Position numbers and translations under genes: made by a program
The notes under the pieces: generated by a model
The model's input: only the letters and a program-made list of their open reading frames with translations
The model's database searches: none
Told to the model about the DNA's origin: nothing
Part shown: in pieces, positions 1-64,000 of the stretch
Layout of the letters: the number at the start of each line of letters is the position of its first letter
Numbering within the stretch: the first letter of the stretch is position 1
Assembly: GCA_019192445.1 (NCBI GenBank)
Contig: JAHCMK010000003.1
Coordinates: 186,001-250,000 of the forward strand
From: Oceanococcus sp. HetDA_MAG_MS8
GTDB lineage: Bacteria; Pseudomonadota; Gammaproteobacteria; Nevskiales; Oceanococcaceae
Direction of reading: 5' to 3'
Length of the DNA stretch: 64,000 bases

Positions 1-30
1 GTAGTGGTATCGAATAAGCGGACATCACAG

Positions 31-237
31 ATGGAAGCGACAACCTTGTCGTCGAAATATCAGTTGGTCATTCCAAGAGCGATCCGGGAGCGGATGAATC
101 TGCGTCCTGGGCAGAAATTTCAGGCGGTACAGATAGGCAACCGAATCGAGTTGCTGCCTTTGGAGGCGCCCCAATCCGCTCGGGGCTTCCTGAAGGGCAT
201 CCAAACAAACGTACCGCGTGAGCAGGATCGTGCCTGA
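31..237 (+). CDS. vapB: AbrB/MazE-type antitoxin (VapB-like)
   Basis: A 68-residue DNA-binding antitoxin of the SpoVT/AbrB swapped-hairpin fold. The motif SSKYQLVIPRAIRE followed by LRPGQKF (roughly residues 7-30) is the family signature for operator binding. The acidic/basic C-terminal tail would wrap the toxin. Its last codons overlap the start of the downstream PIN toxin, the usual translationally coupled vapBC arrangement. Such pairs normally repress their own promoter as a complex; that promoter lies outside the window. The ATG at 31 is preferred, but a GTG at 4 is in frame and the true start could lie upstream of the window edge. Confidence 0.85.
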   Translation: MEATTLSSKYQLVIPRAIRERMNLRPGQKFQAVQIGNRIELLPLEAPQSARGFLKGIQTNVPREQDRA

Positions 238-628
238 CAGGCATGTGGTCGATTCTTCGGCCTGGCTCGAATACCTCGCCGACGGGCCAAACGCGGACTA
301 CTTTGCGCCCGCTATAGAAGCCACCGAGCAACTCGTGGTTCCCGTGGTGAGCATCTACGAGGTCTATAAACGGGTGCATCTGCAGCGTGACGAAAGTGAT
401 GCTCTGAGGGCTGTTGCCCTCATGCAGCAAGGCGAGGTGGTGGAGCTCGACCTCACATTGAGTCTGGACGCAGCCACCTTATCCATGACACACCGAATGC
501 CTATGGCTGACAGCATGATTTTGGCCACGGCAAGGCGGTACCAAGCGGTGCTTTGGACGCAAGACAGTGACTTCAAGGACATTGAAGGCGTGCGCTACAG
601 GCCCGCTATGAAGGTGAAGGGGGAGTGA
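218..628 (+). CDS. vapC: PIN-domain ribonuclease toxin (VapC-like)
   Basis: A 136-residue PIN-domain protein, the usual VapC length. The acidic catalytic set is visible: Asp in VVDSSAW near the N-terminus, Glu in SIYEVYK, Asp in MADSMILATA and Asp in TQDSDF near the C-terminus. These would bind Mg2+/Mn2+ and cleave RNA, typically tRNA or rRNA. It overlaps the antitoxin gene by about 20 bp. Two GTG starts are possible, 218 and 230; the second gives a protein starting just before the conserved core. All catalytic residues are present, so the toxin looks active. The RNA target cannot be read from sequence. Confidence 0.88.
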   Translation: MSRIVPDRHVVDSSAWLEYLADGPNADYFAPAIEATEQLVVPVVSIYEVYKRVHLQRDESDALRAVALMQQGEVVELDLTLSLDAATLSMTHRMPMADSMILATARRYQAVLWTQDSDFKDIEGVRYRPAMKVKGE

Positions 629-883
629 CGGCCTTCGGGAGACCCGTAAAAACCGCTGTGCTCTGACGTGATCAGCCGGGTGTGGTGCCGCTACTGGCGC
701 AAGGGGCAGCACACTTTTTATGACGGCACTTCACGGATATGCTGCGGACTCAGGGTGCGGCACTAGGTCGTGTCGTAGGTAGCATCCATGGATCGAGCGA
801 ATTCGTCCTCTGCGTGTCGCTGTTACTCTATAACGGCAGCTGCTCGCTCACTCGCGCAGGGACAAATACTGATGAGGACACAG

Positions 884-2833
884 ATGAAGAAGATCACACC
901 TATCTCCTGGGCCTGGTTGGCGCCCATGACTCTGGCCTTGGCCCTGGGTTGCTCGGAGCGCGAGGAGCCCCAGGCAAGCGTCGAGCCCGCCACGGACGAA
1001 GTCCCTGCGGCTGATGCCAAGGAGGTCAGCGTAGATCCCCGTTGGACCTGGGATCTGACTGAGCTGTATCCCGACCTCGAGACCTGGGACCGGGCCCGCG
1101 CTGCGGTGCTGGAGCAAGCCGAGGCGGTGGCCAAACTCGAAGGCAGCCTGAGCGCGGGGCCGCAAGCCTTGCTGCAGGCCACGCAGGCTATTACCGAGCT
1201 CACCAAAGAGGCTAGCCGGGTGTATACCTACGCCAGCTTGGATGCCGATGAGGATGTGCGGGTGGCCAAAGGCCAGGAGCGCCGGCAGCTTGCGCAGCAG
1301 ATGTACACCCAGGCTTCTGCAGCCTTTTCCTGGTTTGCCCCGGAATTAATCGCCTTGGGTGAAGACACCATTGCGGACTTTGTGGCCGCCGAGCCGGAGC
1401 TGGCCAGCTTCCAGCATACCTTCGATAACACCCTGCGGGAAGCGCCGCATGTGCGCTCCGCCGAGGTGGAAGCGGTACTCGCCGAAGCCGGTTTATTGCA
1501 GGCAGCACCGTTCAACATTTACGGGACCCTGGCGAACTCCGATATTCCCTTCCCCACCATCACTTTGGAGTCGGGCGAGGAGGCCCTGATTAACTCTCAG
1601 GGCTATGGCCGTAATCGCGCCTCGCAAAGCCGCTCTCAGCGGCAAAAGGTGTTTGAGGCCTACTGGGGCACTTGGGAGAAGTACAAGAGCTCGGTCGGGC
1701 AATCACTCAGCGCCCATATTCAAAGCCAGGTCTTTTCGACCCGCCAGCGTAACCATGAGAGCAGCCTGGCACGCAATCTTTTCTCGGATGCCCTGCCGCC
1801 GGCGGTGTATCAAACCCTGGTCCAGGTCACCAACGACAACCTGGACACCCTGCATCGCTACCTGGAACTCAAGGGCCGTGTGTTGGGGCTGGATGACCTG
1901 AATTACCACGACATCTATGTGGACTTGGTGGAGCCGGTGCGGGAATACAGCATCGAAGACACCATCAGCCTGACCTACGATGCCATGGCGCCCCTGGGGC
2001 CGGATTATCAGGCCCGCCTCAAGGCCGCCACCGACCAGCGCTGGATGCATGTGTACCCGCAGCAGGGCAAGCGCTCTGGTGCTTACATGGCCGGGAGTGC
2101 TTATGACGTGCACCCCTACATCCTGCTCAACCATCAGGATGACTTCAATTCCGTATCCACTTACGCCCATGAATGGGGACATGGGATTCACCAGGTACTC
2201 TCCAACGAATTCCAGCCCTGGCATCTGTCAGATTTCTCCATCTTCACCACCGAAGCTGCAGCTATTGCCAACGAACTGTTGGTACAGGACTACGCCCTGC
2301 AGAATGCGCGAACAGACGAAGAGCGGTTGTTCTATTTGGGCTATGCCCTGGAGGCCATTCGCACCACCTTCTTCCGCCAGACCATGTTTAGCGAGTTCGA
2401 GGGGGCAATCTACAGTGCGGTGGAGCGGGGTGAGGCCCTGTCGGGGCAGCGCATTACCGACATCTATGCCGATATCGTGCGCCGCTACCATGGCCACGAC
2501 AAAGGCGTGATGGAAGTGCCGGACCTTTACACCCATGAATGGATGTTCGTGCCGCATTTCTATTTTAACTATTACGTCTTCCAGTACTCCACCTCCATTG
2601 CGGCAGCGGCATATTTCGTGGAAGAGATCACCACCAGCGGCGAAGACACCACGGCGCGTGAAACCTACCTGCGCTTCCTGCAGGCGGGTGGTTCGGATTA
2701 CCCCTACGAGCTCTTTCAACAAGCCGGCCTTGATATGGCCAGCCCGGAGCCCTATCTGGCGCTGATTCGGCGCATGAATGAGCTGATGGATGCCTTCGAA
2801 GAGACTCTGGCTAAGGTGGAAACGAAGGGCTAA
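884..2833 (+). CDS. M3B oligoendopeptidase F-like metallopeptidase, lipoprotein
   Basis: A zinc oligopeptidase of family M3 (PepF/thimet-oligopeptidase fold), 649 residues. The zinc motif HEWGH is at residues 429-433, with the third ligand Glu in FTTEAAAIANELL about 24 residues on. The N-terminus (MKKITPISWAWL, then LALALGC) is a lipoprotein signal, so the enzyme is probably anchored in the periplasm or outer membrane rather than cytosolic like typical PepF. An ATG 12 bp upstream (872) is also in frame. The stop codon lies inside a CTAA target duplication of a MITE that begins at the next base. A second M3 lipoprotein is encoded at 45.3-47.5 kb. Confidence 0.88.
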   Translation: MKKITPISWAWLAPMTLALALGCSEREEPQASVEPATDEVPAADAKEVSVDPRWTWDLTELYPDLETWDRARAAVLEQAEAVAKLEGSLSAGPQALLQATQAITELTKEASRVYTYASLDADEDVRVAKGQERRQLAQQMYTQASAAFSWFAPELIALGEDTIADFVAAEPELASFQHTFDNTLREAPHVRSAEVEAVLAEAGLLQAAPFNIYGTLANSDIPFPTITLESGEEALINSQGYGRNRASQSRSQRQKVFEAYWGTWEKYKSSVGQSLSAHIQSQVFSTRQRNHESSLARNLFSDALPPAVYQTLVQVTNDNLDTLHRYLELKGRVLGLDDLNYHDIYVDLVEPVREYSIEDTISLTYDAMAPLGPDYQARLKAATDQRWMHVYPQQGKRSGAYMAGSAYDVHPYILLNHQDDFNSVSTYAHEWGHGIHQVLSNEFQPWHLSDFSIFTTEAAAIANELLVQDYALQNARTDEERLFYLGYALEAIRTTFFRQTMFSEFEGAIYSAVERGEALSGQRITDIYADIVRRYHGHDKGVMEVPDLYTHEWMFVPHFYFNYYVFQYSTSIAAAAYFVEEITTSGEDTTARETYLRFLQAGGSDYPYELFQQAGLDMASPEPYLALIRRMNELMDAFEETLAKVETKG

Positions 2834-2974
2834 GGAAGCGCTGAATAGATCCGCGAGCGAAGCAAGGTGGCCCGCCGCCGGAGCACAGAAAACGCAGCAT
2901 ATAAGGCATATGTGAGGCTTTCGAGCACCGCCGGTGGGTCAGATTGCGAGCGCAGCGATTAATTCAGTGCTTCC
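2834..2974. mobile_element. 141-bp MITE, IS5-family type ends, CTAA target duplication
   Basis: The element has imperfect terminal inverted repeats: left end GGAAGCGCTGAATAGATC, right end (reverse complement) GGAAGCACTGAATTAATC. The similarity continues weakly inwards, so the whole element can fold into a long hairpin. It is flanked by a perfect 4-bp direct repeat CTAA at 2830-2833 and 2975-2978. GGAAG-type ends with a YTAR (CTAA/CTAG) duplication are characteristic of IS5-group elements. It has no coding capacity, so it would depend on a transposase elsewhere. The left CTAA supplies the TAA stop of the upstream peptidase, whose reading frame is unchanged by the insertion. Confidence 0.87.
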
Positions 2975-2978
2975 CTAA

Positions 2979-3277
2979 GCGGCTCTCATGACCTGAATTA
3001 GGGGCTGCTCCTTCGAGCAGTCCCTCAGGGCGGAGTATTCGAGAGGGGTGATTGTGGGTCGCAGTTGATACGGTGCGCCGCCGGCCAAGGTGTAGTGCTC
3101 GCCTTGGCAGTCTTAATCGACGGAGGGGTCGTGATTAAGCGAGCCGGCGCGCTGCCATTCTGACGCCCAAGCGCAGGTATCGAATGCGGTCGTCGGCCCC
3201 GCGAAGGAACACGGCAAGATTTTGCAAGGCAGGATGCTCTGATTCAGCGCGGAAAACGTTTGGAGAATGAGGGGTGA
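2979..3277. other. Spacer between MITE and oxidoreductase remnant
   Basis: No intact gene is seen. A stem-loop at 3001-3024 (GGGCTGCTC pairing with GAGCAGTCC) lacks a T-tract and is only a weak terminator candidate for the peptidase gene. On the minus strand about 46 open codons run from about 3115 down to a stop at 2977. The translation (ending CSKEQPLIQVMRAA) looks protein-like but was not assigned to a family. It may be a gene remnant. Confidence 0.4.
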
Positions 3278-3841
3278 GAGTGGCGCTGTGCCGATCACCT
3301 GGTCTTTGCTGGTGGCCCTTGGCTGCCTACCCTGTTTCCGGAGTTGCTTGGTCGCTGGCTGAAGGTCACCCGACAAGAGGTGGCCTATTTCGGTACACCC
3401 AGTGGCAACCATGGCTACGACCATGGGCATTTACCACCGTGGGCGGAATTCGGTGAAGACGTGGTCTACGGTATCCCTGGCAACGAATATCGCGGCTTCA
3501 AAATCGCGGAAGATGTGCACGGCCCTGCCTTCGACCCAAGTCATGATGAACGCCAGATCCGGGCGTCCACCATTGATCGTCTTCGCCAGCACCTTGGTCG
3601 CCGCTTCCCGGCTTTAGCGGCTGCCCCGCTTCTGGAGTCACGCGTGTGCCAGTACAGCGTGACTCCAGACAACAACTTTCTCATTGACCAGCATCCTGAG
3701 GCGCGTAATGTCTTGCTGCTCGGCGGTGGCTCGGGGCATGGCTTCAAGCACGGCCCAGCACTCGGCGAGTACGTTTCTGGTTTGCTCGTGAGCCATACTG
3801 CGGCAGACACGCGCTTTGCGCTGGCTCGCTCCCTGACGTGA
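3278..3841 (+). pseudogene. C-terminal remnant of a DAO/MSOX-type FAD-dependent oxidoreductase
   Basis: The open frame (about 188 codons) begins directly after an in-frame stop at 3275-3277. Its first readable part, VFAGGPWLPTLFP then VTRQEVAYFGTP, matches the middle of monomeric sarcosine oxidase-like enzymes. Near the C-terminus LGGGSGHGFKHGPALGEYV is the conserved FAD/substrate region of that family. Intact members are about 370-390 residues and start with a GxGxxG Rossmann motif, which is absent here in any frame, so the N-terminal half has been lost. It cannot bind FAD normally. It lies between a MITE and a convergent glycosidase gene, a decayed junction. Confidence 0.75.
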
Positions 3842-3904
3842 GAGCGTTGCCATGCCCGCGCTATGGCCTTCGCAAACCTGCCAAAGCGACGATGACAGGC
3901 GATC

Positions 3905-6226
3905 TCATTCGCTGCGCAGCTCCGCCGGCACCGTAAATGGCCGAGTCCCGCAGCGGAAGTAGTAGGGCAGGAAGCCAAGGGGCGCTGCGACGTCCTTGTA
4001 GCCAGGGCCTTGATGGACTGTGTCAGTTTCTGGATGACGCCAGCAGCCGTCGGGGAAGTAGACTCGATGTTCTATGACCCCGGGCTCGTAGACCGGCGCC
4101 ACAAGGACATTCGGTCCAAGCATCCACTGCTGCTCTTGAATGACGGCTTCGGGATCATCCGGGAACATAAGCCACAGCGGCCGCATGATGGGCATGCCTG
4201 TCGCAACCCCCTCGGCCCATAACTCCATAATCAGCGGCTGGGCAGCAACATGTCGCTGTACGCTACGCAGGTATTCGCTTACTGCCTCATCGTCGTAGCG
4301 CCACGGCATGTGGGTGCCGTTGACTGGCCCACCATGCAGGCGATGGACCGGGGTCAAGGAGGCGTGATGACTCCATCGGATCAGCAGCTCCTTGCTAATC
4401 CGCCCCAAAGTGTCGATATAGCCACCGATCTCGCTGACCACCCCATAAGCCCCGCCAATGGATCGATTCAGCATGTCTGGTGCGACCGCACCGAGGCCGG
4501 AGGCGCGACTCCAGTCTGCGGTGTTATCGCCGGTCCATGTGGCACTCTCGTGCCGAGCGGAACCCGACGAGCCGAAGCGCACAAAGAACCACGGCTCCCG
4601 CTCGGGGTTCAGAGCGACATATTGGTCCAGAAGGTCGCGAGTGGCCTTGTGATAGAGCACGGCGCTGGCGTTGTGCATCTCGATGCCGGTCCGCCCGTCA
4701 GCGAACACCATGTCCACAAAGATTTGTTCGCCGAAATCCTGCATCCAACCCTCGAAGCCCAGATCTAATGCTTCGCGAATTCGGCTCTGCCACCAGTCCA
4801 CGGCGGCGGGGTTGGTGAAGTCAATTACCGCTGCCTGGTTTTGTGCATTGAGTGTGGACCCGATGATGAAGGGGCTGCCGAACAGGTTCATCGCGACAAA
4901 GCCGTTATGAACCGCTTCTTCAAAGGCCTGATGATCTTCGTATTCAGCATCGGCATTGTCGACAAAGCCCTTGAAATAACCCAGCGGGCGAATATTGCGG
5001 GCCTTGAGGCGAGCGATGGTGTTCTGTAGTTCGTTGCGCTCCTGAAGGCCAATCCACCCTTCAATGGAGAAGGCGGTGATTGGAAGATTCAGCTGCTCAA
5101 TCTTGTCCAGCGATTCGTTAATCTTTGCCAAGTAACTTTGCGGCGTTTCGGAGTTGATCTGAATGGTTTCCGAAAGCATGGGCCCCAGAGCCCAGCGTGG
5201 TGGCAGACGATGCCGGCCGGTCAGCTCGGTGATGCTGGAAATGGCTTTGGGGGCCTCTCCAGGCGCGACGACCAGATCTATGGCTCCGCCTGCGACTTCG
5301 ACCATCCAGGCATCAGGTCTGTCGCTGGCCATGCGCCAATGCGAGAAGGACGCTTGTTCTAGCCATAAGCCGTAGTTATTGGAGGAGATGAACTGCGACT
5401 GAACATAGTAGGCACCCTGCGGGCCTGTCGGAAACTGAAAATTGGGTTCGAACAGTGGCGGTAGTGCGGGGCCGGCGGCTTGCTCGGGGGTTTGCGAGAA
5501 GCCTTCGGCCCAATTGATGAAGTCCTGGCCGCGCTGATCGAGTGCATTTCGGCGCCCGCCAAACCCGTGGAAACGTTCCTCCGGGGTGGAGGCGAAAGAG
5601 GCACTAGTGAGCACCACTTCATGACCTGCGGGCGCCAGTCGCACCGACACTCTGAAGGTGCCCGCAGTATGGCCGGTTACCGTGACGGCAGCACTGCGAC
5701 CGGAGGGGTCGCTGCTGCTGACCATGAGGCGAACGCCGTTGTCGATCGTTTCGACGGACATGACATCCTCTAAGCGATACTCCACACCCATCTCGGCAGC
5801 TGCCAGCATGTTCCCGGTCCAAAAACTGATAGGAAATTGGAGTTGCGTAGCAGTGCCAACGAGAAAGGTGATCGGCGCATAGAGTGGCGGCAGGTCAGGG
5901 TTGTCAATGCCGCCGGGAGCCCGGGGTAAGGCGGCGCGCAGGGTAAAGGGCAGTGCCGACTGTTGGGTGCTTTGAAGTACCGTGTCGCCCGCTGCTGTCT
6001 GCACCACAAAGCCCAAGGGGGCGCGGCGGATCAATAAGCGCCCGGCGCTGCTACGCAAGGTGATCAGATCCTCTCCGATCTCTACCTTCGTCGAGTTCCT
6101 CGACTGGGTCGGTGTGTTGGTGTCATCAATGCTCAGGCGCCCACCCTGCGCATTGCAGCCGGTGATGATCGCCAGAGCAAACAGTGGAAGCGCACGGCGG
6201 AACAGCGAGGTGACACGAAATTTCAT
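3905..6226 (-). CDS. GH31 family glycosidase, lipoprotein (DFGE subgroup)
   Basis: A 773-residue alpha-glycosidase of clan GH-D. It starts with a lipoprotein signal (cysteine 24 in AIITGC), so it is exported. A GFGGR-type N-terminal loop lies near residues 221-225. The nucleophile Asp497 is in GWMQDFGEQ and the probable acid/base Asp567 in TWTGDNTADW. The DFGE form occurs in the GH31 branch that includes sulfoquinovosidases, but the sulfonate-binding pattern of YihQ is not obvious, so the substrate is left open. The ATG at 6226 is chosen because of the signal peptide; the frame is open 435 bp further upstream but that part reads as noise. It is the last gene of a minus-strand GH92-tetR-GH31 series. 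Confidence 0.88.
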   Translation of the reverse strand: MKFRVTSLFRRALPLFALAIITGCNAQGGRLSIDDTNTPTQSRNSTKVEIGEDLITLRSSAGRLLIRRAPLGFVVQTAAGDTVLQSTQQSALPFTLRAALPRAPGGIDNPDLPPLYAPITFLVGTATQLQFPISFWTGNMLAAAEMGVEYRLEDVMSVETIDNGVRLMVSSSDPSGRSAAVTVTGHTAGTFRVSVRLAPAGHEVVLTSASFASTPEERFHGFGGRRNALDQRGQDFINWAEGFSQTPEQAAGPALPPLFEPNFQFPTGPQGAYYVQSQFISSNNYGLWLEQASFSHWRMASDRPDAWMVEVAGGAIDLVVAPGEAPKAISSITELTGRHRLPPRWALGPMLSETIQINSETPQSYLAKINESLDKIEQLNLPITAFSIEGWIGLQERNELQNTIARLKARNIRPLGYFKGFVDNADAEYEDHQAFEEAVHNGFVAMNLFGSPFIIGSTLNAQNQAAVIDFTNPAAVDWWQSRIREALDLGFEGWMQDFGEQIFVDMVFADGRTGIEMHNASAVLYHKATRDLLDQYVALNPEREPWFFVRFGSSGSARHESATWTGDNTADWSRASGLGAVAPDMLNRSIGGAYGVVSEIGGYIDTLGRISKELLIRWSHHASLTPVHRLHGGPVNGTHMPWRYDDEAVSEYLRSVQRHVAAQPLIMELWAEGVATGMPIMRPLWLMFPDDPEAVIQEQQWMLGPNVLVAPVYEPGVIEHRVYFPDGCWRHPETDTVHQGPGYKDVAAPLGFLPYYFRCGTRPFTVPAELRSE

Positions 6227-6350
6227 GAAATGGTCAGGTGAGGTTGGCGGCAGACTTGGAGGTCGGCATCGATAACGCTGTCCAGTTGGTCGGTGACCAT
6301 CGTGTCGCTGCATCGCAGCGAATCTTGAAGGGGTTGGTTGTAGCCGAGCA

Positions 6351-7001
6351 TCATGCGGCTTTCCGGCTTGGGTCTGCCTTCGTCGCCGTGGCGGTGACCA
6401 ACAAACCTGCAAAGTGGCAGCGCACGAAACGCTCTGTACTCTGGCGAACATCCCGCCTGCCGCCTGGGTCAGCCACAACATAGTCCAGCATGCGAATGTT
6501 GACCTGCTCGACGACATCCAGCGCCGCTGCTTCCAAGTTGGCCAGTGGCAGTCGCGCAAAAACCGGCGTATGCGCCAATGACCGTGCCAGATCACGCGCC
6601 AGCCCCTGCTGCAGCTTCTGCATGGCTCGACGCAATGTAGTCGAAGCCCCGTAGCGCTCACGAGCGCAAACTACGAAAGCGTTTTCATGCCGCCGAACCA
6701 GCCGGAAATAAGCCCGCAGTGACAGACGGCTGACCTGACTGATGTCCTCAAGCTCATCCCAGGCCTCCGTCAGCGCTACTCGCAGCACCCTGTCGACTGA
6801 GTGAATGACCTCTTGTCCGAGGCTGTCCATATCTGCGAAATGGCGGTAGAAGGCTCCGGGGCTGAGATCGGCTGCGCGAGTGAGTTCGCGTACGCCGATA
6901 TCGGCAAAACTGCGCTTGATTGCGGCCAGTTCCAATGCGGCGTTGATGAGCCGATCGCGGCCGGAAATCTCCTCGTCGAAGCCATGCTTAGCGGTGTTCA
7001 T
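6351..7001 (-). CDS. TetR-family regulator, FabR-like
   Basis: A 216-residue transcriptional repressor. The helix-turn-helix (RELTRAADLSPGAFYRHFADMDSLG, about residues 38-62) closely resembles FabR-type TetR proteins, and a conserved VCARERYG stretch follows in the ligand domain. FabR senses acyl-CoA/acyl-ACP; whether this one does is unknown. A perfect inverted repeat lies just upstream (7030-7051), so autoregulation is likely. The gene sits between a GH92 gene (upstream) and a GH31 gene (downstream), all on the same strand, and may control both. The predicted -10 box is so close to the ATG that the mRNA may be leaderless. Confidence 0.88.
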   Translation of the reverse strand: MNTAKHGFDEEISGRDRLINAALELAAIKRSFADIGVRELTRAADLSPGAFYRHFADMDSLGQEVIHSVDRVLRVALTEAWDELEDISQVSRLSLRAYFRLVRRHENAFVVCARERYGASTTLRRAMQKLQQGLARDLARSLAHTPVFARLPLANLEAAALDVVEQVNIRMLDYVVADPGGRRDVRQSTERFVRCHFAGLLVTATATKADPSRKAA

Positions 7002-7007
7002 GGGATT

Positions 7008-7051
7008 AGTGTAAACGCCTGTCTACGAGGGTGTAAACAAACGTTTACACC
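7008..7051 (-). promoter_or_regulatory. Palindromic operator and promoter of the FabR-like tetR gene
   Basis: A 22-bp site at 7030-7051 has perfect 9-bp arms (GGTGTAAAC, spacer AAAC, GTTTACACC). A further half-site GTGTAAAC is at 7009-7016. On the minus strand TTTACA (7037-7032) and TACACT (7013-7008) are separated by 18 bp, a good sigma70 promoter overlapped by the palindrome, so bound repressor would block RNA polymerase. The palindrome overlaps the last codon and stop of the upstream GH92 gene. Confidence 0.75.
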
Positions 7052-9375
7052 GTGCAGCCGAATCTCTCTAGAGGGTCAGTACTGATCGACGCCGGTGGTT
7101 GGGTGAACTGGGATGCAGGTAGCGGCGCGGTGTCTAGCTGCAGCCTGCTGGGACCGCGTGGAAGCACTAGGGCGGGGGCGTCCAGGGCTCGGTTGTTCAA
7201 GCTGGCGGCATTGACATAACCATCGTCCCCGCGCTCGATCCGCAGGGTGCCGCCGGGGCGCACCACTGTCGCGCTGGCGAACTCGGGAGCACCCAGCGTG
7301 AAGTAGGGCAGGCCGGGGTTGATGGGGTACAGCCCCAGCATGGTCCATACCAGCCAGCCGGACAGCGCACCCAGGTCGTCATTGCCCGGCAGCCCCGCGG
7401 GTGTGTCGGTATAGATGCCGGCGGCGGCGCGCGCTGCCACCTGGGTTTTCCAGGGCTGGCGAATGTAGTTGTAGACATAGGGCGCTTGCAGGTCGTGCTC
7501 ATTGCCGGGCGCGAACTGGTTGCCGAAGTAAAACACACCGAAGAAGGTGATCTGGTTCTGGATCGTCGGCCATAGCAACGGCACCAAGTTCAGCGGAAAG
7601 CCGAAAAACTGATCCAGCCGCTGGTCGACCGCCGCCGGGCCGCCCATGCCGGCGACCAAGCCAGCGTAATCGTGCATGGTCAGCCAGGAATACTGCCAGG
7701 ACGTGCCCTCCTGAAAACCGTAGCCGGACTCCGGCAAAAAGGGAGTGATCCAGTCGCCTTGGTCATCCCGCGGCCGGATCCAGCCACTGTCGGGGTCCTG
7801 CAAGTGGCGGTAGCGCAGCGCGTCTTCCAGCAGCGTATCGCGGGCGACTCTGTCCTCGCGGGTGGCCGCCATGGCGGCCAAGGCAAAATCCGCCAGGCCG
7901 AATTCCAGCGTGGTGCCGGCGTTGCGCGAGCCACCCTCCACCAAGTCGATTGGACTGCCCGGCTGTGGCACGGGCCAATAGCCTTGGCTCACCTCCGGCG
8001 GGCGGGCCTCGATGGTGGCCTGCATCGCCCGCCAGGCCCGCTCAGCGTCCTCCGATGCCAGTAGCCCACGGCACCAGCCTTCGCCGATGAAGAAGATGGC
8101 GGGGTCGCCGGACATATAGCCCGGATTTCGGTTGGCCAACTGCCAGCGTGGCAGTTCCCCCGCGATCTCGGCGTATTCCACCAGCGACAACAGCATGTCA
8201 GTAAACCGGTCGGGGATGATTTCCGCCAGCAAGGCGCCATGGCCGCGATAGGTATCCCACAACGAGAACTGGGTATAGCGCGGCCGCTCGCGGTCCTGGC
8301 GCACTGTATCCTCAATGCGGTAGCGGCCATCGGCATCGCTGAGTAGGTTGGGGAACTTTAAGGTCCGGTAAAGCGCCGTGTAGAAACTGCGCAGCCTGTC
8401 TGTCCGTCCGCCGTCCACCTGAATGCGGTTGAGCTCGATATTCCACTGCTGCGTGGCGCGCTGGCGTTGGGCGTCGAAATCCCAGTCCGACATTTCCAGG
8501 TCGATGTTGCGCAGCGCTCCATCTTCGTCCACATAAGACAAACCCACTTTGATCTGCCAGCTTTCGGTGACTTGCGGGCGTAATACCACCAGCAGTTTGT
8601 CGCCCTCCAGGCGCTCCCCTTCCGGCAAGGTATTGCCATCCGCATCTTCCAGTGTAAACGGGGTTTGCGCCCGCAAAGCAAAGTACACCCGGTGCTCCGG
8701 GCTTGGCGTCTGCACCCAGCCGGTGAGGGCCCCATCGGGCCTAAGGATCAGGCTGGATGGGTGATGACCCTTGAGGTCGCGGCTGGGTTCCAGCACCAGG
8801 CCTGGAGGCTGGCCTACATAGTCCCAGATGTAGCGGTGCAAGGCCACCCGGGGGCTGGCCGTCACCTCGGCCACCACGCCATAACGCAGCAGCCGCACCC
8901 GGTAATAGCCGGGCTCGGCTACTTCTGTGGCGTTCTCAAAGGGCGAGGCGTAGAGCGGTAGGGGCGAGGGGTAGCCTAAGTCGCTGAGATCCTGGGTTTG
9001 GGGGTTGCCGCGAATGGGCAATACCGGAACCTGGCCCCCCTGAAATACGCCGGCTGACATATGAATATGTGACAGCCCGGTGAGCAGGGCGTTGACGAAG
9101 TAGTAGCCGCCGTAATTCAGCGGCCCTTCGGTATCGGGGCCGACACTGACCAAGCCATGGGGCACGCTGGCGCCGGGGTTGGTGAAGCCCGGCGGCAGAC
9201 TGCCAATGCGGGGGTCGACATAGCCCACCAAATTGCGAGGCTCGGTCGGGCTTGCCTCGAGGGCAGGCGCCCTAAGATCTCGCGCAGGCACTGCTTCGCC
9301 TGCGGGCTGACCGCCCTGGCAGGCCTGCAGCCCGGCAAGCAGGCCCAGTAGCCAAAGTCGCAAATCCCTGGTCAT
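7045..9375 (-). CDS. GH92 alpha-mannosidase-family lipoprotein
   Basis: A 776-residue exo-acting alpha-mannosidase of family GH92 (Ca2+-dependent, inverting). The lipoprotein signal has its cysteine at residue 19 (GLQAC). Family motifs in order: YVDPRIGS, GFTNPGASVPHGLVSVGPD, SHIHMSAG, DTYRGHGALLAEIIP, GYMSGDP, and GNDDLGALSGW followed by LGLYPINPG near the C-terminus. The ATG at 9375 has a good site (AAGGAG, 7 nt away); a TTG 21 bp upstream is less likely. Characterised members cut alpha-1,2/1,3/1,4/1,6-mannosides; the linkage here is not predictable. It is followed by tetR and GH31 genes, suggesting a shared alpha-glycan or glycoconjugate substrate. Confidence 0.9.
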   Translation of the reverse strand: MTRDLRLWLLGLLAGLQACQGGQPAGEAVPARDLRAPALEASPTEPRNLVGYVDPRIGSLPPGFTNPGASVPHGLVSVGPDTEGPLNYGGYYFVNALLTGLSHIHMSAGVFQGGQVPVLPIRGNPQTQDLSDLGYPSPLPLYASPFENATEVAEPGYYRVRLLRYGVVAEVTASPRVALHRYIWDYVGQPPGLVLEPSRDLKGHHPSSLILRPDGALTGWVQTPSPEHRVYFALRAQTPFTLEDADGNTLPEGERLEGDKLLVVLRPQVTESWQIKVGLSYVDEDGALRNIDLEMSDWDFDAQRQRATQQWNIELNRIQVDGGRTDRLRSFYTALYRTLKFPNLLSDADGRYRIEDTVRQDRERPRYTQFSLWDTYRGHGALLAEIIPDRFTDMLLSLVEYAEIAGELPRWQLANRNPGYMSGDPAIFFIGEGWCRGLLASEDAERAWRAMQATIEARPPEVSQGYWPVPQPGSPIDLVEGGSRNAGTTLEFGLADFALAAMAATREDRVARDTLLEDALRYRHLQDPDSGWIRPRDDQGDWITPFLPESGYGFQEGTSWQYSWLTMHDYAGLVAGMGGPAAVDQRLDQFFGFPLNLVPLLWPTIQNQITFFGVFYFGNQFAPGNEHDLQAPYVYNYIRQPWKTQVAARAAAGIYTDTPAGLPGNDDLGALSGWLVWTMLGLYPINPGLPYFTLGAPEFASATVVRPGGTLRIERGDDGYVNAASLNNRALDAPALVLPRGPSRLQLDTAPLPASQFTQPPASISTDPLERFGCTV

Positions 9376-9586
9376 CGGTGTCTCCTTCACGGCCAAGCTT
9401 AGCGCTCCGATCGAGGGCTGGCTACATCTGTGAATGACCTACGCATACATTGAGTCGAAGACTTTAAGCTCTACTTCTCGAATTGCAAAAATCCAGTGGT
9501 CGAGCACTGCCGCGGGAGCAGCGGTGGGGGTCGTAATTTCAAGAAGGGCAAGCTGGGGCATCGGCCCGTTGTCGATAAGTGGTGTT

Positions 9587-11644
9587 TTAAAGGGTCTTCA
9601 AATACTCAATAAGAGCCCGCCGCTCGGCATCGCTGAGCACGCTGGTAAAGGCATGGCCCTGATTGCCCTGGCTGTACAGGGTGGTGTTGTAGACCTTCCG
9701 GTTCTCCACGTCCTCATTGGTCATGCTGAGCTGATCCAGGCGGGGGACATTCCAGCTCAGCCCCACTTCGTCATACAGCACCGAGAGCAGGCGCTGGATG
9801 GTGGAGGATTCGCCGGGGTTGACCGGGTTGCAGTTCAACAGGGGTTGGGTGCCGGGGTCGCCACATTCCAGCTCTTCGTATTTCCAGCCCAGCTTGTCCT
9901 GGTCGTAGGCGCGGTGCAGATCGGTGTCAAAGCCCATGACGACGCGCCCCTGCTGATCGGGTCGAGCTGGCTTGGAGACGCGCTTCCAATAGGTGGGGCG
10001 CTCGTTGTCGGGGTCGAGAACGCCCCAGATGTTGGGCACCATGCCGTTGTGGAAGTAGGGGGCGGAAGCCCAGATCCCCCAGAGCGGCGGTGCCAGCATG
10101 ATGGGGGTGTTGTCCGGCGTTTCGCCGGCTGCACCCACGCCGCAGTAGGCCAGAGCATGGCCGGTGAGTGAAGAGTCCAGGCTGCCGTCCGGGTTACGCA
10201 CGTCTTGCCAGCCTTCGGCGTACTTGGGATCCGTGCCGATGATCGACATGGGCTGGGCGTTGGCGGCGTAGCCCAGCAGTTCCGGGGTGTCGAGAAAATC
10301 CGGGTTATGCGCGTAATGGGGTGAGTACACCCCATGACAGCTCGCACAGGAGCCATTGCCACCTTCCGGCCGTGGCACCGGGTTGTTCAGGTTCTCCGCC
10401 CACAAATCTTTGGCATGGAAGAGGATTGCGCCCTGGCGGGCGAGGTTGTCGTCAATAGGCAGCGGATAGCGCGGCGAGGGCGGGCTTTCGGCCCAGGCAT
10501 GGAAAGGTTGGGCGTGGGCATCAATCCATTCCAGCACTTCTTCCTCGCCGCCGGTCAGCCCCTTCTGCAAGTCGTAGTAGGCGGCCAGATCGATGCGCAC
10601 CGCGTCGGTGGGAAAGATGGCGCCATGAAATTTTTGCGGCCTGTAGGCCAGGTTCCACCACGGCGGGCTTTTGATGTTGCCAATGGCCTGACTGAAAACG
10701 ATTTTCTCGTTGAGCAGCAGATTGGGGTCGCCCCCGCTGAACACAATGTAGAAAAGTTGCAAAAAGTCGATGGCGCCGGTGCCCCGGTTGGTCGACACGT
10801 TAATCGCTCCGGCGGCACCGTCTGAGGTCGCCAGTCCGGCCAGCCCCTGGGCGCGGCGGAAGTCAGATGCGGCCACCGTAAAGTCACCGATGGAGCCGGC
10901 TCCGCCCAATTGCACGCCCATGCCGGGGCCGTCTGCGGGGGTTCCCAATTCGCCGCTGTGACAGAACACGCAGAACTTGCGCCCAATTTCGCCGGTCCAG
11001 CGTCCATCCGGGCTGCGAATTTGCGTGTAGCCCAAGGGCAATTGCCCGGAGCCGCCATCGGTGGCGTTGGGGTCCTCACCCGGCAAGGGATAGGGATTCC
11101 GCCAGGGAGTCATGGGCGTGCCGTGGCGCTCAGCGACGAGTTCATCGAAGTTGTCGGGGCGTGCCTCCAGGCCCCAGATCTCCCACAGGCGGTTGTAGGC
11201 CTCGGCGGGTAACCCCTGTGGCTGATCCTGACCGCCGGCGAAGGTGACCGGCGTCCCAATTTCGCCCTGGCCCATGCCAATGAAGCGCCCCAGTGCAATT
11301 TGCTCACGCCATTCGCCGCAGGTGGTGGGCCGCTCCACGCCGTTGTCGCATCCGCGCCAGTAGGCGTTGAAGACCACTGCCTTGCCGGCATTCACGCCGG
11401 GAACGATGAGCTCGCGCGGATCGCGGGGTAGCGTGGCGCTGTCCGGCTGATCGGCGCAGAAATTCGCCCAGAGGTTCCCGCCACGGGCTTCGCTCAGCAG
11501 CAGGGGGTGGGGGCTTTCGCCATCGCGGCTGGCCACCGGCGCCACCGAGGTCGCATCGCGCCCCCCATTGCAGGCCACCAAGACAGCGCCCAAGGCGCAG
11601 GCGAAAACCGGCCGCGTCAGGCCGGACCAGTGCGTACGAATCAT
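9587..11644 (-). CDS. RoxA/RoxB-like diheme c-type cytochrome oxygenase, lipoprotein
   Basis: A 685-residue exported diheme protein. It has two heme c motifs, CVFCH (225-229) and CASCH (433-437), about 208 residues apart. It also has the cytochrome c peroxidase/MauG-type stretch PPLWGIWASAPYFHNG (519-534) and a Trp pair at 329-330 between the hemes. Overall length, heme spacing and the C-terminal HAFTSVLSDAERRALIEYL resemble rubber oxygenases RoxA/RoxB, which cleave poly(cis-1,4-isoprene). The start at 11644 has a strong site (GGAGG) and begins a lipoprotein signal (cysteine 25, VLVAC), whereas known Rox enzymes are secreted. The substrate here is not proven. A tetR gene is divergently transcribed from it. 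Confidence 0.8.
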   Translation of the reverse strand: MIRTHWSGLTRPVFACALGAVLVACNGGRDATSVAPVASRDGESPHPLLLSEARGGNLWANFCADQPDSATLPRDPRELIVPGVNAGKAVVFNAYWRGCDNGVERPTTCGEWREQIALGRFIGMGQGEIGTPVTFAGGQDQPQGLPAEAYNRLWEIWGLEARPDNFDELVAERHGTPMTPWRNPYPLPGEDPNATDGGSGQLPLGYTQIRSPDGRWTGEIGRKFCVFCHSGELGTPADGPGMGVQLGGAGSIGDFTVAASDFRRAQGLAGLATSDGAAGAINVSTNRGTGAIDFLQLFYIVFSGGDPNLLLNEKIVFSQAIGNIKSPPWWNLAYRPQKFHGAIFPTDAVRIDLAAYYDLQKGLTGGEEEVLEWIDAHAQPFHAWAESPPSPRYPLPIDDNLARQGAILFHAKDLWAENLNNPVPRPEGGNGSCASCHGVYSPHYAHNPDFLDTPELLGYAANAQPMSIIGTDPKYAEGWQDVRNPDGSLDSSLTGHALAYCGVGAAGETPDNTPIMLAPPLWGIWASAPYFHNGMVPNIWGVLDPDNERPTYWKRVSKPARPDQQGRVVMGFDTDLHRAYDQDKLGWKYEELECGDPGTQPLLNCNPVNPGESSTIQRLLSVLYDEVGLSWNVPRLDQLSMTNEDVENRKVYNTTLYSQGNQGHAFTSVLSDAERRALIEYLKTL

Positions 11645-11684
11645 GAATTGTCTCCTCCCCGCGCGAGCTTGCGGCACACGCTGG

Positions 11685-11735
11685 TGTTCAGACTGTACAA
11701 ATGTTCAGTTCGCGGAATAATGAACTCTTGTTCAT
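11685..11735. promoter_or_regulatory. Putative TetR operator region between oxygenase and tetR
   Basis: The 119-bp divergent spacer contains an inverted repeat ATGAAC-TCTT-GTTCAT (11720-11735). Two further TGTTCAG half-sites lie at 11685-11691 and 11702-11708. Spaced GTTCA/TGAAC motifs between a diheme oxygenase and a tetR gene suggest one regulator controls both promoters. No confident -35/-10 pair was assigned. Confidence 0.6.
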
Positions 11736-11763
11736 TTTTCTGTCAAGACCTAAGCTCTGGACC

Positions 11764-12441
11764 ATGACAACACCTCTGGACGATTCTGCGGTTGCCCGGC
11801 ACCCCACGCAGGCCCGATCGCGCAAGCGCTTCGCCGAGATTCTGCAAGGGGCCGAGCGGCTGCTGGCCGACAAAGGCCTGAGCGGCTTTTCCATACCGGC
11901 GCTGGCGCAGGAGTTGGGTCTGTCACGACGCAGTATTTACTTCTTCTTTCCCACGCCTTATGCGCTGTTGAACGAAGTCACCCGCCGGCATATCGGGGCC
12001 CTGGAAGCGCATCTGGCCGGTAGGCTGCAAGAGCTGGCCGGGCAGAATGTGGTGAACATAGGTGTGCAGTTGGTGGCAGCGGCGGCGGCTTTTCACAACA
12101 GCCAGCCGGTGGCGCGTTTGTTGATCCTGGGCGGAGCGGTCACCGATCACAGTTACCGCATTCAGGAGCAGAACATCCTGCACTTGGGAGAATTGGCCGG
12201 CCGCATCATGCGAAATTTTGGGGCACGTTTCCCCAAGGCTCCACCCGATGTGCCCACCATAGCGGTAGAGCTGGGCGCCTCCTGTTTTCGCCATTCCTAT
12301 TACCAGCACGGCGAAATCATGGAGGCCTATGTGGTGGAGGCGGCTTATGTCATGGCCTTGTACCTACACGAGGCGCTTGGTCTGACGGCCGTACTCACCC
12401 GGAAGCAGATTCGCGAGGTTTTGGCTTCAGCCGCGCCCTGA
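11764..12441 (+). CDS. TetR-family transcriptional regulator
   Basis: A 225-residue TetR protein with its HTH near residues 33-56 (FSIPALAQELGLSRRSIYFFFPT), then an all-helical ligand domain of unknown specificity. It is divergent from the diheme oxygenase gene and shares a short spacer rich in GTTCA/TGAAC half-sites, so that oxygenase is the likely target. The ATG at 11764 is preferred to one at 11701, since the earlier one would place the operator inside the coding region and adds an unrelated N-terminus. The ligand may be a product of the oxygenase reaction; that is inference. Confidence 0.85.
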   Translation: MTTPLDDSAVARHPTQARSRKRFAEILQGAERLLADKGLSGFSIPALAQELGLSRRSIYFFFPTPYALLNEVTRRHIGALEAHLAGRLQELAGQNVVNIGVQLVAAAAAFHNSQPVARLLILGGAVTDHSYRIQEQNILHLGELAGRIMRNFGARFPKAPPDVPTIAVELGASCFRHSYYQHGEIMEAYVVEAAYVMALYLHEALGLTAVLTRKQIREVLASAAP

Positions 12442-12460
12442 GTCAGATTGGCTCGCCGGC

Positions 12461-13141
12461 TCAGGGCGCATCCACCCAGCCTGATACGCCCAGCTCTCGA
12501 CCCATACCACCGAAAATTCTTTGCACACCCTCGACCAGCTCTTCCATAGGTTGCTGGCAATCGTTGACGAGCCAAGCCTGACAGAGGTGAATGATGGCAC
12601 CGACGGCTCCGCGTGCCATCACCGCCAGGACGGTGTCGCTGGGTGCGTCCTTGCCTAAAAAGGGCTTGGTGAAGTTCACCAGCAATTCCACGAAGGCGCC
12701 GTAGCTTTTGCCATACACACGGCCGAGCTGGCTGCGAACCGAGGTGGCTTCAATCATGATCAACCGGGCCTTGTGCGGCTGGCTGCGAACAAAGCGAAAG
12801 ACCTCTGCGACTCCGGAATGCACCAAGGCGCGCGAATCAGATAAGTGGGGCGAGGCGGCCTTCATTAGGGCATCCATCAAATCCTGCGTGGCGACGCGGT
12901 AGGTTTCAGTGAGTAGGTCTTCGCTGCTGGCAAAGGACTCATAAAAGTAGCGCTTGGTCAGCCCGGCTTGTGCGCAGAGGGCGTCGATGCTGGTGTTTGC
13001 AAAGCCGTCACGCCCGAAAAGAGTCATTCCGGCCTGTACCAGCTTGCGTCGCCGCTCTGCTTGCCGGGTTTTGGCATCTTTGCCCGCGTATTTACGGCGG
13101 ACGGATGGCGTGGTGGTCGCAGGGGCGGCTGGCGTTCTCAT
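12461..13141 (-). CDS. TetR-family transcriptional regulator
   Basis: A 226-residue TetR protein. A basic N-terminal arm (VRRKYAGKDAKTRQAERRRK) precedes the HTH (SIDALCAQAGLTKRYFYESFAS). It is divergent from the SGNH esterase-GH31-SGNH esterase series, with two matching GACAC-N6-GTGTC palindromes in the 149-bp spacer. The start at 13141 has a GGAG site 6 nt away; the longer frame from 13171 would run through the operator. Its C-terminal end lies 19 bp from the end of the convergent tetR gene. It probably represses itself and the esterase/glycosidase genes. Confidence 0.86.
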   Translation of the reverse strand: MRTPAAPATTTPSVRRKYAGKDAKTRQAERRRKLVQAGMTLFGRDGFANTSIDALCAQAGLTKRYFYESFASSEDLLTETYRVATQDLMDALMKAASPHLSDSRALVHSGVAEVFRFVRSQPHKARLIMIEATSVRSQLGRVYGKSYGAFVELLVNFTKPFLGKDAPSDTVLAVMARGAVGAIIHLCQAWLVNDCQQPMEELVEGVQRIFGGMGRELGVSGWVDAP

Positions 13142-13163
13142 CAATGCTCCATGCAGCAAATCA

Positions 13164-13211
13164 TTTGACACGTTGTCGTGTCAAACATAACAATAGACAC
13201 CGGGTCGTGTC
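13164..13211. promoter_or_regulatory. Tandem TetR operators, GACAC-N6-GTGTC
   Basis: Site 1 (13164-13185) is a 22-bp inverted repeat with perfect 9-bp arms (TTTGACACG, TTGT, CGTGTCAAA). Site 2 (13196-13211) has the same core, GACAC-CGGGTC-GTGTC. Centres are 29 bp apart. Both lie between the divergent tetR and SGNH esterase genes and probably control both directions. Confidence 0.78.
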
Positions 13212-13290
13212 ACTTGGCTTGGCTGCATAGCAGCGCAGGTGGCGTTGTGTTTCGGCCCCAATCCATGAATGGCGCACCGAGGAGATCATT

Positions 13291-14700
13291 GTGCCTACAT
13301 TCCTGACTCCATCCCCGAGTGGCTGCTCACCGCTTCTACGAGCCGCCGTGCTGGCTGGCTTATTGGCAGCACTCAGCGCTTGTGGTGAGGGTGAGCAGGC
13401 CAATGTTGTTCAGCAAGATGAGGCGCAGTTCTCAAGTGCCGAGCAATGTGAGGGGCTGGATCCGTCAAAGGCCGAGGTGCATTGGGTGACCAGCTGGCGC
13501 ACGGCCCCCACCGACGCACTGATCACACACCCCATAAGCGGATTGTCGGTGCGGCAGTCTCTGGCGCCTCATCGTAGCGGTCAACAACTACGCCTGAGAT
13601 TATCGAATCGCTATTCCAATCTGCCGGTCACGTTGGATCAGGTGCATATCGCCAAAGAGGCTCAGCGCGGCGGCGCGGCGATGGTTCCTGGCAGCGAGTG
13701 CCTGCTGCTTTTTGCGGGCCAGACGCGGGTGACCATTCCGGCCGGGGCCATGGTGGTGTCAGATGCTATTCACTATCCTTTGCAGGCCTTTGAGCGCGTA
13801 GGTATCAGCTTTTTCGCGCCCACGCTCACCCCGCAATTCACCCGGCACCTGAATGCGGCCGAGTTTTTATACATGAGCCTGCCGGGTGACCATGCGGCCG
13901 ACCCCAGTGGGGCCGCCTATATCCAGGTGCCCGATAGCTACGCCAGTAATTTTGTGCTGATAGAAGCGCTGGAAGTACTCGCGCCCCAGAATGTCCGCAC
14001 CATTGTTGCGGTGGGCGACTCGATCACCGATGGCTCCGCCTCGACGACGGTCTTGCTGGACGGTGGGGTCAACCCCATGACTGGCACCGACCAGCGCTAT
14101 CCCAACCATTTACAACGGCGTATTGATGCAGCAGGTCTGCCGCTGACGGTGGCCAATGCCGGTATCGGCGGCAATGAACTCTTAAGCGATGCTTGGCTAC
14201 CCCAGTTTGGGCGCAGCTTGTTGGACCGGCTCGACTACGACGTTTTTGGCGTGACTGGCGCCAGCCATGTGCTGGCCATGATTGGCACCAATGACTTTGG
14301 CAACCCCAAAGCTGGCGGCATGCCCAGTGCTGAAGACCTGATTGCCGGGCTGCAAGAGCTCATTCGGCGCACGCAGGATGCCGGCCTGAAGATTGTGTTG
14401 GGCACCATCCCCCCCGCTGAGGGAACGGTCATCGAGGGCTTGCCCATTATCGGGGACTTGCCGCTGGGCATCAGCGTGCTGCACGGAACGGCGCAGGCGC
14501 GCGCTAGCAGGAATGCCGTGAACGCCTGGATTCGCGAGCAAGACCTGAGCGACGGCATCGTCGATTTCGATACCTGCCTGGAAGACCCCCAACGCCCAGG
14601 TTACTTGGCGCCCGAATACAACAGCGGCGACAACCTCCATCCCAGTCCAGCCGGCTATGCCGCCATGGCCGACTGCGTAGACCTGAACCTCTTTCTGTAA
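13291..14700 (+). CDS. SGNH/GDSL hydrolase, lipoprotein
   Basis: A 469-residue exported esterase with a lipoprotein signal (cysteine 31, AALSAC). A beta-sandwich-like N-terminal part (VTSWRTAPTD, then LRLRLSNRYSNLPVTL) precedes the SGNH domain. Block I is VGDSITDG with Ser244, block III GIGGNE, block V-like GTNDF, and the Asp/His pair is in DNLHPSPAGY (Asp447, His450). All catalytic residues are present. The GTG start at 13291 has the site GAGGAG. Related proteins deacylate sugars or lipids; the acyl group here is unknown. First gene of a set with GH31 (36 bp downstream) and a second SGNH protein. Confidence 0.87.
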   Translation: MPTFLTPSPSGCSPLLRAAVLAGLLAALSACGEGEQANVVQQDEAQFSSAEQCEGLDPSKAEVHWVTSWRTAPTDALITHPISGLSVRQSLAPHRSGQQLRLRLSNRYSNLPVTLDQVHIAKEAQRGGAAMVPGSECLLLFAGQTRVTIPAGAMVVSDAIHYPLQAFERVGISFFAPTLTPQFTRHLNAAEFLYMSLPGDHAADPSGAAYIQVPDSYASNFVLIEALEVLAPQNVRTIVAVGDSITDGSASTTVLLDGGVNPMTGTDQRYPNHLQRRIDAAGLPLTVANAGIGGNELLSDAWLPQFGRSLLDRLDYDVFGVTGASHVLAMIGTNDFGNPKAGGMPSAEDLIAGLQELIRRTQDAGLKIVLGTIPPAEGTVIEGLPIIGDLPLGISVLHGTAQARASRNAVNAWIREQDLSDGIVDFDTCLEDPQRPGYLAPEYNSGDNLHPSPAGYAAMADCVDLNLFL

Positions 14701-14736
14701 CGCCCCCGGGCTTTGTTCATCCGAATGGCCATTCTC

Positions 14737-17199
14737 ATGACTGATTTTTCTCCCGCCCTGGTCCTTAAGCTGGCCCGTTCTCTGGCTGTGTTGGCCCTGC
14801 TTGCATTGACGGCCTGCAACGGTGGCCGTGATACACAGTCTCTCCCCGGTCTGAGTGGCAACGGCGTGGTGAAACAGGACCAAGCCCGCTTCACCGTGAT
14901 TACCCCTACCTTGATTCGCATGGAATACGCCGAAGATGGGCAATTCGAGGATCGGCCCACCCAAACGGTGGCACAGCGGCCCCAGCCGCAGGCAGCCTTT
15001 ACCCAGAAGGTGGGGCAGGGCTGGTTGATTGTGGAAACCGCCAAGCTGCGCCTGCGCTACGAATTGGACTCCGGCCCTTTTGGCGCCGACAACCTCATCA
15101 TCGAGGTGCAAAAGGGCGACGAGATCGTCGAGGCCCGGCCGGATTGGTCCTTTGCGCCGCAGCCCGGCAACCTCGGTGGTTGGCGTCGGGGCCTGGACAA
15201 CGAACGCGACCCCCAGCCCCTGTATGAGGGCGTGCTCAGCCGGGCGGGTTGGTATTTGATGAACGACAGCAATACCGTGCTGCTCACCGATACCCCACCT
15301 CATTTCGAAGCTCGCCCCGCGAGCAACGGCAGCTACCAGGATGGCTACCTCTTTGGCTATGGCCTGGACTTGGAGCAGGGTTTGAAAGATCTACGCACCC
15401 TCACCGGTGCTGCGCCATTGCTGCCCAAAAAAGCCCTGGGGGTGTGGTTCTCGCGTTGGTGGGCTTATACCGACCCGGAATGGAGAGATCAGGTGCGTGA
15501 GTTTCAAGAACGTGGCGTATCGCTAGATACCATTTCCATCGACACCGACTGGAAGCTGATGCACCGGCAGCTAGGCTGCGTGGTGTGGAATGCCGTCATT
15601 CAGGCCCCGCTCAACGATGCCTGCTCCTGGAATGGTTGGGACTGGAACCGCGACATTTTCCCGGACCCCGATGGCTTTGTGGCTTGGCTGCATGAGCAGG
15701 GCATTGATGTGGGCCTGAATGTGCACCCCTCCATTGCCGGCTCCGACCCGGCCTACCCCGGCGTGGTGGCCCAAACCGGGCCCTTGATGCGCGACGATGC
15801 CGACTTGCCCTGCAGCATTTTGCAGGCCGACCCCTCCACGCCTTGCTACATCTTCGACTGGACCCAGGCCAGCCATTACGAGGCCTACTTTGGCCTGCAT
15901 GAGCCCATTGAAGAAACTGGCATCGATTTTTGGTGGATGGACTGGTGCTGCGAAGGCTCCAGCGCCATTGCTCCGGGCCTGAGCGCCGACACTCTGATCA
16001 ACCAGGGCTACTACGAGCAACACCAGGATATGGGCTCGCGCTGGCCGGCCTTCTCGCGCATTGGCGGCTCTTTCCAGAATGGCAAGGGTGGGCAGGACAA
16101 CAACGGCTTGGGCGCCTTCGCAGAACACCGCTACAGCCTGCACTTCACGGGCGATACCTGCTCCACCTGGGAGCTGATGAAGTTCCAGGCGGACATGACC
16201 GCCAGCGAAGGCAACATCGGCCTGCCCTATGTGAGTCACGACATCGGCAGCTTCCTGGGTGAACCACAAGGCAGCGCCGATTGCAGCAATCTTCTCAATC
16301 TCAGTCCACGCCTGCCGGAGGACATGTATGTGCGCTGGATGCAGTTCGGCACCTTCGAGCCCATCATGCGCCTGCATTCCCACCATGGTGATCGCCTGCC
16401 TTGGGAGTACCCCGGCCAGGCCGAAACCATTGCTACCGCATTCTTGAAGCTTCGCGGCCGCCTGGTGCCCACCCTGTACACCCTGAGCCGCGTGGCCCAT
16501 GACACCGGCCTGCCCATGGCGCGATCGATGTATTTGCAATGGCCTGAGATTGAAGCGGCCTACAACTACCGCAGTCAGTACACCGTGGGTGACCACATGC
16601 TGGTGGCCTCGGTGGCTGCGCCCGGCGACCCGGCCACCATCAACATGTGGGTGCCGCCAGGGGAGTGGGTGGACTTTTTCAGCGGCGAAGTTCTCAGCGG
16701 CCCGGCAGAAATCAGCCGCAGCGTACCGCTGGAGCATTACGCCGTGTTTATGCGCAAGGGCGCTATTTTGCCCTTGCAGCCAGAACTGCTCACCAGTGCT
16801 TATGGCCCCCAAGACAATCTCAGTCTGCGGGTATGGCCAGGGGATGATGGCCAGTTTGATCTGTATGAAGACGAAGGCCGCGGCTTTGCCTACCGAGACG
16901 GGGCTTACCAATGGACACCGCTACGGCTGGAGTCGGATGCCGGCTGCGCCACGCTGCGCATCGAAGCGGCCCAGGGCCAAAACTTCCCGGGCGCGCTGAC
17001 CAGTCGCAGCTGGCAGGTGGAATTCATGGCAACCGACGCTCCGCAGAGTGTGCTGTTGAACGGCCAAGCCATCAGCAGCGGTGCGGGTGTGCCGGGCTGG
17101 AACTATGACGCCAGCAGCCGCACGGTAAGCGTGAGCACCGGCAGCCAGCCTTCCAATCAGGCCACTACGGTGGCGCTGGATAGCGGCGGCTGTTCCTAA
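14737..17199 (+). CDS. GH31 family glycosidase, lipoprotein
   Basis: An 820-residue alpha-glycosidase with a lipoprotein signal (cysteine 27, LLALTAC). GVWFSRWWAYTD (about 235-246) is the start of the catalytic barrel. The predicted nucleophile is Asp402 in FWWMDWCCEG, and the acid/base is probably Asp473 in HFTGDTCSTW. The motif WMDW differs from the DFGE form of the GH31 at 3.9 kb, so the two belong to different GH31 branches and probably cut different linkages. Starts at 14725 and 14737 are both in frame, neither with a clear ribosome-binding site. It lies between two SGNH esterase genes, consistent with stepwise deacylation and glycoside cleavage. Confidence 0.87.
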   Translation: MTDFSPALVLKLARSLAVLALLALTACNGGRDTQSLPGLSGNGVVKQDQARFTVITPTLIRMEYAEDGQFEDRPTQTVAQRPQPQAAFTQKVGQGWLIVETAKLRLRYELDSGPFGADNLIIEVQKGDEIVEARPDWSFAPQPGNLGGWRRGLDNERDPQPLYEGVLSRAGWYLMNDSNTVLLTDTPPHFEARPASNGSYQDGYLFGYGLDLEQGLKDLRTLTGAAPLLPKKALGVWFSRWWAYTDPEWRDQVREFQERGVSLDTISIDTDWKLMHRQLGCVVWNAVIQAPLNDACSWNGWDWNRDIFPDPDGFVAWLHEQGIDVGLNVHPSIAGSDPAYPGVVAQTGPLMRDDADLPCSILQADPSTPCYIFDWTQASHYEAYFGLHEPIEETGIDFWWMDWCCEGSSAIAPGLSADTLINQGYYEQHQDMGSRWPAFSRIGGSFQNGKGGQDNNGLGAFAEHRYSLHFTGDTCSTWELMKFQADMTASEGNIGLPYVSHDIGSFLGEPQGSADCSNLLNLSPRLPEDMYVRWMQFGTFEPIMRLHSHHGDRLPWEYPGQAETIATAFLKLRGRLVPTLYTLSRVAHDTGLPMARSMYLQWPEIEAAYNYRSQYTVGDHMLVASVAAPGDPATINMWVPPGEWVDFFSGEVLSGPAEISRSVPLEHYAVFMRKGAILPLQPELLTSAYGPQDNLSLRVWPGDDGQFDLYEDEGRGFAYRDGAYQWTPLRLESDAGCATLRIEAAQGQNFPGALTSRSWQVEFMATDAPQSVLLNGQAISSGAGVPGWNYDASSRTVSVSTGSQPSNQATTVALDSGGCS

Positions 17200-17339
17200 C
17201 CATCTGCGGGCGGCCAGTCCAGAGTCTCGCCGCCTGCGCGACGCTGCCTGAGGCCATCAGGCCAAGGGCGTACTAAGTCCAGTTGCCAGCGTGGTCGCGG
17301 ACTCGGTGCCCGCCTGCGGCCAGAACAAGGAGGAGACCC

Positions 17340-18611
17340 ATGACAAAGCCCGGACTATGCGGCCTGGTGCTGGTGTGCGCCCTGCTGGGGTGCAGCGACA
17401 CTGCATTCGACGATGTCCGCGAGTTGACGACTGCCGAGGACCAGGCGCCACAATGGCTGGCGGCCTGGGGCACCACCCGCGAATCTGTAGATAGCTACGC
17501 TCTAGCCCCGCGCGAGACCACCGCGCGGAATATCGTGCGCTTGACGGTGGGGGGCGAAGCCCTGCGCATTCGCCTGTTCAATCTGGACCCCGCGCAACCC
17601 ATCACCATCGCGGCGGCCAGCGTGGGCATTCGCCAGCCCGGTACCCGGGCCGATATCCAACCCGACAGCTTGCGCCCGCTGAGTTTTGATGGCGGCGCGC
17701 CCGGCGTGGTGATTCCTCCCAACACCGCCTCGTATTACAGCGATCCGGTGAAATTGGCTGTATGTAGCCAAGACGACATTGCGGTGAATCTCTACATCCA
17801 GGGTGAGAACAACCCCCCTGAGTTCGGTACCTCCTGGAATGAGTCTTACAAACTGCCCAACCGCAGCGGTGACGGCACCGGGCAAAGCTCCGGCGAAAAC
17901 TTCCGTCTCATCGACGATACCCCGGCACAGTTTCCGCCCGGCTTTCCGGTGCGCTGCAATGGTTGCCGGCCTTATGCCTTGCGCGATGTGGAAGTGCTCA
18001 CCAAAGAGGCCAGTGGCGTGATGCTGTTTTTGGGCAGCTCCAGCCTGCATGGCATGAATACCTCACAAAACCAGTTCCTCCGGGTGACGGATGTGCTCGC
18101 CCTGCGCATGCGCGATGAAGTGCCGATGGGGCAGCGCCATAGCATCATCACTCGCGCCATCAGTGGCGATACCCTCGGCGAGGCCATGCGGAACCGGCTG
18201 GATATCGATGTGTGGCCAACGCCCGGCCTGCAATCCTTGGTGGTGTGGGTCACTAACGACCTCACCGACGACCCCGCCGATGTGGTCATCGACCGCTACC
18301 AAACCTTGTTGGCCGAGGCCCATAGCCGGGGGGTGAAAGTGTTTTGCCCCACCTGGCTACCCGGTGCCAACTCCCTCCAAGCCAGCCTGAACGGTGAGCG
18401 TGCCAAGCTCAACGATTGGATATTGAGTAGCGGGGCCTGCGACGGCGTGGTGGATTGGAATGCCCAAATCGAAGCGCCCGGCGGGCTCACTATGCTGCCC
18501 CAATACAACAGCGGCGACTTCATTCACAGCAATGATGCTGGCCATGCCGCCTGGGCGGCCGTAACTCCGCTGCAACAATGGTTGGGCGGGCAAAGCCCCG
18601 GCTCGCGCTGA
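17340..18611 (+). CDS. SGNH-like esterase lipoprotein with altered block I
   Basis: A 423-residue exported protein sharing the N-terminal module of the upstream SGNH enzyme (QWLAAWGTTRES, then IRLFNLDPAQPITI). The lipoprotein cysteine is residue 18 (ALLGCS). Block I reads LGSSSLHG (232-238) instead of GDSxxDG, so the Asp before the usual nucleophile is replaced by Ser. VTND and the Asp393/His396 pair in DFIHSNDAGH are kept, so a serine-based mechanism is still possible. A strong site (AAGGAGGAG) supports the ATG at 17340, although the frame is open further upstream. It follows the GH31 gene by 140 bp. Confidence 0.78.
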   Translation: MTKPGLCGLVLVCALLGCSDTAFDDVRELTTAEDQAPQWLAAWGTTRESVDSYALAPRETTARNIVRLTVGGEALRIRLFNLDPAQPITIAAASVGIRQPGTRADIQPDSLRPLSFDGGAPGVVIPPNTASYYSDPVKLAVCSQDDIAVNLYIQGENNPPEFGTSWNESYKLPNRSGDGTGQSSGENFRLIDDTPAQFPPGFPVRCNGCRPYALRDVEVLTKEASGVMLFLGSSSLHGMNTSQNQFLRVTDVLALRMRDEVPMGQRHSIITRAISGDTLGEAMRNRLDIDVWPTPGLQSLVVWVTNDLTDDPADVVIDRYQTLLAEAHSRGVKVFCPTWLPGANSLQASLNGERAKLNDWILSSGACDGVVDWNAQIEAPGGLTMLPQYNSGDFIHSNDAGHAAWAAVTPLQQWLGGQSPGSR

Positions 18612-19149
18612 GGCTAGAGATCATATGGCCCTGACTGAGTCTTGACCGACTTGGCTTCAGTCATGCTTTTCCGCACTGACCGTAAAGCCGCGGCTGGCAA
18701 AGGGCAGCCAGCATAGATTGGCTGGTAGCGTCGCAAAAAGCAGACAGCCTAGGCCCGGGTTGATAGCAATGTGCCGCAGGTTCTCCGCGAAGGGTAGGGA
18801 GGTCTCACCCGACCTAAACTATAGGCCTCACCCTATCGAAACGCCCTTCCAACGTGGGTTTTGGCTTCAAAAAGTAGCGGCTTGAGAGATCTGCTTATGG
18901 GGCCATGCGGGTGCCGTCTACAGCTGAGATTTTTCGAAACTGTATCTAATGGCAGACAGGACTCGGTTTGCCTGGGTTCTCATCGACGTGTGATCCACCT
19001 GTGATCTTTCGTAAGAATCTGAAATAAAAGACAAAAAATGAATTGGCATGCTTGCTGCCCTGAGTCTGGCGACTGGCTGTGACGATGCCTGCGCCAAAGC
19101 GGGCTCGTCTAGCCGTTGTTTTCGCCATAAACACAAAAAGGACGAACCG
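18612..19149. other. Intergenic region upstream of the beta-barrel gene
   Basis: No complete gene is supported. A minus-strand frame from about 18822 down to a stop at 18657-18659 encodes a protein-like stretch (PFAENLRHIAINPGLG, then ANLCWLPFASRGF) without a clear start; it may be a gene fragment. The A/T-rich part from about 19000 to 19050 probably carries the promoter of the downstream outer-membrane protein gene. Confidence 0.35.
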
Positions 19150-19683
19150 ATGTACAGGACACAGCAGCGCCTATCCCGCAGCCTACTGACCCTAGCCGCC
19201 CTCCCGCTGGCCGCGTTGGCGCACGATTACTCCTTCATTGAAGGGGGCTACGTCAGCATTGATAACGGCGCCGAAGATGAGGGCGGAATTCGAATCGGTG
19301 GCTGGATTCCCCTGGCGCCGCAATTCAACCTCATTGCCGAATACGCCGATGCCGATGAGTTCAACCAGCTGAGCTTTGGTGGCCAATTCCATGCCCCACT
19401 GTCACCCCAGCTGGACTGGACCGCTGGCGCGACCATGGAAAGTATTGAAGTAGGCCGCGCCGATGATACCGGCCTGGGCTTGCGTGGCGGACTGCGCTGG
19501 CAAAGCACCAGCGGGCAGTTCGAGGTCAATCCGGAGATTCGCTTTGTCGACGTGTTCGAGGACGAAAGCACCTCCTTGCGCGTAGCCGGCCTAGCGGCGA
19601 TCAATGCTCAGCTCTGGTTGCAGGGCGCCGTGCAAACCGGAGATGACGACCGTATGGAGCTTGGCATCCGCCACGGCTTCTGA
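19150..19683 (+). CDS. Small predicted outer-membrane beta-barrel protein
   Basis: A 177-residue protein with a classical signal peptide (LLTLAALPLAALA, cut before HDYSF). The mature part shows alternating hydrophobic/polar strands (FIEGGYVSI, GIRIGGWIPL, FNLIAEYADA, LGLRGGLRWQ, LWLQGAVQT) and ends in Phe (GIRHGF), the typical C-terminal signature for BAM-dependent insertion. The size suggests an eight-stranded barrel. No family was recognised. The start at 19150 is chosen for the signal peptide; the frame opens at 19048. A Pal-like gene follows 60 bp downstream and may be co-transcribed. Confidence 0.72.
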   Translation: MYRTQQRLSRSLLTLAALPLAALAHDYSFIEGGYVSIDNGAEDEGGIRIGGWIPLAPQFNLIAEYADADEFNQLSFGGQFHAPLSPQLDWTAGATMESIEVGRADDTGLGLRGGLRWQSTSGQFEVNPEIRFVDVFEDESTSLRVAGLAAINAQLWLQGAVQTGDDDRMELGIRHGF

Positions 19684-19743
19684 AACCCGCCCATCCCGCA
19701 TGAAGAACCGTGCGGGGACCCCGTACGGATTTAGGAGGACAGT

Positions 19744-20343
19744 ATGAAAACCACCCCGAATGCAGGCTTGAATTTTGCGGCCACGATACTGGCTGCGACC
19801 GCCCTGGCCGCCTGTAGTAGTAACCCCAAGAACACCAGCGTGTCGGCAGAGCCCGCGCCCACGCCAAACCCGGCGGCGCAAAGCTCCCAGCAGGGTTTTG
19901 CTTTGCAGGAGCGGGAGCGCCTGGAGGCGCAGCAGCAGGAAGCGCGAGATGCGGCGGCCGACCAGCGTGTGGTGTATTTCGAGTTTGATCGTGCCACCCT
20001 TTCGCCTGAAGCGCGGCAACGGGTCGCAGCCCACGCCCGCTATTTGCTGACGGACCCTGAGCTACGCCTTCGCTTGGAAGGGCATGCCGATGAGCGGGGT
20101 ACCCGCGAGTACAACATGGCCCTGGGCGAGCGACGTGCCAAGGTCATCGAACAGGCTCTACGCTTGCAGGGTGTTGCCCCTGCGCAGATTGCCGTAGTGA
20201 GCTACGGCGAAGAGAAACCGGTGGTCGTTGGCGCTGACGATGAACAGTCTTATGCGGCGAATCGGCGCGTGGAGTTCAACTTTTTAAGCGGTGAGCTGGC
20301 AGATCTGCCAGCGCCGGATCCGGTCCTCACCTCAGTACGGTAA
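19744..20343 (+). CDS. OmpA/Pal-like peptidoglycan-associated lipoprotein
   Basis: A 199-residue lipoprotein (cysteine 24 in ALAACSS) with a Pro/Ala/Gln-rich linker, a short coiled stretch ([18 protein letters not shown]) and a C-terminal OmpA domain. [36 protein letters not shown] and NRRVEFN are the peptidoglycan-binding signatures, including the Asp and Arg that hold diaminopimelate. It resembles Pal, but no tol genes are nearby, so it is probably a paralogue that tethers the outer membrane. The start has a strong site (AGGAGGACAGT-ATG). Confidence 0.85.
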
Positions 20344-21170
20344 TCCCCAAGTCCCAGGTCTCCAAGAGCCTACTGAGGTGTGTAGGGAAATGCCGGCTGT
20401 TACTTCGGCTCAAGTCTCTCTCCCTAGAGTGAGCCCTTAACCATCGCAGGATCGCAGCTGCTGCGACGCGATCTGTGGCCAGCAGTGTCCCTACGGTAAG
20501 CCCCGTTTCGCCAAGACGAAGCGGGGCTTTTTTTGGTTCTTCGCACAGTGAAGCGTGGATTGACGTGGTTATCGATTGGCAGCGGCTCACTCAGGCCTGA
20601 GCTTGTTATGTACTGCGCCGTCGCAATCAGCTGTCCTACCGATTGGTCCCAGGCCTTAATAATGGTCCATTTGCTGAGGCTTGTTCTCCGCGTCCATCCG
20701 GCTCACCCCTGCGGGTTACACGCCGCTGTGATCCGGTTCAATCCGGTCTGTGCTCCTGCGGCGAGCCACTGGCTTCACGTGCTGATTTCTTCAGCATTTC
20801 CCTAACTACTTCGGTAAATCGCGAAGCGCCTTTTGTTACACGATTGAAAGTCCTTCCCCACCAAGCGCGAGGGCGGATCGGGCCATTCAGGCGCTGGAGC
20901 GCAAGCTTTCTAGGATGCTACAGGCCCTGCAGGGTTATGGCCGCGTGCTTAGTCCTCGGATTGGGGCCAACTCCTCGCAGAACTTCTGCGCGAGGTTGGC
21001 CATTGCGAGTGCTCAGCCCGCAACGAAGCTGCGGTCGCCGAAGGTTTCTGAGGACGTAGTTTCCCATGCATGGAGGGGAGGCCTTTGTTCCTTGATCGCT
21101 ACGGTAACGGTGGACTATGGCTGGCCAACCGCACCGAGCTGTACAGGGCCTCAACCTGGGGGGCAGACAC
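20344..21170. other. Long gene-poor spacer rich in stem-loops
   Basis: About 830 bp without a supported gene. It holds a terminator near the start (20498-20534) and an uncharacterised repeat-like segment with a strong stem-loop at 20965-21001 (GGCCAAC pairing with GTTGGCC, with inner CTCGC/GCGAG pairing). This is framed by TCCTCGG at about 20952 and a partly matching CTGAGGA at about 21047. Open frames here have poor codon quality. Confidence 0.45.
20498..20534 (+). terminator. Rho-independent terminator
   Basis: A stem AAGCCCCG-TTTCG pairs with CGAAG-CGGGGCTT, followed by a run of seven T. It is 155 bp after the Pal-like gene stop, so it may end that transcript or a small RNA encoded in the spacer. 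Confidence 0.85.
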
Positions 21171-21206
21171 AAAAAAAACCGGCTTTGGCGCGCGTCCAAA
21201 GCCGGT
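21171..21206 (-). terminator. Rho-independent terminator (minus strand)
   Basis: The stem ACCGGCTTTGG/CCAAAGCCGGT (11 bp) is followed on the minus strand by a run of eight T. It lies 70 bp beyond the stop of the glycine-zipper lipoprotein gene. Confidence 0.88.
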
Positions 21207-21277
21207 GTGGTGCTGAGCTCATGGTGAGCGTACTAGAGCACCTGATAGGCCCAGCATAGGTCCATCATCGGGCGATG

Positions 21278-21712
21278 TCAGAGGGGTTGGATTTCATCTC
21301 CAATCACGCGTACCGAGTCACCTTCTTGCAGGCCGCTGAGGTCAGCAACTGTGATGGTGCGTGATTGGCCATTCGCCAAGTCAATCTCCACCTCGTACAC
21401 AGTCTGAGCGTTTCGTTGACGCTCAACTTCCGAAGCTGCAGCCGCACCACCGACAGCGCCTACGGCCGTGGCCGCATCTTGGCCGCTCCCCGAGCCAACT
21501 TGATTGCCCACAACACCTCCGATGACTGCGCCTGCAATGGCGGCGGCAGCGGATGCTTCCCCTTTGACTTCGCGACTACTGATGTCGGAAACGGTGCCGC
21601 AATCCGCACATGTGGCTTGGTCATCTCCCTGGCATCCGCTCAGAGCAACGAGGGAGCTGACAGCGATGACAGCAATGCCACCGCTCTTGACTAGGCGCTT
21701 GAATGTGTTCAT
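21278..21712 (-). CDS. Glycine-zipper outer-membrane lipoprotein (17-kDa antigen/SlyB type)
   Basis: A 144-residue protein with a lipoprotein signal (cysteine 27 in VALSGC). A glycine-zipper double segment follows (AIAGAVIGGVVGNQVGSGSG, then AVGAVGGAAAASEVE) and a C-terminal domain (YEVEIDLANGQSRTITV, then GDSVRVIGDEI) as in SlyB/17-kDa surface antigen proteins. These sit in the outer membrane and often respond to envelope stress. Its ribosome-binding site is strong (GAAGGAGG). It heads away from a group of small membrane genes on the same strand and has its own terminator. Confidence 0.85.
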   Translation of the reverse strand: MNTFKRLVKSGGIAVIAVSSLVALSGCQGDDQATCADCGTVSDISSREVKGEASAAAAIAGAVIGGVVGNQVGSGSGQDAATAVGAVGGAAAASEVERQRNAQTVYEVEIDLANGQSRTITVADLSGLQEGDSVRVIGDEIQPL

Positions 21713-21744
21713 CAGCGTGATCCTCCTTCAATTAGTTTCGCAGC

Positions 21745-21903
21745 TTATTGGGCGTCGTCGATTTCGTCGCCGACTTCTTCCACGCCTTCTTCAACACTTT
21801 GTTGAAACTCCTCTACGGGGTCTGGATCATCCATCCAGGCATAAAGGCCAAAAGCAGCGGCTGCAATAGCGGCGCCGACGACAACGGGTTTAAGGTTATT
21901 CAT
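21745..21903 (-). CDS. Small 52-residue membrane-anchored acidic protein
   Basis: The frame from ATG 21903 to TAA 21745 encodes 52 residues: one N-terminal hydrophobic segment (VVVGAAIAAAAFGLYAW) followed by a strongly acidic tail (DDPDPVEEF, then EEGVEEVGDEIDDAQ). A clear site AGGAGAG precedes the ATG. It is 32 bp upstream of the glycine-zipper gene on the same strand, so the two are probably co-transcribed. No family was recognised. The coding case rests on the ribosome-binding site, the membrane segment and the compact spacing. Confidence 0.7.
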   Translation of the reverse strand: MNNLKPVVVGAAIAAAAFGLYAWMDDPDPVEEFQQSVEEGVEEVGDEIDDAQ

Positions 21904-22036
21904 GTGTTCTCTCCTAAAGTTTCTTCAGATAAAGGTTGTGGATGTCCCTGTGGTCAACACGGGTGTTACCGCGTTTGCCGACTCAGGGCGTTGTTACAGG
22001 TCTTCTGCGTTTGATGAGCCTTCGCAAAGGCGTGGC

Positions 22037-22213
22037 CTAGACAGGCGGTCTACGCCCGGAAAAGGCATTGGCCACCATGAACACTGCGAACAGCACCAAA
22101 AATACAAAGAACAAAATTTGGGCGAATTCGGTGGCTACCGCGGCCACTCCAGTGAATCCGAAGAAGCCAGCAATTAATGCAACGACTAGAAACATCAAGG
22201 CCAAACGAAGCAT
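22037..22213 (-). CDS. DUF1328 small membrane protein
   Basis: A 58-residue, two-helix inner-membrane protein. The sequence MLRLALMFLVVALIAGFFGF and the following GVAAVATEFAQILFFVFLVLF match the DUF1328 (YtjA-like) family, which has this length. The start has the site AAGGAGTG. It lies upstream of the 52-aa and glycine-zipper genes on the same strand; such small proteins are often stationary-phase or stress induced, but no regulator site was identified. Confidence 0.88.
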   Translation of the reverse strand: MLRLALMFLVVALIAGFFGFTGVAAVATEFAQILFFVFLVLFAVFMVANAFSGRRPPV

Positions 22214-22529
22214 GTGACACTCCTTTTTTGTGAGTTCACTGCTGATGGGGCAAAGCCTATGCCAACTCGTTTTTGGCTGATCAGGGTTGAAAGACCTGCC
22301 GGATAAGCGGGCGTTTATCCAGAAAAATCCAGCTAAGACAGTGGTCTACGGCTCATTCGTGGCCAGTTAGAGTCGGTCCGGGCGGGCTGCGTGAGCAGCG
22401 CTGAGCTTCAAGAGAATGTCGCAAAATGGCGACAATACTGCGGCTCTTGTGGGTGGCAGCTTGCCGCGTCAATGGGAACTGTCTGCATGAACAGACAGTT
22501 CTGAAGGCTCAAGAGCTGAGCTGCGGCAT
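22214..22529. other. Spacer between DUF1328 gene and AI-2E family gene
   Basis: It contains a perfect inverted repeat at 22476-22501 (GAACTGTCTG, loop CATGAA, CAGACAGTTC) 28 bp past the stop of the permease gene. There is no T-run, so it is either a weak terminator of the permease transcript or a protein-binding site. The rest presumably includes the DUF1328 promoter. No gene is seen. Confidence 0.5.
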
Positions 22530-23570
22530 TTACCCCGCAAGAATCTGATGCCAGGCGCGGGGTGAGGGGTTGAGTTCGGTCATGCTGACCTTCAACACCA
22601 CCAGTGCTGGAACGGCCACAAACATGCCGCCGATGCCCCACAGCCAGCCCATGAAGACGATGGACAGCAAAACAAACATCGGATTCAGAGACAGCCGCTC
22701 GCCCAAAAGCGACGGTGTGAGTAAGTTGGCTTCGATACCGTTAATAAGCAGATAGCTCAGCCCTGGCAGCATCATCCAGAGCAGTTCCTGATGGGACACC
22801 GTGGCGGCGATAGTAATCGCAAGGGTACTGACGACCGTGCCTAGGTAAGGGATAAAGTTCAGGCCGCCCGCCAGTAGTCCCCAGAGCCAAGCGTCTGGAA
22901 CCTGCATCAGGCTGAGCATGGTGCCGGTCACCAACCCCAGCCCGACATTGATCAGGCTGACAGTGACCAGGTAGCGGGTATACCCGCGTTGCACTTCGCG
23001 CACCACGCTGATCCAGCGTCGCTGCGCCTCGGCCGTACCTGCGAGACGCACCGCGCGTCGCACAAGCTGCGGGCCGGTGGTGAGCATGAAGAACAGACAC
23101 AAAAGGCTGATAAAAAAGGCATAGGCCACGTCCATAGCAGCACTCGCGGCCCGCGCGGTGGCGTTACTTTGCTCCACCTTTACGCGAACGGGCTGGTCAC
23201 GCTCACCGCTGACTTCATTGGCAATAGCCTCGACCTGAGCAGAAGTATCACTGAAGCGTTGCAGGCGCTCGCTCAAGCCACCGCCCTCCTGCTGCAAGAT
23301 GGCCAAGGCTTTGGGAACCTCTGCCGACCAGCGTTCCAATGGGCTGATCACATTGGCCGCCACCACCAAGATACCGGCGCCGAAACATAGAGTGACACCG
23401 AGGGCGGCCGCCAAACGCGGAATGCGCCAACGCGTCATGGCGGTGACCAACGGTGCCAGCAAGAGGGTGAGCACTAATGCAATGGCGACGGGCAGCAACG
23501 GCTCGCGCGCATAACGCAGTAAAGCGATGCAGGCCAGAAGATTGAGCCAACCAATACCCGTTCCAATCAT
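22530..23570 (-). CDS. AI-2E family transporter (PerM/TqsA-like permease)
   Basis: A 346-residue inner-membrane protein with about eight predicted helices in the AI-2E exporter layout: helices near the N-terminus, a soluble segment (about residues 75-135, LERWSAEVPKALAILQQ), then the conserved C-terminal bundle. GGLNFIPYLGTVVS and LSLNPMFVLLSIVFMGWLWGIGGMFVAVP are the family hallmarks. Substrates in this family vary (autoinducer-2, ions, unknown). The ATG at 23570 is preferred over a start 45 bp upstream that adds a charged non-family N-terminus. Confidence 0.88.
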   Translation of the reverse strand: MIGTGIGWLNLLACIALLRYAREPLLPVAIALVLTLLLAPLVTAMTRWRIPRLAAALGVTLCFGAGILVVAANVISPLERWSAEVPKALAILQQEGGGLSERLQRFSDTSAQVEAIANEVSGERDQPVRVKVEQSNATARAASAAMDVAYAFFISLLCLFFMLTTGPQLVRRAVRLAGTAEAQRRWISVVREVQRGYTRYLVTVSLINVGLGLVTGTMLSLMQVPDAWLWGLLAGGLNFIPYLGTVVSTLAITIAATVSHQELLWMMLPGLSYLLINGIEANLLTPSLLGERLSLNPMFVLLSIVFMGWLWGIGGMFVAVPALVVLKVSMTELNPSPRAWHQILAG

Positions 23571-23740
23571 GCTCGTCCTACCCCTCACGGGCTCTGCGCC
23601 CTGATCTCCACGCACTCACACTGCCGGGTGCGCCTGGTGTGTTTCTGGTGACTCGCACGCATGATGCCAGCTTGGCCTCTACCGCGGCAGAGTCTCGTGA
23701 CGAGAACCGGTGGGCGTGTATGGTGGGGGCAAGCACAACA

Positions 23741-24064
23741 ATGAGTCGTTTTCTGATGAAGATTATGGAGGGGTGGATTGGCCTTTGCGTGGGTTTTCTC
23801 AGCATGGCCATTGCACCCGTATCCGCTGAGGTGAACCCGCGTGATGCACGCTTCGAGGTGCTGGACAGGAATCATGATGGTGTGTTGACGGAGCTTGAGG
23901 CGGGCATAGAAGGGCAGCAAAAAATGCGTTTGCTCTGGCACAGCCAGGACCGCGACGATGATGGCCGCTTGGATGCCGTTGAGTACCGTGCCTTCGAAGA
24001 ACTCGCTGATGACTACACAACACCGCCACCCCCTGTGCTGTCCAGCACGCTGTTGAGGCCATAA
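23741..24064 (+). CDS. Secreted EF-hand calcium-binding protein
   Basis: A 107-residue protein with a signal peptide (IGLCVGFLSMAIAPVSA, cut before EVNPRD) and two EF-hand loops, DRNHDGVLTELE and DRDDDGRLDAVE. Each has Asp/Asn at positions 1, 3 and 5, Gly at 6 and Glu at 12, so both should bind Ca2+. It is probably periplasmic. Starts at 23741 and 23756 are both possible. The frame opens further upstream but that part is not family-like. It stands alone between a divergent permease gene and a marR operon. Confidence 0.78.
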   Translation: MSRFLMKIMEGWIGLCVGFLSMAIAPVSAEVNPRDARFEVLDRNHDGVLTELEAGIEGQQKMRLLWHSQDRDDDGRLDAVEYRAFEELADDYTTPPPPVLSSTLLRP

Positions 24065-24145
24065 ATCGACCCAGGGCAGGCATAGCCGAAGGCTTTATGG
24101 GCGGCCCGCTAGGGCTCGCTAAAATCCTGCAGCTTCGGTCAAATG

Positions 24146-24180
24146 GTTTACGCATAAACTAATATGGTTTATGCTTAAAC
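24146..24180. promoter_or_regulatory. Tandem palindromic operators of the marR operon
   Basis: Two 14-bp palindromes, GTTTA-CGCA-TAAAC (24146-24159) and GTTTA-TGCT-TAAAC (24167-24180), have centres 21 bp apart, two helical turns. They lie 22 bp upstream of the marR ATG. This is a typical layout for two regulator dimers on one face of the promoter, implying autorepression of the marR-hydrolase operon. Confidence 0.78.
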
Positions 24181-24202
24181 TTCATGAGCTTCGATCGCTG
24201 AG

Positions 24203-24682
24203 ATGAGCCTGAGATTGCAATCCTGGATGGCCGTGGTTGTGGCCTACCAGTCGTGTACGCGCAAATACAGCCAGATGTTGGAGGAGTTTGGGCTCACGGC
24301 CCCACAGTTCGACGTGCTGTTGGCGGTTGACGCACTGCAAGCCCAGGCAACGCCCAAGCATATTGCGCAGCGTCTGCTGGTGACCAAGGGCAACGTTACC
24401 GGTGTGTTAAGCCGTCTGGAGTCCGCGGGTCTGATAGAACGCCGGCCACACGCGCAGGATGGGCGGTCTATGGTGTGCTCGTTGAGCGCAACCGGTCAGC
24501 ACACTTTGGACCTGGCGCGCCGCGCGGCCGCAGCCTTCATCGAGCAACAGCTGGCGCCCTTTGACGATGAGGCGGTGAACCGAATTGGGCAGGACATGCG
24601 TCGCATGACACAGCATCTGCGCAACCTGGACCCAGTGGCGATTGCCCAGCAGGTCAGCAGTGCGGCGGAGCGTGGCGCATGA
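24203..24682 (+). CDS. MarR-family transcriptional regulator
   Basis: A 159-residue winged-helix regulator. LTAPQFDVLLAV, the recognition region PKHIAQRLLVTKGNVTGVLSRLESAGLI and the wing ERRPHAQDGRSMVCSLSATG follow the MarR order. It is the first gene of an operon: its stop overlaps the ATG of the first hydrolase gene by 4 bp. Two palindromes directly upstream are the probable binding sites. The inducer is unknown; small aromatic or phenolic compounds are common in the family. Confidence 0.92.
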   Translation: MSLRLQSWMAVVVAYQSCTRKYSQMLEEFGLTAPQFDVLLAVDALQAQATPKHIAQRLLVTKGNVTGVLSRLESAGLIERRPHAQDGRSMVCSLSATGQHTLDLARRAAAAFIEQQLAPFDDEAVNRIGQDMRRMTQHLRNLDPVAIAQQVSSAAERGA

Positions 24683-25479
24683 GCGGCGCTGCGCTGACCC
24701 GGCGCACGACTCCGCCACCGAGCCTCACCTGGTTGGAGCTACGCGCTCTGGGTGATCTGGCCCGTTTGCCGCGCACCTTGGCATCGACCTACTGGCGGCG
24801 TCCCCAGACCTTAGGGCAGGGGCGAACCGTGGTGGTGCTACCCGGCTTCGGTGCCGACGATCGTTCCATGTGGCCGCTACGCCACTATCTGCGCCGCTAT
24901 GGTTTTGATAGCCGCGGGTGGGGGCTGGGACGGAATCTCGCCGGTTTAGATCGACCCCATCGCCTCCAAGATGTGAGTTGGGGGCTGAGCTATGCCGGCC
25001 CTTACCGCGGCGAGGCTGGTGTGCCATGGCTCTGCGACCTCATGGTGCAAAGCGTTCGCGATCTGGTGGATGCCGAGGGGGCTCCGGTGTCGTTAGTGGG
25101 ATGGAGCCTGGGGGGCACCATTGCCCGCGAAGTCGCCAGGGATCTACCGGGGGTGGTGGATCAGGTGGTGACCTTGGGGTCTCCGGTCATTGGGGGGCCG
25201 AAATACACCCGCGCGGCCGCAACCCTCCAGCGCAGAGGCCTGAACTTGGATTGGATTGAAGCGCAGGTCGATCAACGCAACCGCAAGCCTCTGCCATGCC
25301 CAGTGTCGGCCATTGTCAGCCCCACCGATGGCGTGGTGGACCTGTCCGCAGCGGTGTGTCCCCAGCAGGCGAATACGCGTTATCACTATGTTGATGCCGC
25401 TCATCTAGGCCTGGGTCTGAACGCAGCTGTGCTCGACATTGTGGTGCGGGAGTTGGTGTCCAACGGAGAAGGCCCGTGA
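24679..25479 (+). CDS. Alpha/beta hydrolase (esterase/lipase-like)
   Basis: A 266-residue alpha/beta hydrolase. The oxyanion strand is VVVLPGFGADDRSM, the nucleophile elbow GWSLGG, an acid candidate is in SPTDGVVD and the His in DAAHLGLGLN. It has no signal peptide. It resembles lipase/acyltransferase-like cytosolic hydrolases, without a firm substrate. It overlaps marR (ATGA) and the next hydrolase gene (GTGA), so the three are translationally coupled and probably answer the same inducer. Confidence 0.85.
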   Translation: MSGAALTRRTTPPPSLTWLELRALGDLARLPRTLASTYWRRPQTLGQGRTVVVLPGFGADDRSMWPLRHYLRRYGFDSRGWGLGRNLAGLDRPHRLQDVSWGLSYAGPYRGEAGVPWLCDLMVQSVRDLVDAEGAPVSLVGWSLGGTIAREVARDLPGVVDQVVTLGSPVIGGPKYTRAAATLQRRGLNLDWIEAQVDQRNRKPLPCPVSAIVSPTDGVVDLSAAVCPQQANTRYHYVDAAHLGLGLNAAVLDIVVRELVSNGEGP

Positions 25480-26246
25480 GCCACCCCGAGTCCTCCCCCA
25501 TTGTGCTTGTTCCCGGTGCGTTGAGCGGAGGGTGGATTTGGAAGGACAACTTCGCCCACGCGTTTGCCCAGGCCGGCCATCCCGTTCTCAGCCCCAGTTT
25601 TCGCGGGCATGGAGCACCCTGGTGGCAACGTAATAGGGCGAGTTTTGAGGACTACCTGGATGATTGCCAGCAGGTATTCCAAGACGCCGCCCAGCTCGGG
25701 CCGGTACACGTTGTGGCCCATTCTCTGGGCGGGTTGCTCGCCCTGCATGCGGCGGCGCGGATCCCTGTTGCGGCCATGGTGTTGTTATCGCCGGCCTCCC
25801 CTTTGGGAATGCGGCGTAGTCTGCAGATGCTGGCGCGGCGCTCACCGCTCAGCGTGGTCAAATTCGCTGCGGCCGCAAGCGACGCCCGTCTCACGCGTTT
25901 CGCAAAGCCGCCCATGGGCATTTATTCGGATACCTGCTGCCCGCAGCGCAGCCTGGCTATTACCTCGCAGTTGCAGTCCGAATCTTTGCGCGTGCTCAGC
26001 CGTCTGCTAAAGCCGCCCAAACTCAGTGGCGATACGCTCAACCCCGACAGCATTCTTTTTGTGGGGGCGCAGGGTGACCACATCATTCCCGCGGCTGAGG
26101 TTACCCGGGCCGCGCAGGCCTTAGGGAGTCCTGTGCATATTTATCAGGGCCTGAGCCATACCTACCAGGCCGAAGTCGCGTGGCCGCAGGTCGCAGCGGA
26201 CGCCTTGAGCTGGTTCTATGAGCGCGCTAAGCCCCAGAGCTATTAA
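25476..26246 (+). CDS. Alpha/beta hydrolase
   Basis: A 256-residue alpha/beta hydrolase with oxyanion segment VLVPGALSGGWIW, nucleophile elbow AHSLGG, acid in GAQGDHIIP and catalytic His in GLSHTYQAE, so the triad is complete. It is cytoplasmic by sequence. The GTG start overlaps the preceding stop. Two consecutive, dissimilar hydrolases under one MarR regulator suggest sequential steps on one class of ester or lactone. The stop overlaps that of truD on the other strand within the palindrome TTAA. Confidence 0.86.
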   Translation: MSHPESSPIVLVPGALSGGWIWKDNFAHAFAQAGHPVLSPSFRGHGAPWWQRNRASFEDYLDDCQQVFQDAAQLGPVHVVAHSLGGLLALHAAARIPVAAMVLLSPASPLGMRRSLQMLARRSPLSVVKFAAAASDARLTRFAKPPMGIYSDTCCPQRSLAITSQLQSESLRVLSRLLKPPKLSGDTLNPDSILFVGAQGDHIIPAAEVTRAAQALGSPVHIYQGLSHTYQAEVAWPQVAADALSWFYERAKPQSY

Positions 26247-27286
26247 CGGGCTCGGGTATGGCTTGGCGAAGAAGGCGCATGCCAATCCACCAGCTCGCGC
26301 AGAATCGCGGTGGCGTAGCTACCCGCATCTAGAGCAAAGCGCAGTTGTAATGAATGCGCATCTGGCCATTCCCATTTCAGCTCCGTGGGTCGCAGCCGTA
26401 GGGGACGGCGGTCATGATCCAGCCGCTGCTTCTCCAGGCCCTCTTTGAGCGCAGGGTCTTGGCTGGCAGCAGTTTGTTCCAACTCGGCGGTTGGGCCTTG
26501 AGTTGGCAGAGTATCGCTGCCCCAGAGTGGGCCGGAAGGGTGAATATCCCAATCGTCGGCGCGTTTCTGCAGCGCCGCCAGATTGTCCTCGGCCACAAAC
26601 CAGGAGCGAGAGCCCGCCAGACTACAAACCTCGCCGGGCAGAACCTGATGCCAGTTGCCGGCCTCCACGCGTGCGGCCAAGACCATGTTGAAAATCTGCG
26701 AGCGGGCCGCGGAAATCAGCAGGCCCTGCTGCTTGCGCGGGGTGCGCCTGCCTGCAAAAAAATCCAGGGCTCGCTGGGTGTTCTTGCCCTCGCGGCCAAA
26801 GCGTTGCTCGCCAAAGTAATTGGGCACGCCCTGCTGGGCGATGGCCTGTAAGCAGGTCTCGGCGGCTGCGGCGTCGCCTTGCACCTCGCGCAGGGTAATC
26901 ACAAAGGCGTTGCCGGCCAGCGCGCCTCGGCGCAGCTTGCGCAGGTTGCGGCTCACATCCAGCACCTCGACGCCCTCCTCGGGGAACTGGCTCCAATCTG
27001 GCCCCTCGGCTCCGGGAATTTGTACGGAGAAGGTTTGAGTGGTGACCGCGTGACGGTCCTTCATGCCCGCATAGCTCACCGCATTGCGGGGCACACCGGC
27101 AAACTCGGCCAGCCGACCGGCCAGCCAATCGGAATTGATGCCGCGCTTGCGCAGGCGCACAAACACATGCTCACCCTCGCCATTGGGCGCAAAGCCCAGA
27201 TCTTCCACCACCACAAAATCCTCCGGGCTGGCACGCAGCAGGCCGGTGAGAGCAGGGCCGCCGTGGGCAAAAGGCAGTTCAATCAT
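26243..27286 (-). CDS. truD: tRNA pseudouridine(13) synthase TruD
   Basis: A 347-residue TruD, which makes pseudouridine 13 in tRNA-Glu in gammaproteobacteria. The catalytic Asp is in YAGMKDRHAVTTQTF; NYFGEQRFGR is the second family motif. The middle insertion domain is present and the length matches E. coli TruD. In many relatives truD sits in surE-ispF-truD clusters; here it stands alone, convergent with the hydrolase operon and divergent from fxsA. Start ATG 27286. Confidence 0.95.
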   Translation of the reverse strand: MIELPFAHGGPALTGLLRASPEDFVVVEDLGFAPNGEGEHVFVRLRKRGINSDWLAGRLAEFAGVPRNAVSYAGMKDRHAVTTQTFSVQIPGAEGPDWSQFPEEGVEVLDVSRNLRKLRRGALAGNAFVITLREVQGDAAAAETCLQAIAQQGVPNYFGEQRFGREGKNTQRALDFFAGRRTPRKQQGLLISAARSQIFNMVLAARVEAGNWHQVLPGEVCSLAGSRSWFVAEDNLAALQKRADDWDIHPSGPLWGSDTLPTQGPTAELEQTAASQDPALKEGLEKQRLDHDRRPLRLRPTELKWEWPDAHSLQLRFALDAGSYATAILRELVDWHAPSSPSHTRAR

Positions 27287-27354
27287 TTTGTGATGCAGGG
27301 GCGAAGTCAGGCAGGATTCTGAACCAGATCACTGTTTGCTGCCCGGAGCCCCCC

Positions 27355-27846
27355 TTGCGTTTCTTGCTGTTTCTTGCCTGGTTATTTGCCGAATTCTGGA
27401 GTATTCATCTGGCAAGCCAATATATAGGCGGCCTGGCCGTCTTCGGCCTGCTCATTCTGGTGGCCATCATTGGTAGTCGCCTGATGCAAAGCCAAGGCTT
27501 TCGCACCGTGGCCAACATCCAACAGGCCATGCAGAACAACCAGCTCCCAGCGGCCGCCATGCTCGATGCCCTGATTGTGTTCATTGCCGGGCTGCTGCTG
27601 GTGCTCCCCGGCTTTTTCTCCGATGCCATCGCCCTGGTGCTGATCTTCAGCGGCATCCGCCGCCGCCTAGCCCGCCGCGTAGAAGCCTTCATGGCCAAGC
27701 AATACCCCGACTATGAGGTAGTGGTGATTGAGGGTGATTACATCAGCGTGGTGGAACAAGCCCCACCCAGCAATGACGACGTGATTGAGTACCACCCCCC
27801 TGAGGGCGGGCCGGAAAAATCTGGAAATGGCAAGAGCCCGCGCTGA
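27355..27846 (+). CDS. fxsA: FxsA family membrane protein
   Basis: A 163-residue inner-membrane protein. An N-terminal helix pair (MRFLLFLAWLFAEFWSI, GGLAVFGLLILVAIIGSRLM) is followed by QGFRTV and a third helix (ALIVFIAGLLLVLPGFFSDAIALVLI) typical of FxsA; overexpressed E. coli FxsA relieves F-factor exclusion of phage T7. The C-terminal tail is cytoplasmic and Pro/acid-rich. The start is a TTG at 27355, chosen because it gives the family N-terminus; no strong ribosome-binding site is seen. Confidence 0.88.
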   Translation: MRFLLFLAWLFAEFWSIHLASQYIGGLAVFGLLILVAIIGSRLMQSQGFRTVANIQQAMQNNQLPAAAMLDALIVFIAGLLLVLPGFFSDAIALVLIFSGIRRRLARRVEAFMAKQYPDYEVVVIEGDYISVVEQAPPSNDDVIEYHPPEGGPEKSGNGKSPR

Positions 27847-28310
27847 GTGCCAGTGGGTCGGAAGCTCCCACAGGCTTCGATTTCGCCTTTTCCCATCTTT
27901 AGGGGGTGCTTGCAGCCGTGAAGCCGGATAAATTGCTTTACCCAGAGCACATAGATTTGCTCGCTGCGATACGAATAATGCTGTAGCCAATCTGAGCACG
28001 GAGCTGATCAAGCAGTTTGGGCTGTGTATTGGACATGGCCGCCTATGGGAGGGGAGCTTGACCATCTATCAACGACGAAGCCACCGCAGGACAGACACTG
28101 CTAGCCCGCCAACCGGGACTAGACGGACTCTGCCCGCTTGCTATACCGATAATCGCCGTCTAAACCCATCGGCTTGGCCGTGTATGCGCACCGCAAGCAC
28201 GGTCACTAAGGCCTTTGCCATGGTGCTTCAGGTGCATAGGCGGTCGGGGCGTGGGTATTTAGGCGGCCATAGTCCGTCCAATAGTTCTTAGGCAACATTG
28301 GGTTGGGTCA
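27847..28310. other. Spacer before the HNH-like/Trypco2 island
   Basis: About 460 bp without a supported gene or clear repeat. It separates core-like fxsA from a less GC-rich gene pair and is the left edge of a probable insertion. No attachment site or tRNA was found. Confidence 0.4.
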
Positions 28311-29054
28311 GTGCCAAAACAATGCTGGGCAAAATCTCGAGGTGATTGTGGTAGAGGAATGTCACGTGAACATTTCATATCGCAAGGTGCATTTGATGAG
28401 CAATACATTTCAGTGCAGGGTTTTGAGTGGTGTGCTGATGAGCCGACGAAAGTAAGTTTGGCCAGCAATGCCTCCAAGATTCTGTGCGGAGTGCATAACA
28501 ACGGCCTGTCTCCGGTGGATGATGAAGGGATATACGCGCTCCGCTACTTTCAATCCCTCGGGCATTTTGAAGTTAAGGACGGCCTCAATGATCGTCCAAT
28601 ATCTGGCTTTTTGTTTGAGCGTTGGCTACTGAAAGTAGCAATAAATGTAAGCTTCGGAGGGAATCAGGAGATTGGAGTAGGGATGTCCGAGTCAGAGCCA
28701 GGATGGCCGTCGCCTTATCTACTAGCCGTTGTTTTTGGAGATATGCCGTTTTCGCATCACATGGGCGCGTACTTGTTGTGCTCACGGGGCGCTAGAATGG
28801 TGAACCCAGGTGCAATAGCGATAGCGCCCATTCAAAAGGACGGAAAAATTGCAGGCTTCTACTTTCATCTCCGAGGAATAGATATATTTCTTTCCCTGTA
28901 TCCCGGATGCGCGGTGCCGAGTTTGGGGCAGCTAGGCGAATTCACCTTTGAGAAGCACGTTTTGGAGGCAGCAACGGTATACAGACCGAGACAAATAGTC
29001 ATAGCTTCAGATCAAAACAAGTCCGCTGAAATCAATTTCACGTGGGGTGCGTGA
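28311..29054 (+). CDS. HNH-like zinc-binding protein of unknown function
   Basis: A 247-residue protein. The N-terminal third has a Cys/His pattern like zinc-ribbon HNH proteins: cysteines in KQCWAKSRGDCG, then MSREHFIS (the Arg-Glu-His of many HNH folds), then ILCGVHNNGLSPVD. The rest has no recognised domain and alternates strands and helices. Codon use is visibly richer in A/T (AAA, ATA, TTT) than in neighbouring genes, suggesting transfer. The start may be GTG 28311 or ATG 28359; the first keeps the Cys pair. Its stop overlaps the first of two 14-bp direct repeats. Nuclease activity is a possibility, not shown. Confidence 0.65.
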   Translation: MPKQCWAKSRGDCGRGMSREHFISQGAFDEQYISVQGFEWCADEPTKVSLASNASKILCGVHNNGLSPVDDEGIYALRYFQSLGHFEVKDGLNDRPISGFLFERWLLKVAINVSFGGNQEIGVGMSESEPGWPSPYLLAVVFGDMPFSHHMGAYLLCSRGARMVNPGAIAIAPIQKDGKIAGFYFHLRGIDIFLSLYPGCAVPSLGQLGEFTFEKHVLEAATVYRPRQIVIASDQNKSAEINFTWGA

Positions 29055-29084
29055 AAAATGGGGACGTCTTAAAAATGGGGACGT
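29054..29084 (+). repeat. Direct repeat of AAAAATGGGGACGT
   Basis: Two perfect 14-bp copies at 29054-29067 and 29071-29084, separated by CTT; the second is followed by ACCCC. This resembles sequence often seen beside REP-associated tyrosine transposase genes (recalled, not searched). No such transposase is in the window. Confidence 0.7.
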
Positions 29085-29125
29085 ACCCCGTTTCGCGTTA
29101 TGTGTCGCAGAATGGAGGGAGTACC

Positions 29126-29659
29126 TTGAAAGGGAAAATCAGCCTTAAGGAGTTTATTCTTGGCGTAAAAAATGAGCTTGTTGAGGCTTCGGAGTCTTCG
29201 GCAGACAGGCCATTTTTTGAACTGATGGAGGTCAGGCTCGATGCAGCATTTCATCTAGAGGCAAAGGCGGGAGCGAAGTTCAAATTTCTTGTTGAGGCAG
29301 GTGGTGAAACCAACGCGAAGCAGCAGCATGCTGTGACATTGGTGTTTAAACCGCTTCCCGTAGCGGCATCTTCGGCGCAATTTGGCGGCGGTGGAGGCAG
29401 TGGAGCAGCGCTTCCACCCGGGTTTACCACACCCGTAGCTACTGTGAACATACCTGGATACTTCCCAAACCCCAACGACCCACCTCACCCCGGTGGATTG
29501 CCTGGCCAGCCTACTGGCCCAGTGTTTCAGGGAATCGAAGATCTTCAAAACACAATTGAACAGCTCCGAAGGCAAGTTGAGGAGCTTGATTTTTCAGGTC
29601 AGTTGGTGCCATGGACTGTCAAGCCGGAAAGTGGGAGTGACCCTGAGGCGAGCGCCTAA
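29126..29659 (+). CDS. Trypco2-domain protein
   Basis: A 177-residue protein. The N-terminal half (ISLKEFILGVKNELVEA, then FFELMEVRLDAAF, FKFLVEAGG and HAVTLVFKPL) matches the trypsin-co-occurring domain 2 pattern: one helix, then an antiparallel sheet. A Gly/Pro-rich linker follows, then a short coiled coil (IEDLQNTIEQLRRQVEEL). Trypco domains occur with trypsin-like proteases in predicted bacterial conflict systems; no protease gene lies beside this one. The TTG at 29126 with GGAGGGAG just upstream is chosen over the frame opening at 29042. It probably works with the upstream HNH-like gene (72 bp away). Confidence 0.72.
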   Translation: MKGKISLKEFILGVKNELVEASESSADRPFFELMEVRLDAAFHLEAKAGAKFKFLVEAGGETNAKQQHAVTLVFKPLPVAASSAQFGGGGGSGAALPPGFTTPVATVNIPGYFPNPNDPPHPGGLPGQPTGPVFQGIEDLQNTIEQLRRQVEELDFSGQLVPWTVKPESGSDPEASA

Positions 29660-29785
29660 CAGATCGTATATGGACTCCCCCAGCAGGGCCTTGAGCCAGT
29701 AAAAAATGGGCTGTACTCCTATTCACGTGCCTGCAACTGCATCAGACCGACGGTTGAACTTAACCTGTCGAAAAATCACTGAGGA

Positions 29786-30430
29786 ATGGCAAACATGGAG
29801 ATGGCTAGCGTACTCGAAGCTGTCTGCGAGCGTTTAAAGCGCGAGTACGCAGCGCACACGGTCCTTCTCTATGGGTCGATGGCGGACGGTTCGGCCAATG
29901 CCGATAGCGACTTAGATATCGCAGCCTTCGCGCCAGTGGACTCGATAACTCGTATTGCAGAGCTCCATCAAGGCGTATTCGTCGATGCCTTTGTGTACCC
30001 CGAGAGTGTGTTGGCCAGCCCCGATGACGAGCATCTGCGCTTTCGTGGTGCCAAGGTGCTGGTGCAGATAGCAGACTCGGCCGAGGCGTTTCTTCAGCGT
30101 CTGGATGCCCGATACGCAGCGGGCCCCACACCATTGCCCCCTGACGAAATCACCGCAAGAAGAGTTTGGGCCAAGAAAATGCTCGCGCGGGCCCAACGCG
30201 GAGATGTGGAGGGCAACTACCGGCGCGCGTGGTTGCTCACCGCCTTGCTCGAAGACTATTTCCACCTACGTGGGCTGTGGTTTGAGGGCCCCAAGAAAGC
30301 CTTTGCGTGGCTGCATGAGAATGACGCCGCCACGCTACGATCTTTTGATGCGGCCCTGAAGCCTGATGCCCCACTCTCCGCAATCGATGTCGTCGTCGCG
30401 TGTGTGGTGGGTGATAGCAGCAGGACATGA
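29786..30430 (+). CDS. MNT-type nucleotidyltransferase-domain protein
   Basis: A 214-residue protein with the nucleotidyltransferase signature GSMADGSANADSDLDI (about residues 31-46); the two Asp in SDLDI and a further Asp in VFVDAFV would bind Mg2+. The C-terminal helical part (ARRVWAKKMLARAQRGDVEGNYRRAWLL) could be a substrate-binding or HEPN-like domain. Such proteins either modify small molecules (aminoglycosides) or act as antitoxins that AMPylate a HEPN toxin; no separate HEPN gene is adjacent. Starts at 29786, 29795 and 29801 are in frame. Confidence 0.78.
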   Translation: MANMEMASVLEAVCERLKREYAAHTVLLYGSMADGSANADSDLDIAAFAPVDSITRIAELHQGVFVDAFVYPESVLASPDDEHLRFRGAKVLVQIADSAEAFLQRLDARYAAGPTPLPPDEITARRVWAKKMLARAQRGDVEGNYRRAWLLTALLEDYFHLRGLWFEGPKKAFAWLHENDAATLRSFDAALKPDAPLSAIDVVVACVVGDSSRT

Positions 30431-30538
30431 CAAAGAACTAGGCTTGGAGGTGTTGGTCGTCGACGGCCCGCGCGACACGGTGAGGGCCGGCTTGGTTTTG
30501 GTTGAGAGGGGGTGTTCTTTTATGCGAGTCGTCACTTA

Positions 30539-30940
30539 ATGAGCCATGAAAAAATCTTGAGAGCAGGGCTGTGGTGCGCAGCCTTGTTCAATGTGCTTGG
30601 CGCACTGCTATTTGCATTTCCAGGTTCGTCGGCTGGGCAAGGCCTCGGTCTGCCAGCTGAAGTTCCCATGATCTACCGGACCTTCACTGGGCTTTTCGTC
30701 TTGCTGTTCGCTGGTGCCTACGCTTGGTTAGCTGCCAACCGGCCCGTGGTAAAGCCCTTTGTTGTGTTTGCAGCGATAGGGAAGGCTGCCGCTTTCGTGG
30801 CGATTGCTTCGTTGTGGGCGTTTGGATACGTTTCAGGTTTGGTGGTGTTCATTGGGTCCGGCGACGCGGTGTTGGCAGCCATCTTCGTTTGGTGTCTCTG
30901 GGGCATGAGATTGCCAAATGGACCTGAAGACCTGGAGTAG
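30539..30940 (+). CDS. Four-helix membrane protein of unknown function
   Basis: A 133-residue protein with four predicted membrane helices (LWCAALFNVLGALLFAF, YRTFTGLFVLLFAGAYAWLA, PFVVFAAIGKAAAFVAIASLW, GLVVFIGSGDAVLAAIFVWCLW). Family recognition is lacking; the layout resembles small DoxX- or DUF4345-like proteins. The ATG at 30539 is chosen as nearest to the first helix. It is monocistronic by spacing. Confidence 0.68.
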   Translation: MSHEKILRAGLWCAALFNVLGALLFAFPGSSAGQGLGLPAEVPMIYRTFTGLFVLLFAGAYAWLAANRPVVKPFVVFAAIGKAAAFVAIASLWAFGYVSGLVVFIGSGDAVLAAIFVWCLWGMRLPNGPEDLE

Positions 30941-31024
30941 TACCCATCGGGGTGCGCACAGCATCACAGGTCTCACATCCCTGAACGGCTCCGACTTTGT
31001 AGCCTTAGAACAATAGGTGTCTCC

Positions 31025-32137
31025 ATGACATTCCATCACTTGCAAGGGCATTGGGGCCGCGGCGTGGTCATCGCCATGGCGTTACTGGCCACATTGCACC
31101 TGAGTGCTTGTGCGACGCACTTGGCGCCTTTGTCAGATGCTGAACAACAGGCACTGATGTCGGTGGGTGCAGATGCCAAACGGATTCAGGCCCTACTGGA
31201 TGCTCCGGCAAACGAGAAGATTGATGCAATGCTGGTCTTCAAAGATGGCCACATGGTGCTTGAGCGTTACGGCAACGGGTACGACCGCGACAAGCTCCAT
31301 GACATCCGTTCATCCACCAAGGCCATCACCGGTCTCCTCGTGGGTATCGCCATCGATCAGGGCTTGATCCAGAGTGTGAATGAGTCGATTCTGAGCTACT
31401 TCCCCGAGCGACAGGCCACCCACCCTGAGTTTGCGCCCATCCGCATCGTCGACCTGCTGACGATGCGCTCGGGCCTTAATGCAAATGACTGGGACGCGAA
31501 GTCGCCAGGGAATGAGGAGCGAATGTATAAAACGGACTCGTGGATCGACTTCTTTTTTGACCTTGAACCAGTGCATGCACCCGGCGAACGCTTCAGCTAC
31601 TCCACAGCGGGGGTGGTGCTGCTCGGGGAGCTTCTTGCGCGGGCTACGGGCATGCCCTATGCCGAGTTCGCCCATCGCTACTTGTTTGAACCTTTAGGGA
31701 TCCTCGATTACTCCTTTGCAGCCACGCCTGCTGCCGAGGCTGATGCCGGCGGACATCTCAAGATTCGCCCGGTGGATTTTGCCAAGCTCGGGTTATTAAT
31801 GATGAACGGCGGTGTATGGGGTGATCAGAGAATCGTGTCTGAAGAGTGGGTGGCTGAGTCGATTACGCCCCGAGTTCGGATTCCGCAGGCACCGCAAACC
31901 GGGCCGTATATGGGCTATCTGTGGTGGCAGGAGCCGGTCGATAGTGGCCTCGTCCGGTCGTTTCAGTCGCGTGGAAACGGCGGCCAGTATCTGATCGCCG
32001 TCCCGCATGCTGGTCTTCTGGGAGTGTTCACAGGCTCTGCGTACAACAGCCCCAAGCAATATCAGCCATTCCTGTTGATGAAGGATTACCTCATCCCAGC
32101 CTTCACCACGGAGCAGCCCACCAATTCAGTAGATTAA
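31025..32137 (+). CDS. Serine hydrolase of the beta-lactamase/class C-like family, lipoprotein
   Basis: A 370-residue exported serine hydrolase with lipoprotein signal (cysteine 29, LHLSACATH). The SxxK motif is in RSSTKAITG, the tyrosine motif YST is in GERFSYSTAG (Y-x-N in true class C enzymes), and the third box reads SRGNGGQY. This is the esterase/peptidase-like branch rather than a resistance beta-lactamase. TMRSGLNANDW is a common family stretch. ATG 31025. It probably acts at the inner face of the outer membrane; the substrate is unknown. Confidence 0.86.
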   Translation: MTFHHLQGHWGRGVVIAMALLATLHLSACATHLAPLSDAEQQALMSVGADAKRIQALLDAPANEKIDAMLVFKDGHMVLERYGNGYDRDKLHDIRSSTKAITGLLVGIAIDQGLIQSVNESILSYFPERQATHPEFAPIRIVDLLTMRSGLNANDWDAKSPGNEERMYKTDSWIDFFFDLEPVHAPGERFSYSTAGVVLLGELLARATGMPYAEFAHRYLFEPLGILDYSFAATPAAEADAGGHLKIRPVDFAKLGLLMMNGGVWGDQRIVSEEWVAESITPRVRIPQAPQTGPYMGYLWWQEPVDSGLVRSFQSRGNGGQYLIAVPHAGLLGVFTGSAYNSPKQYQPFLLMKDYLIPAFTTEQPTNSVD

Positions 32138-32279
32138 GTCTTAGCCGTCCCGAGATTGTCGCTTGTGGAGTGCCCGCTCAGGGAGTCCTAGCTGTTGCCA
32201 AGCAAGGTATACGCATCCCAATCATGCGATTATGGCCTGTGGGTTGAGACACAGAAATTGTTGAGGGGTAGCGAGCGCA

Positions 32280-32693
32280 ATGCGTGGTGAAGAGCAACCA
32301 TTCTGGCTTCGGGCCATATTTCTGCTGGGCGTTAGCCTGTTGTTCACCCATGAGCTAGACGCCATGACCCACAGCGAATGGCGGGTGCTGCCTCTTACGA
32401 GCTGGTTGTCGCCGGAGGTGGGGCGGGTCGCCTTCGTGGTTTTGCATGTGCCGCTGTTTGCTTTTGTACTGGGTTGGTTGACCAGTCATGTGCCGGGTAA
32501 GGCCATCGCGGCGCAGTTTTGGATTTCGGCCTTTTTGGTGGTGCACGCCGGGCTGCATTTGGCCTTTAGCAGCCATCCGCACTACACCTTTGACGGCATT
32601 CTCTCCAACACCTTGATTCTCGGCGCAGCCGTGTGTGGGGCGGTGTATCTCTGGCGGCGGCGTGCTGTGTCTCCGCCGGCGGCGGCGCAGTAA
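32280..32693 (+). CDS. Four-helix membrane protein with HELDAM motif
   Basis: A 137-residue integral membrane protein with four helices and a conserved-looking motif FTHELDAMTHSEWRVLPL between helices 1 and 2. A further His pair lies in VVHAGLHLAFSSHPHYTF. The pattern suggests a DUF6713-type family, recalled with moderate certainty; the His/Glu/Asp residues at the membrane interface could bind a metal. Function is unknown. The next gene follows by 36 bp and may be co-transcribed. Confidence 0.68.
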   Translation: MRGEEQPFWLRAIFLLGVSLLFTHELDAMTHSEWRVLPLTSWLSPEVGRVAFVVLHVPLFAFVLGWLTSHVPGKAIAAQFWISAFLVVHAGLHLAFSSHPHYTFDGILSNTLILGAAVCGAVYLWRRRAVSPPAAAQ

Positions 32694-32729
32694 ATCACCG
32701 GGGCCTGCATCGAGCTAGGAGGCGGACTC

Positions 32730-33185
32730 ATGAATCAGGCAGAGATTGCTGACGGCATCCTGCACCGCTTCGCTGATGTTCATGCGGTGCAGACCTGGGG
32801 CGAGACCGCGTTCTTCTACAACCCCGGTCAGCAACTCCCGCGGGGGGTGTACTTCGCCACCCTCAAGAACCAGGACGGCGATAACGACCGTGCATCGGCG
32901 CTGTCGCGTCCTGGGGTGTTTCGGTTGAACCTGGGGGTGGGCAAGTCCGCCTATCGGGAGCTGTTTGGCCCGCAGCCAGCGCGCCCGGCCGCCGGCGGCG
33001 TGGTCGCTACGGGGCATGATTTCACCGCCCTCGATCAGCTCATGCCGCATCCGGTGTATGGCTGGATGTCCTGGGTCTGCGTGCTGAACCCCAGCGCGCA
33101 GACGGTGGCTTCGCTGCGGCCTTTGCTGGAAGGGGCTTACGACTTGGCTGTGGGCAAATTCCAGAAGCGAACACGCGCCCGCTGA
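32730..33185 (+). CDS. DUF6194 family protein
   Basis: A 151-residue soluble protein. The run FFYNPGQQLPRGVYFATLK, then QDGDNDRAS, GVFRLNLGVGK, PHPVYGWMSWVCVLNP and LLEGAYDLAVGK, is the conserved core of DUF6194, a widespread family without assigned function. Start ATG 32730 with GGAGG nearby (AGGAGGCGGACTC). It is downstream of the HELDAM membrane protein on the same strand. Confidence 0.8.
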   Translation: MNQAEIADGILHRFADVHAVQTWGETAFFYNPGQQLPRGVYFATLKNQDGDNDRASALSRPGVFRLNLGVGKSAYRELFGPQPARPAAGGVVATGHDFTALDQLMPHPVYGWMSWVCVLNPSAQTVASLRPLLEGAYDLAVGKFQKRTRAR

Positions 33186-33252
33186 GCATCGTGACTCAGC
33201 GTTTCGTTGGCGATTGCGTCATAGTCCTCTTGTGATTGCTGCAGGAGGGGTA

Positions 33253-33840
33253 ATGAAGCTTGCGGAACAACTGGGGCTGTGGTCCCGTGCATTAGGGCGT
33301 GGGGTGTTCCCGCATCAGTTGAGTTGGATTCTGGATTTGCCAGGGCGGGGGCTGATTATGTCGGCCAAAACCGTGGCCAAGCGCTTGCCGATCTCGGCTG
33401 ATGCCCAAGTGCTGGAGGTGGGGCCGGGGTCTGGCTATTACAGCCTGGAAGTGGCTAAGCGTATTCCCCAGGGGCAGCTCACTTTGCTTGATATTCAGCA
33501 GGGCATGCTGGACAAGTGCGCCCAAAAGCTCAGTGCGGCGGGCTTGAGCAACTTTGCTACCCAGCTCTCGGATGGGGCCGTCCTGCCTTTTGCCGATGCC
33601 AGCTTTGATGCCATCTACATGGTGACGGTATTTGGCGAGATTGCTGGGCGCGACTCGTTCGTGCGCGAAGCGGCGCGGGTGCTCAAGCCCGGTGGTGTGC
33701 TCTCGATTACCGAGCATCACCCTGATCCCGACTTTGAGCATGCCGCCGATATCGCGTCCCAGCTCCAAGCCTTCGGCTTTGAGCCGCAGGCCAAGCAAGG
33801 TTGGCGCTGGGCTTATACCCTCAATGCCATCAAGCCATAG
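33253..33840 (+). CDS. Class I SAM-dependent methyltransferase
   Basis: A 195-residue Rossmann methyltransferase. Motif I is VLEVGPGSGYYSLEVAK, the acidic end of strand 2 is TLLDIQ, the motif IV region is FDAIYMVTVFGEI, and ARVLKPGGVLSITEHH is the typical post-motif. The substrate is unknown; the type resembles UbiE/Methyltransf_11 enzymes. ATG 33253 is preferred because AGGAGGGG lies just upstream; the frame is open from 33214. It is followed by a membrane protein gene 45 bp later. Confidence 0.86.
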   Translation: MKLAEQLGLWSRALGRGVFPHQLSWILDLPGRGLIMSAKTVAKRLPISADAQVLEVGPGSGYYSLEVAKRIPQGQLTLLDIQQGMLDKCAQKLSAAGLSNFATQLSDGAVLPFADASFDAIYMVTVFGEIAGRDSFVREAARVLKPGGVLSITEHHPDPDFEHAADIASQLQAFGFEPQAKQGWRWAYTLNAIKP

Positions 33841-33885
33841 GCTTCAGTCCCCGGCTCCCTACCCACCGAAGAGGAACGCAGCCCT

Positions 33886-34566
33886 ATGAAAAATGACATG
33901 CGCGCAGCCGGAATTGCGGCCTCGGTTTTGGGGCTGTGCTACGTCTTTGGCTTTGCCATGCTCGCGAGCGTGATGAACCCTGGCGATACCGCGGGCTGGT
34001 TGCCGCAGGACAAGCTGGAATTCGTGCTGCAGCGGGCGGCCCTGTTCCAGCTGTGGAATCTGGTGATCTATGTGGTGTTTGGTGTGGTGCTGGTGGTGTT
34101 GGCGGCGGCCCTGCATCGCTTGCTCGCGCAACCGCAGTCACTGCTGATGGCGGTAGCCACACCGCTGGGAATGATTTGGGCCGGGCTGGTGATTGCCAGC
34201 GGGATGCTGGTCAGTGTGGCGCTACCCGCTGTGGCAGGTCGCTTCGCCGACGATCCCGAGGCGGCTACGCAGCTTTGGAGCACCATCGCCATCGTCCAAG
34301 ATGGCTTGGGCGGCGGCGTTGAGGTGGTCGGTGGGCTGTGGTTGCTGCTACTCAGCGTAGCCGCGGCTAAGGCGCGTGAGCTTCTGCCGCCGTGGCTGAA
34401 TATCGTCGGCATCCTGGTGGGTGTGGCCGGCATTCTGACCGTGATCCCCGCACTCCAGGCCTTGGGTGCGGTGTTTGGTCTGGGCCAAATCGCGTGGTTT
34501 GTAGGCGTAGGGATTGGCCTATTGCGGCGTGCTCCCTCCACCCCTACAGCAGCGACGCCACCTTAG
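33886..34566 (+). CDS. Multi-pass membrane protein (DUF4386-like)
   Basis: A 226-residue inner-membrane protein with six predicted helices (such as AGIAASVLGLCYVFGFAMLA, LWNLVIYVVFGVVLVVLAAAL, IWAGLVIASGMLVSVALPAVA, VVGGLWLLLLSVAA and NIVGILVGVAGILTVIPAL). The arrangement resembles DUF4386 proteins; no catalytic residues can be named. It starts 45 bp after the methyltransferase stop, so the two may share a transcript. Confidence 0.68.
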   Translation: MKNDMRAAGIAASVLGLCYVFGFAMLASVMNPGDTAGWLPQDKLEFVLQRAALFQLWNLVIYVVFGVVLVVLAAALHRLLAQPQSLLMAVATPLGMIWAGLVIASGMLVSVALPAVAGRFADDPEAATQLWSTIAIVQDGLGGGVEVVGGLWLLLLSVAAAKARELLPPWLNIVGILVGVAGILTVIPALQALGAVFGLGQIAWFVGVGIGLLRRAPSTPTAATPP

Positions 34567-34604
34567 GTGGTGCTCATGAATTCTTGTCGCCTGGGCGCGC
34601 AACC

Positions 34605-35075
34605 ATGACGCCAGCCGTGCTCGCACTGGAGCAGGCCGCTGTGTCCCATCGTGTGCTGGAAGTGGCCAGCTACGAAGGCCCGCAGCGGCAGCAGCGCCTG
34701 GCCGACTCCCTCGGCGTGCCCATGCAGGCCATCTTCAAGACTTTGGTGGCCAAGCTTGATAACGGGTCGCTGGTGGTGGCCATCGTTCCCATTCAGGCCG
34801 AACTGCAGCTCAAATCCCTGGCCGCGGCAGCGGGGGCCAAAAAAGCGGTGATGGCCGCAGCGCAGGAGGCACAAGCCGCCACTGGCTATGTGCTGGGCGG
34901 GATCAGTCCCCTGGGGCAGCGCCGGCGATTGGCGACATTCGCCGATCAGAGCCTGGCCGCGCATTCTCTGGTGTATGTCAGCGCCGGCCGGCGCGGACTG
35001 GAGTTGGAGTTGGCGCCCCAGGATTTGATTCGGCTGTGTGGCATCACTCTGGCTGGACTCGCGCGGCCCAGTTGA
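34605..35075 (+). CDS. ybaK: Cys-tRNA(Pro)/Cys-tRNA deacylase YbaK/EbsC
   Basis: A 156-residue trans-editing protein of the YbaK/ProX superfamily that hydrolyses Cys-tRNA(Pro). Typical elements: HRVLEVASYEG, the Lys-containing AIFKTLVAKL, VVAIVPIQAELQLKSLAAAAGAKKA and the glycine loop GYVLGGISPLGQRR. The length equals E. coli YbaK. ATG 34605 is the first start with family N-terminal sequence. It is convergent with mscS, 19 bp apart. Confidence 0.9.
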   Translation: MTPAVLALEQAAVSHRVLEVASYEGPQRQQRLADSLGVPMQAIFKTLVAKLDNGSLVVAIVPIQAELQLKSLAAAAGAKKAVMAAAQEAQAATGYVLGGISPLGQRRRLATFADQSLAAHSLVYVSAGRRGLELELAPQDLIRLCGITLAGLARPS

Positions 35076-35094
35076 ACGCCTGTCACAGTGAGGC

Positions 35095-36177
35095 TTAGCT
35101 CTCCGGGCTGTCTGATCCTGGCATTTTCTCCACAAACAGCGTCCGCGTGGGGTAGGCGAAGTCGATGCCGGCTTCGGCAAAGCGCCGAACCAGGGCCAGG
35201 TTGATGCTTTGCTGGGTATCCATGTAGAGGTTGTATTCGGGGGTCTGCATCCAGTACACCACCTCGAAGTCATATGAGGATTCGCCAAAGGCGAAGAAGT
35301 GCGCGCGATCAAAGCGGATGTCTGGAATGGCTTCGATGATCTCGCGCACCATGACCGGGATCTGCTCCAGCAGATCCGGCGGTGTTTGGTACAGCACTCC
35401 AAATTTGAACAGAATCCGCCGTTCCCGCATGCGTTTGTAATTGCGCACGCGGGCGCCGAGCAGGTCACTGTTGGCGAACACCAGCTGTTCGCCCCCCAGG
35501 CTGCGCACGCGGGTGGTTTTGAGCCCCACGTTTTCGACCGTGCCGTAGAAGGTGTCGACCACAATGAAATCGCCAACCTCGAAGGGCTTGTCGATGACGA
35601 TGGACAGCGACGCAAACAGATCGCCCAGAATGTTCTGCACCGCCAGCGCGACGGCAATACCGCCCACACCTAGGCCGGCCACTAGAGCGGTGATGTCCAC
35701 GCCGAGGTTATCCAGTGCTAGCAGTAGCACCACCGCCCAGAGCACCACACGGCCCACAAAGCCAATGGCCGAAAAATGCGTGGTGGGCTCGTTGTTACTG
35801 GCCGCTTCCGCTCGTGACTCGCTGATCCAGAAGCTCAGTCCGGCGGTGCCCCACACTCCCACTTGCGCGAAAAGGCTGATGGCACTGGCACCACCGAGGA
35901 GCTGATTGAAGCCCTGGGGTAGTTCCAGCATGCGGGTGCCCAAGTACAGGGCCGGCAGTGTGAGCAGCGCCTGATGGGTGCGCCCTACCACCGCTGCTAG
36001 GCCGCGGTTGAGGGTGCGGCTGGAACCGGTTGCCAGACGCCGCAGCCGCCCGATGATGAAGCGTCGAACAATGCTCACCACCAAAAAGGCGCTGATGGTG
36101 ATGCCGCCGGCGCTCAGCCAGACGGCCAGAGTGTTGTTCCAGACGCTGGTGTTAAGGGTGTTCAAGTCCACGTGCAC
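35095..36177 (-). CDS. MscS-family mechanosensitive channel
   Basis: A 360-residue channel with about four N-terminal membrane helices and the pore helix GLGVGGIAVALAVQNILGDLFASLSIV (Gly/Ala packing). The beta domain KPFEVGDFIVVDTFYGTVENVGLKTTRVRSLGGEQLVFANSDL and the cytoplasmic alpha/beta vestibule follow. It would release solutes on hypo-osmotic shock. The N-terminus is longer than E. coli MscS (286 residues), as in YnaI/YbdG-type channels. The start is a GTG at 36177; no strong ribosome-binding site was seen, so it is approximate. Confidence 0.9.
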   Translation of the reverse strand: MHVDLNTLNTSVWNNTLAVWLSAGGITISAFLVVSIVRRFIIGRLRRLATGSSRTLNRGLAAVVGRTHQALLTLPALYLGTRMLELPQGFNQLLGGASAISLFAQVGVWGTAGLSFWISESRAEAASNNEPTTHFSAIGFVGRVVLWAVVLLLALDNLGVDITALVAGLGVGGIAVALAVQNILGDLFASLSIVIDKPFEVGDFIVVDTFYGTVENVGLKTTRVRSLGGEQLVFANSDLLGARVRNYKRMRERRILFKFGVLYQTPPDLLEQIPVMVREIIEAIPDIRFDRAHFFAFGESSYDFEVVYWMQTPEYNLYMDTQQSINLALVRRFAEAGIDFAYPTRTLFVEKMPGSDSPES

Positions 36178-36484
36178 AAGTCCAAAAAGGTATTTCAGGC
36201 ATAGCTTGCTGCCGCACCTTGATGCATCTGCCAGTGCGTATCAAGTTCGCCCGCTGCCCACGGGGCTTTGTTTTGCCGTTTGGTGCCCGTCTCCATCTTG
36301 GGAGCCTTTGGTGGAATACTGATTGATTGGTGGCGGGCCGATCCCGAGCCACTGAGCGTAGCGGGAGCGGCTGAAATCCTTGGTCAGGTCTTTATGATGA
36401 TGGCGAGCCGCGGCACTGCCTTGAGCAGATATCAAGATGTGCGCTGAAGCGGCAATCTTCTACATGGATTGGATGGAGGAGTTG

Positions 36485-37279
36485 ATGGATTTTGGCTTGA
36501 GTCAGCCGCTATTACTGGCCTTATTTGGCTTTGTCATCTTGCCCCTGTTGTGCATGGGCGCGGAGCGGCTGTGGCCCCAGTATCCGGACGCACGCCGGTT
36601 CCGAAGCGGTTTTGTTTCAGATCTTGTTTGGTACGCCGTCCAAAGCGTCGTCTCCCGCAGTATTGCGCCTTGGGTGGTGTTTGTTGCCGTCTTGCCGGTA
36701 TTTATCATTGCTGACCTTCCTTTGGATAACTACTGGGCCGGCTTTGGTCCCGTGGCTCAGTGGCCGTTTTGGCTGCAAGTGTTGGTCGTCTTTGTCGTCG
36801 CAGACTTTCTGAGTTACTGGCAGCATCGGCTATTCCACCAGCCAGGTTTTTGGCCGGTGCATGCCGTACATCACTCCTCGGAAAATTTAGACTGGCTCAG
36901 TGCCACCCGTTTCCACCCCTTCAATGAAATCGGCGCCCAGCTGGTGTACGTGGCACCCCTGATTGCACTGGGGTTTAGCCCCACCGCGTTCGTGGTGCTC
37001 GCGCCATTTACGGCAACCTATGCCGTGGTTTTACATGCCAACGTCAATCTTAGCTTTGGTCCCTTACAGTACTGTTTGGCCAGCCCCGTGTTTCATCGTT
37101 GGCATCATTCTCAAGCCGTGGAAGCGCAAGACAAAAACTTCGCGGGTTTTCTGCCGGTGTGGGATGTGCTGTTCGGCACCTTCTACCACCCGCGGGGGCG
37201 ACTGCCGCAGCAATTTGGTGTTAAAGACCCAGTGGGCGAGGGCTTCTGGCGGCAGCTGACCTACCCCTGGAGAGCTTAG
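36485..37279 (+). CDS. Sterol desaturase/fatty acid hydroxylase family protein
   Basis: A 264-residue membrane di-iron oxygenase. The histidine clusters are QHRLFHQ (HxxxH), HAVHHSSE (HxxHH), the conserved WLSATRFHPFNEI, and HRWHHSQAVE (HxxHH). Four to five helices surround them. It would hydroxylate or desaturate a lipid using O2; the substrate is unknown. The ATG at 36485 has GGAGGAG 5 nt upstream and is favoured over starts at 36437 and 36464. Confidence 0.9.
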   Translation: MDFGLSQPLLLALFGFVILPLLCMGAERLWPQYPDARRFRSGFVSDLVWYAVQSVVSRSIAPWVVFVAVLPVFIIADLPLDNYWAGFGPVAQWPFWLQVLVVFVVADFLSYWQHRLFHQPGFWPVHAVHHSSENLDWLSATRFHPFNEIGAQLVYVAPLIALGFSPTAFVVLAPFTATYAVVLHANVNLSFGPLQYCLASPVFHRWHHSQAVEAQDKNFAGFLPVWDVLFGTFYHPRGRLPQQFGVKDPVGEGFWRQLTYPWRA

Positions 37280-37697
37280 CGCCCCTTAAGTGGAGTTCGT
37301 CGCACATTTGCGAGTGAGCACAGGGTGTGCCGCTAAGCGCTCGCGCAGAGGGGCTCGTATATTCAACGGACTCCTCGTAAGGGACACTCATGGGCCAAGG
37401 TAGTGACTGACCCAAATGCGATTGGTATCCACTGTTGCAATGCGAACGCTTTGAGTAAGCCGTAACGACAGCGTCTTTGGCGATTAACCCGCCGCACCTT
37501 TGTTGCGAAGATAATCCGTTGCTGGCTGCTAGCTAGCCTTCCGACTCTGGTCGACGGTGACTTCTCGCACTGAGCTTTAGCTCGCTGTTGATCAGAGATT
37601 TCAAGGAGGATCACATTCAGCTGTTCATGAACAGCCTACTGAGCGGAGGCTATGAACTGGTGAGCCCATATTGGTACGACCTTCAGGAAGGCCATGA
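37280..37697. other. Spacer with one copy of a dispersed repeat
   Basis: About 420 bp between convergent genes. It contains the 40-bp dispersed repeat at 37296-37335. Near 37604 there is AGGAGG followed by a short plus-strand frame (NSLLSGGYELVSPYWYDLQEGHD), too short to call a gene. Nothing else is recognised. Confidence 0.4.
37296..37335. repeat. Dispersed 40-bp repeat, copy A
   Basis: This segment starts TTCGTCGCACATTTGCGAG and ends GGTGTGCCGCTA. It matches 47551-47591 at all but a handful of positions, with one single-base gap. Its inner part can form a small hairpin (GCAC, AGGG, TGTGC). Both copies are intergenic, close after the 3' or 5' end of a gene. Confidence 0.7.
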
Positions 37698-40007
37698 CTA
37701 AGGGGCTGTATCGGGCAGGCTCATCACCCACTGCGCAATCAACTGTGTCGCATCAGTATGGATCACATGACTTGCCAAGGGAGGCATCCGCCGGTCGTCG
37801 GTAGCTTGCATGCGTAGGAGAAGCACACTGTTTTCCGGTACTCCTGGCGCCACAAGTTTGGCCTCGTCGATGCCAAAGTCATCCAGGGTTGCGGGTTGGT
37901 TGATGAGATTGGTCTCAGCAAGTGGGACCTCATAGCGCAGGTCTATGGTCGAGCGTAGGGGGACATCGGGGTTATGGCAGCTTGCGCAATTTGCATCTAA
38001 ATATGCACGAGCTCGATCTTCAAGAGTGAAGTCTGGGTCGTCTATGGCTGGCATCACAGCTAGATTGTCTGGTGCGCCGGGTGCGGGGCTGAGTAAAGCG
38101 ACTTCAGAAAGCGCTAGCAGTTGATTCATGGTTTGCGCTGGATAGTCATAGCTGCGGTTCAGCTGGGCGGTCTTCAAACCCAAGGCAAATCCAGTAGAGC
38201 CGTTGTGGCAGCTGATGCACTCTGCCCTAGAGGGAATGTCATAGGTCTGCTGGGTCGGCCCCTCAGCCGTCGTGATGGCCAGCTGCAAAGCTAGAGGCCC
38301 GGATAAAAGCTCGGCGTCGGTATGCTCTTCATTCCAGGCGTAGCTGAAGCCAAGCCACCCATCGACTCGTTTGAGAAGAATACGTGTTTCAAGTGGGGTT
38401 AAAGCATTGGATTCGTCGGTGAGATTCAGGTCCATGGCGAAATGTTTCACTAGAACCGATCCTTCAGGGAACACCCAGGCACCGTCACTGGAGTAGGCGA
38501 TGGTCCGTTGCTCCGGAATCGCAAACCAGCGTTGCTTTACGGCGCCGTCCGACCAAAGCTCAGTGTTGACCTCGTAAGGAATCATTCCCGGTTGTGCTTT
38601 GAGCGGGGCGAGTGAGGAGAATATTCCGGTCTGTGACAGCTTTTGCGGTATGGCCGCACATGTGTCGTCACTGCAAGAGTCGTCAACATCAAGTGTTTGA
38701 ACGATGCCTTGGCCTAAGTTGACGAAATAGGGTTCATCGTTGATGGCTTCGAAATCCACCATGCTGAAACCACCCGCTTGATCTGTAACAAGTGCATGCT
38801 GAGGCGAGGAGCTGCGCGTATCGAAAGACCATAAATTGCCGGAGATAAAGTCGCCGAATAGGAAATGCCCGAACAAATGGGGTAGGCGACTCCCGCGATA
38901 GACGAAGCCCGCGGTGACTGAGCGTCCCTCATCCCGGCCATATTGAATGACAGGCATCACCAGGTCGTTGCTGTCATAACCAAAATCAGTCTCTTCCAAT
39001 GGCATGGTGCCCTCGAAACTGGGCCAGCCATAGTTGGCTCCGGGGATAACCTGATTGATCTCCTCGAAGCTATCTTGGCCTACGTCTCCAACCCACATGG
39101 TCCGGGACACCTCATCAATACTGAACCGGTGAGGGTTGCGCAGACCATAAGCCCAGATTTCTTCCCGTACGGGCTGGCCCTCACCAACTACGCCAGCTTG
39201 CTCTAGTCCTGCCCCTACAAAAGGGTTGTCCCCAGGAATGCGATAAGGCAACCCTTGAGCGACGTCTATGCGCAGGATGGAACCGAAGAGGTTGGTTCTA
39301 TTCTGCGAAAAACCACTGCCAAACCAGGTGAAGCCGTCCCCCAAGCCGATGTACAAGTAGCCATCTGGACCAAAACTCAATTGGCCGACATTGTGGAACT
39401 GGCCGGGTTGCTTGAGCAGCAGAATGATCTCTTCGCTGCTGGGGTCCAGCCTGGAAACGTCGTCGGGATCGCGTTTGAAGCGCGAAACAACCGAACAGTG
39501 GTCATCGCATTGCACGGGGTCCACCTCAGGCCCAGCCGCGTAACTCAGATAGACGAAGCCGTTGCTCGCATATTGAGGGTCAAACGCAATGCCCACCAAG
39601 CCGCGTTCAGCTTCGTCAAAGAGAACCCGGTCCTCAATGTTGAGGAATACCGAGTGAAATTCGACATCCGCACGGTTATCAAAAATGAGCACTCTTCCTC
39701 TGTGCTCCACAACTGCAATTTGGTCCTCCGAGGGCGTTGGGGCCATATCCACAGGGCGGTCGAATACCAGTGCAGGAAAAGCCTCCCTTACGTTGACAGT
39801 GGTACCTGTCGCCGTGTTGGCCGTTAACCGCAATGTGTCTGGCGCTGATCGGCGTTGAATAGCGGTCGTTGGTACCGGTGTAGGAGTCGTCGGTGGAGGA
39901 CTGGGGTCTGACTGCTGGGCAGAAACATCTGTAGAGTCGCAGCCGGCGAAAAAAAAGATCAGCCCAGCGCCCGCCAGCCTAGCGATGTTTGCAGCGAATG
40001 TGTTCAC
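37698..40007 (-). CDS. PQQ-dependent aldose dehydrogenase fused to a diheme cytochrome c domain, lipoprotein
   Basis: A 769-residue exported protein. The lipoprotein cysteine is residue 23 (FFFAGC), followed by a Pro/Thr/Ser linker. The first half is a six-bladed GSDH propeller (MAPTPSEDQIAVVEHRGRV, GLVGIAFDPQY, GYLYIGLGDG, EEIWAYGLRNPHRFS, GANYGWPSFEG), which in the family binds PQQ and Ca2+ and oxidises aldoses. The second half has two heme c motifs, CISCH (597-601) and CASCH (674-678), which would pass electrons on to the respiratory chain. The GTG at 40007 has GGAGGG upstream. No PQQ synthesis genes are in the window. The sugar specificity is unknown. Confidence 0.88.
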   Translation of the reverse strand: MNTFAANIARLAGAGLIFFFAGCDSTDVSAQQSDPSPPPTTPTPVPTTAIQRRSAPDTLRLTANTATGTTVNVREAFPALVFDRPVDMAPTPSEDQIAVVEHRGRVLIFDNRADVEFHSVFLNIEDRVLFDEAERGLVGIAFDPQYASNGFVYLSYAAGPEVDPVQCDDHCSVVSRFKRDPDDVSRLDPSSEEIILLLKQPGQFHNVGQLSFGPDGYLYIGLGDGFTWFGSGFSQNRTNLFGSILRIDVAQGLPYRIPGDNPFVGAGLEQAGVVGEGQPVREEIWAYGLRNPHRFSIDEVSRTMWVGDVGQDSFEEINQVIPGANYGWPSFEGTMPLEETDFGYDSNDLVMPVIQYGRDEGRSVTAGFVYRGSRLPHLFGHFLFGDFISGNLWSFDTRSSSPQHALVTDQAGGFSMVDFEAINDEPYFVNLGQGIVQTLDVDDSCSDDTCAAIPQKLSQTGIFSSLAPLKAQPGMIPYEVNTELWSDGAVKQRWFAIPEQRTIAYSSDGAWVFPEGSVLVKHFAMDLNLTDESNALTPLETRILLKRVDGWLGFSYAWNEEHTDAELLSGPLALQLAITTAEGPTQQTYDIPSRAECISCHNGSTGFALGLKTAQLNRSYDYPAQTMNQLLALSEVALLSPAPGAPDNLAVMPAIDDPDFTLEDRARAYLDANCASCHNPDVPLRSTIDLRYEVPLAETNLINQPATLDDFGIDEAKLVAPGVPENSVLLLRMQATDDRRMPPLASHVIHTDATQLIAQWVMSLPDTAP

Positions 40008-40486
40008 GTTTTGCCCTCCGTCCCTGTGGAAATGTTCGCACAAAAAATTAGGGTCCACACATGACATCCGGGGCGGATCAGCAAGAAGTGTTACTCAAGC
40101 CCCGAGTTTCTGCGGGTAATCTGCCCCCGCGCGCTAATGGGCTGCAATTAACGGCTAAGAATTATGCAGCGCGGTGTTTGGTTTGCCTGAGAGCGAGTCA
40201 TCCCAATCCTGCGAGGCATTGACCTGGGGCTCGCCGCGGTACGCATCGCTTAGAAGCGAAAAAGTGGTTGGCCGAGTTTCTGGGCTGCGCGGATGAGCTT
40301 GAGCTGTTGCCGGGGTGACGCCGAGGAGGGAGTCGGCCTTGCGCGATGATGGCGGCTAAGGGTGTATGGCTGCTTTTGAGCGCGAGAATGCGAAGCCCTC
40401 TGCGGCCTCGTCCATGCGCGTGAAAGGGCGTCATTGCTTGAGGAGCGCAGCCGCCCCTGAAGCGGCGGCTGCTGCCAGTCCTGGCG
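40008..40486. other. Spacer between PQQ dehydrogenase and DUF3014 genes
   Basis: About 480 bp. A strong stem-loop, GCAGCCGC (40447-40454) with GCGGCTGC (40465-40472), lies just past the DUF3014 stop, without a T-run. The remaining bases presumably hold the dehydrogenase promoter. The open frames here look random. Confidence 0.4.
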
Positions 40487-41335
40487 TTAGCGCCCTGTGA
40501 TCTCGCGCCGAAAAGCCTTCAGAAAACGTTTGATCGTTGCCATGTGGGACGGGCCGGTACGAATGAGCGTTTTTTGGCCCCAGGACAGCTCTTCCAGGGC
40601 AGGGTCGGCAAATTCGTAGAGCACTTTGGGCTGAACAACCTGAATGGGGTACTCCACAGTTGGCGTGGCTAGAAGGTGGTCGATGATGGCCACGAGGCGA
40701 TCATTGAAATACCCGTTGGGGTAGCCCAAATTTTTGTAGGCCTGCTGAAATAATGGGTAGTAGCGTTGATAGAGGCGCGCGGTCTGGGCCGGGTTCAGGC
40801 GGTCTAGGGCGTCCACGTAGGGTGTGTACCGCCGGGTGTTGGCCTCGGTGAGGTAGATCACGGCTTCGTCGCCATCGGTGCGCCGGCTAGCCGGTTGGCC
40901 GGGCACATGCTTGGTGGGCCGGTAGCTCATGCGGATGGGATTGCCATCGAGGTTTTCCACCGTAACCACGAGGTGCTCGATCAGCGCATCCGGGATCAAA
41001 AATTCCGGTAGACCTCTGGATCCAAACAGGGGTTTGGCGTCCTGCAGTAGCACAGCGTCGGATTGGTCCAGTGGTGGTAGAGATACTGGTGTTGGCGTGC
41101 TGCGGGGAGCCTGACTGGGCGAGATTGGTTGCGGCTGCTTGCTCGGCGTAGGCGCAGGTGTGGGTGTATTAATGGGATATTGAATGCTGGCCGTGGGGCT
41201 AGGGCTGGGCTCAACGGTCACCAAAGGTGTGGTTTCGGCGGGCGCATCGTCGCCGGTTTGCATGAAGAATGCGATGCCGCCGAGAATGACGGCGATCGTC
41301 GCAACGCCTGCAAGGGCGAGGCCAGTGTTGTTCAT
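40487..41335 (-). CDS. DUF3014 domain protein
   Basis: A 282-residue protein with one N-terminal membrane helix (GLALAGVATIAVILGGIAFFM), a Pro/Thr/Ser-rich periplasmic linker (about residues 30-90), and a C-terminal DUF3014 domain. Recognised segments are IPDALIEHLVVTVENLDG, YTPYVDALDRLNP, ARLYQRYYPLFQQAYKNLGYP, NDRLVAIIDHLLATP and SWGQKTLIRTGP. The function of the family is unknown. It faces away from the acyltransferase gene. Confidence 0.83.
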   Translation of the reverse strand: MNNTGLALAGVATIAVILGGIAFFMQTGDDAPAETTPLVTVEPSPSPTASIQYPINTPTPAPTPSKQPQPISPSQAPRSTPTPVSLPPLDQSDAVLLQDAKPLFGSRGLPEFLIPDALIEHLVVTVENLDGNPIRMSYRPTKHVPGQPASRRTDGDEAVIYLTEANTRRYTPYVDALDRLNPAQTARLYQRYYPLFQQAYKNLGYPNGYFNDRLVAIIDHLLATPTVEYPIQVVQPKVLYEFADPALEELSWGQKTLIRTGPSHMATIKRFLKAFRREITGR

Positions 41336-41468
41336 GGGAGGGCTCCAAAATTTGTGCCGCTAGCTTAACGCGAATACTGCGCAGGGTAAGGCGGTGTCAG
41401 CCCCTTTCAGGGGCGCAGCTGTGCCGGGGCTTTGGCGCAGGCATGACAGGCCAGAGTGCTCAAACACG

Positions 41469-42653
41469 ATGAGACTAGACTCTTCTAAGGCGGGTGCTGC
41501 TGCGGAGCGGTCGCCCTTGGCCGGGCGCAATGCCGCTATCGATAGCCTGCGCACCGCGATGATGTGCGTGGTGATGTTTGGCCATCCGCTGTTGCCCTAC
41601 ACCACGGTGCCGCGCCGTTTTCAGGAGCCCCAAGCGCATGTGGCTTTTGATGTCCTGGGCGTGTTTTTGTACGGCTTTGCCATGCCCGCCTTCTTTGTCA
41701 CGGCGGGTTTTGCCGGAGCGGCCCTGTATTCCAAGCGCGGGACTGCGACGTTTTGGCGTAACCGCGCCACCCGGATATTTCTACCGTTGCTGTTTGGCTA
41801 CGTGCTGCTCACACCGCTGACGCGGGCGGCTTATGAGTTTGCTCAGGTGATCGTCGATACCCGGAGCCTGGGGGCGGGGCTGGAAGCTGTTGGCGACTGG
41901 AGCTGGTTGCGCTGGGGCAAGGCTTATCACTTATGGTTTTTGGCCTCGTTGCTAGTGTTTTCGGCCCTAATTCAGGCGCTGATTGCCGGCTTTAACCAGG
42001 CCTCGCCGCCTATGCGAAAAAGGCTCGCATTGCTGGGGCGTAAAGCGTTACTGGGGCCATGGCGCAGCGCTGTGATCAGCGGCTGGGTGGCTGTGTGTAT
42101 GTCCCAGGCTTACATTACCGGCACTGGCCAGGGAACGAGTCTAGGCATGCAGCTAGCTGTGTTTAGTTTTTTCGTTGTGGGCTGGGTGTACTTTGCCTTC
42201 CGCGACCAGCTATCGGTGTTGAATGATCGCTGGTGGGAGGGTCTTTTCCTAGGCCTGGCCGTGCTGCCCTTATGTGCCTGGTCCACCCTGCACCGTCTGC
42301 ACTCTGGCGGAGAATGGGACCCGCTTATGGGCGCTCTTGCAGGTCTGAGCAATGCCATATTGGCGGTCACAATCACTTTTGGGCTGATTGGGCTGTTCCA
42401 AACTCACATGACCCGCCAGGGTCCTTTGGGGCGGTATCTGAGCGAGGCCTCCTATTGGATCTACCTCATTCACTATCCCATCGTTATTGCGGCCGGCGGC
42501 ATCCTGGCGCTGAGCGACTGGCCAGCGCTGGTCAAATATATAGCTGTGGTGGCCTTGGCCCTGCCTCTCATTCTGGGTAGTCATGCCTTGTTGGTACAGC
42601 GTGGGCCATTAGCTGCGATATTGGGCGGGGGCTCTGCCAGAAGTGGCTCTTGA
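41469..42653 (+). CDS. Acyltransferase 3 family membrane protein (OpgC-like)
   Basis: A 394-residue polytopic inner-membrane acyltransferase with about ten helices. The N-terminal RNAAIDSLRTAMMCVVMFGHP holds the catalytic His region of acyltransferase-3 proteins, and SEASYWIYLIHYPIVI is the conserved C-terminal helix. Members such as OpgC transfer succinyl or acetyl groups to periplasmic or surface glycans. ATG 41469 is preferred; the frame opens at 41394. The acceptor here is unknown. It ends 13 bp from the convergent cytochrome b561-YceI gene. Confidence 0.86.
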   Translation: MRLDSSKAGAAAERSPLAGRNAAIDSLRTAMMCVVMFGHPLLPYTTVPRRFQEPQAHVAFDVLGVFLYGFAMPAFFVTAGFAGAALYSKRGTATFWRNRATRIFLPLLFGYVLLTPLTRAAYEFAQVIVDTRSLGAGLEAVGDWSWLRWGKAYHLWFLASLLVFSALIQALIAGFNQASPPMRKRLALLGRKALLGPWRSAVISGWVAVCMSQAYITGTGQGTSLGMQLAVFSFFVVGWVYFAFRDQLSVLNDRWWEGLFLGLAVLPLCAWSTLHRLHSGGEWDPLMGALAGLSNAILAVTITFGLIGLFQTHMTRQGPLGRYLSEASYWIYLIHYPIVIAAGGILALSDWPALVKYIAVVALALPLILGSHALLVQRGPLAAILGGGSARSGS

Positions 42654-42666
42654 GCTGAATGACAGC

Positions 42667-43929
42667 TCAGGGTGCTGTGGCGCTGAGTGTGAGCTGCACT
42701 GGAATTGTCATCGACACATAGTCTGCGCCAGGGTCGCTTCCCATGCCCAGGTCGGCGTCGTCACGACGAATCTCAGTATTCACCTCTAACTGCAGTTCGT
42801 TGTCGCCTAGCCGGAGTCTGAGCGGTTTTACGGGAATGGGGCGCTGTTTGATCTCCAGCTGGCCCTCAACCTCCCATTGCTCGCCACCGACGGAGCGGAT
42901 TGCGCTGGAGGAGAAGTAAGCGTAGGGATATTGGTCTACGTTGAACCATTCCCCTTTGCGCAGTGTGCGTTCTTGTAGCCCCACTCCGGTTTGGGCGGAA
43001 CTGGTGTCGATGCGGGCCAAAATACGACCTTGCTCGGGCTGGGCTGGGTCTAGCCGGATATCGGCCTCCCAGCGACCAAACTCACCTTCAAAAGTGTCGC
43101 CATCATGTTCGCCGGAAAAGCTGAGGCGGCTGTTCTCGGTGTTGACTGTCCAGGCTGCTAATGGGTGCTCTGTGCGTTGTTGCCACTGGTTTTGCAAAGC
43201 CGAAGGGGTGATCACACCGCTCTGAGCTGCCAGAGGCTGCCAGGTCGCCAGCAGGGTCAGACTCGCCAAGCCCAAGACCACCACAGCGCAGCCCAGCAGG
43301 GGGCGCCGGTAGGGTGGAGGCAGCAGCTCAGCACGCAATGCCTGCGGGCTCATCTGGCGCAAGGTGTGGTCACGGCTGACAAAGTGGTGTTTGAGGGCAG
43401 CGCCAACGTGAAGCGCTAACAACACTAAAGTGAGCTGAGCCAGAATTTCGTGTGCTTCCATGCTGGCATTCGCCAGTTGTTCGCGTAAACCATGGGCAGC
43501 TTGGTCGAGCCCGAGTAGATGCGGGATTTCCACCCAGCCCCAGAGGACGGTAGCCACACTAAAGGCCTGGTCTCCACGCCATTGGGCCGATACATACAGC
43601 CAACCGCTAAGCGGAATGCCCAGCATCAAGGCATAAAACGCCCAGTGTGTGAGCTGGGCAGCGCGTCGCTCCCAGGCTGCCCCGACGGTGTTAGCTGCGG
43701 GCGGATGGGCCAGTCTCCAGCCCAGTCGTAACAGGCTGAAGAAGAGGACGGTGAGGCCTAGAGATTTGTGCCACTGGTAAACCGATGTGGCCAGCTCTTG
43801 GGTGCTGGCCTGGTCAATGGCCTCGTGCATCCACCATCCGGCCAAAATGTTGGTCAGGATCGCGATAGCGATGAGCCAGTGTAGGGAAATGGCGACGCTG
43901 TGATAGCGTCGCCATGTGGTGGCGGTCAT
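42667..43929 (-). CDS. Cytochrome b561-YceI domain fusion protein
   Basis: A 420-residue fusion. Residues about 1-185 are a cytochrome b561 of the CybB/YodB type with four helices and heme-ligand histidines (SLHWLIAIAILTNILAG, YQWHKSLGLTVLF, MEAHEILAQLTL, LALHVGAALKHHF). A fifth helix (GCAVVVLGLASLTLLATW) leads into a periplasmic YceI lipocalin-like domain from about residue 255 (WTVNTENSRLSFSGEHDGDTFEGEF). YceI proteins bind long isoprenoids such as polyprenyl or ubiquinone-like lipids. The fusion suggests electron exchange between a quinone-like ligand and membrane heme; that is inference. The next gene upstream, 6 bp away, is a YceI lipoprotein. Confidence 0.9.
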   Translation of the reverse strand: MTATTWRRYHSVAISLHWLIAIAILTNILAGWWMHEAIDQASTQELATSVYQWHKSLGLTVLFFSLLRLGWRLAHPPAANTVGAAWERRAAQLTHWAFYALMLGIPLSGWLYVSAQWRGDQAFSVATVLWGWVEIPHLLGLDQAAHGLREQLANASMEAHEILAQLTLVLLALHVGAALKHHFVSRDHTLRQMSPQALRAELLPPPYRRPLLGCAVVVLGLASLTLLATWQPLAAQSGVITPSALQNQWQQRTEHPLAAWTVNTENSRLSFSGEHDGDTFEGEFGRWEADIRLDPAQPEQGRILARIDTSSAQTGVGLQERTLRKGEWFNVDQYPYAYFSSSAIRSVGGEQWEVEGQLEIKQRPIPVKPLRLRLGDNELQLEVNTEIRRDDADLGMGSDPGADYVSMTIPVQLTLSATAP

Positions 43930-43935
43930 GCTGGT

Positions 43936-44649
43936 TTAGTCAGCTGCAGCGGTTTGGTGAAACTCGCCCAAGAAATGCACATGCACCATGTCACTGACAA
44001 TTTCGGGCTGGGTCAGGTGGGTCATGCCGAACTCTGAGCGTTGAAACTCGCCATGGGCATCAAAGCCCACGGCGGGTACGCCGGCGAAGGGGTGTTCCTC
44101 CACCATGCCCGTCAGTTTGACCTTGAGGCTCACTGGATGGGTTTGGCCACGCATGGTGAGCTCGCCATCAACACTTAACTCATTTGGGCCGCTGAGGCTG
44201 ATGGTGGTGCTCTCAAAGCCAAGCTCAGGGTGATTGCCAGCGTCCAGGAATTTGGAGCTCATGGCCAAGTCTTGATCCCAGCTGTCGAAGGGCGACTTCT
44301 TATGGGTGGCTTTGTAGTCACCAGGGTAGTCGGTACGAATGGAGGTGGGGTCGATATCGAGTTCAATACTGGAATCGGAGACGGGGTCGGCTACAACGAG
44401 TTCGGCCTCAAAATCAGTAAACCGCATCATGTAGGGGGCCAAACCCAAATGCTTCACGGTGAAGTGCAGGCTGGCGTGCGTCGGGTCCAAGCGATAGCTG
44501 CCGGTGGGGGCATCCAGGCGTGGGGCTTCGGTGCTCTTGGCTGGAGCAGCAGCGGTTTGGTTGGATGGGGTCTCGCTGGAGCAGGCTGGTAGCAGGGTCA
44601 AGGTGCTTGCCGCCAGGGCTGTGGCCGTTAGTACAGGGCGCAGTGTCAT
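43936..44649 (-). CDS. YceI-family lipoprotein
   Basis: A 237-residue lipocalin-like protein with lipoprotein signal (LTLLPACSS). The YceI fold starts at YRLDPTHASLHFTVKHLGL and ends with QPEIVSDMVHVHFLGEF. The conserved PFDSWDQDLAMSSKFLDAGNHPELGFES and MRGQTHPVSLKVKLTG stretches are present. It probably carries a hydrophobic isoprenoid in the periplasm. It is the first gene of a two-gene unit with the cytochrome b561-YceI fusion. The start at 44649 leaves 8 nt to the GGAG; 44655 would leave 2 nt. Confidence 0.88.
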   Translation of the reverse strand: MTLRPVLTATALAASTLTLLPACSSETPSNQTAAAPAKSTEAPRLDAPTGSYRLDPTHASLHFTVKHLGLAPYMMRFTDFEAELVVADPVSDSSIELDIDPTSIRTDYPGDYKATHKKSPFDSWDQDLAMSSKFLDAGNHPELGFESTTISLSGPNELSVDGELTMRGQTHPVSLKVKLTGMVEEHPFAGVPAVGFDAHGEFQRSEFGMTHLTQPEIVSDMVHVHFLGEFHQTAAAD

Positions 44650-45268
44650 CCTCATATCTCCAAGTGGGGAAGCGCTAAAGACTAGCATTACTGGATGACG
44701 GCTCCTTGTCGCCGCGAATGGGGCTCAGGCTCATAGGCAAGTTGGAGCGAGCGACCTTAATGGAGAGGCTGGTGCTAGGAAGCGTCTGCTGGCCCTGCCT
44801 GCGCCTGTGTCCCCCGCGCCGCTTCGCGGTCCCCTGCGGGGCATGCTGTTCTGGGGGTCGTCTCGACGCAACGTCCTGTTGCGGCGAGACTCAATCCGGC
44901 GTCCTGCCGGATTGTCCCCCGCCACAGCACACCCCTCCGGCGCTTCCTCCTTAACCAGGCGCAGGCAGGACCAGCAGACGCAGCCCCACGCTCCTGCTTC
45001 GCGTTCCGCTCGCATCTTCCGATGCACGCTCGGGCCGTGGGCGTGACGCTCCACCGGGGCCGCAATTGGCTGTAGCGCCGGAGGCACCAGTCGCGACTGT
45101 GGTCAATCGGCCATGGACGGCCGATTGAGGCTTGCCGCGACAGGAAGTCGCGTCAAGCCGGCCACACCAAGCGGCTGGTACCGGAGGGGACCGCGCAGCG
45201 GCGCGAAGGACAGCGGACCCGGTGGAGCATCACGCGCAGAGGTGTCGACGTTCACCAACTTGGCTTGG
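44650..45268. repeat. Palindrome-dense spacer (nested inverted repeats)
   Basis: A 600-bp non-coding stretch packed with inverted repeats. 44782-44807 pairs with 44956-44981 (25 of 26 bases, 148 bp apart). GTCTCG-CGCAAC pairs with GTTGCG-CGAGAC near 44860-44890. AATCCGGC pairs with GCCGGATT near 44895-44915. CAATCGGCC (45104-45112) pairs with GGCCGATTG (45119-45127). CTTG-CGCGAC pairs with GTCGCG-CAAG near 45131-45157. A copy of CCGCGCCGCTTCGCGGTCCC (about 44816) returns in inverted form near 45187. No frame here looks coding. It may be a mosaic of REP/BIME-like units. Confidence 0.65.
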
Positions 45269-45297
45269 AAAAAAACGCCCGCAGAACGCGGGCGTTT
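45269..45297 (-). terminator. Rho-independent terminator (minus strand)
   Basis: The stem ACGCCCGC/GCGGGCGT with loop AGAAC is followed on the minus strand by seven T. It lies 40 bp after the stop of the M3A peptidase gene. Confidence 0.9.
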
Positions 45298-45337
45298 CGA
45301 AGAGGTGCTGCTCGGGGTGCTCGATACCCCGTTCGAT

Positions 45338-47467
45338 TTACTCGAAGCCGCGACGCTTGAGCAAGGGCTCGATGCGCACATCCCGTCCGCGGAAGTCATG
45401 GAAGAGTTGCATGGCGTCTTTGCTGCCCCCGCGCGAGAGCAGGGTGGCGCGGAAGTGATCGCCGTTGGCGCGGGTCAGGCCACCGTTGGCTTTGAACCAC
45501 TCCACCGTGTCGGCGTCGAGCTGCTCACTCCAGATATAGGAGTAGTAACCGGCCGAGTAGCCGCCGGCAAAGATGTGGGCGAAGTAAGTGCTGCGATAGC
45601 GCGGCAGGATCTCCGTCATTTGCGCGCCGGCCTCGGCCAGAGCCTGGCCCTCGAAGGCCAGCACATCGGTTACGGCTTGCGCTTCTTCCAGCGAGAGCTT
45701 GTGCCAGGCCAGATCGAGCAGAGCCGCAGCCAGGTATTCGGTACTGCGGTAGCCCTCATTAAAGCTCTGCGCGGCCAACAGCCGATCGACCAAAGCCGGA
45801 TCCAAGGCTTCGCCGGTCTCATAGTGCTTGGCGTAGTTTTTGAGAATCTCCGGCCAGGTCACCCACATCTCATGCACCTGAGACGGGAACTCTACGAAGT
45901 CGCGCGGCACCAAAGTGCCGGAGAAGCGCGGATAGGTCACATCCGAGAGTAAGCCGTGCACGGCGTGACCAAACTCATGAAACAGCGTGTTGACCTCATC
46001 ATAGGTGAGTAGGGCGGGCTCGCCTTCAGGAGGTTTGGGAATATTGAGATGATTGCCCACCACGGGTCGGGTGCCCAGCAGGTGGCTTTGACTCACATGG
46101 GAGTTCATCCAGGCGCCACCGCGCTTGGAGGGGCGTGCGAAGGGGTCGAAGAGGAACAGGCCCAGGCCGCTGTCGTCCCGGTCGATGACCTCGTAGACGG
46201 TGACGTCCGGGTGATAGCCCTGCAAGTCATCGCGGCGGTCGAAGCGCAGCCCATACAGCCGCTCGGCCATTTCGAATACGCCATCAACCAAGACCCGCTC
46301 CAGCTCGAAGTAGGGCTTGAGCTGTGATTCATCAAAGGCGTATTCCTTGGCGCGGAGCTTCTCGGCGTAGTAACTCCAGTCCCAGGGCATCAGCTTGAAT
46401 TGGCCGCCCTCGGCCTTGATCTGCTTTTGCAGAGCCGCGGCTTCGCGTTTGGCGTTGCGCACAGCGGCCGGGACGATGCGGGCCATCAGCCCGTCCACGG
46501 CCTGGGTGTTGCCTGCGGTTTGCTCCACCAGTTGCACGGCGGCATGGGAGGGATAGCCCAGCAGTTCAGCGCGTTCGGCACGCAGGCGTGCAATCTCCAG
46601 CACCGTGTCTTTGTTGTTGTGTGGATTGGCGTTATTGCCGCGCTGGATAGAGGCCAGATAAATGCGCCGCCGCAGGTCGCGGTTATCCAGGCGGGCCAGG
46701 CTAGGCTGGTTAGTGGGCAGAATCAGGCTGATCAGATATTTGCCGGGCTCGCCTGCGGCTTCAGCGGCTTTGGCCAGAGCGGCGATTTCATCCTCGCCCA
46801 GCCCGGCGAGTTCGGCACGATCTTCCACCAGAATGGCCGAAGCATTGGTGTCGGCCCGGAGCTGTTGGGAGAACTGCGTGGTGAGCTCGCTCAGGCGCTG
46901 ATTCAGCGCTTTGAGCTGTTGTTTGTCGGCATCGTTGAGCTCGGCGCCCGCGTTGACGAAGTCACGGTAGCTGCGGTCGAGCAGCCAGGCCGATTCGGGA
47001 TCTAGGTCGAGTTCGGCACGCTGGTCGTAAACGGCTTTCACCCGCGCAAACAGCGCGCTGTCCAGCAAAATGGCGTCCTGATGGGCGGCCAGTTCGGGGC
47101 CAATTTCGGCTTCCAGCGCCTGCCGTGCGTCATTGGTGTCGGCGGCGTTCAGCGCGTAGAACACCCGCGCAGCTCGATCCAAGATCTGACCACTGCGCTC
47201 CAAAGCGACCAAGGTGTTGTCGAAGCTTGGAGCCTCGGGATTGCTGACGATGGCTGCGACCTCAGCTTGATGCTGCTGCATGCCAGCCCGCAAAGCGGGG
47301 CCGAAGTGGGCGTCGTTGAGATTGCCGAAGTCCGGAAGTTGGTAGGGCAGGTCGCTTGGGCTTAACAGGGGGTTGTTGGCTGCCATAGCGGACTCAGAAG
47401 AGTTGGATGTGAGCGTGGCGCAGCCGCTACACAAGATGGCTGCGGCGAGCAGGCTAAGTGCACGCAT
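45338..47467 (-). CDS. M3A oligopeptidase/peptidyl-dipeptidase (Dcp/OpdA-like), lipoprotein
   Basis: A 709-residue zinc peptidase of the thimet oligopeptidase group. The zinc motif is HEFGH (497-501) in DEVNTLFHEFGHAVHG; the third ligand is probably in DFVEFPSQVHE shortly after, and the substrate loop FAGGYSAGYYSYIWSE is conserved. The lipoprotein signal (cysteine 16, ILCSGC) sends it to the envelope, unlike cytoplasmic Dcp/PrlC. It trims short peptides, perhaps during peptide uptake. ATG 47467 is chosen because it begins the signal peptide. It complements the M3B lipoprotein at 0.9 kb. Confidence 0.9.
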   Translation of the reverse strand: MRALSLLAAAILCSGCATLTSNSSESAMAANNPLLSPSDLPYQLPDFGNLNDAHFGPALRAGMQQHQAEVAAIVSNPEAPSFDNTLVALERSGQILDRAARVFYALNAADTNDARQALEAEIGPELAAHQDAILLDSALFARVKAVYDQRAELDLDPESAWLLDRSYRDFVNAGAELNDADKQQLKALNQRLSELTTQFSQQLRADTNASAILVEDRAELAGLGEDEIAALAKAAEAAGEPGKYLISLILPTNQPSLARLDNRDLRRRIYLASIQRGNNANPHNNKDTVLEIARLRAERAELLGYPSHAAVQLVEQTAGNTQAVDGLMARIVPAAVRNAKREAAALQKQIKAEGGQFKLMPWDWSYYAEKLRAKEYAFDESQLKPYFELERVLVDGVFEMAERLYGLRFDRRDDLQGYHPDVTVYEVIDRDDSGLGLFLFDPFARPSKRGGAWMNSHVSQSHLLGTRPVVGNHLNIPKPPEGEPALLTYDEVNTLFHEFGHAVHGLLSDVTYPRFSGTLVPRDFVEFPSQVHEMWVTWPEILKNYAKHYETGEALDPALVDRLLAAQSFNEGYRSTEYLAAALLDLAWHKLSLEEAQAVTDVLAFEGQALAEAGAQMTEILPRYRSTYFAHIFAGGYSAGYYSYIWSEQLDADTVEWFKANGGLTRANGDHFRATLLSRGGSKDAMQLFHDFRGRDVRIEPLLKRRGFE

Positions 47468-47550
47468 GAAGGTATCCCGTGGTTCAATCAAGGCGCGCAA
47501 TGTACCAGCCCGAGCAAGTTGCGAACACCTCCACTGCCCCTGAACAGATC

Positions 47551-47591
47551 TTCGTCGCACGTATGCGGGTCAGCACGGGGTGTGCCCGCTA
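47551..47591. repeat. Dispersed 40-bp repeat, copy B
   Basis: TTCGTCGCACGTATGCGGGT followed by CAGCACGGGGTGTGCCCGCTA. It matches 37296-37335 except for a few substitutions and one extra C. The inner AGCAC-GGG-GTGTGC part can fold. It lies about 85 bp upstream of the M3A peptidase ATG. Confidence 0.7.
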
Positions 47592-47707
47592 GGCCTGTCG
47601 GGGTGCGTTGGTCGCTCCGCCTGGTTGTTTGCTGACCTGCGATGCAGCGCCGTTATAACTGCTTACGAACCAGCCAATGCCACCTTTAGACGCCGCGCAT
47701 AACAAAC

Positions 47708-47728
47708 AGGCCACCGCGAGGGTGGCCT
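47708..47728 (-). terminator. Probable terminator of rhlE
   Basis: The stem AGGCCACC/GGTGGCCT (8 bp) is followed on the minus strand by GTTTGTTAT, a moderate T-rich tail. It lies 40 bp after the rhlE stop. Confidence 0.65.
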
Positions 47729-47768
47729 GAGTGCTCATCACTGACTTGGGCGTTGAAACACCATCCTG

Positions 47769-49103
<1,335 letters not shown>

Positions 49104-49546
49104 ATTTGTGAGATTCCAAATAACGGCACCGTGGGGTCATTCCAAAGCAGGAATGCAAGGCCAAGCGCCGGTGCCTGGCGCAAAGGAATCCCAGTGTCAA
49201 AAGCAGTAACCACGTCGATGAATCGACCTAGCGTGTTGACGAAGAGGTGGCGCCGCTAGAGGCGGCGGGGATCAACTTCGGCTCTTCGCTGGCCGGTAGT
49301 CGATCAGTGCGTGATCTCCGCCGCGGCGGGATCTGGTGACATTCAAGCAGCCGCGGTGATTTGGCTGCTTCTTGCATTGTCTGAGGGCAGTTGCGCCCCC
49401 GCGCTTAAGACGACCGCCCCGGCATGGGGCCGGAGCGGTTGTGCTGTGTGGTCGGGGGCGAGTCGCTGGTGTTCCAGCAGCGGCTCTGCCGCCATTTTGC
49501 TTAGGCTAAGGCCGACCAAGGTCAGCGCATCAGCGTCGGCGTGTTA
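49104..49546. other. Spacer between rhlE and slyD
   Basis: About 440 bp between two minus-strand genes. A stem-loop near 49412-49438 (ACCGC-CCGGC with GCCGG-GCGGT) could be part of slyD termination or the rhlE leader. Cold-inducible helicase genes often have long 5' leaders; none can be proven here. No coding frame is convincing. Confidence 0.4.
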
Positions 49547-50023
49547 TTAGTGGTCTTGTCCGTCGCCGTGGACGTGGCCGTGCTCGGCTTCTTGAGCGGT
49601 CGCTTCCCGCACATTCGTGACTTCGACGTCGAAGTGCAGAGTTTGTCCGGCCAGAGGGTGATTGCCGTCAACGGTGACTGTTTGGTCAGTCACGCCAGCA
49701 ATGACAACCATGCGTGGGCCGGCATCTGTTTCGGCGGTGAAGCGCATGCCTGGCTCAACTTGTTGATCGCCAAAGGCGCTGCGCGGTACTTCCTGCACAA
49801 GTTCGTCGTGCTTGGGACCGTAGCCGTCTTCCGGTGTTACCGTGGCCTTCACCTTATCGCCAGCGGCTTTGCCTTCGAGCTCGCGCTCTAGGCCAACCAC
49901 GATGTTGCTGTGGCCATGCAGATAATCCAGCGGTTCACGACCGTCTGAGCTATCTAGCGTTTCACCGGCGTCGTTACGCAATGTGTAATGAAAGCTGGCT
50001 ACGCAGCCTTTAGTGATGTTCAT
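49547..50023 (-). CDS. slyD: FKBP-type peptidyl-prolyl isomerase SlyD
   Basis: A 158-residue SlyD: an FKBP domain (VASFHYTLRNDAGETLDSS, GREPLDYLHGHSNIVVGLERELEG) interrupted by the insert-in-flap chaperone domain (VKATVTPEDGYGPKHDELVQEVPRSAF). The C-terminal tail is short and has only a few His (EHGHVHGDGQDH), much less metal-binding capacity than E. coli SlyD, which uses it for Ni delivery to hydrogenase. ATG 50023 is chosen because it starts the FKBP fold; the frame is open upstream. Confidence 0.92.
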   Translation of the reverse strand: MNITKGCVASFHYTLRNDAGETLDSSDGREPLDYLHGHSNIVVGLERELEGKAAGDKVKATVTPEDGYGPKHDELVQEVPRSAFGDQQVEPGMRFTAETDAGPRMVVIAGVTDQTVTVDGNHPLAGQTLHFDVEVTNVREATAQEAEHGHVHGDGQDH

Positions 50024-50232
50024 GATGGGAGTCCTTGGTGGAGGTGAATGTCTGCCAACCTGACTCACGAGCTTCTCAACGCGTGCCGAAGATGACAAAT
50101 CGCCTGAATGCGGGCCATCGGGTGATGGCTCTGCACATTCAGTGCCGACTTTCCGTCAAGCCTGCATGTTTGATGCCATGCTGAAATTTCAACATGCTGG
50201 CACCGCGACGCTTGGCGGATCGCCAAATAACA

Positions 50233-50254
50233 AAGCCCGCACTATGGCGGGCTT
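50233..50254 (-). terminator. Rho-independent terminator after rpmG
   Basis: The stem AAGCCCGC/GCGGGCTT with loop ACTATG is followed on the minus strand by TGTTATTT. It lies 23 bp after the rpmG stop. Confidence 0.85.
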
Positions 50255-50276
50255 CGTTGAATACTGCAAAACCAGT

Positions 50277-50447
50277 TTACTTGATTTTGGCTTCTTTAAA
50301 TTCAACGTGCTTGCGCACGACCGGGTCGTACTTCATGAACGCAAACTTGTCGGGGGTGTTCCGCTTGTTCTTGTCCGTGGTGTAGTAGTAACCCGTGCCG
50401 GCAGTCGACACCAGCTTGATCTTTTCGCGAACTTTGCTTTTAGCCAT
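50277..50447 (-). CDS. rpmG: 50S ribosomal protein L33
   Basis: A 56-residue protein encoded from ATG 50447 to TAA 50277. Its sequence ([19 protein letters not shown], then [15 protein letters not shown], then [18 protein letters not shown]) is L33. The zinc-binding Cys pairs of the C+ form are absent, so this is the zinc-free C- type. It starts 5 bp after the rpmB stop and is co-transcribed with it, ending at a good terminator. Confidence 0.97.
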
Positions 50448-50452
50448 GGCGC

Positions 50453-50689
50453 TTAAACCTTCTCGCCTTTGGCGCGCAACTCAGCGACAACGGTATCGAT
50501 ACCGCGCTTGTCGATGATGCGCATGCCGTGGGTGGAAACTCGCAGCGAGACAAAACGCTTTTCGCTTTCCAACCAGAATCGCTTGCTGTGCAGATTCGGC
50601 AGGAAGCGACGACGCGTCTTGCGGTTGGAATGCGACACGTTGTTGCCGGCTTGAGGTCCTTTGCCGGTGACCTGGCACACTCGGGACAT
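50453..50689 (-). CDS. rpmB: 50S ribosomal protein L28
   Basis: A 78-residue L28, the standard length. [20 protein letters not shown], the [17 protein letters not shown] stretch and [17 protein letters not shown] are characteristic; L28 binds 23S rRNA near the E site. The frame is open up to 50779 but the family start is 50689. It precedes rpmG by 5 bp and follows radC on the same strand, the classic gammaproteobacterial radC-rpmB-rpmG order. Confidence 0.97.
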
Positions 50690-50779
50690 CGTCGTAAATC
50701 CTTGAGGTAGTGGGCAAGCCAACCGCAAGGAGGCAGCTGGCGACAGTAAGCCGCCTTTTATAGCACGTGACTTTGTCAT

Positions 50780-51457
50780 TTACAACCATCCGCGTTCGGC
50801 AAAACTGGCGTGTTCGCCGCAACCGACCACCAGATGGTCGAGTACGCGGACTTCGATCAGTTGCAATGCGTCTTGCAGGCGACGGGTAATGTCCCGATCT
50901 GCGCGCGATGGCTCGGCGACACCGCTGGGGTGATTGTGAGCGAAAATGACCGCGGCTGCATTGAGCTGCAGGGCGCGCCGCACCACCTCCCTGGGGTAAA
51001 CACTAGCGCCATCGATGGTGCCGCTAAACATCTCATCCAGACGTAACAGACGGTGCTTGGTATCCAGCCATAGGCAGCAGAACACCTCGGCGCTACGCTC
51101 GCTGAGGTGGCTGCGAAAGAGTTCTAAGGCATCGCGGGCCTGGCGAAGCGGGCCGGCGCGTGTCAGCCCCTCGACCTGAAAACGACGATTGATTTCTAAG
51201 GCGGCCTGCAGCTGCACATATAAAGTCTGGCCCAGGCCATGCTGTGCGCAAAATTCGCTTTCACTGGCAGCTAACAGCCCGCGTAGCCCATCGAAGTGCC
51301 GCAGCACCTGGTTGGCTAAGGCCATCACAGGCTGCTTTCGCGTGCCCGTCCTTAAGAAAATGGCCAGTAGCTCGCTATCGCTCAGACTGCTGCTGCCGTG
51401 TTTGATCAACTTCTCGCGTGGGCGTAGGTCATCTGCCCAGGCCAATGCCTCTGCCAT
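50780..51457 (-). CDS. radC: RadC family protein (JAB/MPN domain)
   Basis: A 225-residue RadC. An N-terminal helix-hairpin-helix region (DLRPREKLIKHGSSSLSDSELLAIFLRTG, LANQVLRHFDGLRGLL) precedes the JAMM metal site FAHNHPSGVAEPSRADRDIT. The His, His, Ser and Asp that hold zinc are all present. Despite the name, a DNA-repair role is not firmly established. ATG 51457 is preferred over an upstream start at 51499. It is divergent from coaBC, as in E. coli. Confidence 0.94.
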   Translation of the reverse strand: MAEALAWADDLRPREKLIKHGSSSLSDSELLAIFLRTGTRKQPVMALANQVLRHFDGLRGLLAASESEFCAQHGLGQTLYVQLQAALEINRRFQVEGLTRAGPLRQARDALELFRSHLSERSAEVFCCLWLDTKHRLLRLDEMFSGTIDGASVYPREVVRRALQLNAAAVIFAHNHPSGVAEPSRADRDITRRLQDALQLIEVRVLDHLVVGCGEHASFAERGWL

Positions 51458-51522
51458 TGGTATCGAACTCCGTGTATGGGCCCTCTGCGCTACCATCACG
51501 GCCTTTGAGTTGGGTTGCGGAC

Positions 51523-52728
51523 ATGGGTAGGAAGATCCTCCTCGGCGTCAGCGGTGGCATTGCGGCATATAAAGCCTGCGAGATTTGCCGCCGTTTGGGT
51601 GAGCAAGGGCACCAAGTGCAGGTGGTGATGACTGCCGGTGCACAGGAGTTTGTGACGCCGCTCACCTTTCAGGCTCTGACCGGGCGCGAAGTGCGCACCA
51701 CCTTGTTTGACACAGGCGCCGAAGCCGCCATGGGCCATATTGAGTTGGCGCGCTGGGCAGATCTCGTACTCGTCGCACCAGCGAGCGCTGATGTGCTTGC
51801 GAGGGCAGCTCAGGGTATGGCCAATGACCTGCTTACCACCGTGCTGCTCGCTACCCAGGCCCCGGTGGTGATGGCTCCGGCTATGAACCAGCAGATGTGG
51901 CAACACGCTGCGGTACAAGCGAATATCAAAACCTTAGAGCAGCGCGGAGTGCGCTTGCTTGGCCCTGGCTCAGGCGCCCAGGCTTGTGGTGAGGTGGGAC
52001 CTGGCCGCATGCTGGAGCCCGCCGACATCCTGGCCCAGTTGGCTGCTTTAGAGCTTGCCGGCAAGCCGCGGACCCTCGAGGGCGTGCGCGTGTTACTCAC
52101 CGCCGGGCCCACTCGTGAAGCCCTGGACCCCGTGCGCTACATCACCAACCGCTCTTCGGGCCGGATGGGCTTTGCCTTGGCGGAGGCTCTGCGTGATCTA
52201 GGAGCGCAGGTGCACCTTGTGCATGGGCCGGTGCAGTTGCCTTTGCCGTCGGGTCTTGCGACAACGGCTGTGGAAACCGCCCAAGACATGCATGCTGCGG
52301 TCCTAGCGCAATTAGAGGGTACGCAAATTTTCGTTGGCACCGCTGCGGTAGCCGATTACCGGCCTAGTCAGCAGCACACGGCCAAAATGAAAAAGCATGC
52401 CGATGCGCTGCGTATCGACATGGTCAAGAATCCGGACATCCTGCAAGAGGTTGCGCAGTCTGATCAGGCGCCGTTTGCCGTGGGCTTTGCTGCCGAAACA
52501 CATGACTTAGAGGCGTATGCCCGCGACAAAATGCAGCGTAAGAAGCTGCACATGATTTGCGCCAATGAGGTCGGCCCAGGCAAGGGCTTTGACGTCAGCG
52601 ATAACACCCTTCAAGTCTATTGGCCTGGAGGGCAGCGCACATTAGGGCCACAAGCCAAATCCCAGCTCGCCATTGAATTGGCGGCGCTCATTGCCGAGCG
52701 TTACCGCGCCGGCGTCACGACCACATAG
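51523..52728 (+). CDS. coaBC: Bifunctional phosphopantothenoylcysteine decarboxylase/synthetase
   Basis: A 401-residue CoaBC (Dfp) for coenzyme A synthesis. The flavoprotein decarboxylase half begins GRKILLGVSGGIAAYKACEI and has MAPAMNQQMW and the substrate-clamp cysteine in GAQACGEVGPGRM. The CTP-dependent synthetase half begins at VLLTAGPTREALDPVRYITNRSSGRMG and includes VGTAAVADYRP and KKLHMICANEV. Both halves look intact. ATG 51523 fits the family N-terminus. dut follows 8 bp downstream. Confidence 0.96.
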   Translation: MGRKILLGVSGGIAAYKACEICRRLGEQGHQVQVVMTAGAQEFVTPLTFQALTGREVRTTLFDTGAEAAMGHIELARWADLVLVAPASADVLARAAQGMANDLLTTVLLATQAPVVMAPAMNQQMWQHAAVQANIKTLEQRGVRLLGPGSGAQACGEVGPGRMLEPADILAQLAALELAGKPRTLEGVRVLLTAGPTREALDPVRYITNRSSGRMGFALAEALRDLGAQVHLVHGPVQLPLPSGLATTAVETAQDMHAAVLAQLEGTQIFVGTAAVADYRPSQQHTAKMKKHADALRIDMVKNPDILQEVAQSDQAPFAVGFAAETHDLEAYARDKMQRKKLHMICANEVGPGKGFDVSDNTLQVYWPGGQRTLGPQAKSQLAIELAALIAERYRAGVTTT

Positions 52729-52736
52729 CTTGATTC

Positions 52737-54067
<1,331 letters not shown>

Positions 54068-54102
54068 GCCGGGAGGACTGCTCGCGGCAAGCTTGTTCGG
54101 GC

Positions 54103-54720
54103 TTAGGGGCGGCTTGCGGAATGGAGTGCCTGCCAGCGCTCGCGGTCACGCTGAAACTGCTGGGCAACCTGTTCCCGCTCGCGTTGCACGGATCCAATGC
54201 GCCGCTCGGCTTCGGCAGCGGTGTCGGCAAAGGCTTCTAACTGGCTGGCCAGTCGGTCGGGAATAGGGCGGTCGTTGGCCACGAAGCGCTCTGCGCGCTC
54301 TTCCAGGATGCGCAGGGCATCGGCAGCTTCTTCGCGGGACTTACGGGCGTTGACCAGCTGGCCATCCATGATCGCCAGTCGATCGCTTTGGGCGCGATCC
54401 AATGCGGCCAGCGTGGGATAGGTGCTGAGCAAAAACCGGTCATAACGTTGCTGGGCCATCTCGGCACGTTGCGCTTCCTCAGCGCGGGCGGCCTTGGCAG
54501 CCTCGGCGGCACGCTCGGCGTCAGTTTTTTCGCGCTCTTGCACATCCACCCTCAGGCCCTGTTCGTTGAGGGTTTCGCGCTGAATTTTTGCGTATTTCGG
54601 AGGGATTTTGTCGCCATAATGAACTTGGCCGTACTCGTCGACCCAGCGGTATATTTGCGCATGGGCCACGAAGCTAAGCAGTAGGGTCAGCAGTAGGCTT
54701 TGGCGAATCAAGCGGCGCAT
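54103..54720 (-). CDS. DUF4124 domain periplasmic protein with coiled coil
   Basis: A 205-residue protein with signal peptide (SLLLTLLLSFVAHA, cut before QIYRW). The DUF4124 domain follows (IYRWVDEYGQVHYGDKIPP), then a long Ala/Glu/Arg-rich coiled coil from about residue 55 (AERAAEAAKAARAEEAQRAE) to the end. DUF4124 is a small beta fold common in beta/gammaproteobacterial envelope proteins, of unknown function. The start at 54720 is chosen for the signal peptide. pyrE lies immediately upstream on the same strand. Confidence 0.84.
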   Translation of the reverse strand: MRRLIRQSLLLTLLLSFVAHAQIYRWVDEYGQVHYGDKIPPKYAKIQRETLNEQGLRVDVQEREKTDAERAAEAAKAARAEEAQRAEMAQQRYDRFLLSTYPTLAALDRAQSDRLAIMDGQLVNARKSREEAADALRILEERAERFVANDRPIPDRLASQLEAFADTAAEAERRIGSVQREREQVAQQFQRDRERWQALHSASRP

Positions 54721-54750
54721 CAGGGTTCTCACTCCGGTTAAGGGCATATG

Positions 54751-55383
54751 CTAGCTCACGCCCCATTGTTCACGGTATGACTCTATCGCAGCGGCGTGTT
54801 GGGGGTCTTGAAGCCAGCTGCTCAGGTCAGCTAGTCCGGCGATAGACAGCACCTGCAGTTGCTGTTCCGTGGCCAGTTCTTGTGCGGTGGACTGCTGGCC
54901 CTGGCCGCGTTCTTGGCGATCAAAAGCGAGTAGTGCGGCCACCGGCTGAGCGCCAGCCTCGCGGATCTGCGCAATGGCCTGGCGTAGGGCGGTTCCCGCC
55001 GTGAGTACGTCATCGAGAATCACTATCCGCCCCTCGGGCATGCCCACCAAAAGCCCGCCTTCGCCATGGTCTTTGGCCTCTTTACGATTGTAGCTAAAGG
55101 GGAGGTCGCGCCCGCGTCGGGATAGTTCGCAGGCCACGGCGGCGACCAGGGGGATGCCCTTGTACGCGGGGCCGAACAGCCCATCAAAGGCAATGCCCGA
55201 GGCCTCTAGGGCGTCTGCGTAGCAGCTGGCCAACTCGGCGAGCCCGGCTCCGCTGTGGATCTTGCCGAGGTTGAAGAAATAAGGACTGCTGCGCCCGGAT
55301 TTCAGCGTGAAGTCACCAAACTGCAGCACCTGTGTGCGTAGGGCCAAGTCCAAGAAGCGGGCGCTGGTCGATGCTTGGGTCAT
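54751..55383 (-). CDS. pyrE: Orotate phosphoribosyltransferase
   Basis: A 210-residue OPRTase making OMP from orotate and PRPP. LKSGRSSPYFFNLGKI, FGPAYKGIPLVAAVA, SYNRKEAKDHGEGG and the PRPP loop RIVILDDVLTAGTAL are all present. The length matches E. coli PyrE (213). It is divergent from xthA with a 76-bp gap. The DUF4124 gene starts 30 bp after its stop. Confidence 0.96.
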   Translation of the reverse strand: MTQASTSARFLDLALRTQVLQFGDFTLKSGRSSPYFFNLGKIHSGAGLAELASCYADALEASGIAFDGLFGPAYKGIPLVAAVACELSRRGRDLPFSYNRKEAKDHGEGGLLVGMPEGRIVILDDVLTAGTALRQAIAQIREAGAQPVAALLAFDRQERGQGQQSTAQELATEQQLQVLSIAGLADLSSWLQDPQHAAAIESYREQWGVS

Positions 55384-55459
55384 AACGGTCGTAGAGTGAA
55401 GCTGAAAACAGGTCGCTATGATAGCGGGCCACTTGGTATGGACTGGTCCTCATCTGCGC

Positions 55460-56239
55460 ATGCGCATCATCTCTTTGAATCTCAACGGTATCCGTAGCGC
55501 CGCTCGGAAGGGCTTTTATCGCTGGCTAGATCAGTGCGAGGCAGACTTTGTATGCGTGCAGGAAGTGCGGGCCACACAAGAGCAAATTGCCGCATTAGAA
55601 GACCACCCCAGCGATTGGAACTTCTACCTGAAAGAGGCTGAAAAGCCTGGGTATAGCGGTGTGGGCCTGTTTAGTCGCCAAGCGGCAGATAGCGTCCATA
55701 CCGAGCTGCGCTTGGATGAGTTCAACGCTGAAGGGCGTTATCTCGAGGCGCGCTTTCCGGGTTTGAAGGTCATCTCCGCATATTTCCCATCGGGGAGTTC
55801 TGGCGCTGAAAGACAGGCGGCCAAGTATCGTTTCCTGGACGAGTTCACCCTGCACATGGAGAAACTGGCCAAAGGCAAAGATGAGGTGGTGATTTGCGGG
55901 GATTGGAATATTGCTCACCGCGACATCGATATTTGTAACCACAAGAGCAACAAGCGCACGCCCGGTTTTTTGCCCTCAGAACGCGCCTGGCTGAGCACCA
56001 TGATCCAAGAGTACGGGTGGGTGGATGCCTTCCGGCACCTGTACCCGGATGAAGAGCCCGGCGGTTACACCTGGTGGTCCAACCGCGGTAATGCTTTTGC
56101 GAATAACGTGGGCTGGCGGATTGACTATCAGCTGTGCACGCCAGGGCTCGCGCGTCAGCTACAGTCGGCGCAGGTCTTCAAGGAGCAGCGCTACTCGGAC
56201 CATGCCCCACTCATCGTGGATTATGCCGATGGTGACTAG
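55460..56239 (+). CDS. xthA: Exodeoxyribonuclease III (AP endonuclease)
   Basis: A 259-residue EEP-family nuclease for base-excision repair. Catalytic motifs: SLNLNGIRSAARKGF, CVQEVRA (metal Glu), SGVGLFSR, CGDWNIAHRDID (Asp/Asn), and the C-terminal RIDYQLC and SDHAPLIVDY (Asp-His). The NIAHRDIDICNHKSN form is the one found in many gammaproteobacterial and alphaproteobacterial ExoIII proteins. ATG 55460 fits the family start. It overlaps the ampG-like gene by about 11 bp. Confidence 0.94.
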   Translation: MRIISLNLNGIRSAARKGFYRWLDQCEADFVCVQEVRATQEQIAALEDHPSDWNFYLKEAEKPGYSGVGLFSRQAADSVHTELRLDEFNAEGRYLEARFPGLKVISAYFPSGSSGAERQAAKYRFLDEFTLHMEKLAKGKDEVVICGDWNIAHRDIDICNHKSNKRTPGFLPSERAWLSTMIQEYGWVDAFRHLYPDEEPGGYTWWSNRGNAFANNVGWRIDYQLCTPGLARQLQSAQVFKEQRYSDHAPLIVDYADGD

Positions 56240-57524
56240 GGCCACCCGTTGGTTGCAGGCCCTGGCCACGTACCGTGATCCAGCTGCATTGGCCATGTTG
56301 GCCCTGGGGTTTTCCGCAGGGCTGCCATTCTTGCTGGTGTTTTCTACCTTGTCGGCCTGGCTGGCTCAGCTGGACGTTTCCAAAGCCACGATTGGTCTGT
56401 TTGCCTGGGTCGGCCTGAGCTATTCCATCAAGGTGTTGTGGGCGCCGGTGATCGATCGCTGGCCATTGCCATTATTGGGCCGGTTGGGCCGTCGACGGGG
56501 CTGGATGCTGCTGGCCCAGCTGGGCATTGTCAGCGGATTGATCGGCATCAGCATGACCGACCCGATAAGCCAGTTGGGCACCTTGGCCTTGTGGGCGCTG
56601 TTGGTGGCGTTTTCCTCCGCGACTCAAGACATCACAGTAGATGCCTGGCGCATTGAGGCGGCTCCGGCAGAGCGTCAGGGTGCCTTAGCCGCGACCTATC
56701 AGCTGGGATACAGGCTGGCGCTGATCGTGGCTGGCGCCGGGGCTTTATTAGTAGCTTCACGCGCGGGCTGGCCCGCCGCTTACCAGGCCATGGCTGTCTG
56801 CGGTTTGGTGGGGGTGCTTACAACTTTGCTGATTCGGGACCGCTCGGCAGCGGTACTAGACGACGGTTTGGGCGTGGTTGCGCACCTACAGACCGCCGTT
56901 ATCGGCCCATTCAAAGACTTTTTCGCACGCAATGGCTGGAAACTGGGTGGGCTCATCCTGGCCTTCGTGGGCTGTTTTAGGCTCACCGACATCACCATGG
57001 GGGTGATGGCCAACCCTTTTTATCTGGATTTGGGCTATAGCCTGGAGCAAATTGCCTTTGTGGCCAAAGGTTATGGGGTGATCATGACCATCTTGGGGGC
57101 CATACTGGGCGGTGTGCTGGTAGCCAGGGTGCAGCCGCCCAGAGCCTTGATTGTGGGCGGTGTGCTGGTGATTGCCACCAACCTGTGTTTTGCGGCTCTG
57201 GCCCTGTACGGTGAGCCGCATATCGCCGGCCTGATTGTGGTGATCAGTGCCGATAATCTGGCCAGCGGCTTGGCAGGTACAGCCTTCATCGCGTATCTGT
57301 CCGGTCTGACCAGCATCGCCTATACCGCAACCCAGTACGCCTTGTTTTCCTCCTTGTTTACCCTGCCGGGCAAATTGCTGGCCGGTGGATCAGGGGCCAT
57401 GGTCGAGGCCGTGGGCTACACCGGCTTTTTTATCTACACCTCAGCTTTGGGTCTTCCGGCCTTGTTGATGATTACCCTACTGCTACGCTGGGTGCCCCAT
57501 AACCGCGAGGATGAGTCTGCATGA
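56229..57524 (+). CDS. ampG: AmpG-family muropeptide MFS permease
   Basis: A 431-residue major-facilitator protein with about 12 helices. LALGFSAGLPFLLVFSTLSAWLAQ, WAPVIDRWPLP, RRRGWMLLAQL and SSATQDITVDAWRIE are the AmpG hallmarks; the Asp and Arg in DITVDAWR are conserved. AmpG imports GlcNAc-anhydroMurNAc peptides for cell-wall recycling and controls AmpC induction where AmpR exists. Starts at 56223 and 56229 are in frame. Its stop overlaps the amidoligase start by 4 bp, so the permease heads the amidoligase operon. Confidence 0.9.
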   Translation: MVTRATRWLQALATYRDPAALAMLALGFSAGLPFLLVFSTLSAWLAQLDVSKATIGLFAWVGLSYSIKVLWAPVIDRWPLPLLGRLGRRRGWMLLAQLGIVSGLIGISMTDPISQLGTLALWALLVAFSSATQDITVDAWRIEAAPAERQGALAATYQLGYRLALIVAGAGALLVASRAGWPAAYQAMAVCGLVGVLTTLLIRDRSAAVLDDGLGVVAHLQTAVIGPFKDFFARNGWKLGGLILAFVGCFRLTDITMGVMANPFYLDLGYSLEQIAFVAKGYGVIMTILGAILGGVLVARVQPPRALIVGGVLVIATNLCFAALALYGEPHIAGLIVVISADNLASGLAGTAFIAYLSGLTSIAYTATQYALFSSLFTLPGKLLAGGSGAMVEAVGYTGFFIYTSALGLPALLMITLLLRWVPHNREDESA

Positions 57525-58537
57525 GTGATGAATTGCGCAACGCCTATCGGCGGCAAGCTTGGCCGCAGCCGCTGAGTGCTCAAACAGAGCATGGCCAGCC
57601 GCGCCGCGTGGGTGTGGAACTGGAGTTCATTGGCTTGACTCCGCAGGCGGTTGCCGAGCAGGTGCAGCAATGCTTTGGCGGCAGCATGGAGACAGTGTCC
57701 GATTACGAGATCGAGGTGCGCGATACCCAGCATGGGGATTACACCGTCGAGCTGGATATGACCTATCTCAAAGAGCGTGGACGCTCACGTGATCAGCGCG
57801 AGGCCGACACGCTCGAAGATCTTGCCGAGAACGTAGTCGCTTTGGTGGCCCGCCACTTAGTACCGGTAGAGATTGTGGCTCCACCGATTGCCGTGGATGA
57901 TCTTTGGGAGCTGGAAGACCTGGTGAGTGCGGTGCGCCAGGCTGGGGCAAAAGGCACCAAGCATGCCCCCACCTATGCGTTCGGTTTACACCTGAACCCC
58001 GAGCTTCCAGCAACGGATGCCGATACCGTACGGCGGTACTTGCAGGCCTTTTTGTGCTTGTACCCTTGGTTGCTGGAGCGCAGCGAAGTAGACCTGAGCC
58101 GGCGGGTGACGCCCTACATCGACCCCTTCCCCGAGGCCTATCTCAAACGTTTGCTGGCACCGGATTATGCGCCGGGCCATAACGCGCTGATTGACGATTA
58201 TCTGGAGCTCAATGCCACTCGCAACCGGGCCTTGGATATGTTGCCGCTGTTTGCCCACCTAGACGAAGAGCGGGTGCGCGCCGCGGTAGACGACCGCCGC
58301 GTGAATGCCCGGCCAACATTGCACTACCGCCTGCCCAATTGTCAGCTGGACGAGCCCGATTGGCATTTGGTGCGGCCATGGCGAGACTTTTTGCAATTAG
58401 ATGCTCTCGCCGCGCAGCCGGAGCTGCTGGCCAAGGCCTGCGCCGAATGCTTAGAGCGCGCCGATAAGCTGGGCGACCGCTTGTTCGGGAATTGGGCAGA
58501 AGCCGCCTACGCCTGGGTTTTGCCGGAGCTGTTATGA
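57521..58537 (+). CDS. Amidoligase family enzyme (glutamine-synthetase-like)
   Basis: A 338-residue protein of the amidoligase_2 group (COOH-NH2 ligase of the glutamine synthetase fold). VGVELEFIGLTP near residue 30 carries the first metal-binding Glu pair, DYTVELDMTY the next acidic strand, VEIVAPPI another, and THAPTYAFGLHLNPELP the conserved His region. An Arg-rich segment (NATRNRALDMLPLF) lies in the C-terminal half. It would join an amine or amino acid to a carboxylate using ATP. It is tightly coupled to ampG upstream and a class I GATase downstream (4-bp overlaps each), pointing to gamma-glutamyl-type amide metabolism or modification of a peptide. The substrate is unknown. Confidence 0.82.
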   Translation: MSDELRNAYRRQAWPQPLSAQTEHGQPRRVGVELEFIGLTPQAVAEQVQQCFGGSMETVSDYEIEVRDTQHGDYTVELDMTYLKERGRSRDQREADTLEDLAENVVALVARHLVPVEIVAPPIAVDDLWELEDLVSAVRQAGAKGTKHAPTYAFGLHLNPELPATDADTVRRYLQAFLCLYPWLLERSEVDLSRRVTPYIDPFPEAYLKRLLAPDYAPGHNALIDDYLELNATRNRALDMLPLFAHLDEERVRAAVDDRRVNARPTLHYRLPNCQLDEPDWHLVRPWRDFLQLDALAAQPELLAKACAECLERADKLGDRLFGNWAEAAYAWVLPELL

Positions 58538-59199
58538 GCCGGCCACTGGTGGCTGTGACGGGAGGCGATACCTGGCTGCCAATCGCCTGGTGGTTCATCG
58601 CCTGGGGCGTGCGCCGTGCCGGCGGGCAAGCGGTGCGCCTGACGCCGCAGCGCCCGCATCCTCCGCGACAGCCTGACGCAGTCGTCATCAGTGGTGGGGA
58701 CGATATCGACCCCGGCCTGTATTTGCCGGAAGTGCCGGATGTGGCGCCTATGGACCCTGCTCGGGACCGGTTTGAGACGCAAATGATTGAGACCAGCTTG
58801 GCGCAAAGCACCCCGTTGCTGGGAATCTGTCGCGGGGCCCAGTTGATCAACGTGGTGCGTGGCGGTCGTTTGCATACTGACCTGCGCCGCATACGGGTGC
58901 ATACCTCGAATCGACGCAGTCCCTTTCCGGTGAAAACCCTGCGCTTGGAGCCCCAATCTCAGCTGGCCGACATCATGGCCCTGAATCAGGCGCGCATTAA
59001 TAGCCTGCATCATCAGGCGGTGAGCGACCTGGGTGAGGGCCTCAGAGTGGCGGGACGTGATCAGGACGATATTGTTCAGGCTATCGAAGATCCTGCTCAT
59101 CCCTTTTTATTTGGCGTGCAGTGGCACCCGGAGTACCTGCCTCAGCTGGCTGCGCAGCGTCGCCTGTTTCGCGCTTTGGTCCAAGCGGCTAGCCGGTGA
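58534..59199 (+). CDS. Class I glutamine amidotransferase-like hydrolase (PuuD/gamma-glutamyl-GABA hydrolase type)
   Basis: A 221-residue GATase1 protein. VVISGGDDIDPGLY is the oxyanion region of the PuuD group, LLGICRGAQLINVVRGG the nucleophile elbow with its Cys, SLHHQAVSDLG a substrate-binding loop, and GVQWHPEYLPQ the catalytic His-Glu. PuuD cleaves gamma-glutamyl amides. Here the partner is the amidoligase encoded just upstream, so it could remove or recycle what the ligase adds, or supply ammonia. ATG 58534 overlaps the amidoligase stop. Confidence 0.88.
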   Translation: MSRPLVAVTGGDTWLPIAWWFIAWGVRRAGGQAVRLTPQRPHPPRQPDAVVISGGDDIDPGLYLPEVPDVAPMDPARDRFETQMIETSLAQSTPLLGICRGAQLINVVRGGRLHTDLRRIRVHTSNRRSPFPVKTLRLEPQSQLADIMALNQARINSLHHQAVSDLGEGLRVAGRDQDDIVQAIEDPAHPFLFGVQWHPEYLPQLAAQRRLFRALVQAASR

Positions 59200-59624
59200 T
59201 GGGATATGCCGTGGTGTTCGCCTCGGCTTTCGGGGCCGCCACCATATTGCCGTTCTACTCCGAAGTGGTGGTGCTGGCGTATCAGCGCAGCGGTTTGAAT
59301 GTTGCGGCCTTATGGGTGGCAGCCACCGTGGGCAACACCTTAGGCAGCCTGGTGAATTGGTGGATCGGGCGTAGCTTGCTGCACTTTCAAAAGCGGCGCT
59401 GGTTCCCGGTGTCGGCTCAGGCCCTGCAACGTGCGCAGGAGCGCTTTGCCCGCTGGGGGCAGTGGAGCCTGCTCATGGCCTGGCTGCCCGTGGGTGGAGA
59501 TGCACTGACCTTTATTGGCGGCTTGATGCGGGTGCCTTGGCTGCTTTTCACCGTGCTGGTCGGTGTGGGTAAAGGCGCGCGTTATGCGGTGCTGTTATGG
59601 GGCGCTACGCAGGTGGGGATCTGA
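59199..59624 (+). CDS. yqaA: YqaA-like membrane protein (VTT/DedA superfamily)
   Basis: A 141-residue inner-membrane protein. FASAFGAATILPFYSEVVVLA, ATVGNTLGSLVNWWIGR, MAWLPVGGDALTFIGGLMRV and GKGARYAVLLWG match E. coli YqaA, a short member of the VTT-domain group involved in lipid or membrane homeostasis. The start overlaps the GATase stop (GTGATGG), so it belongs to the same operon. Its 3' end overlaps a convergent metallopeptidase-like gene by 43 bp. Whether it takes part in the amidoligase pathway is open. Confidence 0.86.
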   Translation: MGYAVVFASAFGAATILPFYSEVVVLAYQRSGLNVAALWVAATVGNTLGSLVNWWIGRSLLHFQKRRWFPVSAQALQRAQERFARWGQWSLLMAWLPVGGDALTFIGGLMRVPWLLFTVLVGVGKGARYAVLLWGATQVGI

Positions 59625-60085
59625 CGCTGACGCAACCACTCCAGGGCGTCACTGGCATCGTGATCGAACCAAGCTCGCGCCGACCCCAGCCTGAAGCTAT
59701 ACCCCCAGGCGTCCATGTCTGCACACATCCGGTCGCGGCCCATGCCCGGCAGAGCGTCGGCCAGGACAATCTGTAGGTAGCACACGGCGCACTCTTCGGC
59801 ATCGTCACCGCCGGCATCGGTATGCAGCTGCTGGCGGCGACTGCCATCCATACATATGGCATGACAGCTTTCATGGAATATGGAGTGCACGGGGGTATCT
59901 GGGCGGGCGTACACCACATCTGCGATGAGGCCGGCTTCATCATCGCCCCAAAAGCTGCCCGGAATGGCTTGGTCTGGTGCAAGCTCATGCAGCTGCAGCC
60001 CATGCTGCTGCAATAGCTGCTCTAAACAGCGGCGATTCTCAGAGTCCAAGTCGGACAAACGTAAAACCTGGGAGTAGGCACCCAT
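59582..60085 (-). CDS. HExxH metallopeptidase-like protein of unknown function
   Basis: A 167-residue protein with a zincin motif, HESCH, in FHESCHAICMDGSRRQQLHTD. A Glu/Cys-rich helix DDAEECAVCYLQ follows at the distance expected for a third ligand. It has no signal peptide and no recognised family. Four Cys near the active site (HESC, AIC, EECAVC) are unusual. It is convergent with and overlaps the YqaA gene, and divergent from dapF 44 bp away. It may be a minimal protease or an inactive zinc protein. Confidence 0.75.
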   Translation of the reverse strand: MGAYSQVLRLSDLDSENRRCLEQLLQQHGLQLHELAPDQAIPGSFWGDDEAGLIADVVYARPDTPVHSIFHESCHAICMDGSRRQQLHTDAGGDDAEECAVCYLQIVLADALPGMGRDRMCADMDAWGYSFRLGSARAWFDHDASDALEWLRQRQIPTCVAPHNSTA

Positions 60086-60129
60086 CCAATGTCACAATAG
60101 TCAACTGACCGCACCATGATACGACTGGA

Positions 60130-60954
60130 ATGAACCTGCCATTCGTGAAAATGCAGGCCTTGGGCAACGACTTTGTTGTGCTCGATGGCCACCACCCCCT
60201 GCCACCGCTGGAGCCGGCCCTATTACGTCGCTTGGCAGACCGGCGTTTGGGGGTCGGGTGTGACCAGATCCTGGTGGTGGATCCACCGCCAAGTGCCGAG
60301 GTCGATTTCGGCTATCGCATCTTCAATGCCGATGGCTCCGCGGTGGGGCAGTGCGGCAATGGAGCGCGCTGTTTGGCGCGCTACGTGGTGCAGCGCGGGC
60401 TGACCCAAGCCTCCCATATTCGTATTCAAACCGCGTCCACGACCATGCAGGCCGAGCTGAGTGACGATGACTTGGTCAGCGTGCAGATGGCAGTGCCGGA
60501 CTTTAGCCCCCAGTCCTTGCCATTACGGCGCCCCTTAGCCGTGTCCTACGATTTTGCGGGTCAGAAGTTTTGGGCGGTTTCGATGGGAAACCCCCATCTG
60601 GTGACCCAGGTGGCAGACGTGGATAAAGCTCCACTAGAGCAATGGGGGCCTGAGTGGAGCGGGCCATCTGCGGACTTGCCCGAAGGAGCGAATGTGGGTG
60701 TGGTTCAGGTCCTTGCGCCGGACCAGGTTCGCTTGCGGGTTTTTGAACGCGGCGCTGGAGAAACGCCGGCTTGCGGTAGCGGCGCTTGCGCGGCCGTAGC
60801 CTGTTTGGTTCAGCACGGCGTATTGGAAGCGGATCAGCCGGTGACCGTGGCCCTACGCGGTGGTAGTCTGGTCATCCGCTGGGCTGGAGGAGACCGCCCA
60901 CTATGGATGACCGGCCCTGCGCACTGGGTCTTCGAGGGAAGCTGGAGAACATGA
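60130..60954 (+). CDS. dapF: Diaminopimelate epimerase
   Basis: A 274-residue DapF converting LL- to meso-diaminopimelate for lysine and peptidoglycan. The two catalytic cysteines are in VGQCGNGARC and ETPACGSGACA; MQALGNDFVVLD and SMGNPHLV are also typical. ATG 60130. Its stop overlaps the DUF484 start by 4 bp (ATGA), opening the conserved dapF-DUF484-xerC operon of gammaproteobacteria. Confidence 0.97.
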   Translation: MNLPFVKMQALGNDFVVLDGHHPLPPLEPALLRRLADRRLGVGCDQILVVDPPPSAEVDFGYRIFNADGSAVGQCGNGARCLARYVVQRGLTQASHIRIQTASTTMQAELSDDDLVSVQMAVPDFSPQSLPLRRPLAVSYDFAGQKFWAVSMGNPHLVTQVADVDKAPLEQWGPEWSGPSADLPEGANVGVVQVLAPDQVRLRVFERGAGETPACGSGACAAVACLVQHGVLEADQPVTVALRGGSLVIRWAGGDRPLWMTGPAHWVFEGSWRT

Positions 60955-61664
60955 ATACGGTAGCAATTGCCAGCGCGAACACGCCGCCGACTGTGGACGC
61001 CGAAATAGAGCAGCAATTTCTGGATTACATTCAGGAACATCCTGACTTTTTTGCTCGGCACGAAGATCGGCTATCGCGCATCGCCATCGCACATGGGAGT
61101 GGGACGGCAGCTTCCTTGTTAGAACGACACACAGCGCGCCTTCGCGAGCAGGTGGGTGCCCTGGAAACCCAGTTGGCCGACCTGGTTGAAGTGGCCCGTC
61201 TCAACGAGGAGTCCTCACGTCACCTGCATCGCCTGGCTCAGTCCCTGCTGCAGGCGCCCGATCAAACGGCTGCGCTGCAGGTTTTGCAAGAGGCCATGGC
61301 ACGGGATTTCGACATCGAGGCCTCGCGTTTGGTGGTTTTGGCGGGCGATCAATATGCGCCCCAGCAATGCTTGGCCTTTCAAGGGGAGCTGCCGGCGCAA
61401 CTGGCCGATGTGATGCGTACCGGAATGACCCGCTGTGGGGCCTTGACGGAGGAGCTGCGTCAGCAGGTGTTTCCCGACCAGCCTCAATTGCAAAGCTGCG
61501 CATTGATCCCGTTGGACCGCGAATGTCGTGACCGGGTCTTGATCTTGGCCAGTGGGGCCTCGCGCCAATTCCAGGAGGGTATGGGCACCTTTTTCCTGGA
61601 CCTCACTGCAGGCCTGCTCGCCGCAGTGATGGCCAAAGATCATGCCGGGCTGGGACAAGATTGA
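60951..61664 (+). CDS. DUF484 family protein
   Basis: A 237-residue GAF-like protein. QQFLDYIQEHPDFFARHEDRL is the family N-terminal signature, followed by a coiled coil (LLERHTARLREQVGALETQLADLVEVARLN) and a GAF-like sensory domain. Function is unknown; it is almost always found between dapF and xerC, as here. Start ATG 60951 overlaps the dapF stop; its end overlaps xerC by 23 bp. Confidence 0.92.
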   Translation: MNTVAIASANTPPTVDAEIEQQFLDYIQEHPDFFARHEDRLSRIAIAHGSGTAASLLERHTARLREQVGALETQLADLVEVARLNEESSRHLHRLAQSLLQAPDQTAALQVLQEAMARDFDIEASRLVVLAGDQYAPQQCLAFQGELPAQLADVMRTGMTRCGALTEELRQQVFPDQPQLQSCALIPLDRECRDRVLILASGASRQFQEGMGTFFLDLTAGLLAAVMAKDHAGLGQD

Positions 61665-62541
61665 TGATTGGCTGCAGAGCTTGGCCCACTCCGGCCGGCT
61701 CTCAGCCAGTAGCTTGTCCACTTATGCATTGGAGTGGCGCCAATTTGCGCAATGGGCGCAAGCGGCGGGGATTTCCGATCCTGATGAGGTGAATGACAGC
61801 CAGGTGCGTCACTATGTGGCTGCCCGCCGCCAAGCTGGTGTGGGAGCCCGTACCTTGCAAAAGACGCTGTCTGCCTTGCGTCGCTATTTTGTGGACCGTA
61901 GCCGCGAAACCGGGGTGATGCACATGCCGGTGCCGCAAGGAATGATCCGGCGTCGCCCGCAGCATTTGCCTAAAGCTGTAGACCTTGAGCCACTGTCGGC
62001 CCTACTGGATCAGATGCCGACGGACGATCCCTTGGCCCTGCGTGACCGCTGCATCCTAGAGATGCTGTATTCGGCTGGTCTGCGCTTGGCCGAGTTGGTG
62101 GTTTTGAATGTGGCCCAAGTCAAAGCCTTACCCGAGCAGCTGCTGGTGAAAGGGAAGGGCGGGCGAGAGCGCGTGGTGTTTCTGGGCGGCAGTGCTCGAC
62201 GCGCTCTGGCTGACTGGATTCAGGAGCGCCAGAGCTGGCCAGGAGCAGGCAGTGAGGCGCTGTTCTTGAGCCAGCGAGGGCGCCGTATTTCCCATCGCAG
62301 CGTGCAGGATCGCGTGGCTCATTGGGCCAAGGCTTTGGGCCTAGGGCAGCATTTGCACCCCCATATGCTGCGGCATAGCTTTGCCAGCCACGTGCTCCAG
62401 TCTTCCGCAGACTTAAGAGCGGTGCAGGAGCTGCTAGGGCACCAAAACCTGAGTACGACGCAAATCTACACACGCTTGGATTGGCAGCATTTGGCCCAGG
62501 TATACGATCAGGCGCATCCACGGGCCCGCAGACGCTCTTGA
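61642..62541 (+). CDS. xerC: Tyrosine recombinase XerC
   Basis: A 299-residue site-specific recombinase that resolves chromosome dimers at dif with XerD. The N-terminal SAM-like domain (LSTYALEWRQFAQWAQ) precedes the catalytic domain with Arg in YSAGLRLAELV, Lys in VKGKGGRERVVF, His-x-x-Arg in HPHMLRHSFASHV, His in LLGHQNLSTTQ and the Tyr nucleophile in IYTRLD. Its genomic context (dapF-DUF484-xerC) supports XerC over other integrases. Confidence 0.96.
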   Translation: MPGWDKIDDWLQSLAHSGRLSASSLSTYALEWRQFAQWAQAAGISDPDEVNDSQVRHYVAARRQAGVGARTLQKTLSALRRYFVDRSRETGVMHMPVPQGMIRRRPQHLPKAVDLEPLSALLDQMPTDDPLALRDRCILEMLYSAGLRLAELVVLNVAQVKALPEQLLVKGKGGRERVVFLGGSARRALADWIQERQSWPGAGSEALFLSQRGRRISHRSVQDRVAHWAKALGLGQHLHPHMLRHSFASHVLQSSADLRAVQELLGHQNLSTTQIYTRLDWQHLAQVYDQAHPRARRRS

Positions 62542-62589
62542 AAAGACAGGCGCTGCCCTGACTTTTAGGTTTTGTGTTGTGGAGCCGGC

Positions 62590-63141
62590 ATGGAACAGTT
62601 TCGCGGAACTACCATCTGCTGTGTGCGCAAGGACGGCCAAGTGGCTGTCGGCGGCGACGGTCAGGTCTCGCTAGGGAATACCCGCATCAAAGGCAATGCG
62701 CGCAAGGTGCGCCGCTTGTATCACGGCAAGGTCATCGCCGGTTTTGCCGGAGCAACGGCAGATGCGTTTACCTTGTTCGAGCGCTTTGAGGGCCAGCTAG
62801 AAAAGCATAGCGGCAACCTCACACGTGCCGCTGTAGAGATGGCCAAGGATTGGCGCACAGACCGCGCCTTGCGTCGGTTGGAAGCCATGCTGATTGTGGC
62901 GGACACCACCGCCACGCTCATGATCTCGGGCAATGGCGATGTCATGGAGCCCGAGCATGCCGTCATGGCGATTGGTAGTGGCGGCTCCTTCGCCTTGTCG
63001 GCGGCGCGTGCCCTGGTGGACCATTCCAAGTTGAGCGCCGAAGACATTGTGCGCGAGTCTTTGTTGATCGCGGCAGACGTGTGCATCTACACCAACGACA
63101 ACCTCACCATTGAAACGCTTGCGGAGTCTGCATCAGCATGA
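62590..63141 (+). CDS. hslV: ATP-dependent protease subunit HslV
   Basis: A 183-residue proteasome-like peptidase. After a six-residue propeptide (MEQFRG) the mature protein would start at the catalytic Thr of [21 protein letters not shown]. Other family stretches: [56 protein letters not shown]. The Cys-Cys after the Thr pair replaces the more usual hydrophobic pair. It overlaps hslU by 4 bp. ATG 62590. Confidence 0.96.
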
Positions 63142-64000
63142 CCGACACCCACTCCCCCGAACAGTTGCCTGCGCGCTCCATGATGACGCCACGTGAGATC
63201 GTACAAGAGCTGGATAAGCATATTGTCGGCCAAGCCGATGCCAAGCGAGCCGTTGCGATTGCGCTGCGTAATCGGTGGCGCCGCCAGCAGCTGCCAGCGG
63301 CGCTGGCCAATGAAGTCACGCCGAAGAACATCTTGATGATTGGCCCGACCGGCGTCGGCAAAACGGAAATTGCACGCCGACTCGCCAAATTGGCGCAGGC
63401 GCCTTTCATCAAGGTGGAGGCCACCAAGTTCACCGAAGTGGGTTATGTGGGCCGCGAAGTCGATTCCATCATCAAGGATTTGGCGGACGTAGCAGTCAAA
63501 CAGGTGCGCGAGCGAGAAATGGAGCGTGCCCGGCCGAAAGCGGAAATTGAAGCCGAAGAACGCGTTTTGGACGCGTTGTTACCGCGGGCCCAAGGCCCAG
63601 AGGCAGACTCGCAGCAGCGCAGCGAGGCTGATGCGACTCGGCAGGTATTTCGCAAGCGGTTACGTGAGGGCAAGCTTGACGACCGCGAAATCAGTATCGA
63701 GGTTGCGAGCCGCAATGCCGGGGTGGAAATCATGGGTCCTCCGGGCATGGAGGAAATGACCAGCCAATTACAAAGCCTGTTCAAAAATATGAATCAGCAG
63801 CGCTCCAAAACCCGCAAGCTGCGGGTCGCCGATGCGCTTAAACTGCTGACCGATGAAGAGGCGGCCAAGCAGCTGGATGAAGAAAAAATTCGCCTGCGAG
63901 CCGTGCAGGAAGTCGAGCAGAACGGCATCGTATTTTTGGATGAGATCGATAAGGTCTGTAAGCGCGAAAATGCGGTTGGTGCCGATGTCTCCAGAGAAGG
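63138..64000 (+). CDS. hslU: HslU ATPase subunit, 5' part (runs off the window)
   Basis: The first 287 codons of the HslVU protease ATPase, which unfolds substrates for Hsl[35 protein letters not shown] is the family start, with Walker A in [16 protein letters not shown], the pore loop in [14 protein letters not shown], the intermediate I-domain (about residues 115-220) and Walker B in [10 protein letters not shown]. The gene continues past base 64000. ATG 63138 overlaps the hslV stop (ATGA). Confidence 0.96.

Follow-up and report, generated by a model that had tools for sequence, protein, structure and literature searches.

The window analyzed here is a 64,000-nucleotide stretch of the Oceanococcus sp. 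HetDA_MAG_MS8 genome (contig JAHCMK010000003.1, positions 186,001 to 250,000). Between window positions 3905 and 18611, it carries six large enzyme genes, three tetR genes, and the palindromes associated with the latter (Table 1). Rox, GH92, TetR1, and GH31a follow one another from right to left on the minus strand, and TetR3 diverges from SGNH1-GH31b-SGNH2. Pfam and NCBIfam agree with the initial annotation that six large exported enzymes (GH31, GH92, diheme, SGNH, GH31, and SGNH) are encoded. All six have a signal peptide and a plausible lipobox (ITGC; LQAC, the weakest; LVAC, that of Rox; LSAC; LTAC; and LLGC), with lipoproteins called here and throughout by a simple lipobox rule rather than by a trained predictor.

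Table 1. Genes and palindromic sites of the 15-kb stretch, in window coordinates
Feature	Position	Strand	Evidence
GH31a lipoprotein, YihQ-like part of GH31, post-Cys CNAQGGR	3905..6226	-	Pfam PF01055/PF21365
TetR1, a FabR-like regulator, located upstream of GH31a in the same orientation	6351..7001	-	Pfam/NCBIfam; 72% orthologue near same-genus GH31a orthologue (L077)
TetR1 operator region: degenerate site 7009-7026 and perfect 9-bp-arm palindrome 7030-7051	7009..7051	.	Footprint retained in sister species
GH92 alpha-mannosidase-family lipoprotein, post-Cys CQGGQ (orthologues CQGGRD or CQGGRG)	7045..9375	-	PF07971, E 6.7e-112
Rox-type diheme lipoprotein, CNGGRD, two CXXCH, MauG motif PYFHNGMVP	9587..11644	-	Pfam, NCBIfam
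Palindrome between divergent Rox and TetR2 genes	11719..11736	.	Shuffles 46/1000
TetR2, family recurring beside Rox genes of relatives	11764..12441	+	Pfam
TetR3, divergent from SGNH1	12461..13141 (if ATG used)	-	Pfam; 62% orthologue at same position in L080
TetR3/SGNH1 palindrome TTTGACACG-TTGT-CGTGTCAAA	13164..13185	.	Half-sites TTTGACAC and GTGTCA also in L080
SGNH1, GDSL-type hydrolase lipoprotein, CGEGEQ	13291..14700	+	PF13472/PF00657; 68% orthologue in L080
GH31b lipoprotein with DUF5110, CNGGRD	14713..17199	+	PF01055/PF17137/PF21365
SGNH2, GDSL-type lipoprotein, CSDTA	17340..18611	+	PF13472

No TonB receptor, SusCD pair, or sugar kinase was found among the open reading frames of the window scanned against Pfam, in agreement with the initial view that this is not a standard polysaccharide-utilization locus. 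Lipoprotein glycosidases are clustered here as they are in SusCD-type loci. Unlike those loci, the stretch has neither a SusC/TonB receptor nor SusD, TetR proteins replace the typical sensors, and the units are not conserved together.

Both Pfam domains of GH92 scored above cut-off (PF07971, 375 bits; PF17678, 130 bits), and its nearest solved structures are alpha-mannosidases. The nearest solved structure to GH31b is 7wj9 (E 6.7e-88), annotated as an alpha-xylosidase, although this entry series may concern an alpha-1,3-glucosidase. GH31a has its best solved relative in the GH31 sulfoquinovosidase YihQ (5aed, E 8.7e-53), with which the catalytic Asp pair (nucleophile and acid/base) aligned. 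Unlike YihQ, GH31a is a lipoprotein, and the sulfonate-binding Arg/Trp of YihQ, presumably Arg301/Trp304, found no match in a region where the phmmer alignment is poor. An assignment of GH31a as a sulfoquinovosidase is not supported by this alignment.

The initial annotation placed each of the three TetR genes next to a palindrome of its own, and all three sites were located. Equally good palindromes arose in 2 of 1000 shuffles for the TetR1 site, GGTGTAAAC-AAAC-GTTTACACC, and in 6 of 1000 for the TetR3 site; both are unlikely to occur by chance. The TetR2 site, AATGAAC-TCTT-GTTCATT, is weak when taken alone because 46 of 1000 shuffles were equally good. GH92 has no separate palindrome. In a sister species, the main TetR1 operator and a degenerate second half-operator are both retained with their spacing to the start codon unchanged, and the flanking gene differs. 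This footprint supports a putative self-regulation of TetR1-GH31a. The palindrome of TetR1 belongs to the TetR1-GH31a unit, although its sequence extends into the 3' end of GH92. Rox lies upstream of GH92 on the same strand, across a gap of ~210 bp, and GH92 could be transcribed from the Rox promoter. The presence of a palindrome at each tetR gene and the conservation of the TetR1 operators along with TetR1 are consistent with local control by the TetR proteins, as initially suggested.

Homologue searches were conducted in 30 to 60 related genomes, and none of the sampled genomes held all units together. Homologues of Rox, GH92, GH31a, and GH31b were found on separate contigs or far apart. In one same-genus genome, contig 46 carries GH92, and contig 40 carries orthologues of TetR1 (72%) and GH31a (61-62%), which are close neighbors separated by a GMC oxidoreductase gene; no close Rox or GH31b was found in this genome. 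Rox and GH92 are likewise on different contigs in Solimonas. TetR2-type regulators recur beside Rox genes, which are often duplicated, in many genomes of several families. The TetR3-SGNH1-GH31b block is retained in one genome of another family (L080; 62, 68, and 71%, respectively), the only one in which SGNH1-GH31b was found, and there together with TetR3; close relatives of GH31b are absent from the other 368 sampled genomes of the class. In Oceanococcus-type and Solimonas genomes, the neighbors of GH92 belong to two families that match Ceramidase_alk weakly. The M3 peptidase gene at the left border was also located in relatives, and its neighbors in those genomes correspond to nothing in the cluster or the right flank; no empty site of an inserted island with conserved borders is demonstrable from these loci.

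The initial annotation described Rox as a diheme oxygenase of a lipid- or polyisoprenoid-cleaving type. The protein is of the RoxA/B/C type, matches NCBIfam RoxB over its full length, and contains both CXXCH heme motifs and the MauG motif. However, its RoxB score of 877 bits is below the cut-off of 900 (which some relatives of the same clade exceed), and it lacks key rubber-oxygenase residues: the position of RoxA Phe317 (Phe309 in RoxB) is occupied by Ala and that of Trp302 by His, as in the rest of its clade (Solimonas and Spongiibacter). Because these two residues are missing, the protein should not be called a rubber oxygenase, and on account of the Phe317 replacement we reject its assignment as a true RoxB. 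With the lipobox LVAC and neither residue kept, it falls within the published definition of RoxC-type proteins (PMC10837239). Two such lipoproteins without Phe317 and Trp302, one of them from Oceanococcus atlanticus, showed no rubber cleavage when tested, and their function is unknown (2024, PMC10837239). The window protein shares with the RoxC type (NCBIfam NF051462) its lipoprotein nature, the two c-heme motifs, the MauG motif, and the loss of both residues, and with the O. atlanticus RoxC the C-N-G start after cleavage. It differs in scoring higher to RoxB than to RoxC (604 bits, also below a cut-off of 900), in having His rather than Phe at the Trp302 position, and in forming a clade with the Solimonas and Spongiibacter proteins.

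It is highly improbable that Rox functions as a dioxygenase of rubber or polyisoprenoids and that the stretch belongs to a set of genes for polyisoprene degradation. The RoxB match and the heme and MauG motifs would fit such an activity, as would the acyl-CoA ligase and dehydrogenase families, judged by sequence, near the Rox genes of relatives, but the Ala and His replacements and the inactivity of the two RoxC proteins on rubber (PMC10837239) argue against it, and the other genes of the stretch have no link to polyisoprene. The initial annotation had itself favored one system acting on one glycolipid or glycoconjugate, and had named independent scattering of the genes in relatives as the observation that would speak against it. 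Scattering is what the neighborhoods revealed, because no sampled genome holds the units together and relatives carry separate units. On the synteny of the sampled genomes, we reject one conserved polysaccharide or glycolipid locus, and we consider improbable the idea that the six enzymes form one dedicated system for the joint breakdown of one acylated glycolipid or glycoconjugate on the cell surface. The genes are contiguous, no unrelated genes are interposed, and all six enzymes are lipoproteins, which speaks for that idea; the Ceramidase_alk-like lipoproteins by GH92 and the GMC oxidoreductase by GH31a in other genomes fit lipid-linked substrates as well, although for single modules, each of which may act on a lipid or glycolipid. 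Besides the scattering, the provision of a TetR and operator for each unit and the near absence of GH31b-SGNH1 from the class weigh against joint action. Read as one system, the cluster would be ordinary. What stood of the initial reading are the exported lipoprotein enzymes, the local TetR control, and the departure from a standard polysaccharide-utilization locus; the single system with a single glycolipid did not.

We consider it probable that three independent TetR cassettes and a GH92 gene lie side by side here, with most of the enzymes united by their destination, presumably marked by a post-cysteine tag, and not by a pathway. The neighborhood would have arisen by chance or recently, and the cassettes would not form one pathway. 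Each TetR would repress from the palindrome at its own promoter, keeping its exported lipoprotein enzyme, or a few such enzymes in a row, switched off until a small ligand, presumably derived from the substrate, enters the cell and relieves repression. TetR1 would thus control GH31a; TetR2 would control Rox and perhaps, by read-through, GH92; and TetR3 would control SGNH1-GH31b and perhaps SGNH2.

The tag follows the lipobox cysteine directly, with the signature C-[NQEDK]-G-G-R-[DE]. Both Rox and GH31b start with C-N-G-G-R-D after the lipobox, and other Rox proteins of this genome start with C-N-G-G-R. The exact tag is limited to these two of the six enzymes of the cluster; GH92 and GH31a have CQGGQ and CNAQGGR, respectively, and SGNH1 and SGNH2 have none. 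Its distribution was determined from pattern searches and from sequence stretches, using the DNA pattern for C-[KNQEDH]-G-G-R-[DE] and the reversed pattern as a control. The four family genomes available, of which two are close relatives, gave 8, 8, 6, and 9 matches compared with 1, 0, 1, and 0 for the control; counts near the control came from 57 further genomes of the order and from the remainder of the 369-genome class sample. Matches lay exactly on the lipobox cysteine in 27 of 30 cases examined in the family, in unrelated extracytoplasmic proteins usually of 500-1000 residues and mostly large enzymes, and in none of the 28 cases from the order's other families (Fisher p about 1.6e-13, a value that overstates independence because several family matches are orthologous pairs). 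Class-wide, 29 matches included one doubtful case of a match on a lipobox cysteine.

The genome of the window has about 14 bearers of the tag, a dozen of them unrelated large enzymes encoded outside the 15-kb stretch. Bearers are unrelated to one another, comprising Rox, GH31, GH92, penicillin acylases, ceramidases, a purple-acid-type phosphatase, PhoD, S15, DUF3604, and esterases. Dropping the last, acidic position from the pattern brings in further bearers, two Tat-like lipoproteins among them. Over ~484 kb of the genome (an unbiased 400-kb stretch together with the window and the flank to its left), 4 of 11 predicted lipoproteins of >500 amino acids carried the tag, and none of the 26 smaller ones did, among them the OmpA-like protein at 19744 (p 0.005). 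The tag follows the bacterial lineage and not the protein, because orthologues outside the family end differently: CSDSDP for GH31b, CGARSD or CGGSSD for GH92, CSRSES or CGQSNP for GH31a, and CGRSDT, CGGGDS, and others for Rox. One Rox of the same bacterial family (L072) is an exception, with CGGGQYSG. The codons of the tag differ between genes (TGCAATGGGGGGCGC, TGCAACGGTGGCCGT, and TGTAATGGCGGCCGA).

A conserved motif thus stands at a fixed distance from the +1 cysteine of many unrelated lipoproteins. The lipoprotein export signal (LES) of Bacteroidota, C-X-K-(D/E)2, was recognized in the same way and then proved by mutation (PMC5080379). The two are alike in being short motifs directly after the +1 cysteine, common to unrelated large lipoproteins, and in having lineage-specific versions. 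They differ in composition, the tag being neutral-Gly-Gly-Arg and the LES a Lys with an acidic pair, and neither K-(D/E)2 nor Q-A-(D/E)2 is matched; the tag also comes from a gammaproteobacterial family. Literature searches on a CNGG lipoprotein motif found nothing relevant, and the Rox review was the single result of those on post-cysteine signals in Gammaproteobacteria and on lipoproteins of Oceanococcus.

The tag looks selected and looks like a delivery label. On the large extracytoplasmic lipoprotein enzymes of this family, it would most likely act as a signal for sorting or surface display that is recognized once the lipid is attached. By analogy with the LES, we tentatively suggest that C-[NQEDK]-G-G-R-[DE] might be a signal for lipoprotein sorting that is specific to the lineage of a single gammaproteobacterial family and directs large enzymes of many folds, exported by Sec as well as by Tat, to the cell surface. 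Alternatively, CxGGR may be no signal, only a linker inherited through copied signal-peptide segments or a product of drift in the flexible region after the cysteine. Proteobacterial lipoproteins are often rich in Gly and Ser at this point, and relatives have other types such as CGGG or CxRS, in keeping with this alternative. We regard it as unlikely, since the bearers differ in their upstream signal peptides, the codons vary, the +2 residue varies while G-G-R is kept, and the tag extends to Tat-like lipoproteins and is missing from small ones.

Signals of surface lipoproteins are known mainly from Bacteroidota, which is why the tag matters: with a sequence-defined candidate in a gammaproteobacterial family, the idea that Proteobacteria have a post-cysteine surface code of their own becomes testable. 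The tag may also offer a simple means of picking out surface enzymes in this bacterial family, and it would place the lipoprotein Rox proteins of unknown function among them.

Beside GH92 in other genomes lie large lipoproteins of two families, both with weak matches to Ceramidase_alk. Because these ceramidase-like proteins adjoin GH92 there, the arrangement hints at sphingolipid-type substrates for GH92 in those genomes. In one genome, G005, six paralogues of the Rox-type diheme protein are encoded on one contig across two 20-kb stretches (L069 and L070), accompanied by TetR2-type regulators and acyl-CoA ligase/dehydrogenase-like families, and most of the six possess a third haem motif.

Lipoproteins of the same enzyme families in Solimonas-type genomes (L061, L067, L079, and L089) frequently start with C-x-R-S-(S/D), as in CAPSRSSPV, CSRSSPVSG, and CGARSD; this is perhaps the tag of another lineage. 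Two small lipoproteins carrying the CxGGRD tag, one of which (L165) contains a thrombospondin type 3 repeat, are exceptions to the rule that this tag marks large enzymes.

The repeat of about 150 bp adjoining the cluster has inverted ends (CTAAGGAAGCGCTGAAT / ATTCAGTGCTTCCCTAAG) and copies elsewhere in the same genome that are 78-86% identical, and is probably a MITE-like element. The isolated DAO fragment in the window is likely a gene remnant. The window also encodes a TwoAYGGAY RNA.

Coordinates of repeats, RNA, gene fragment, and lipoproteins
Feature	Location	Remarks
~150-bp repeat	window 2829-2985	
~150-bp repeat, same genome	L083 1550-1701	
~150-bp repeat, same genome	L083 19727-19865	
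~150-bp repeat, same genome	L076 12680-12816	
FAD-dependent oxidoreductase	window 3344-3841	C-terminal part alone; DAO profile 248-351 of 353
TwoAYGGAY RNA	window 45104-45161	above Rfam gathering score
Small CxGGRD lipoprotein	L118 1501-2073	~190 aa
Small CxGGRD lipoprotein	L165 1501-2067	~190 aa
GH92-adjoining large lipoproteins	L058 3737-8905	weak Ceramidase_alk matches
GH92-adjoining large lipoproteins	L059 5210-10381	weak Ceramidase_alk matches
GH92-adjoining large lipoproteins	L061 15204-19903	weak Ceramidase_alk matches
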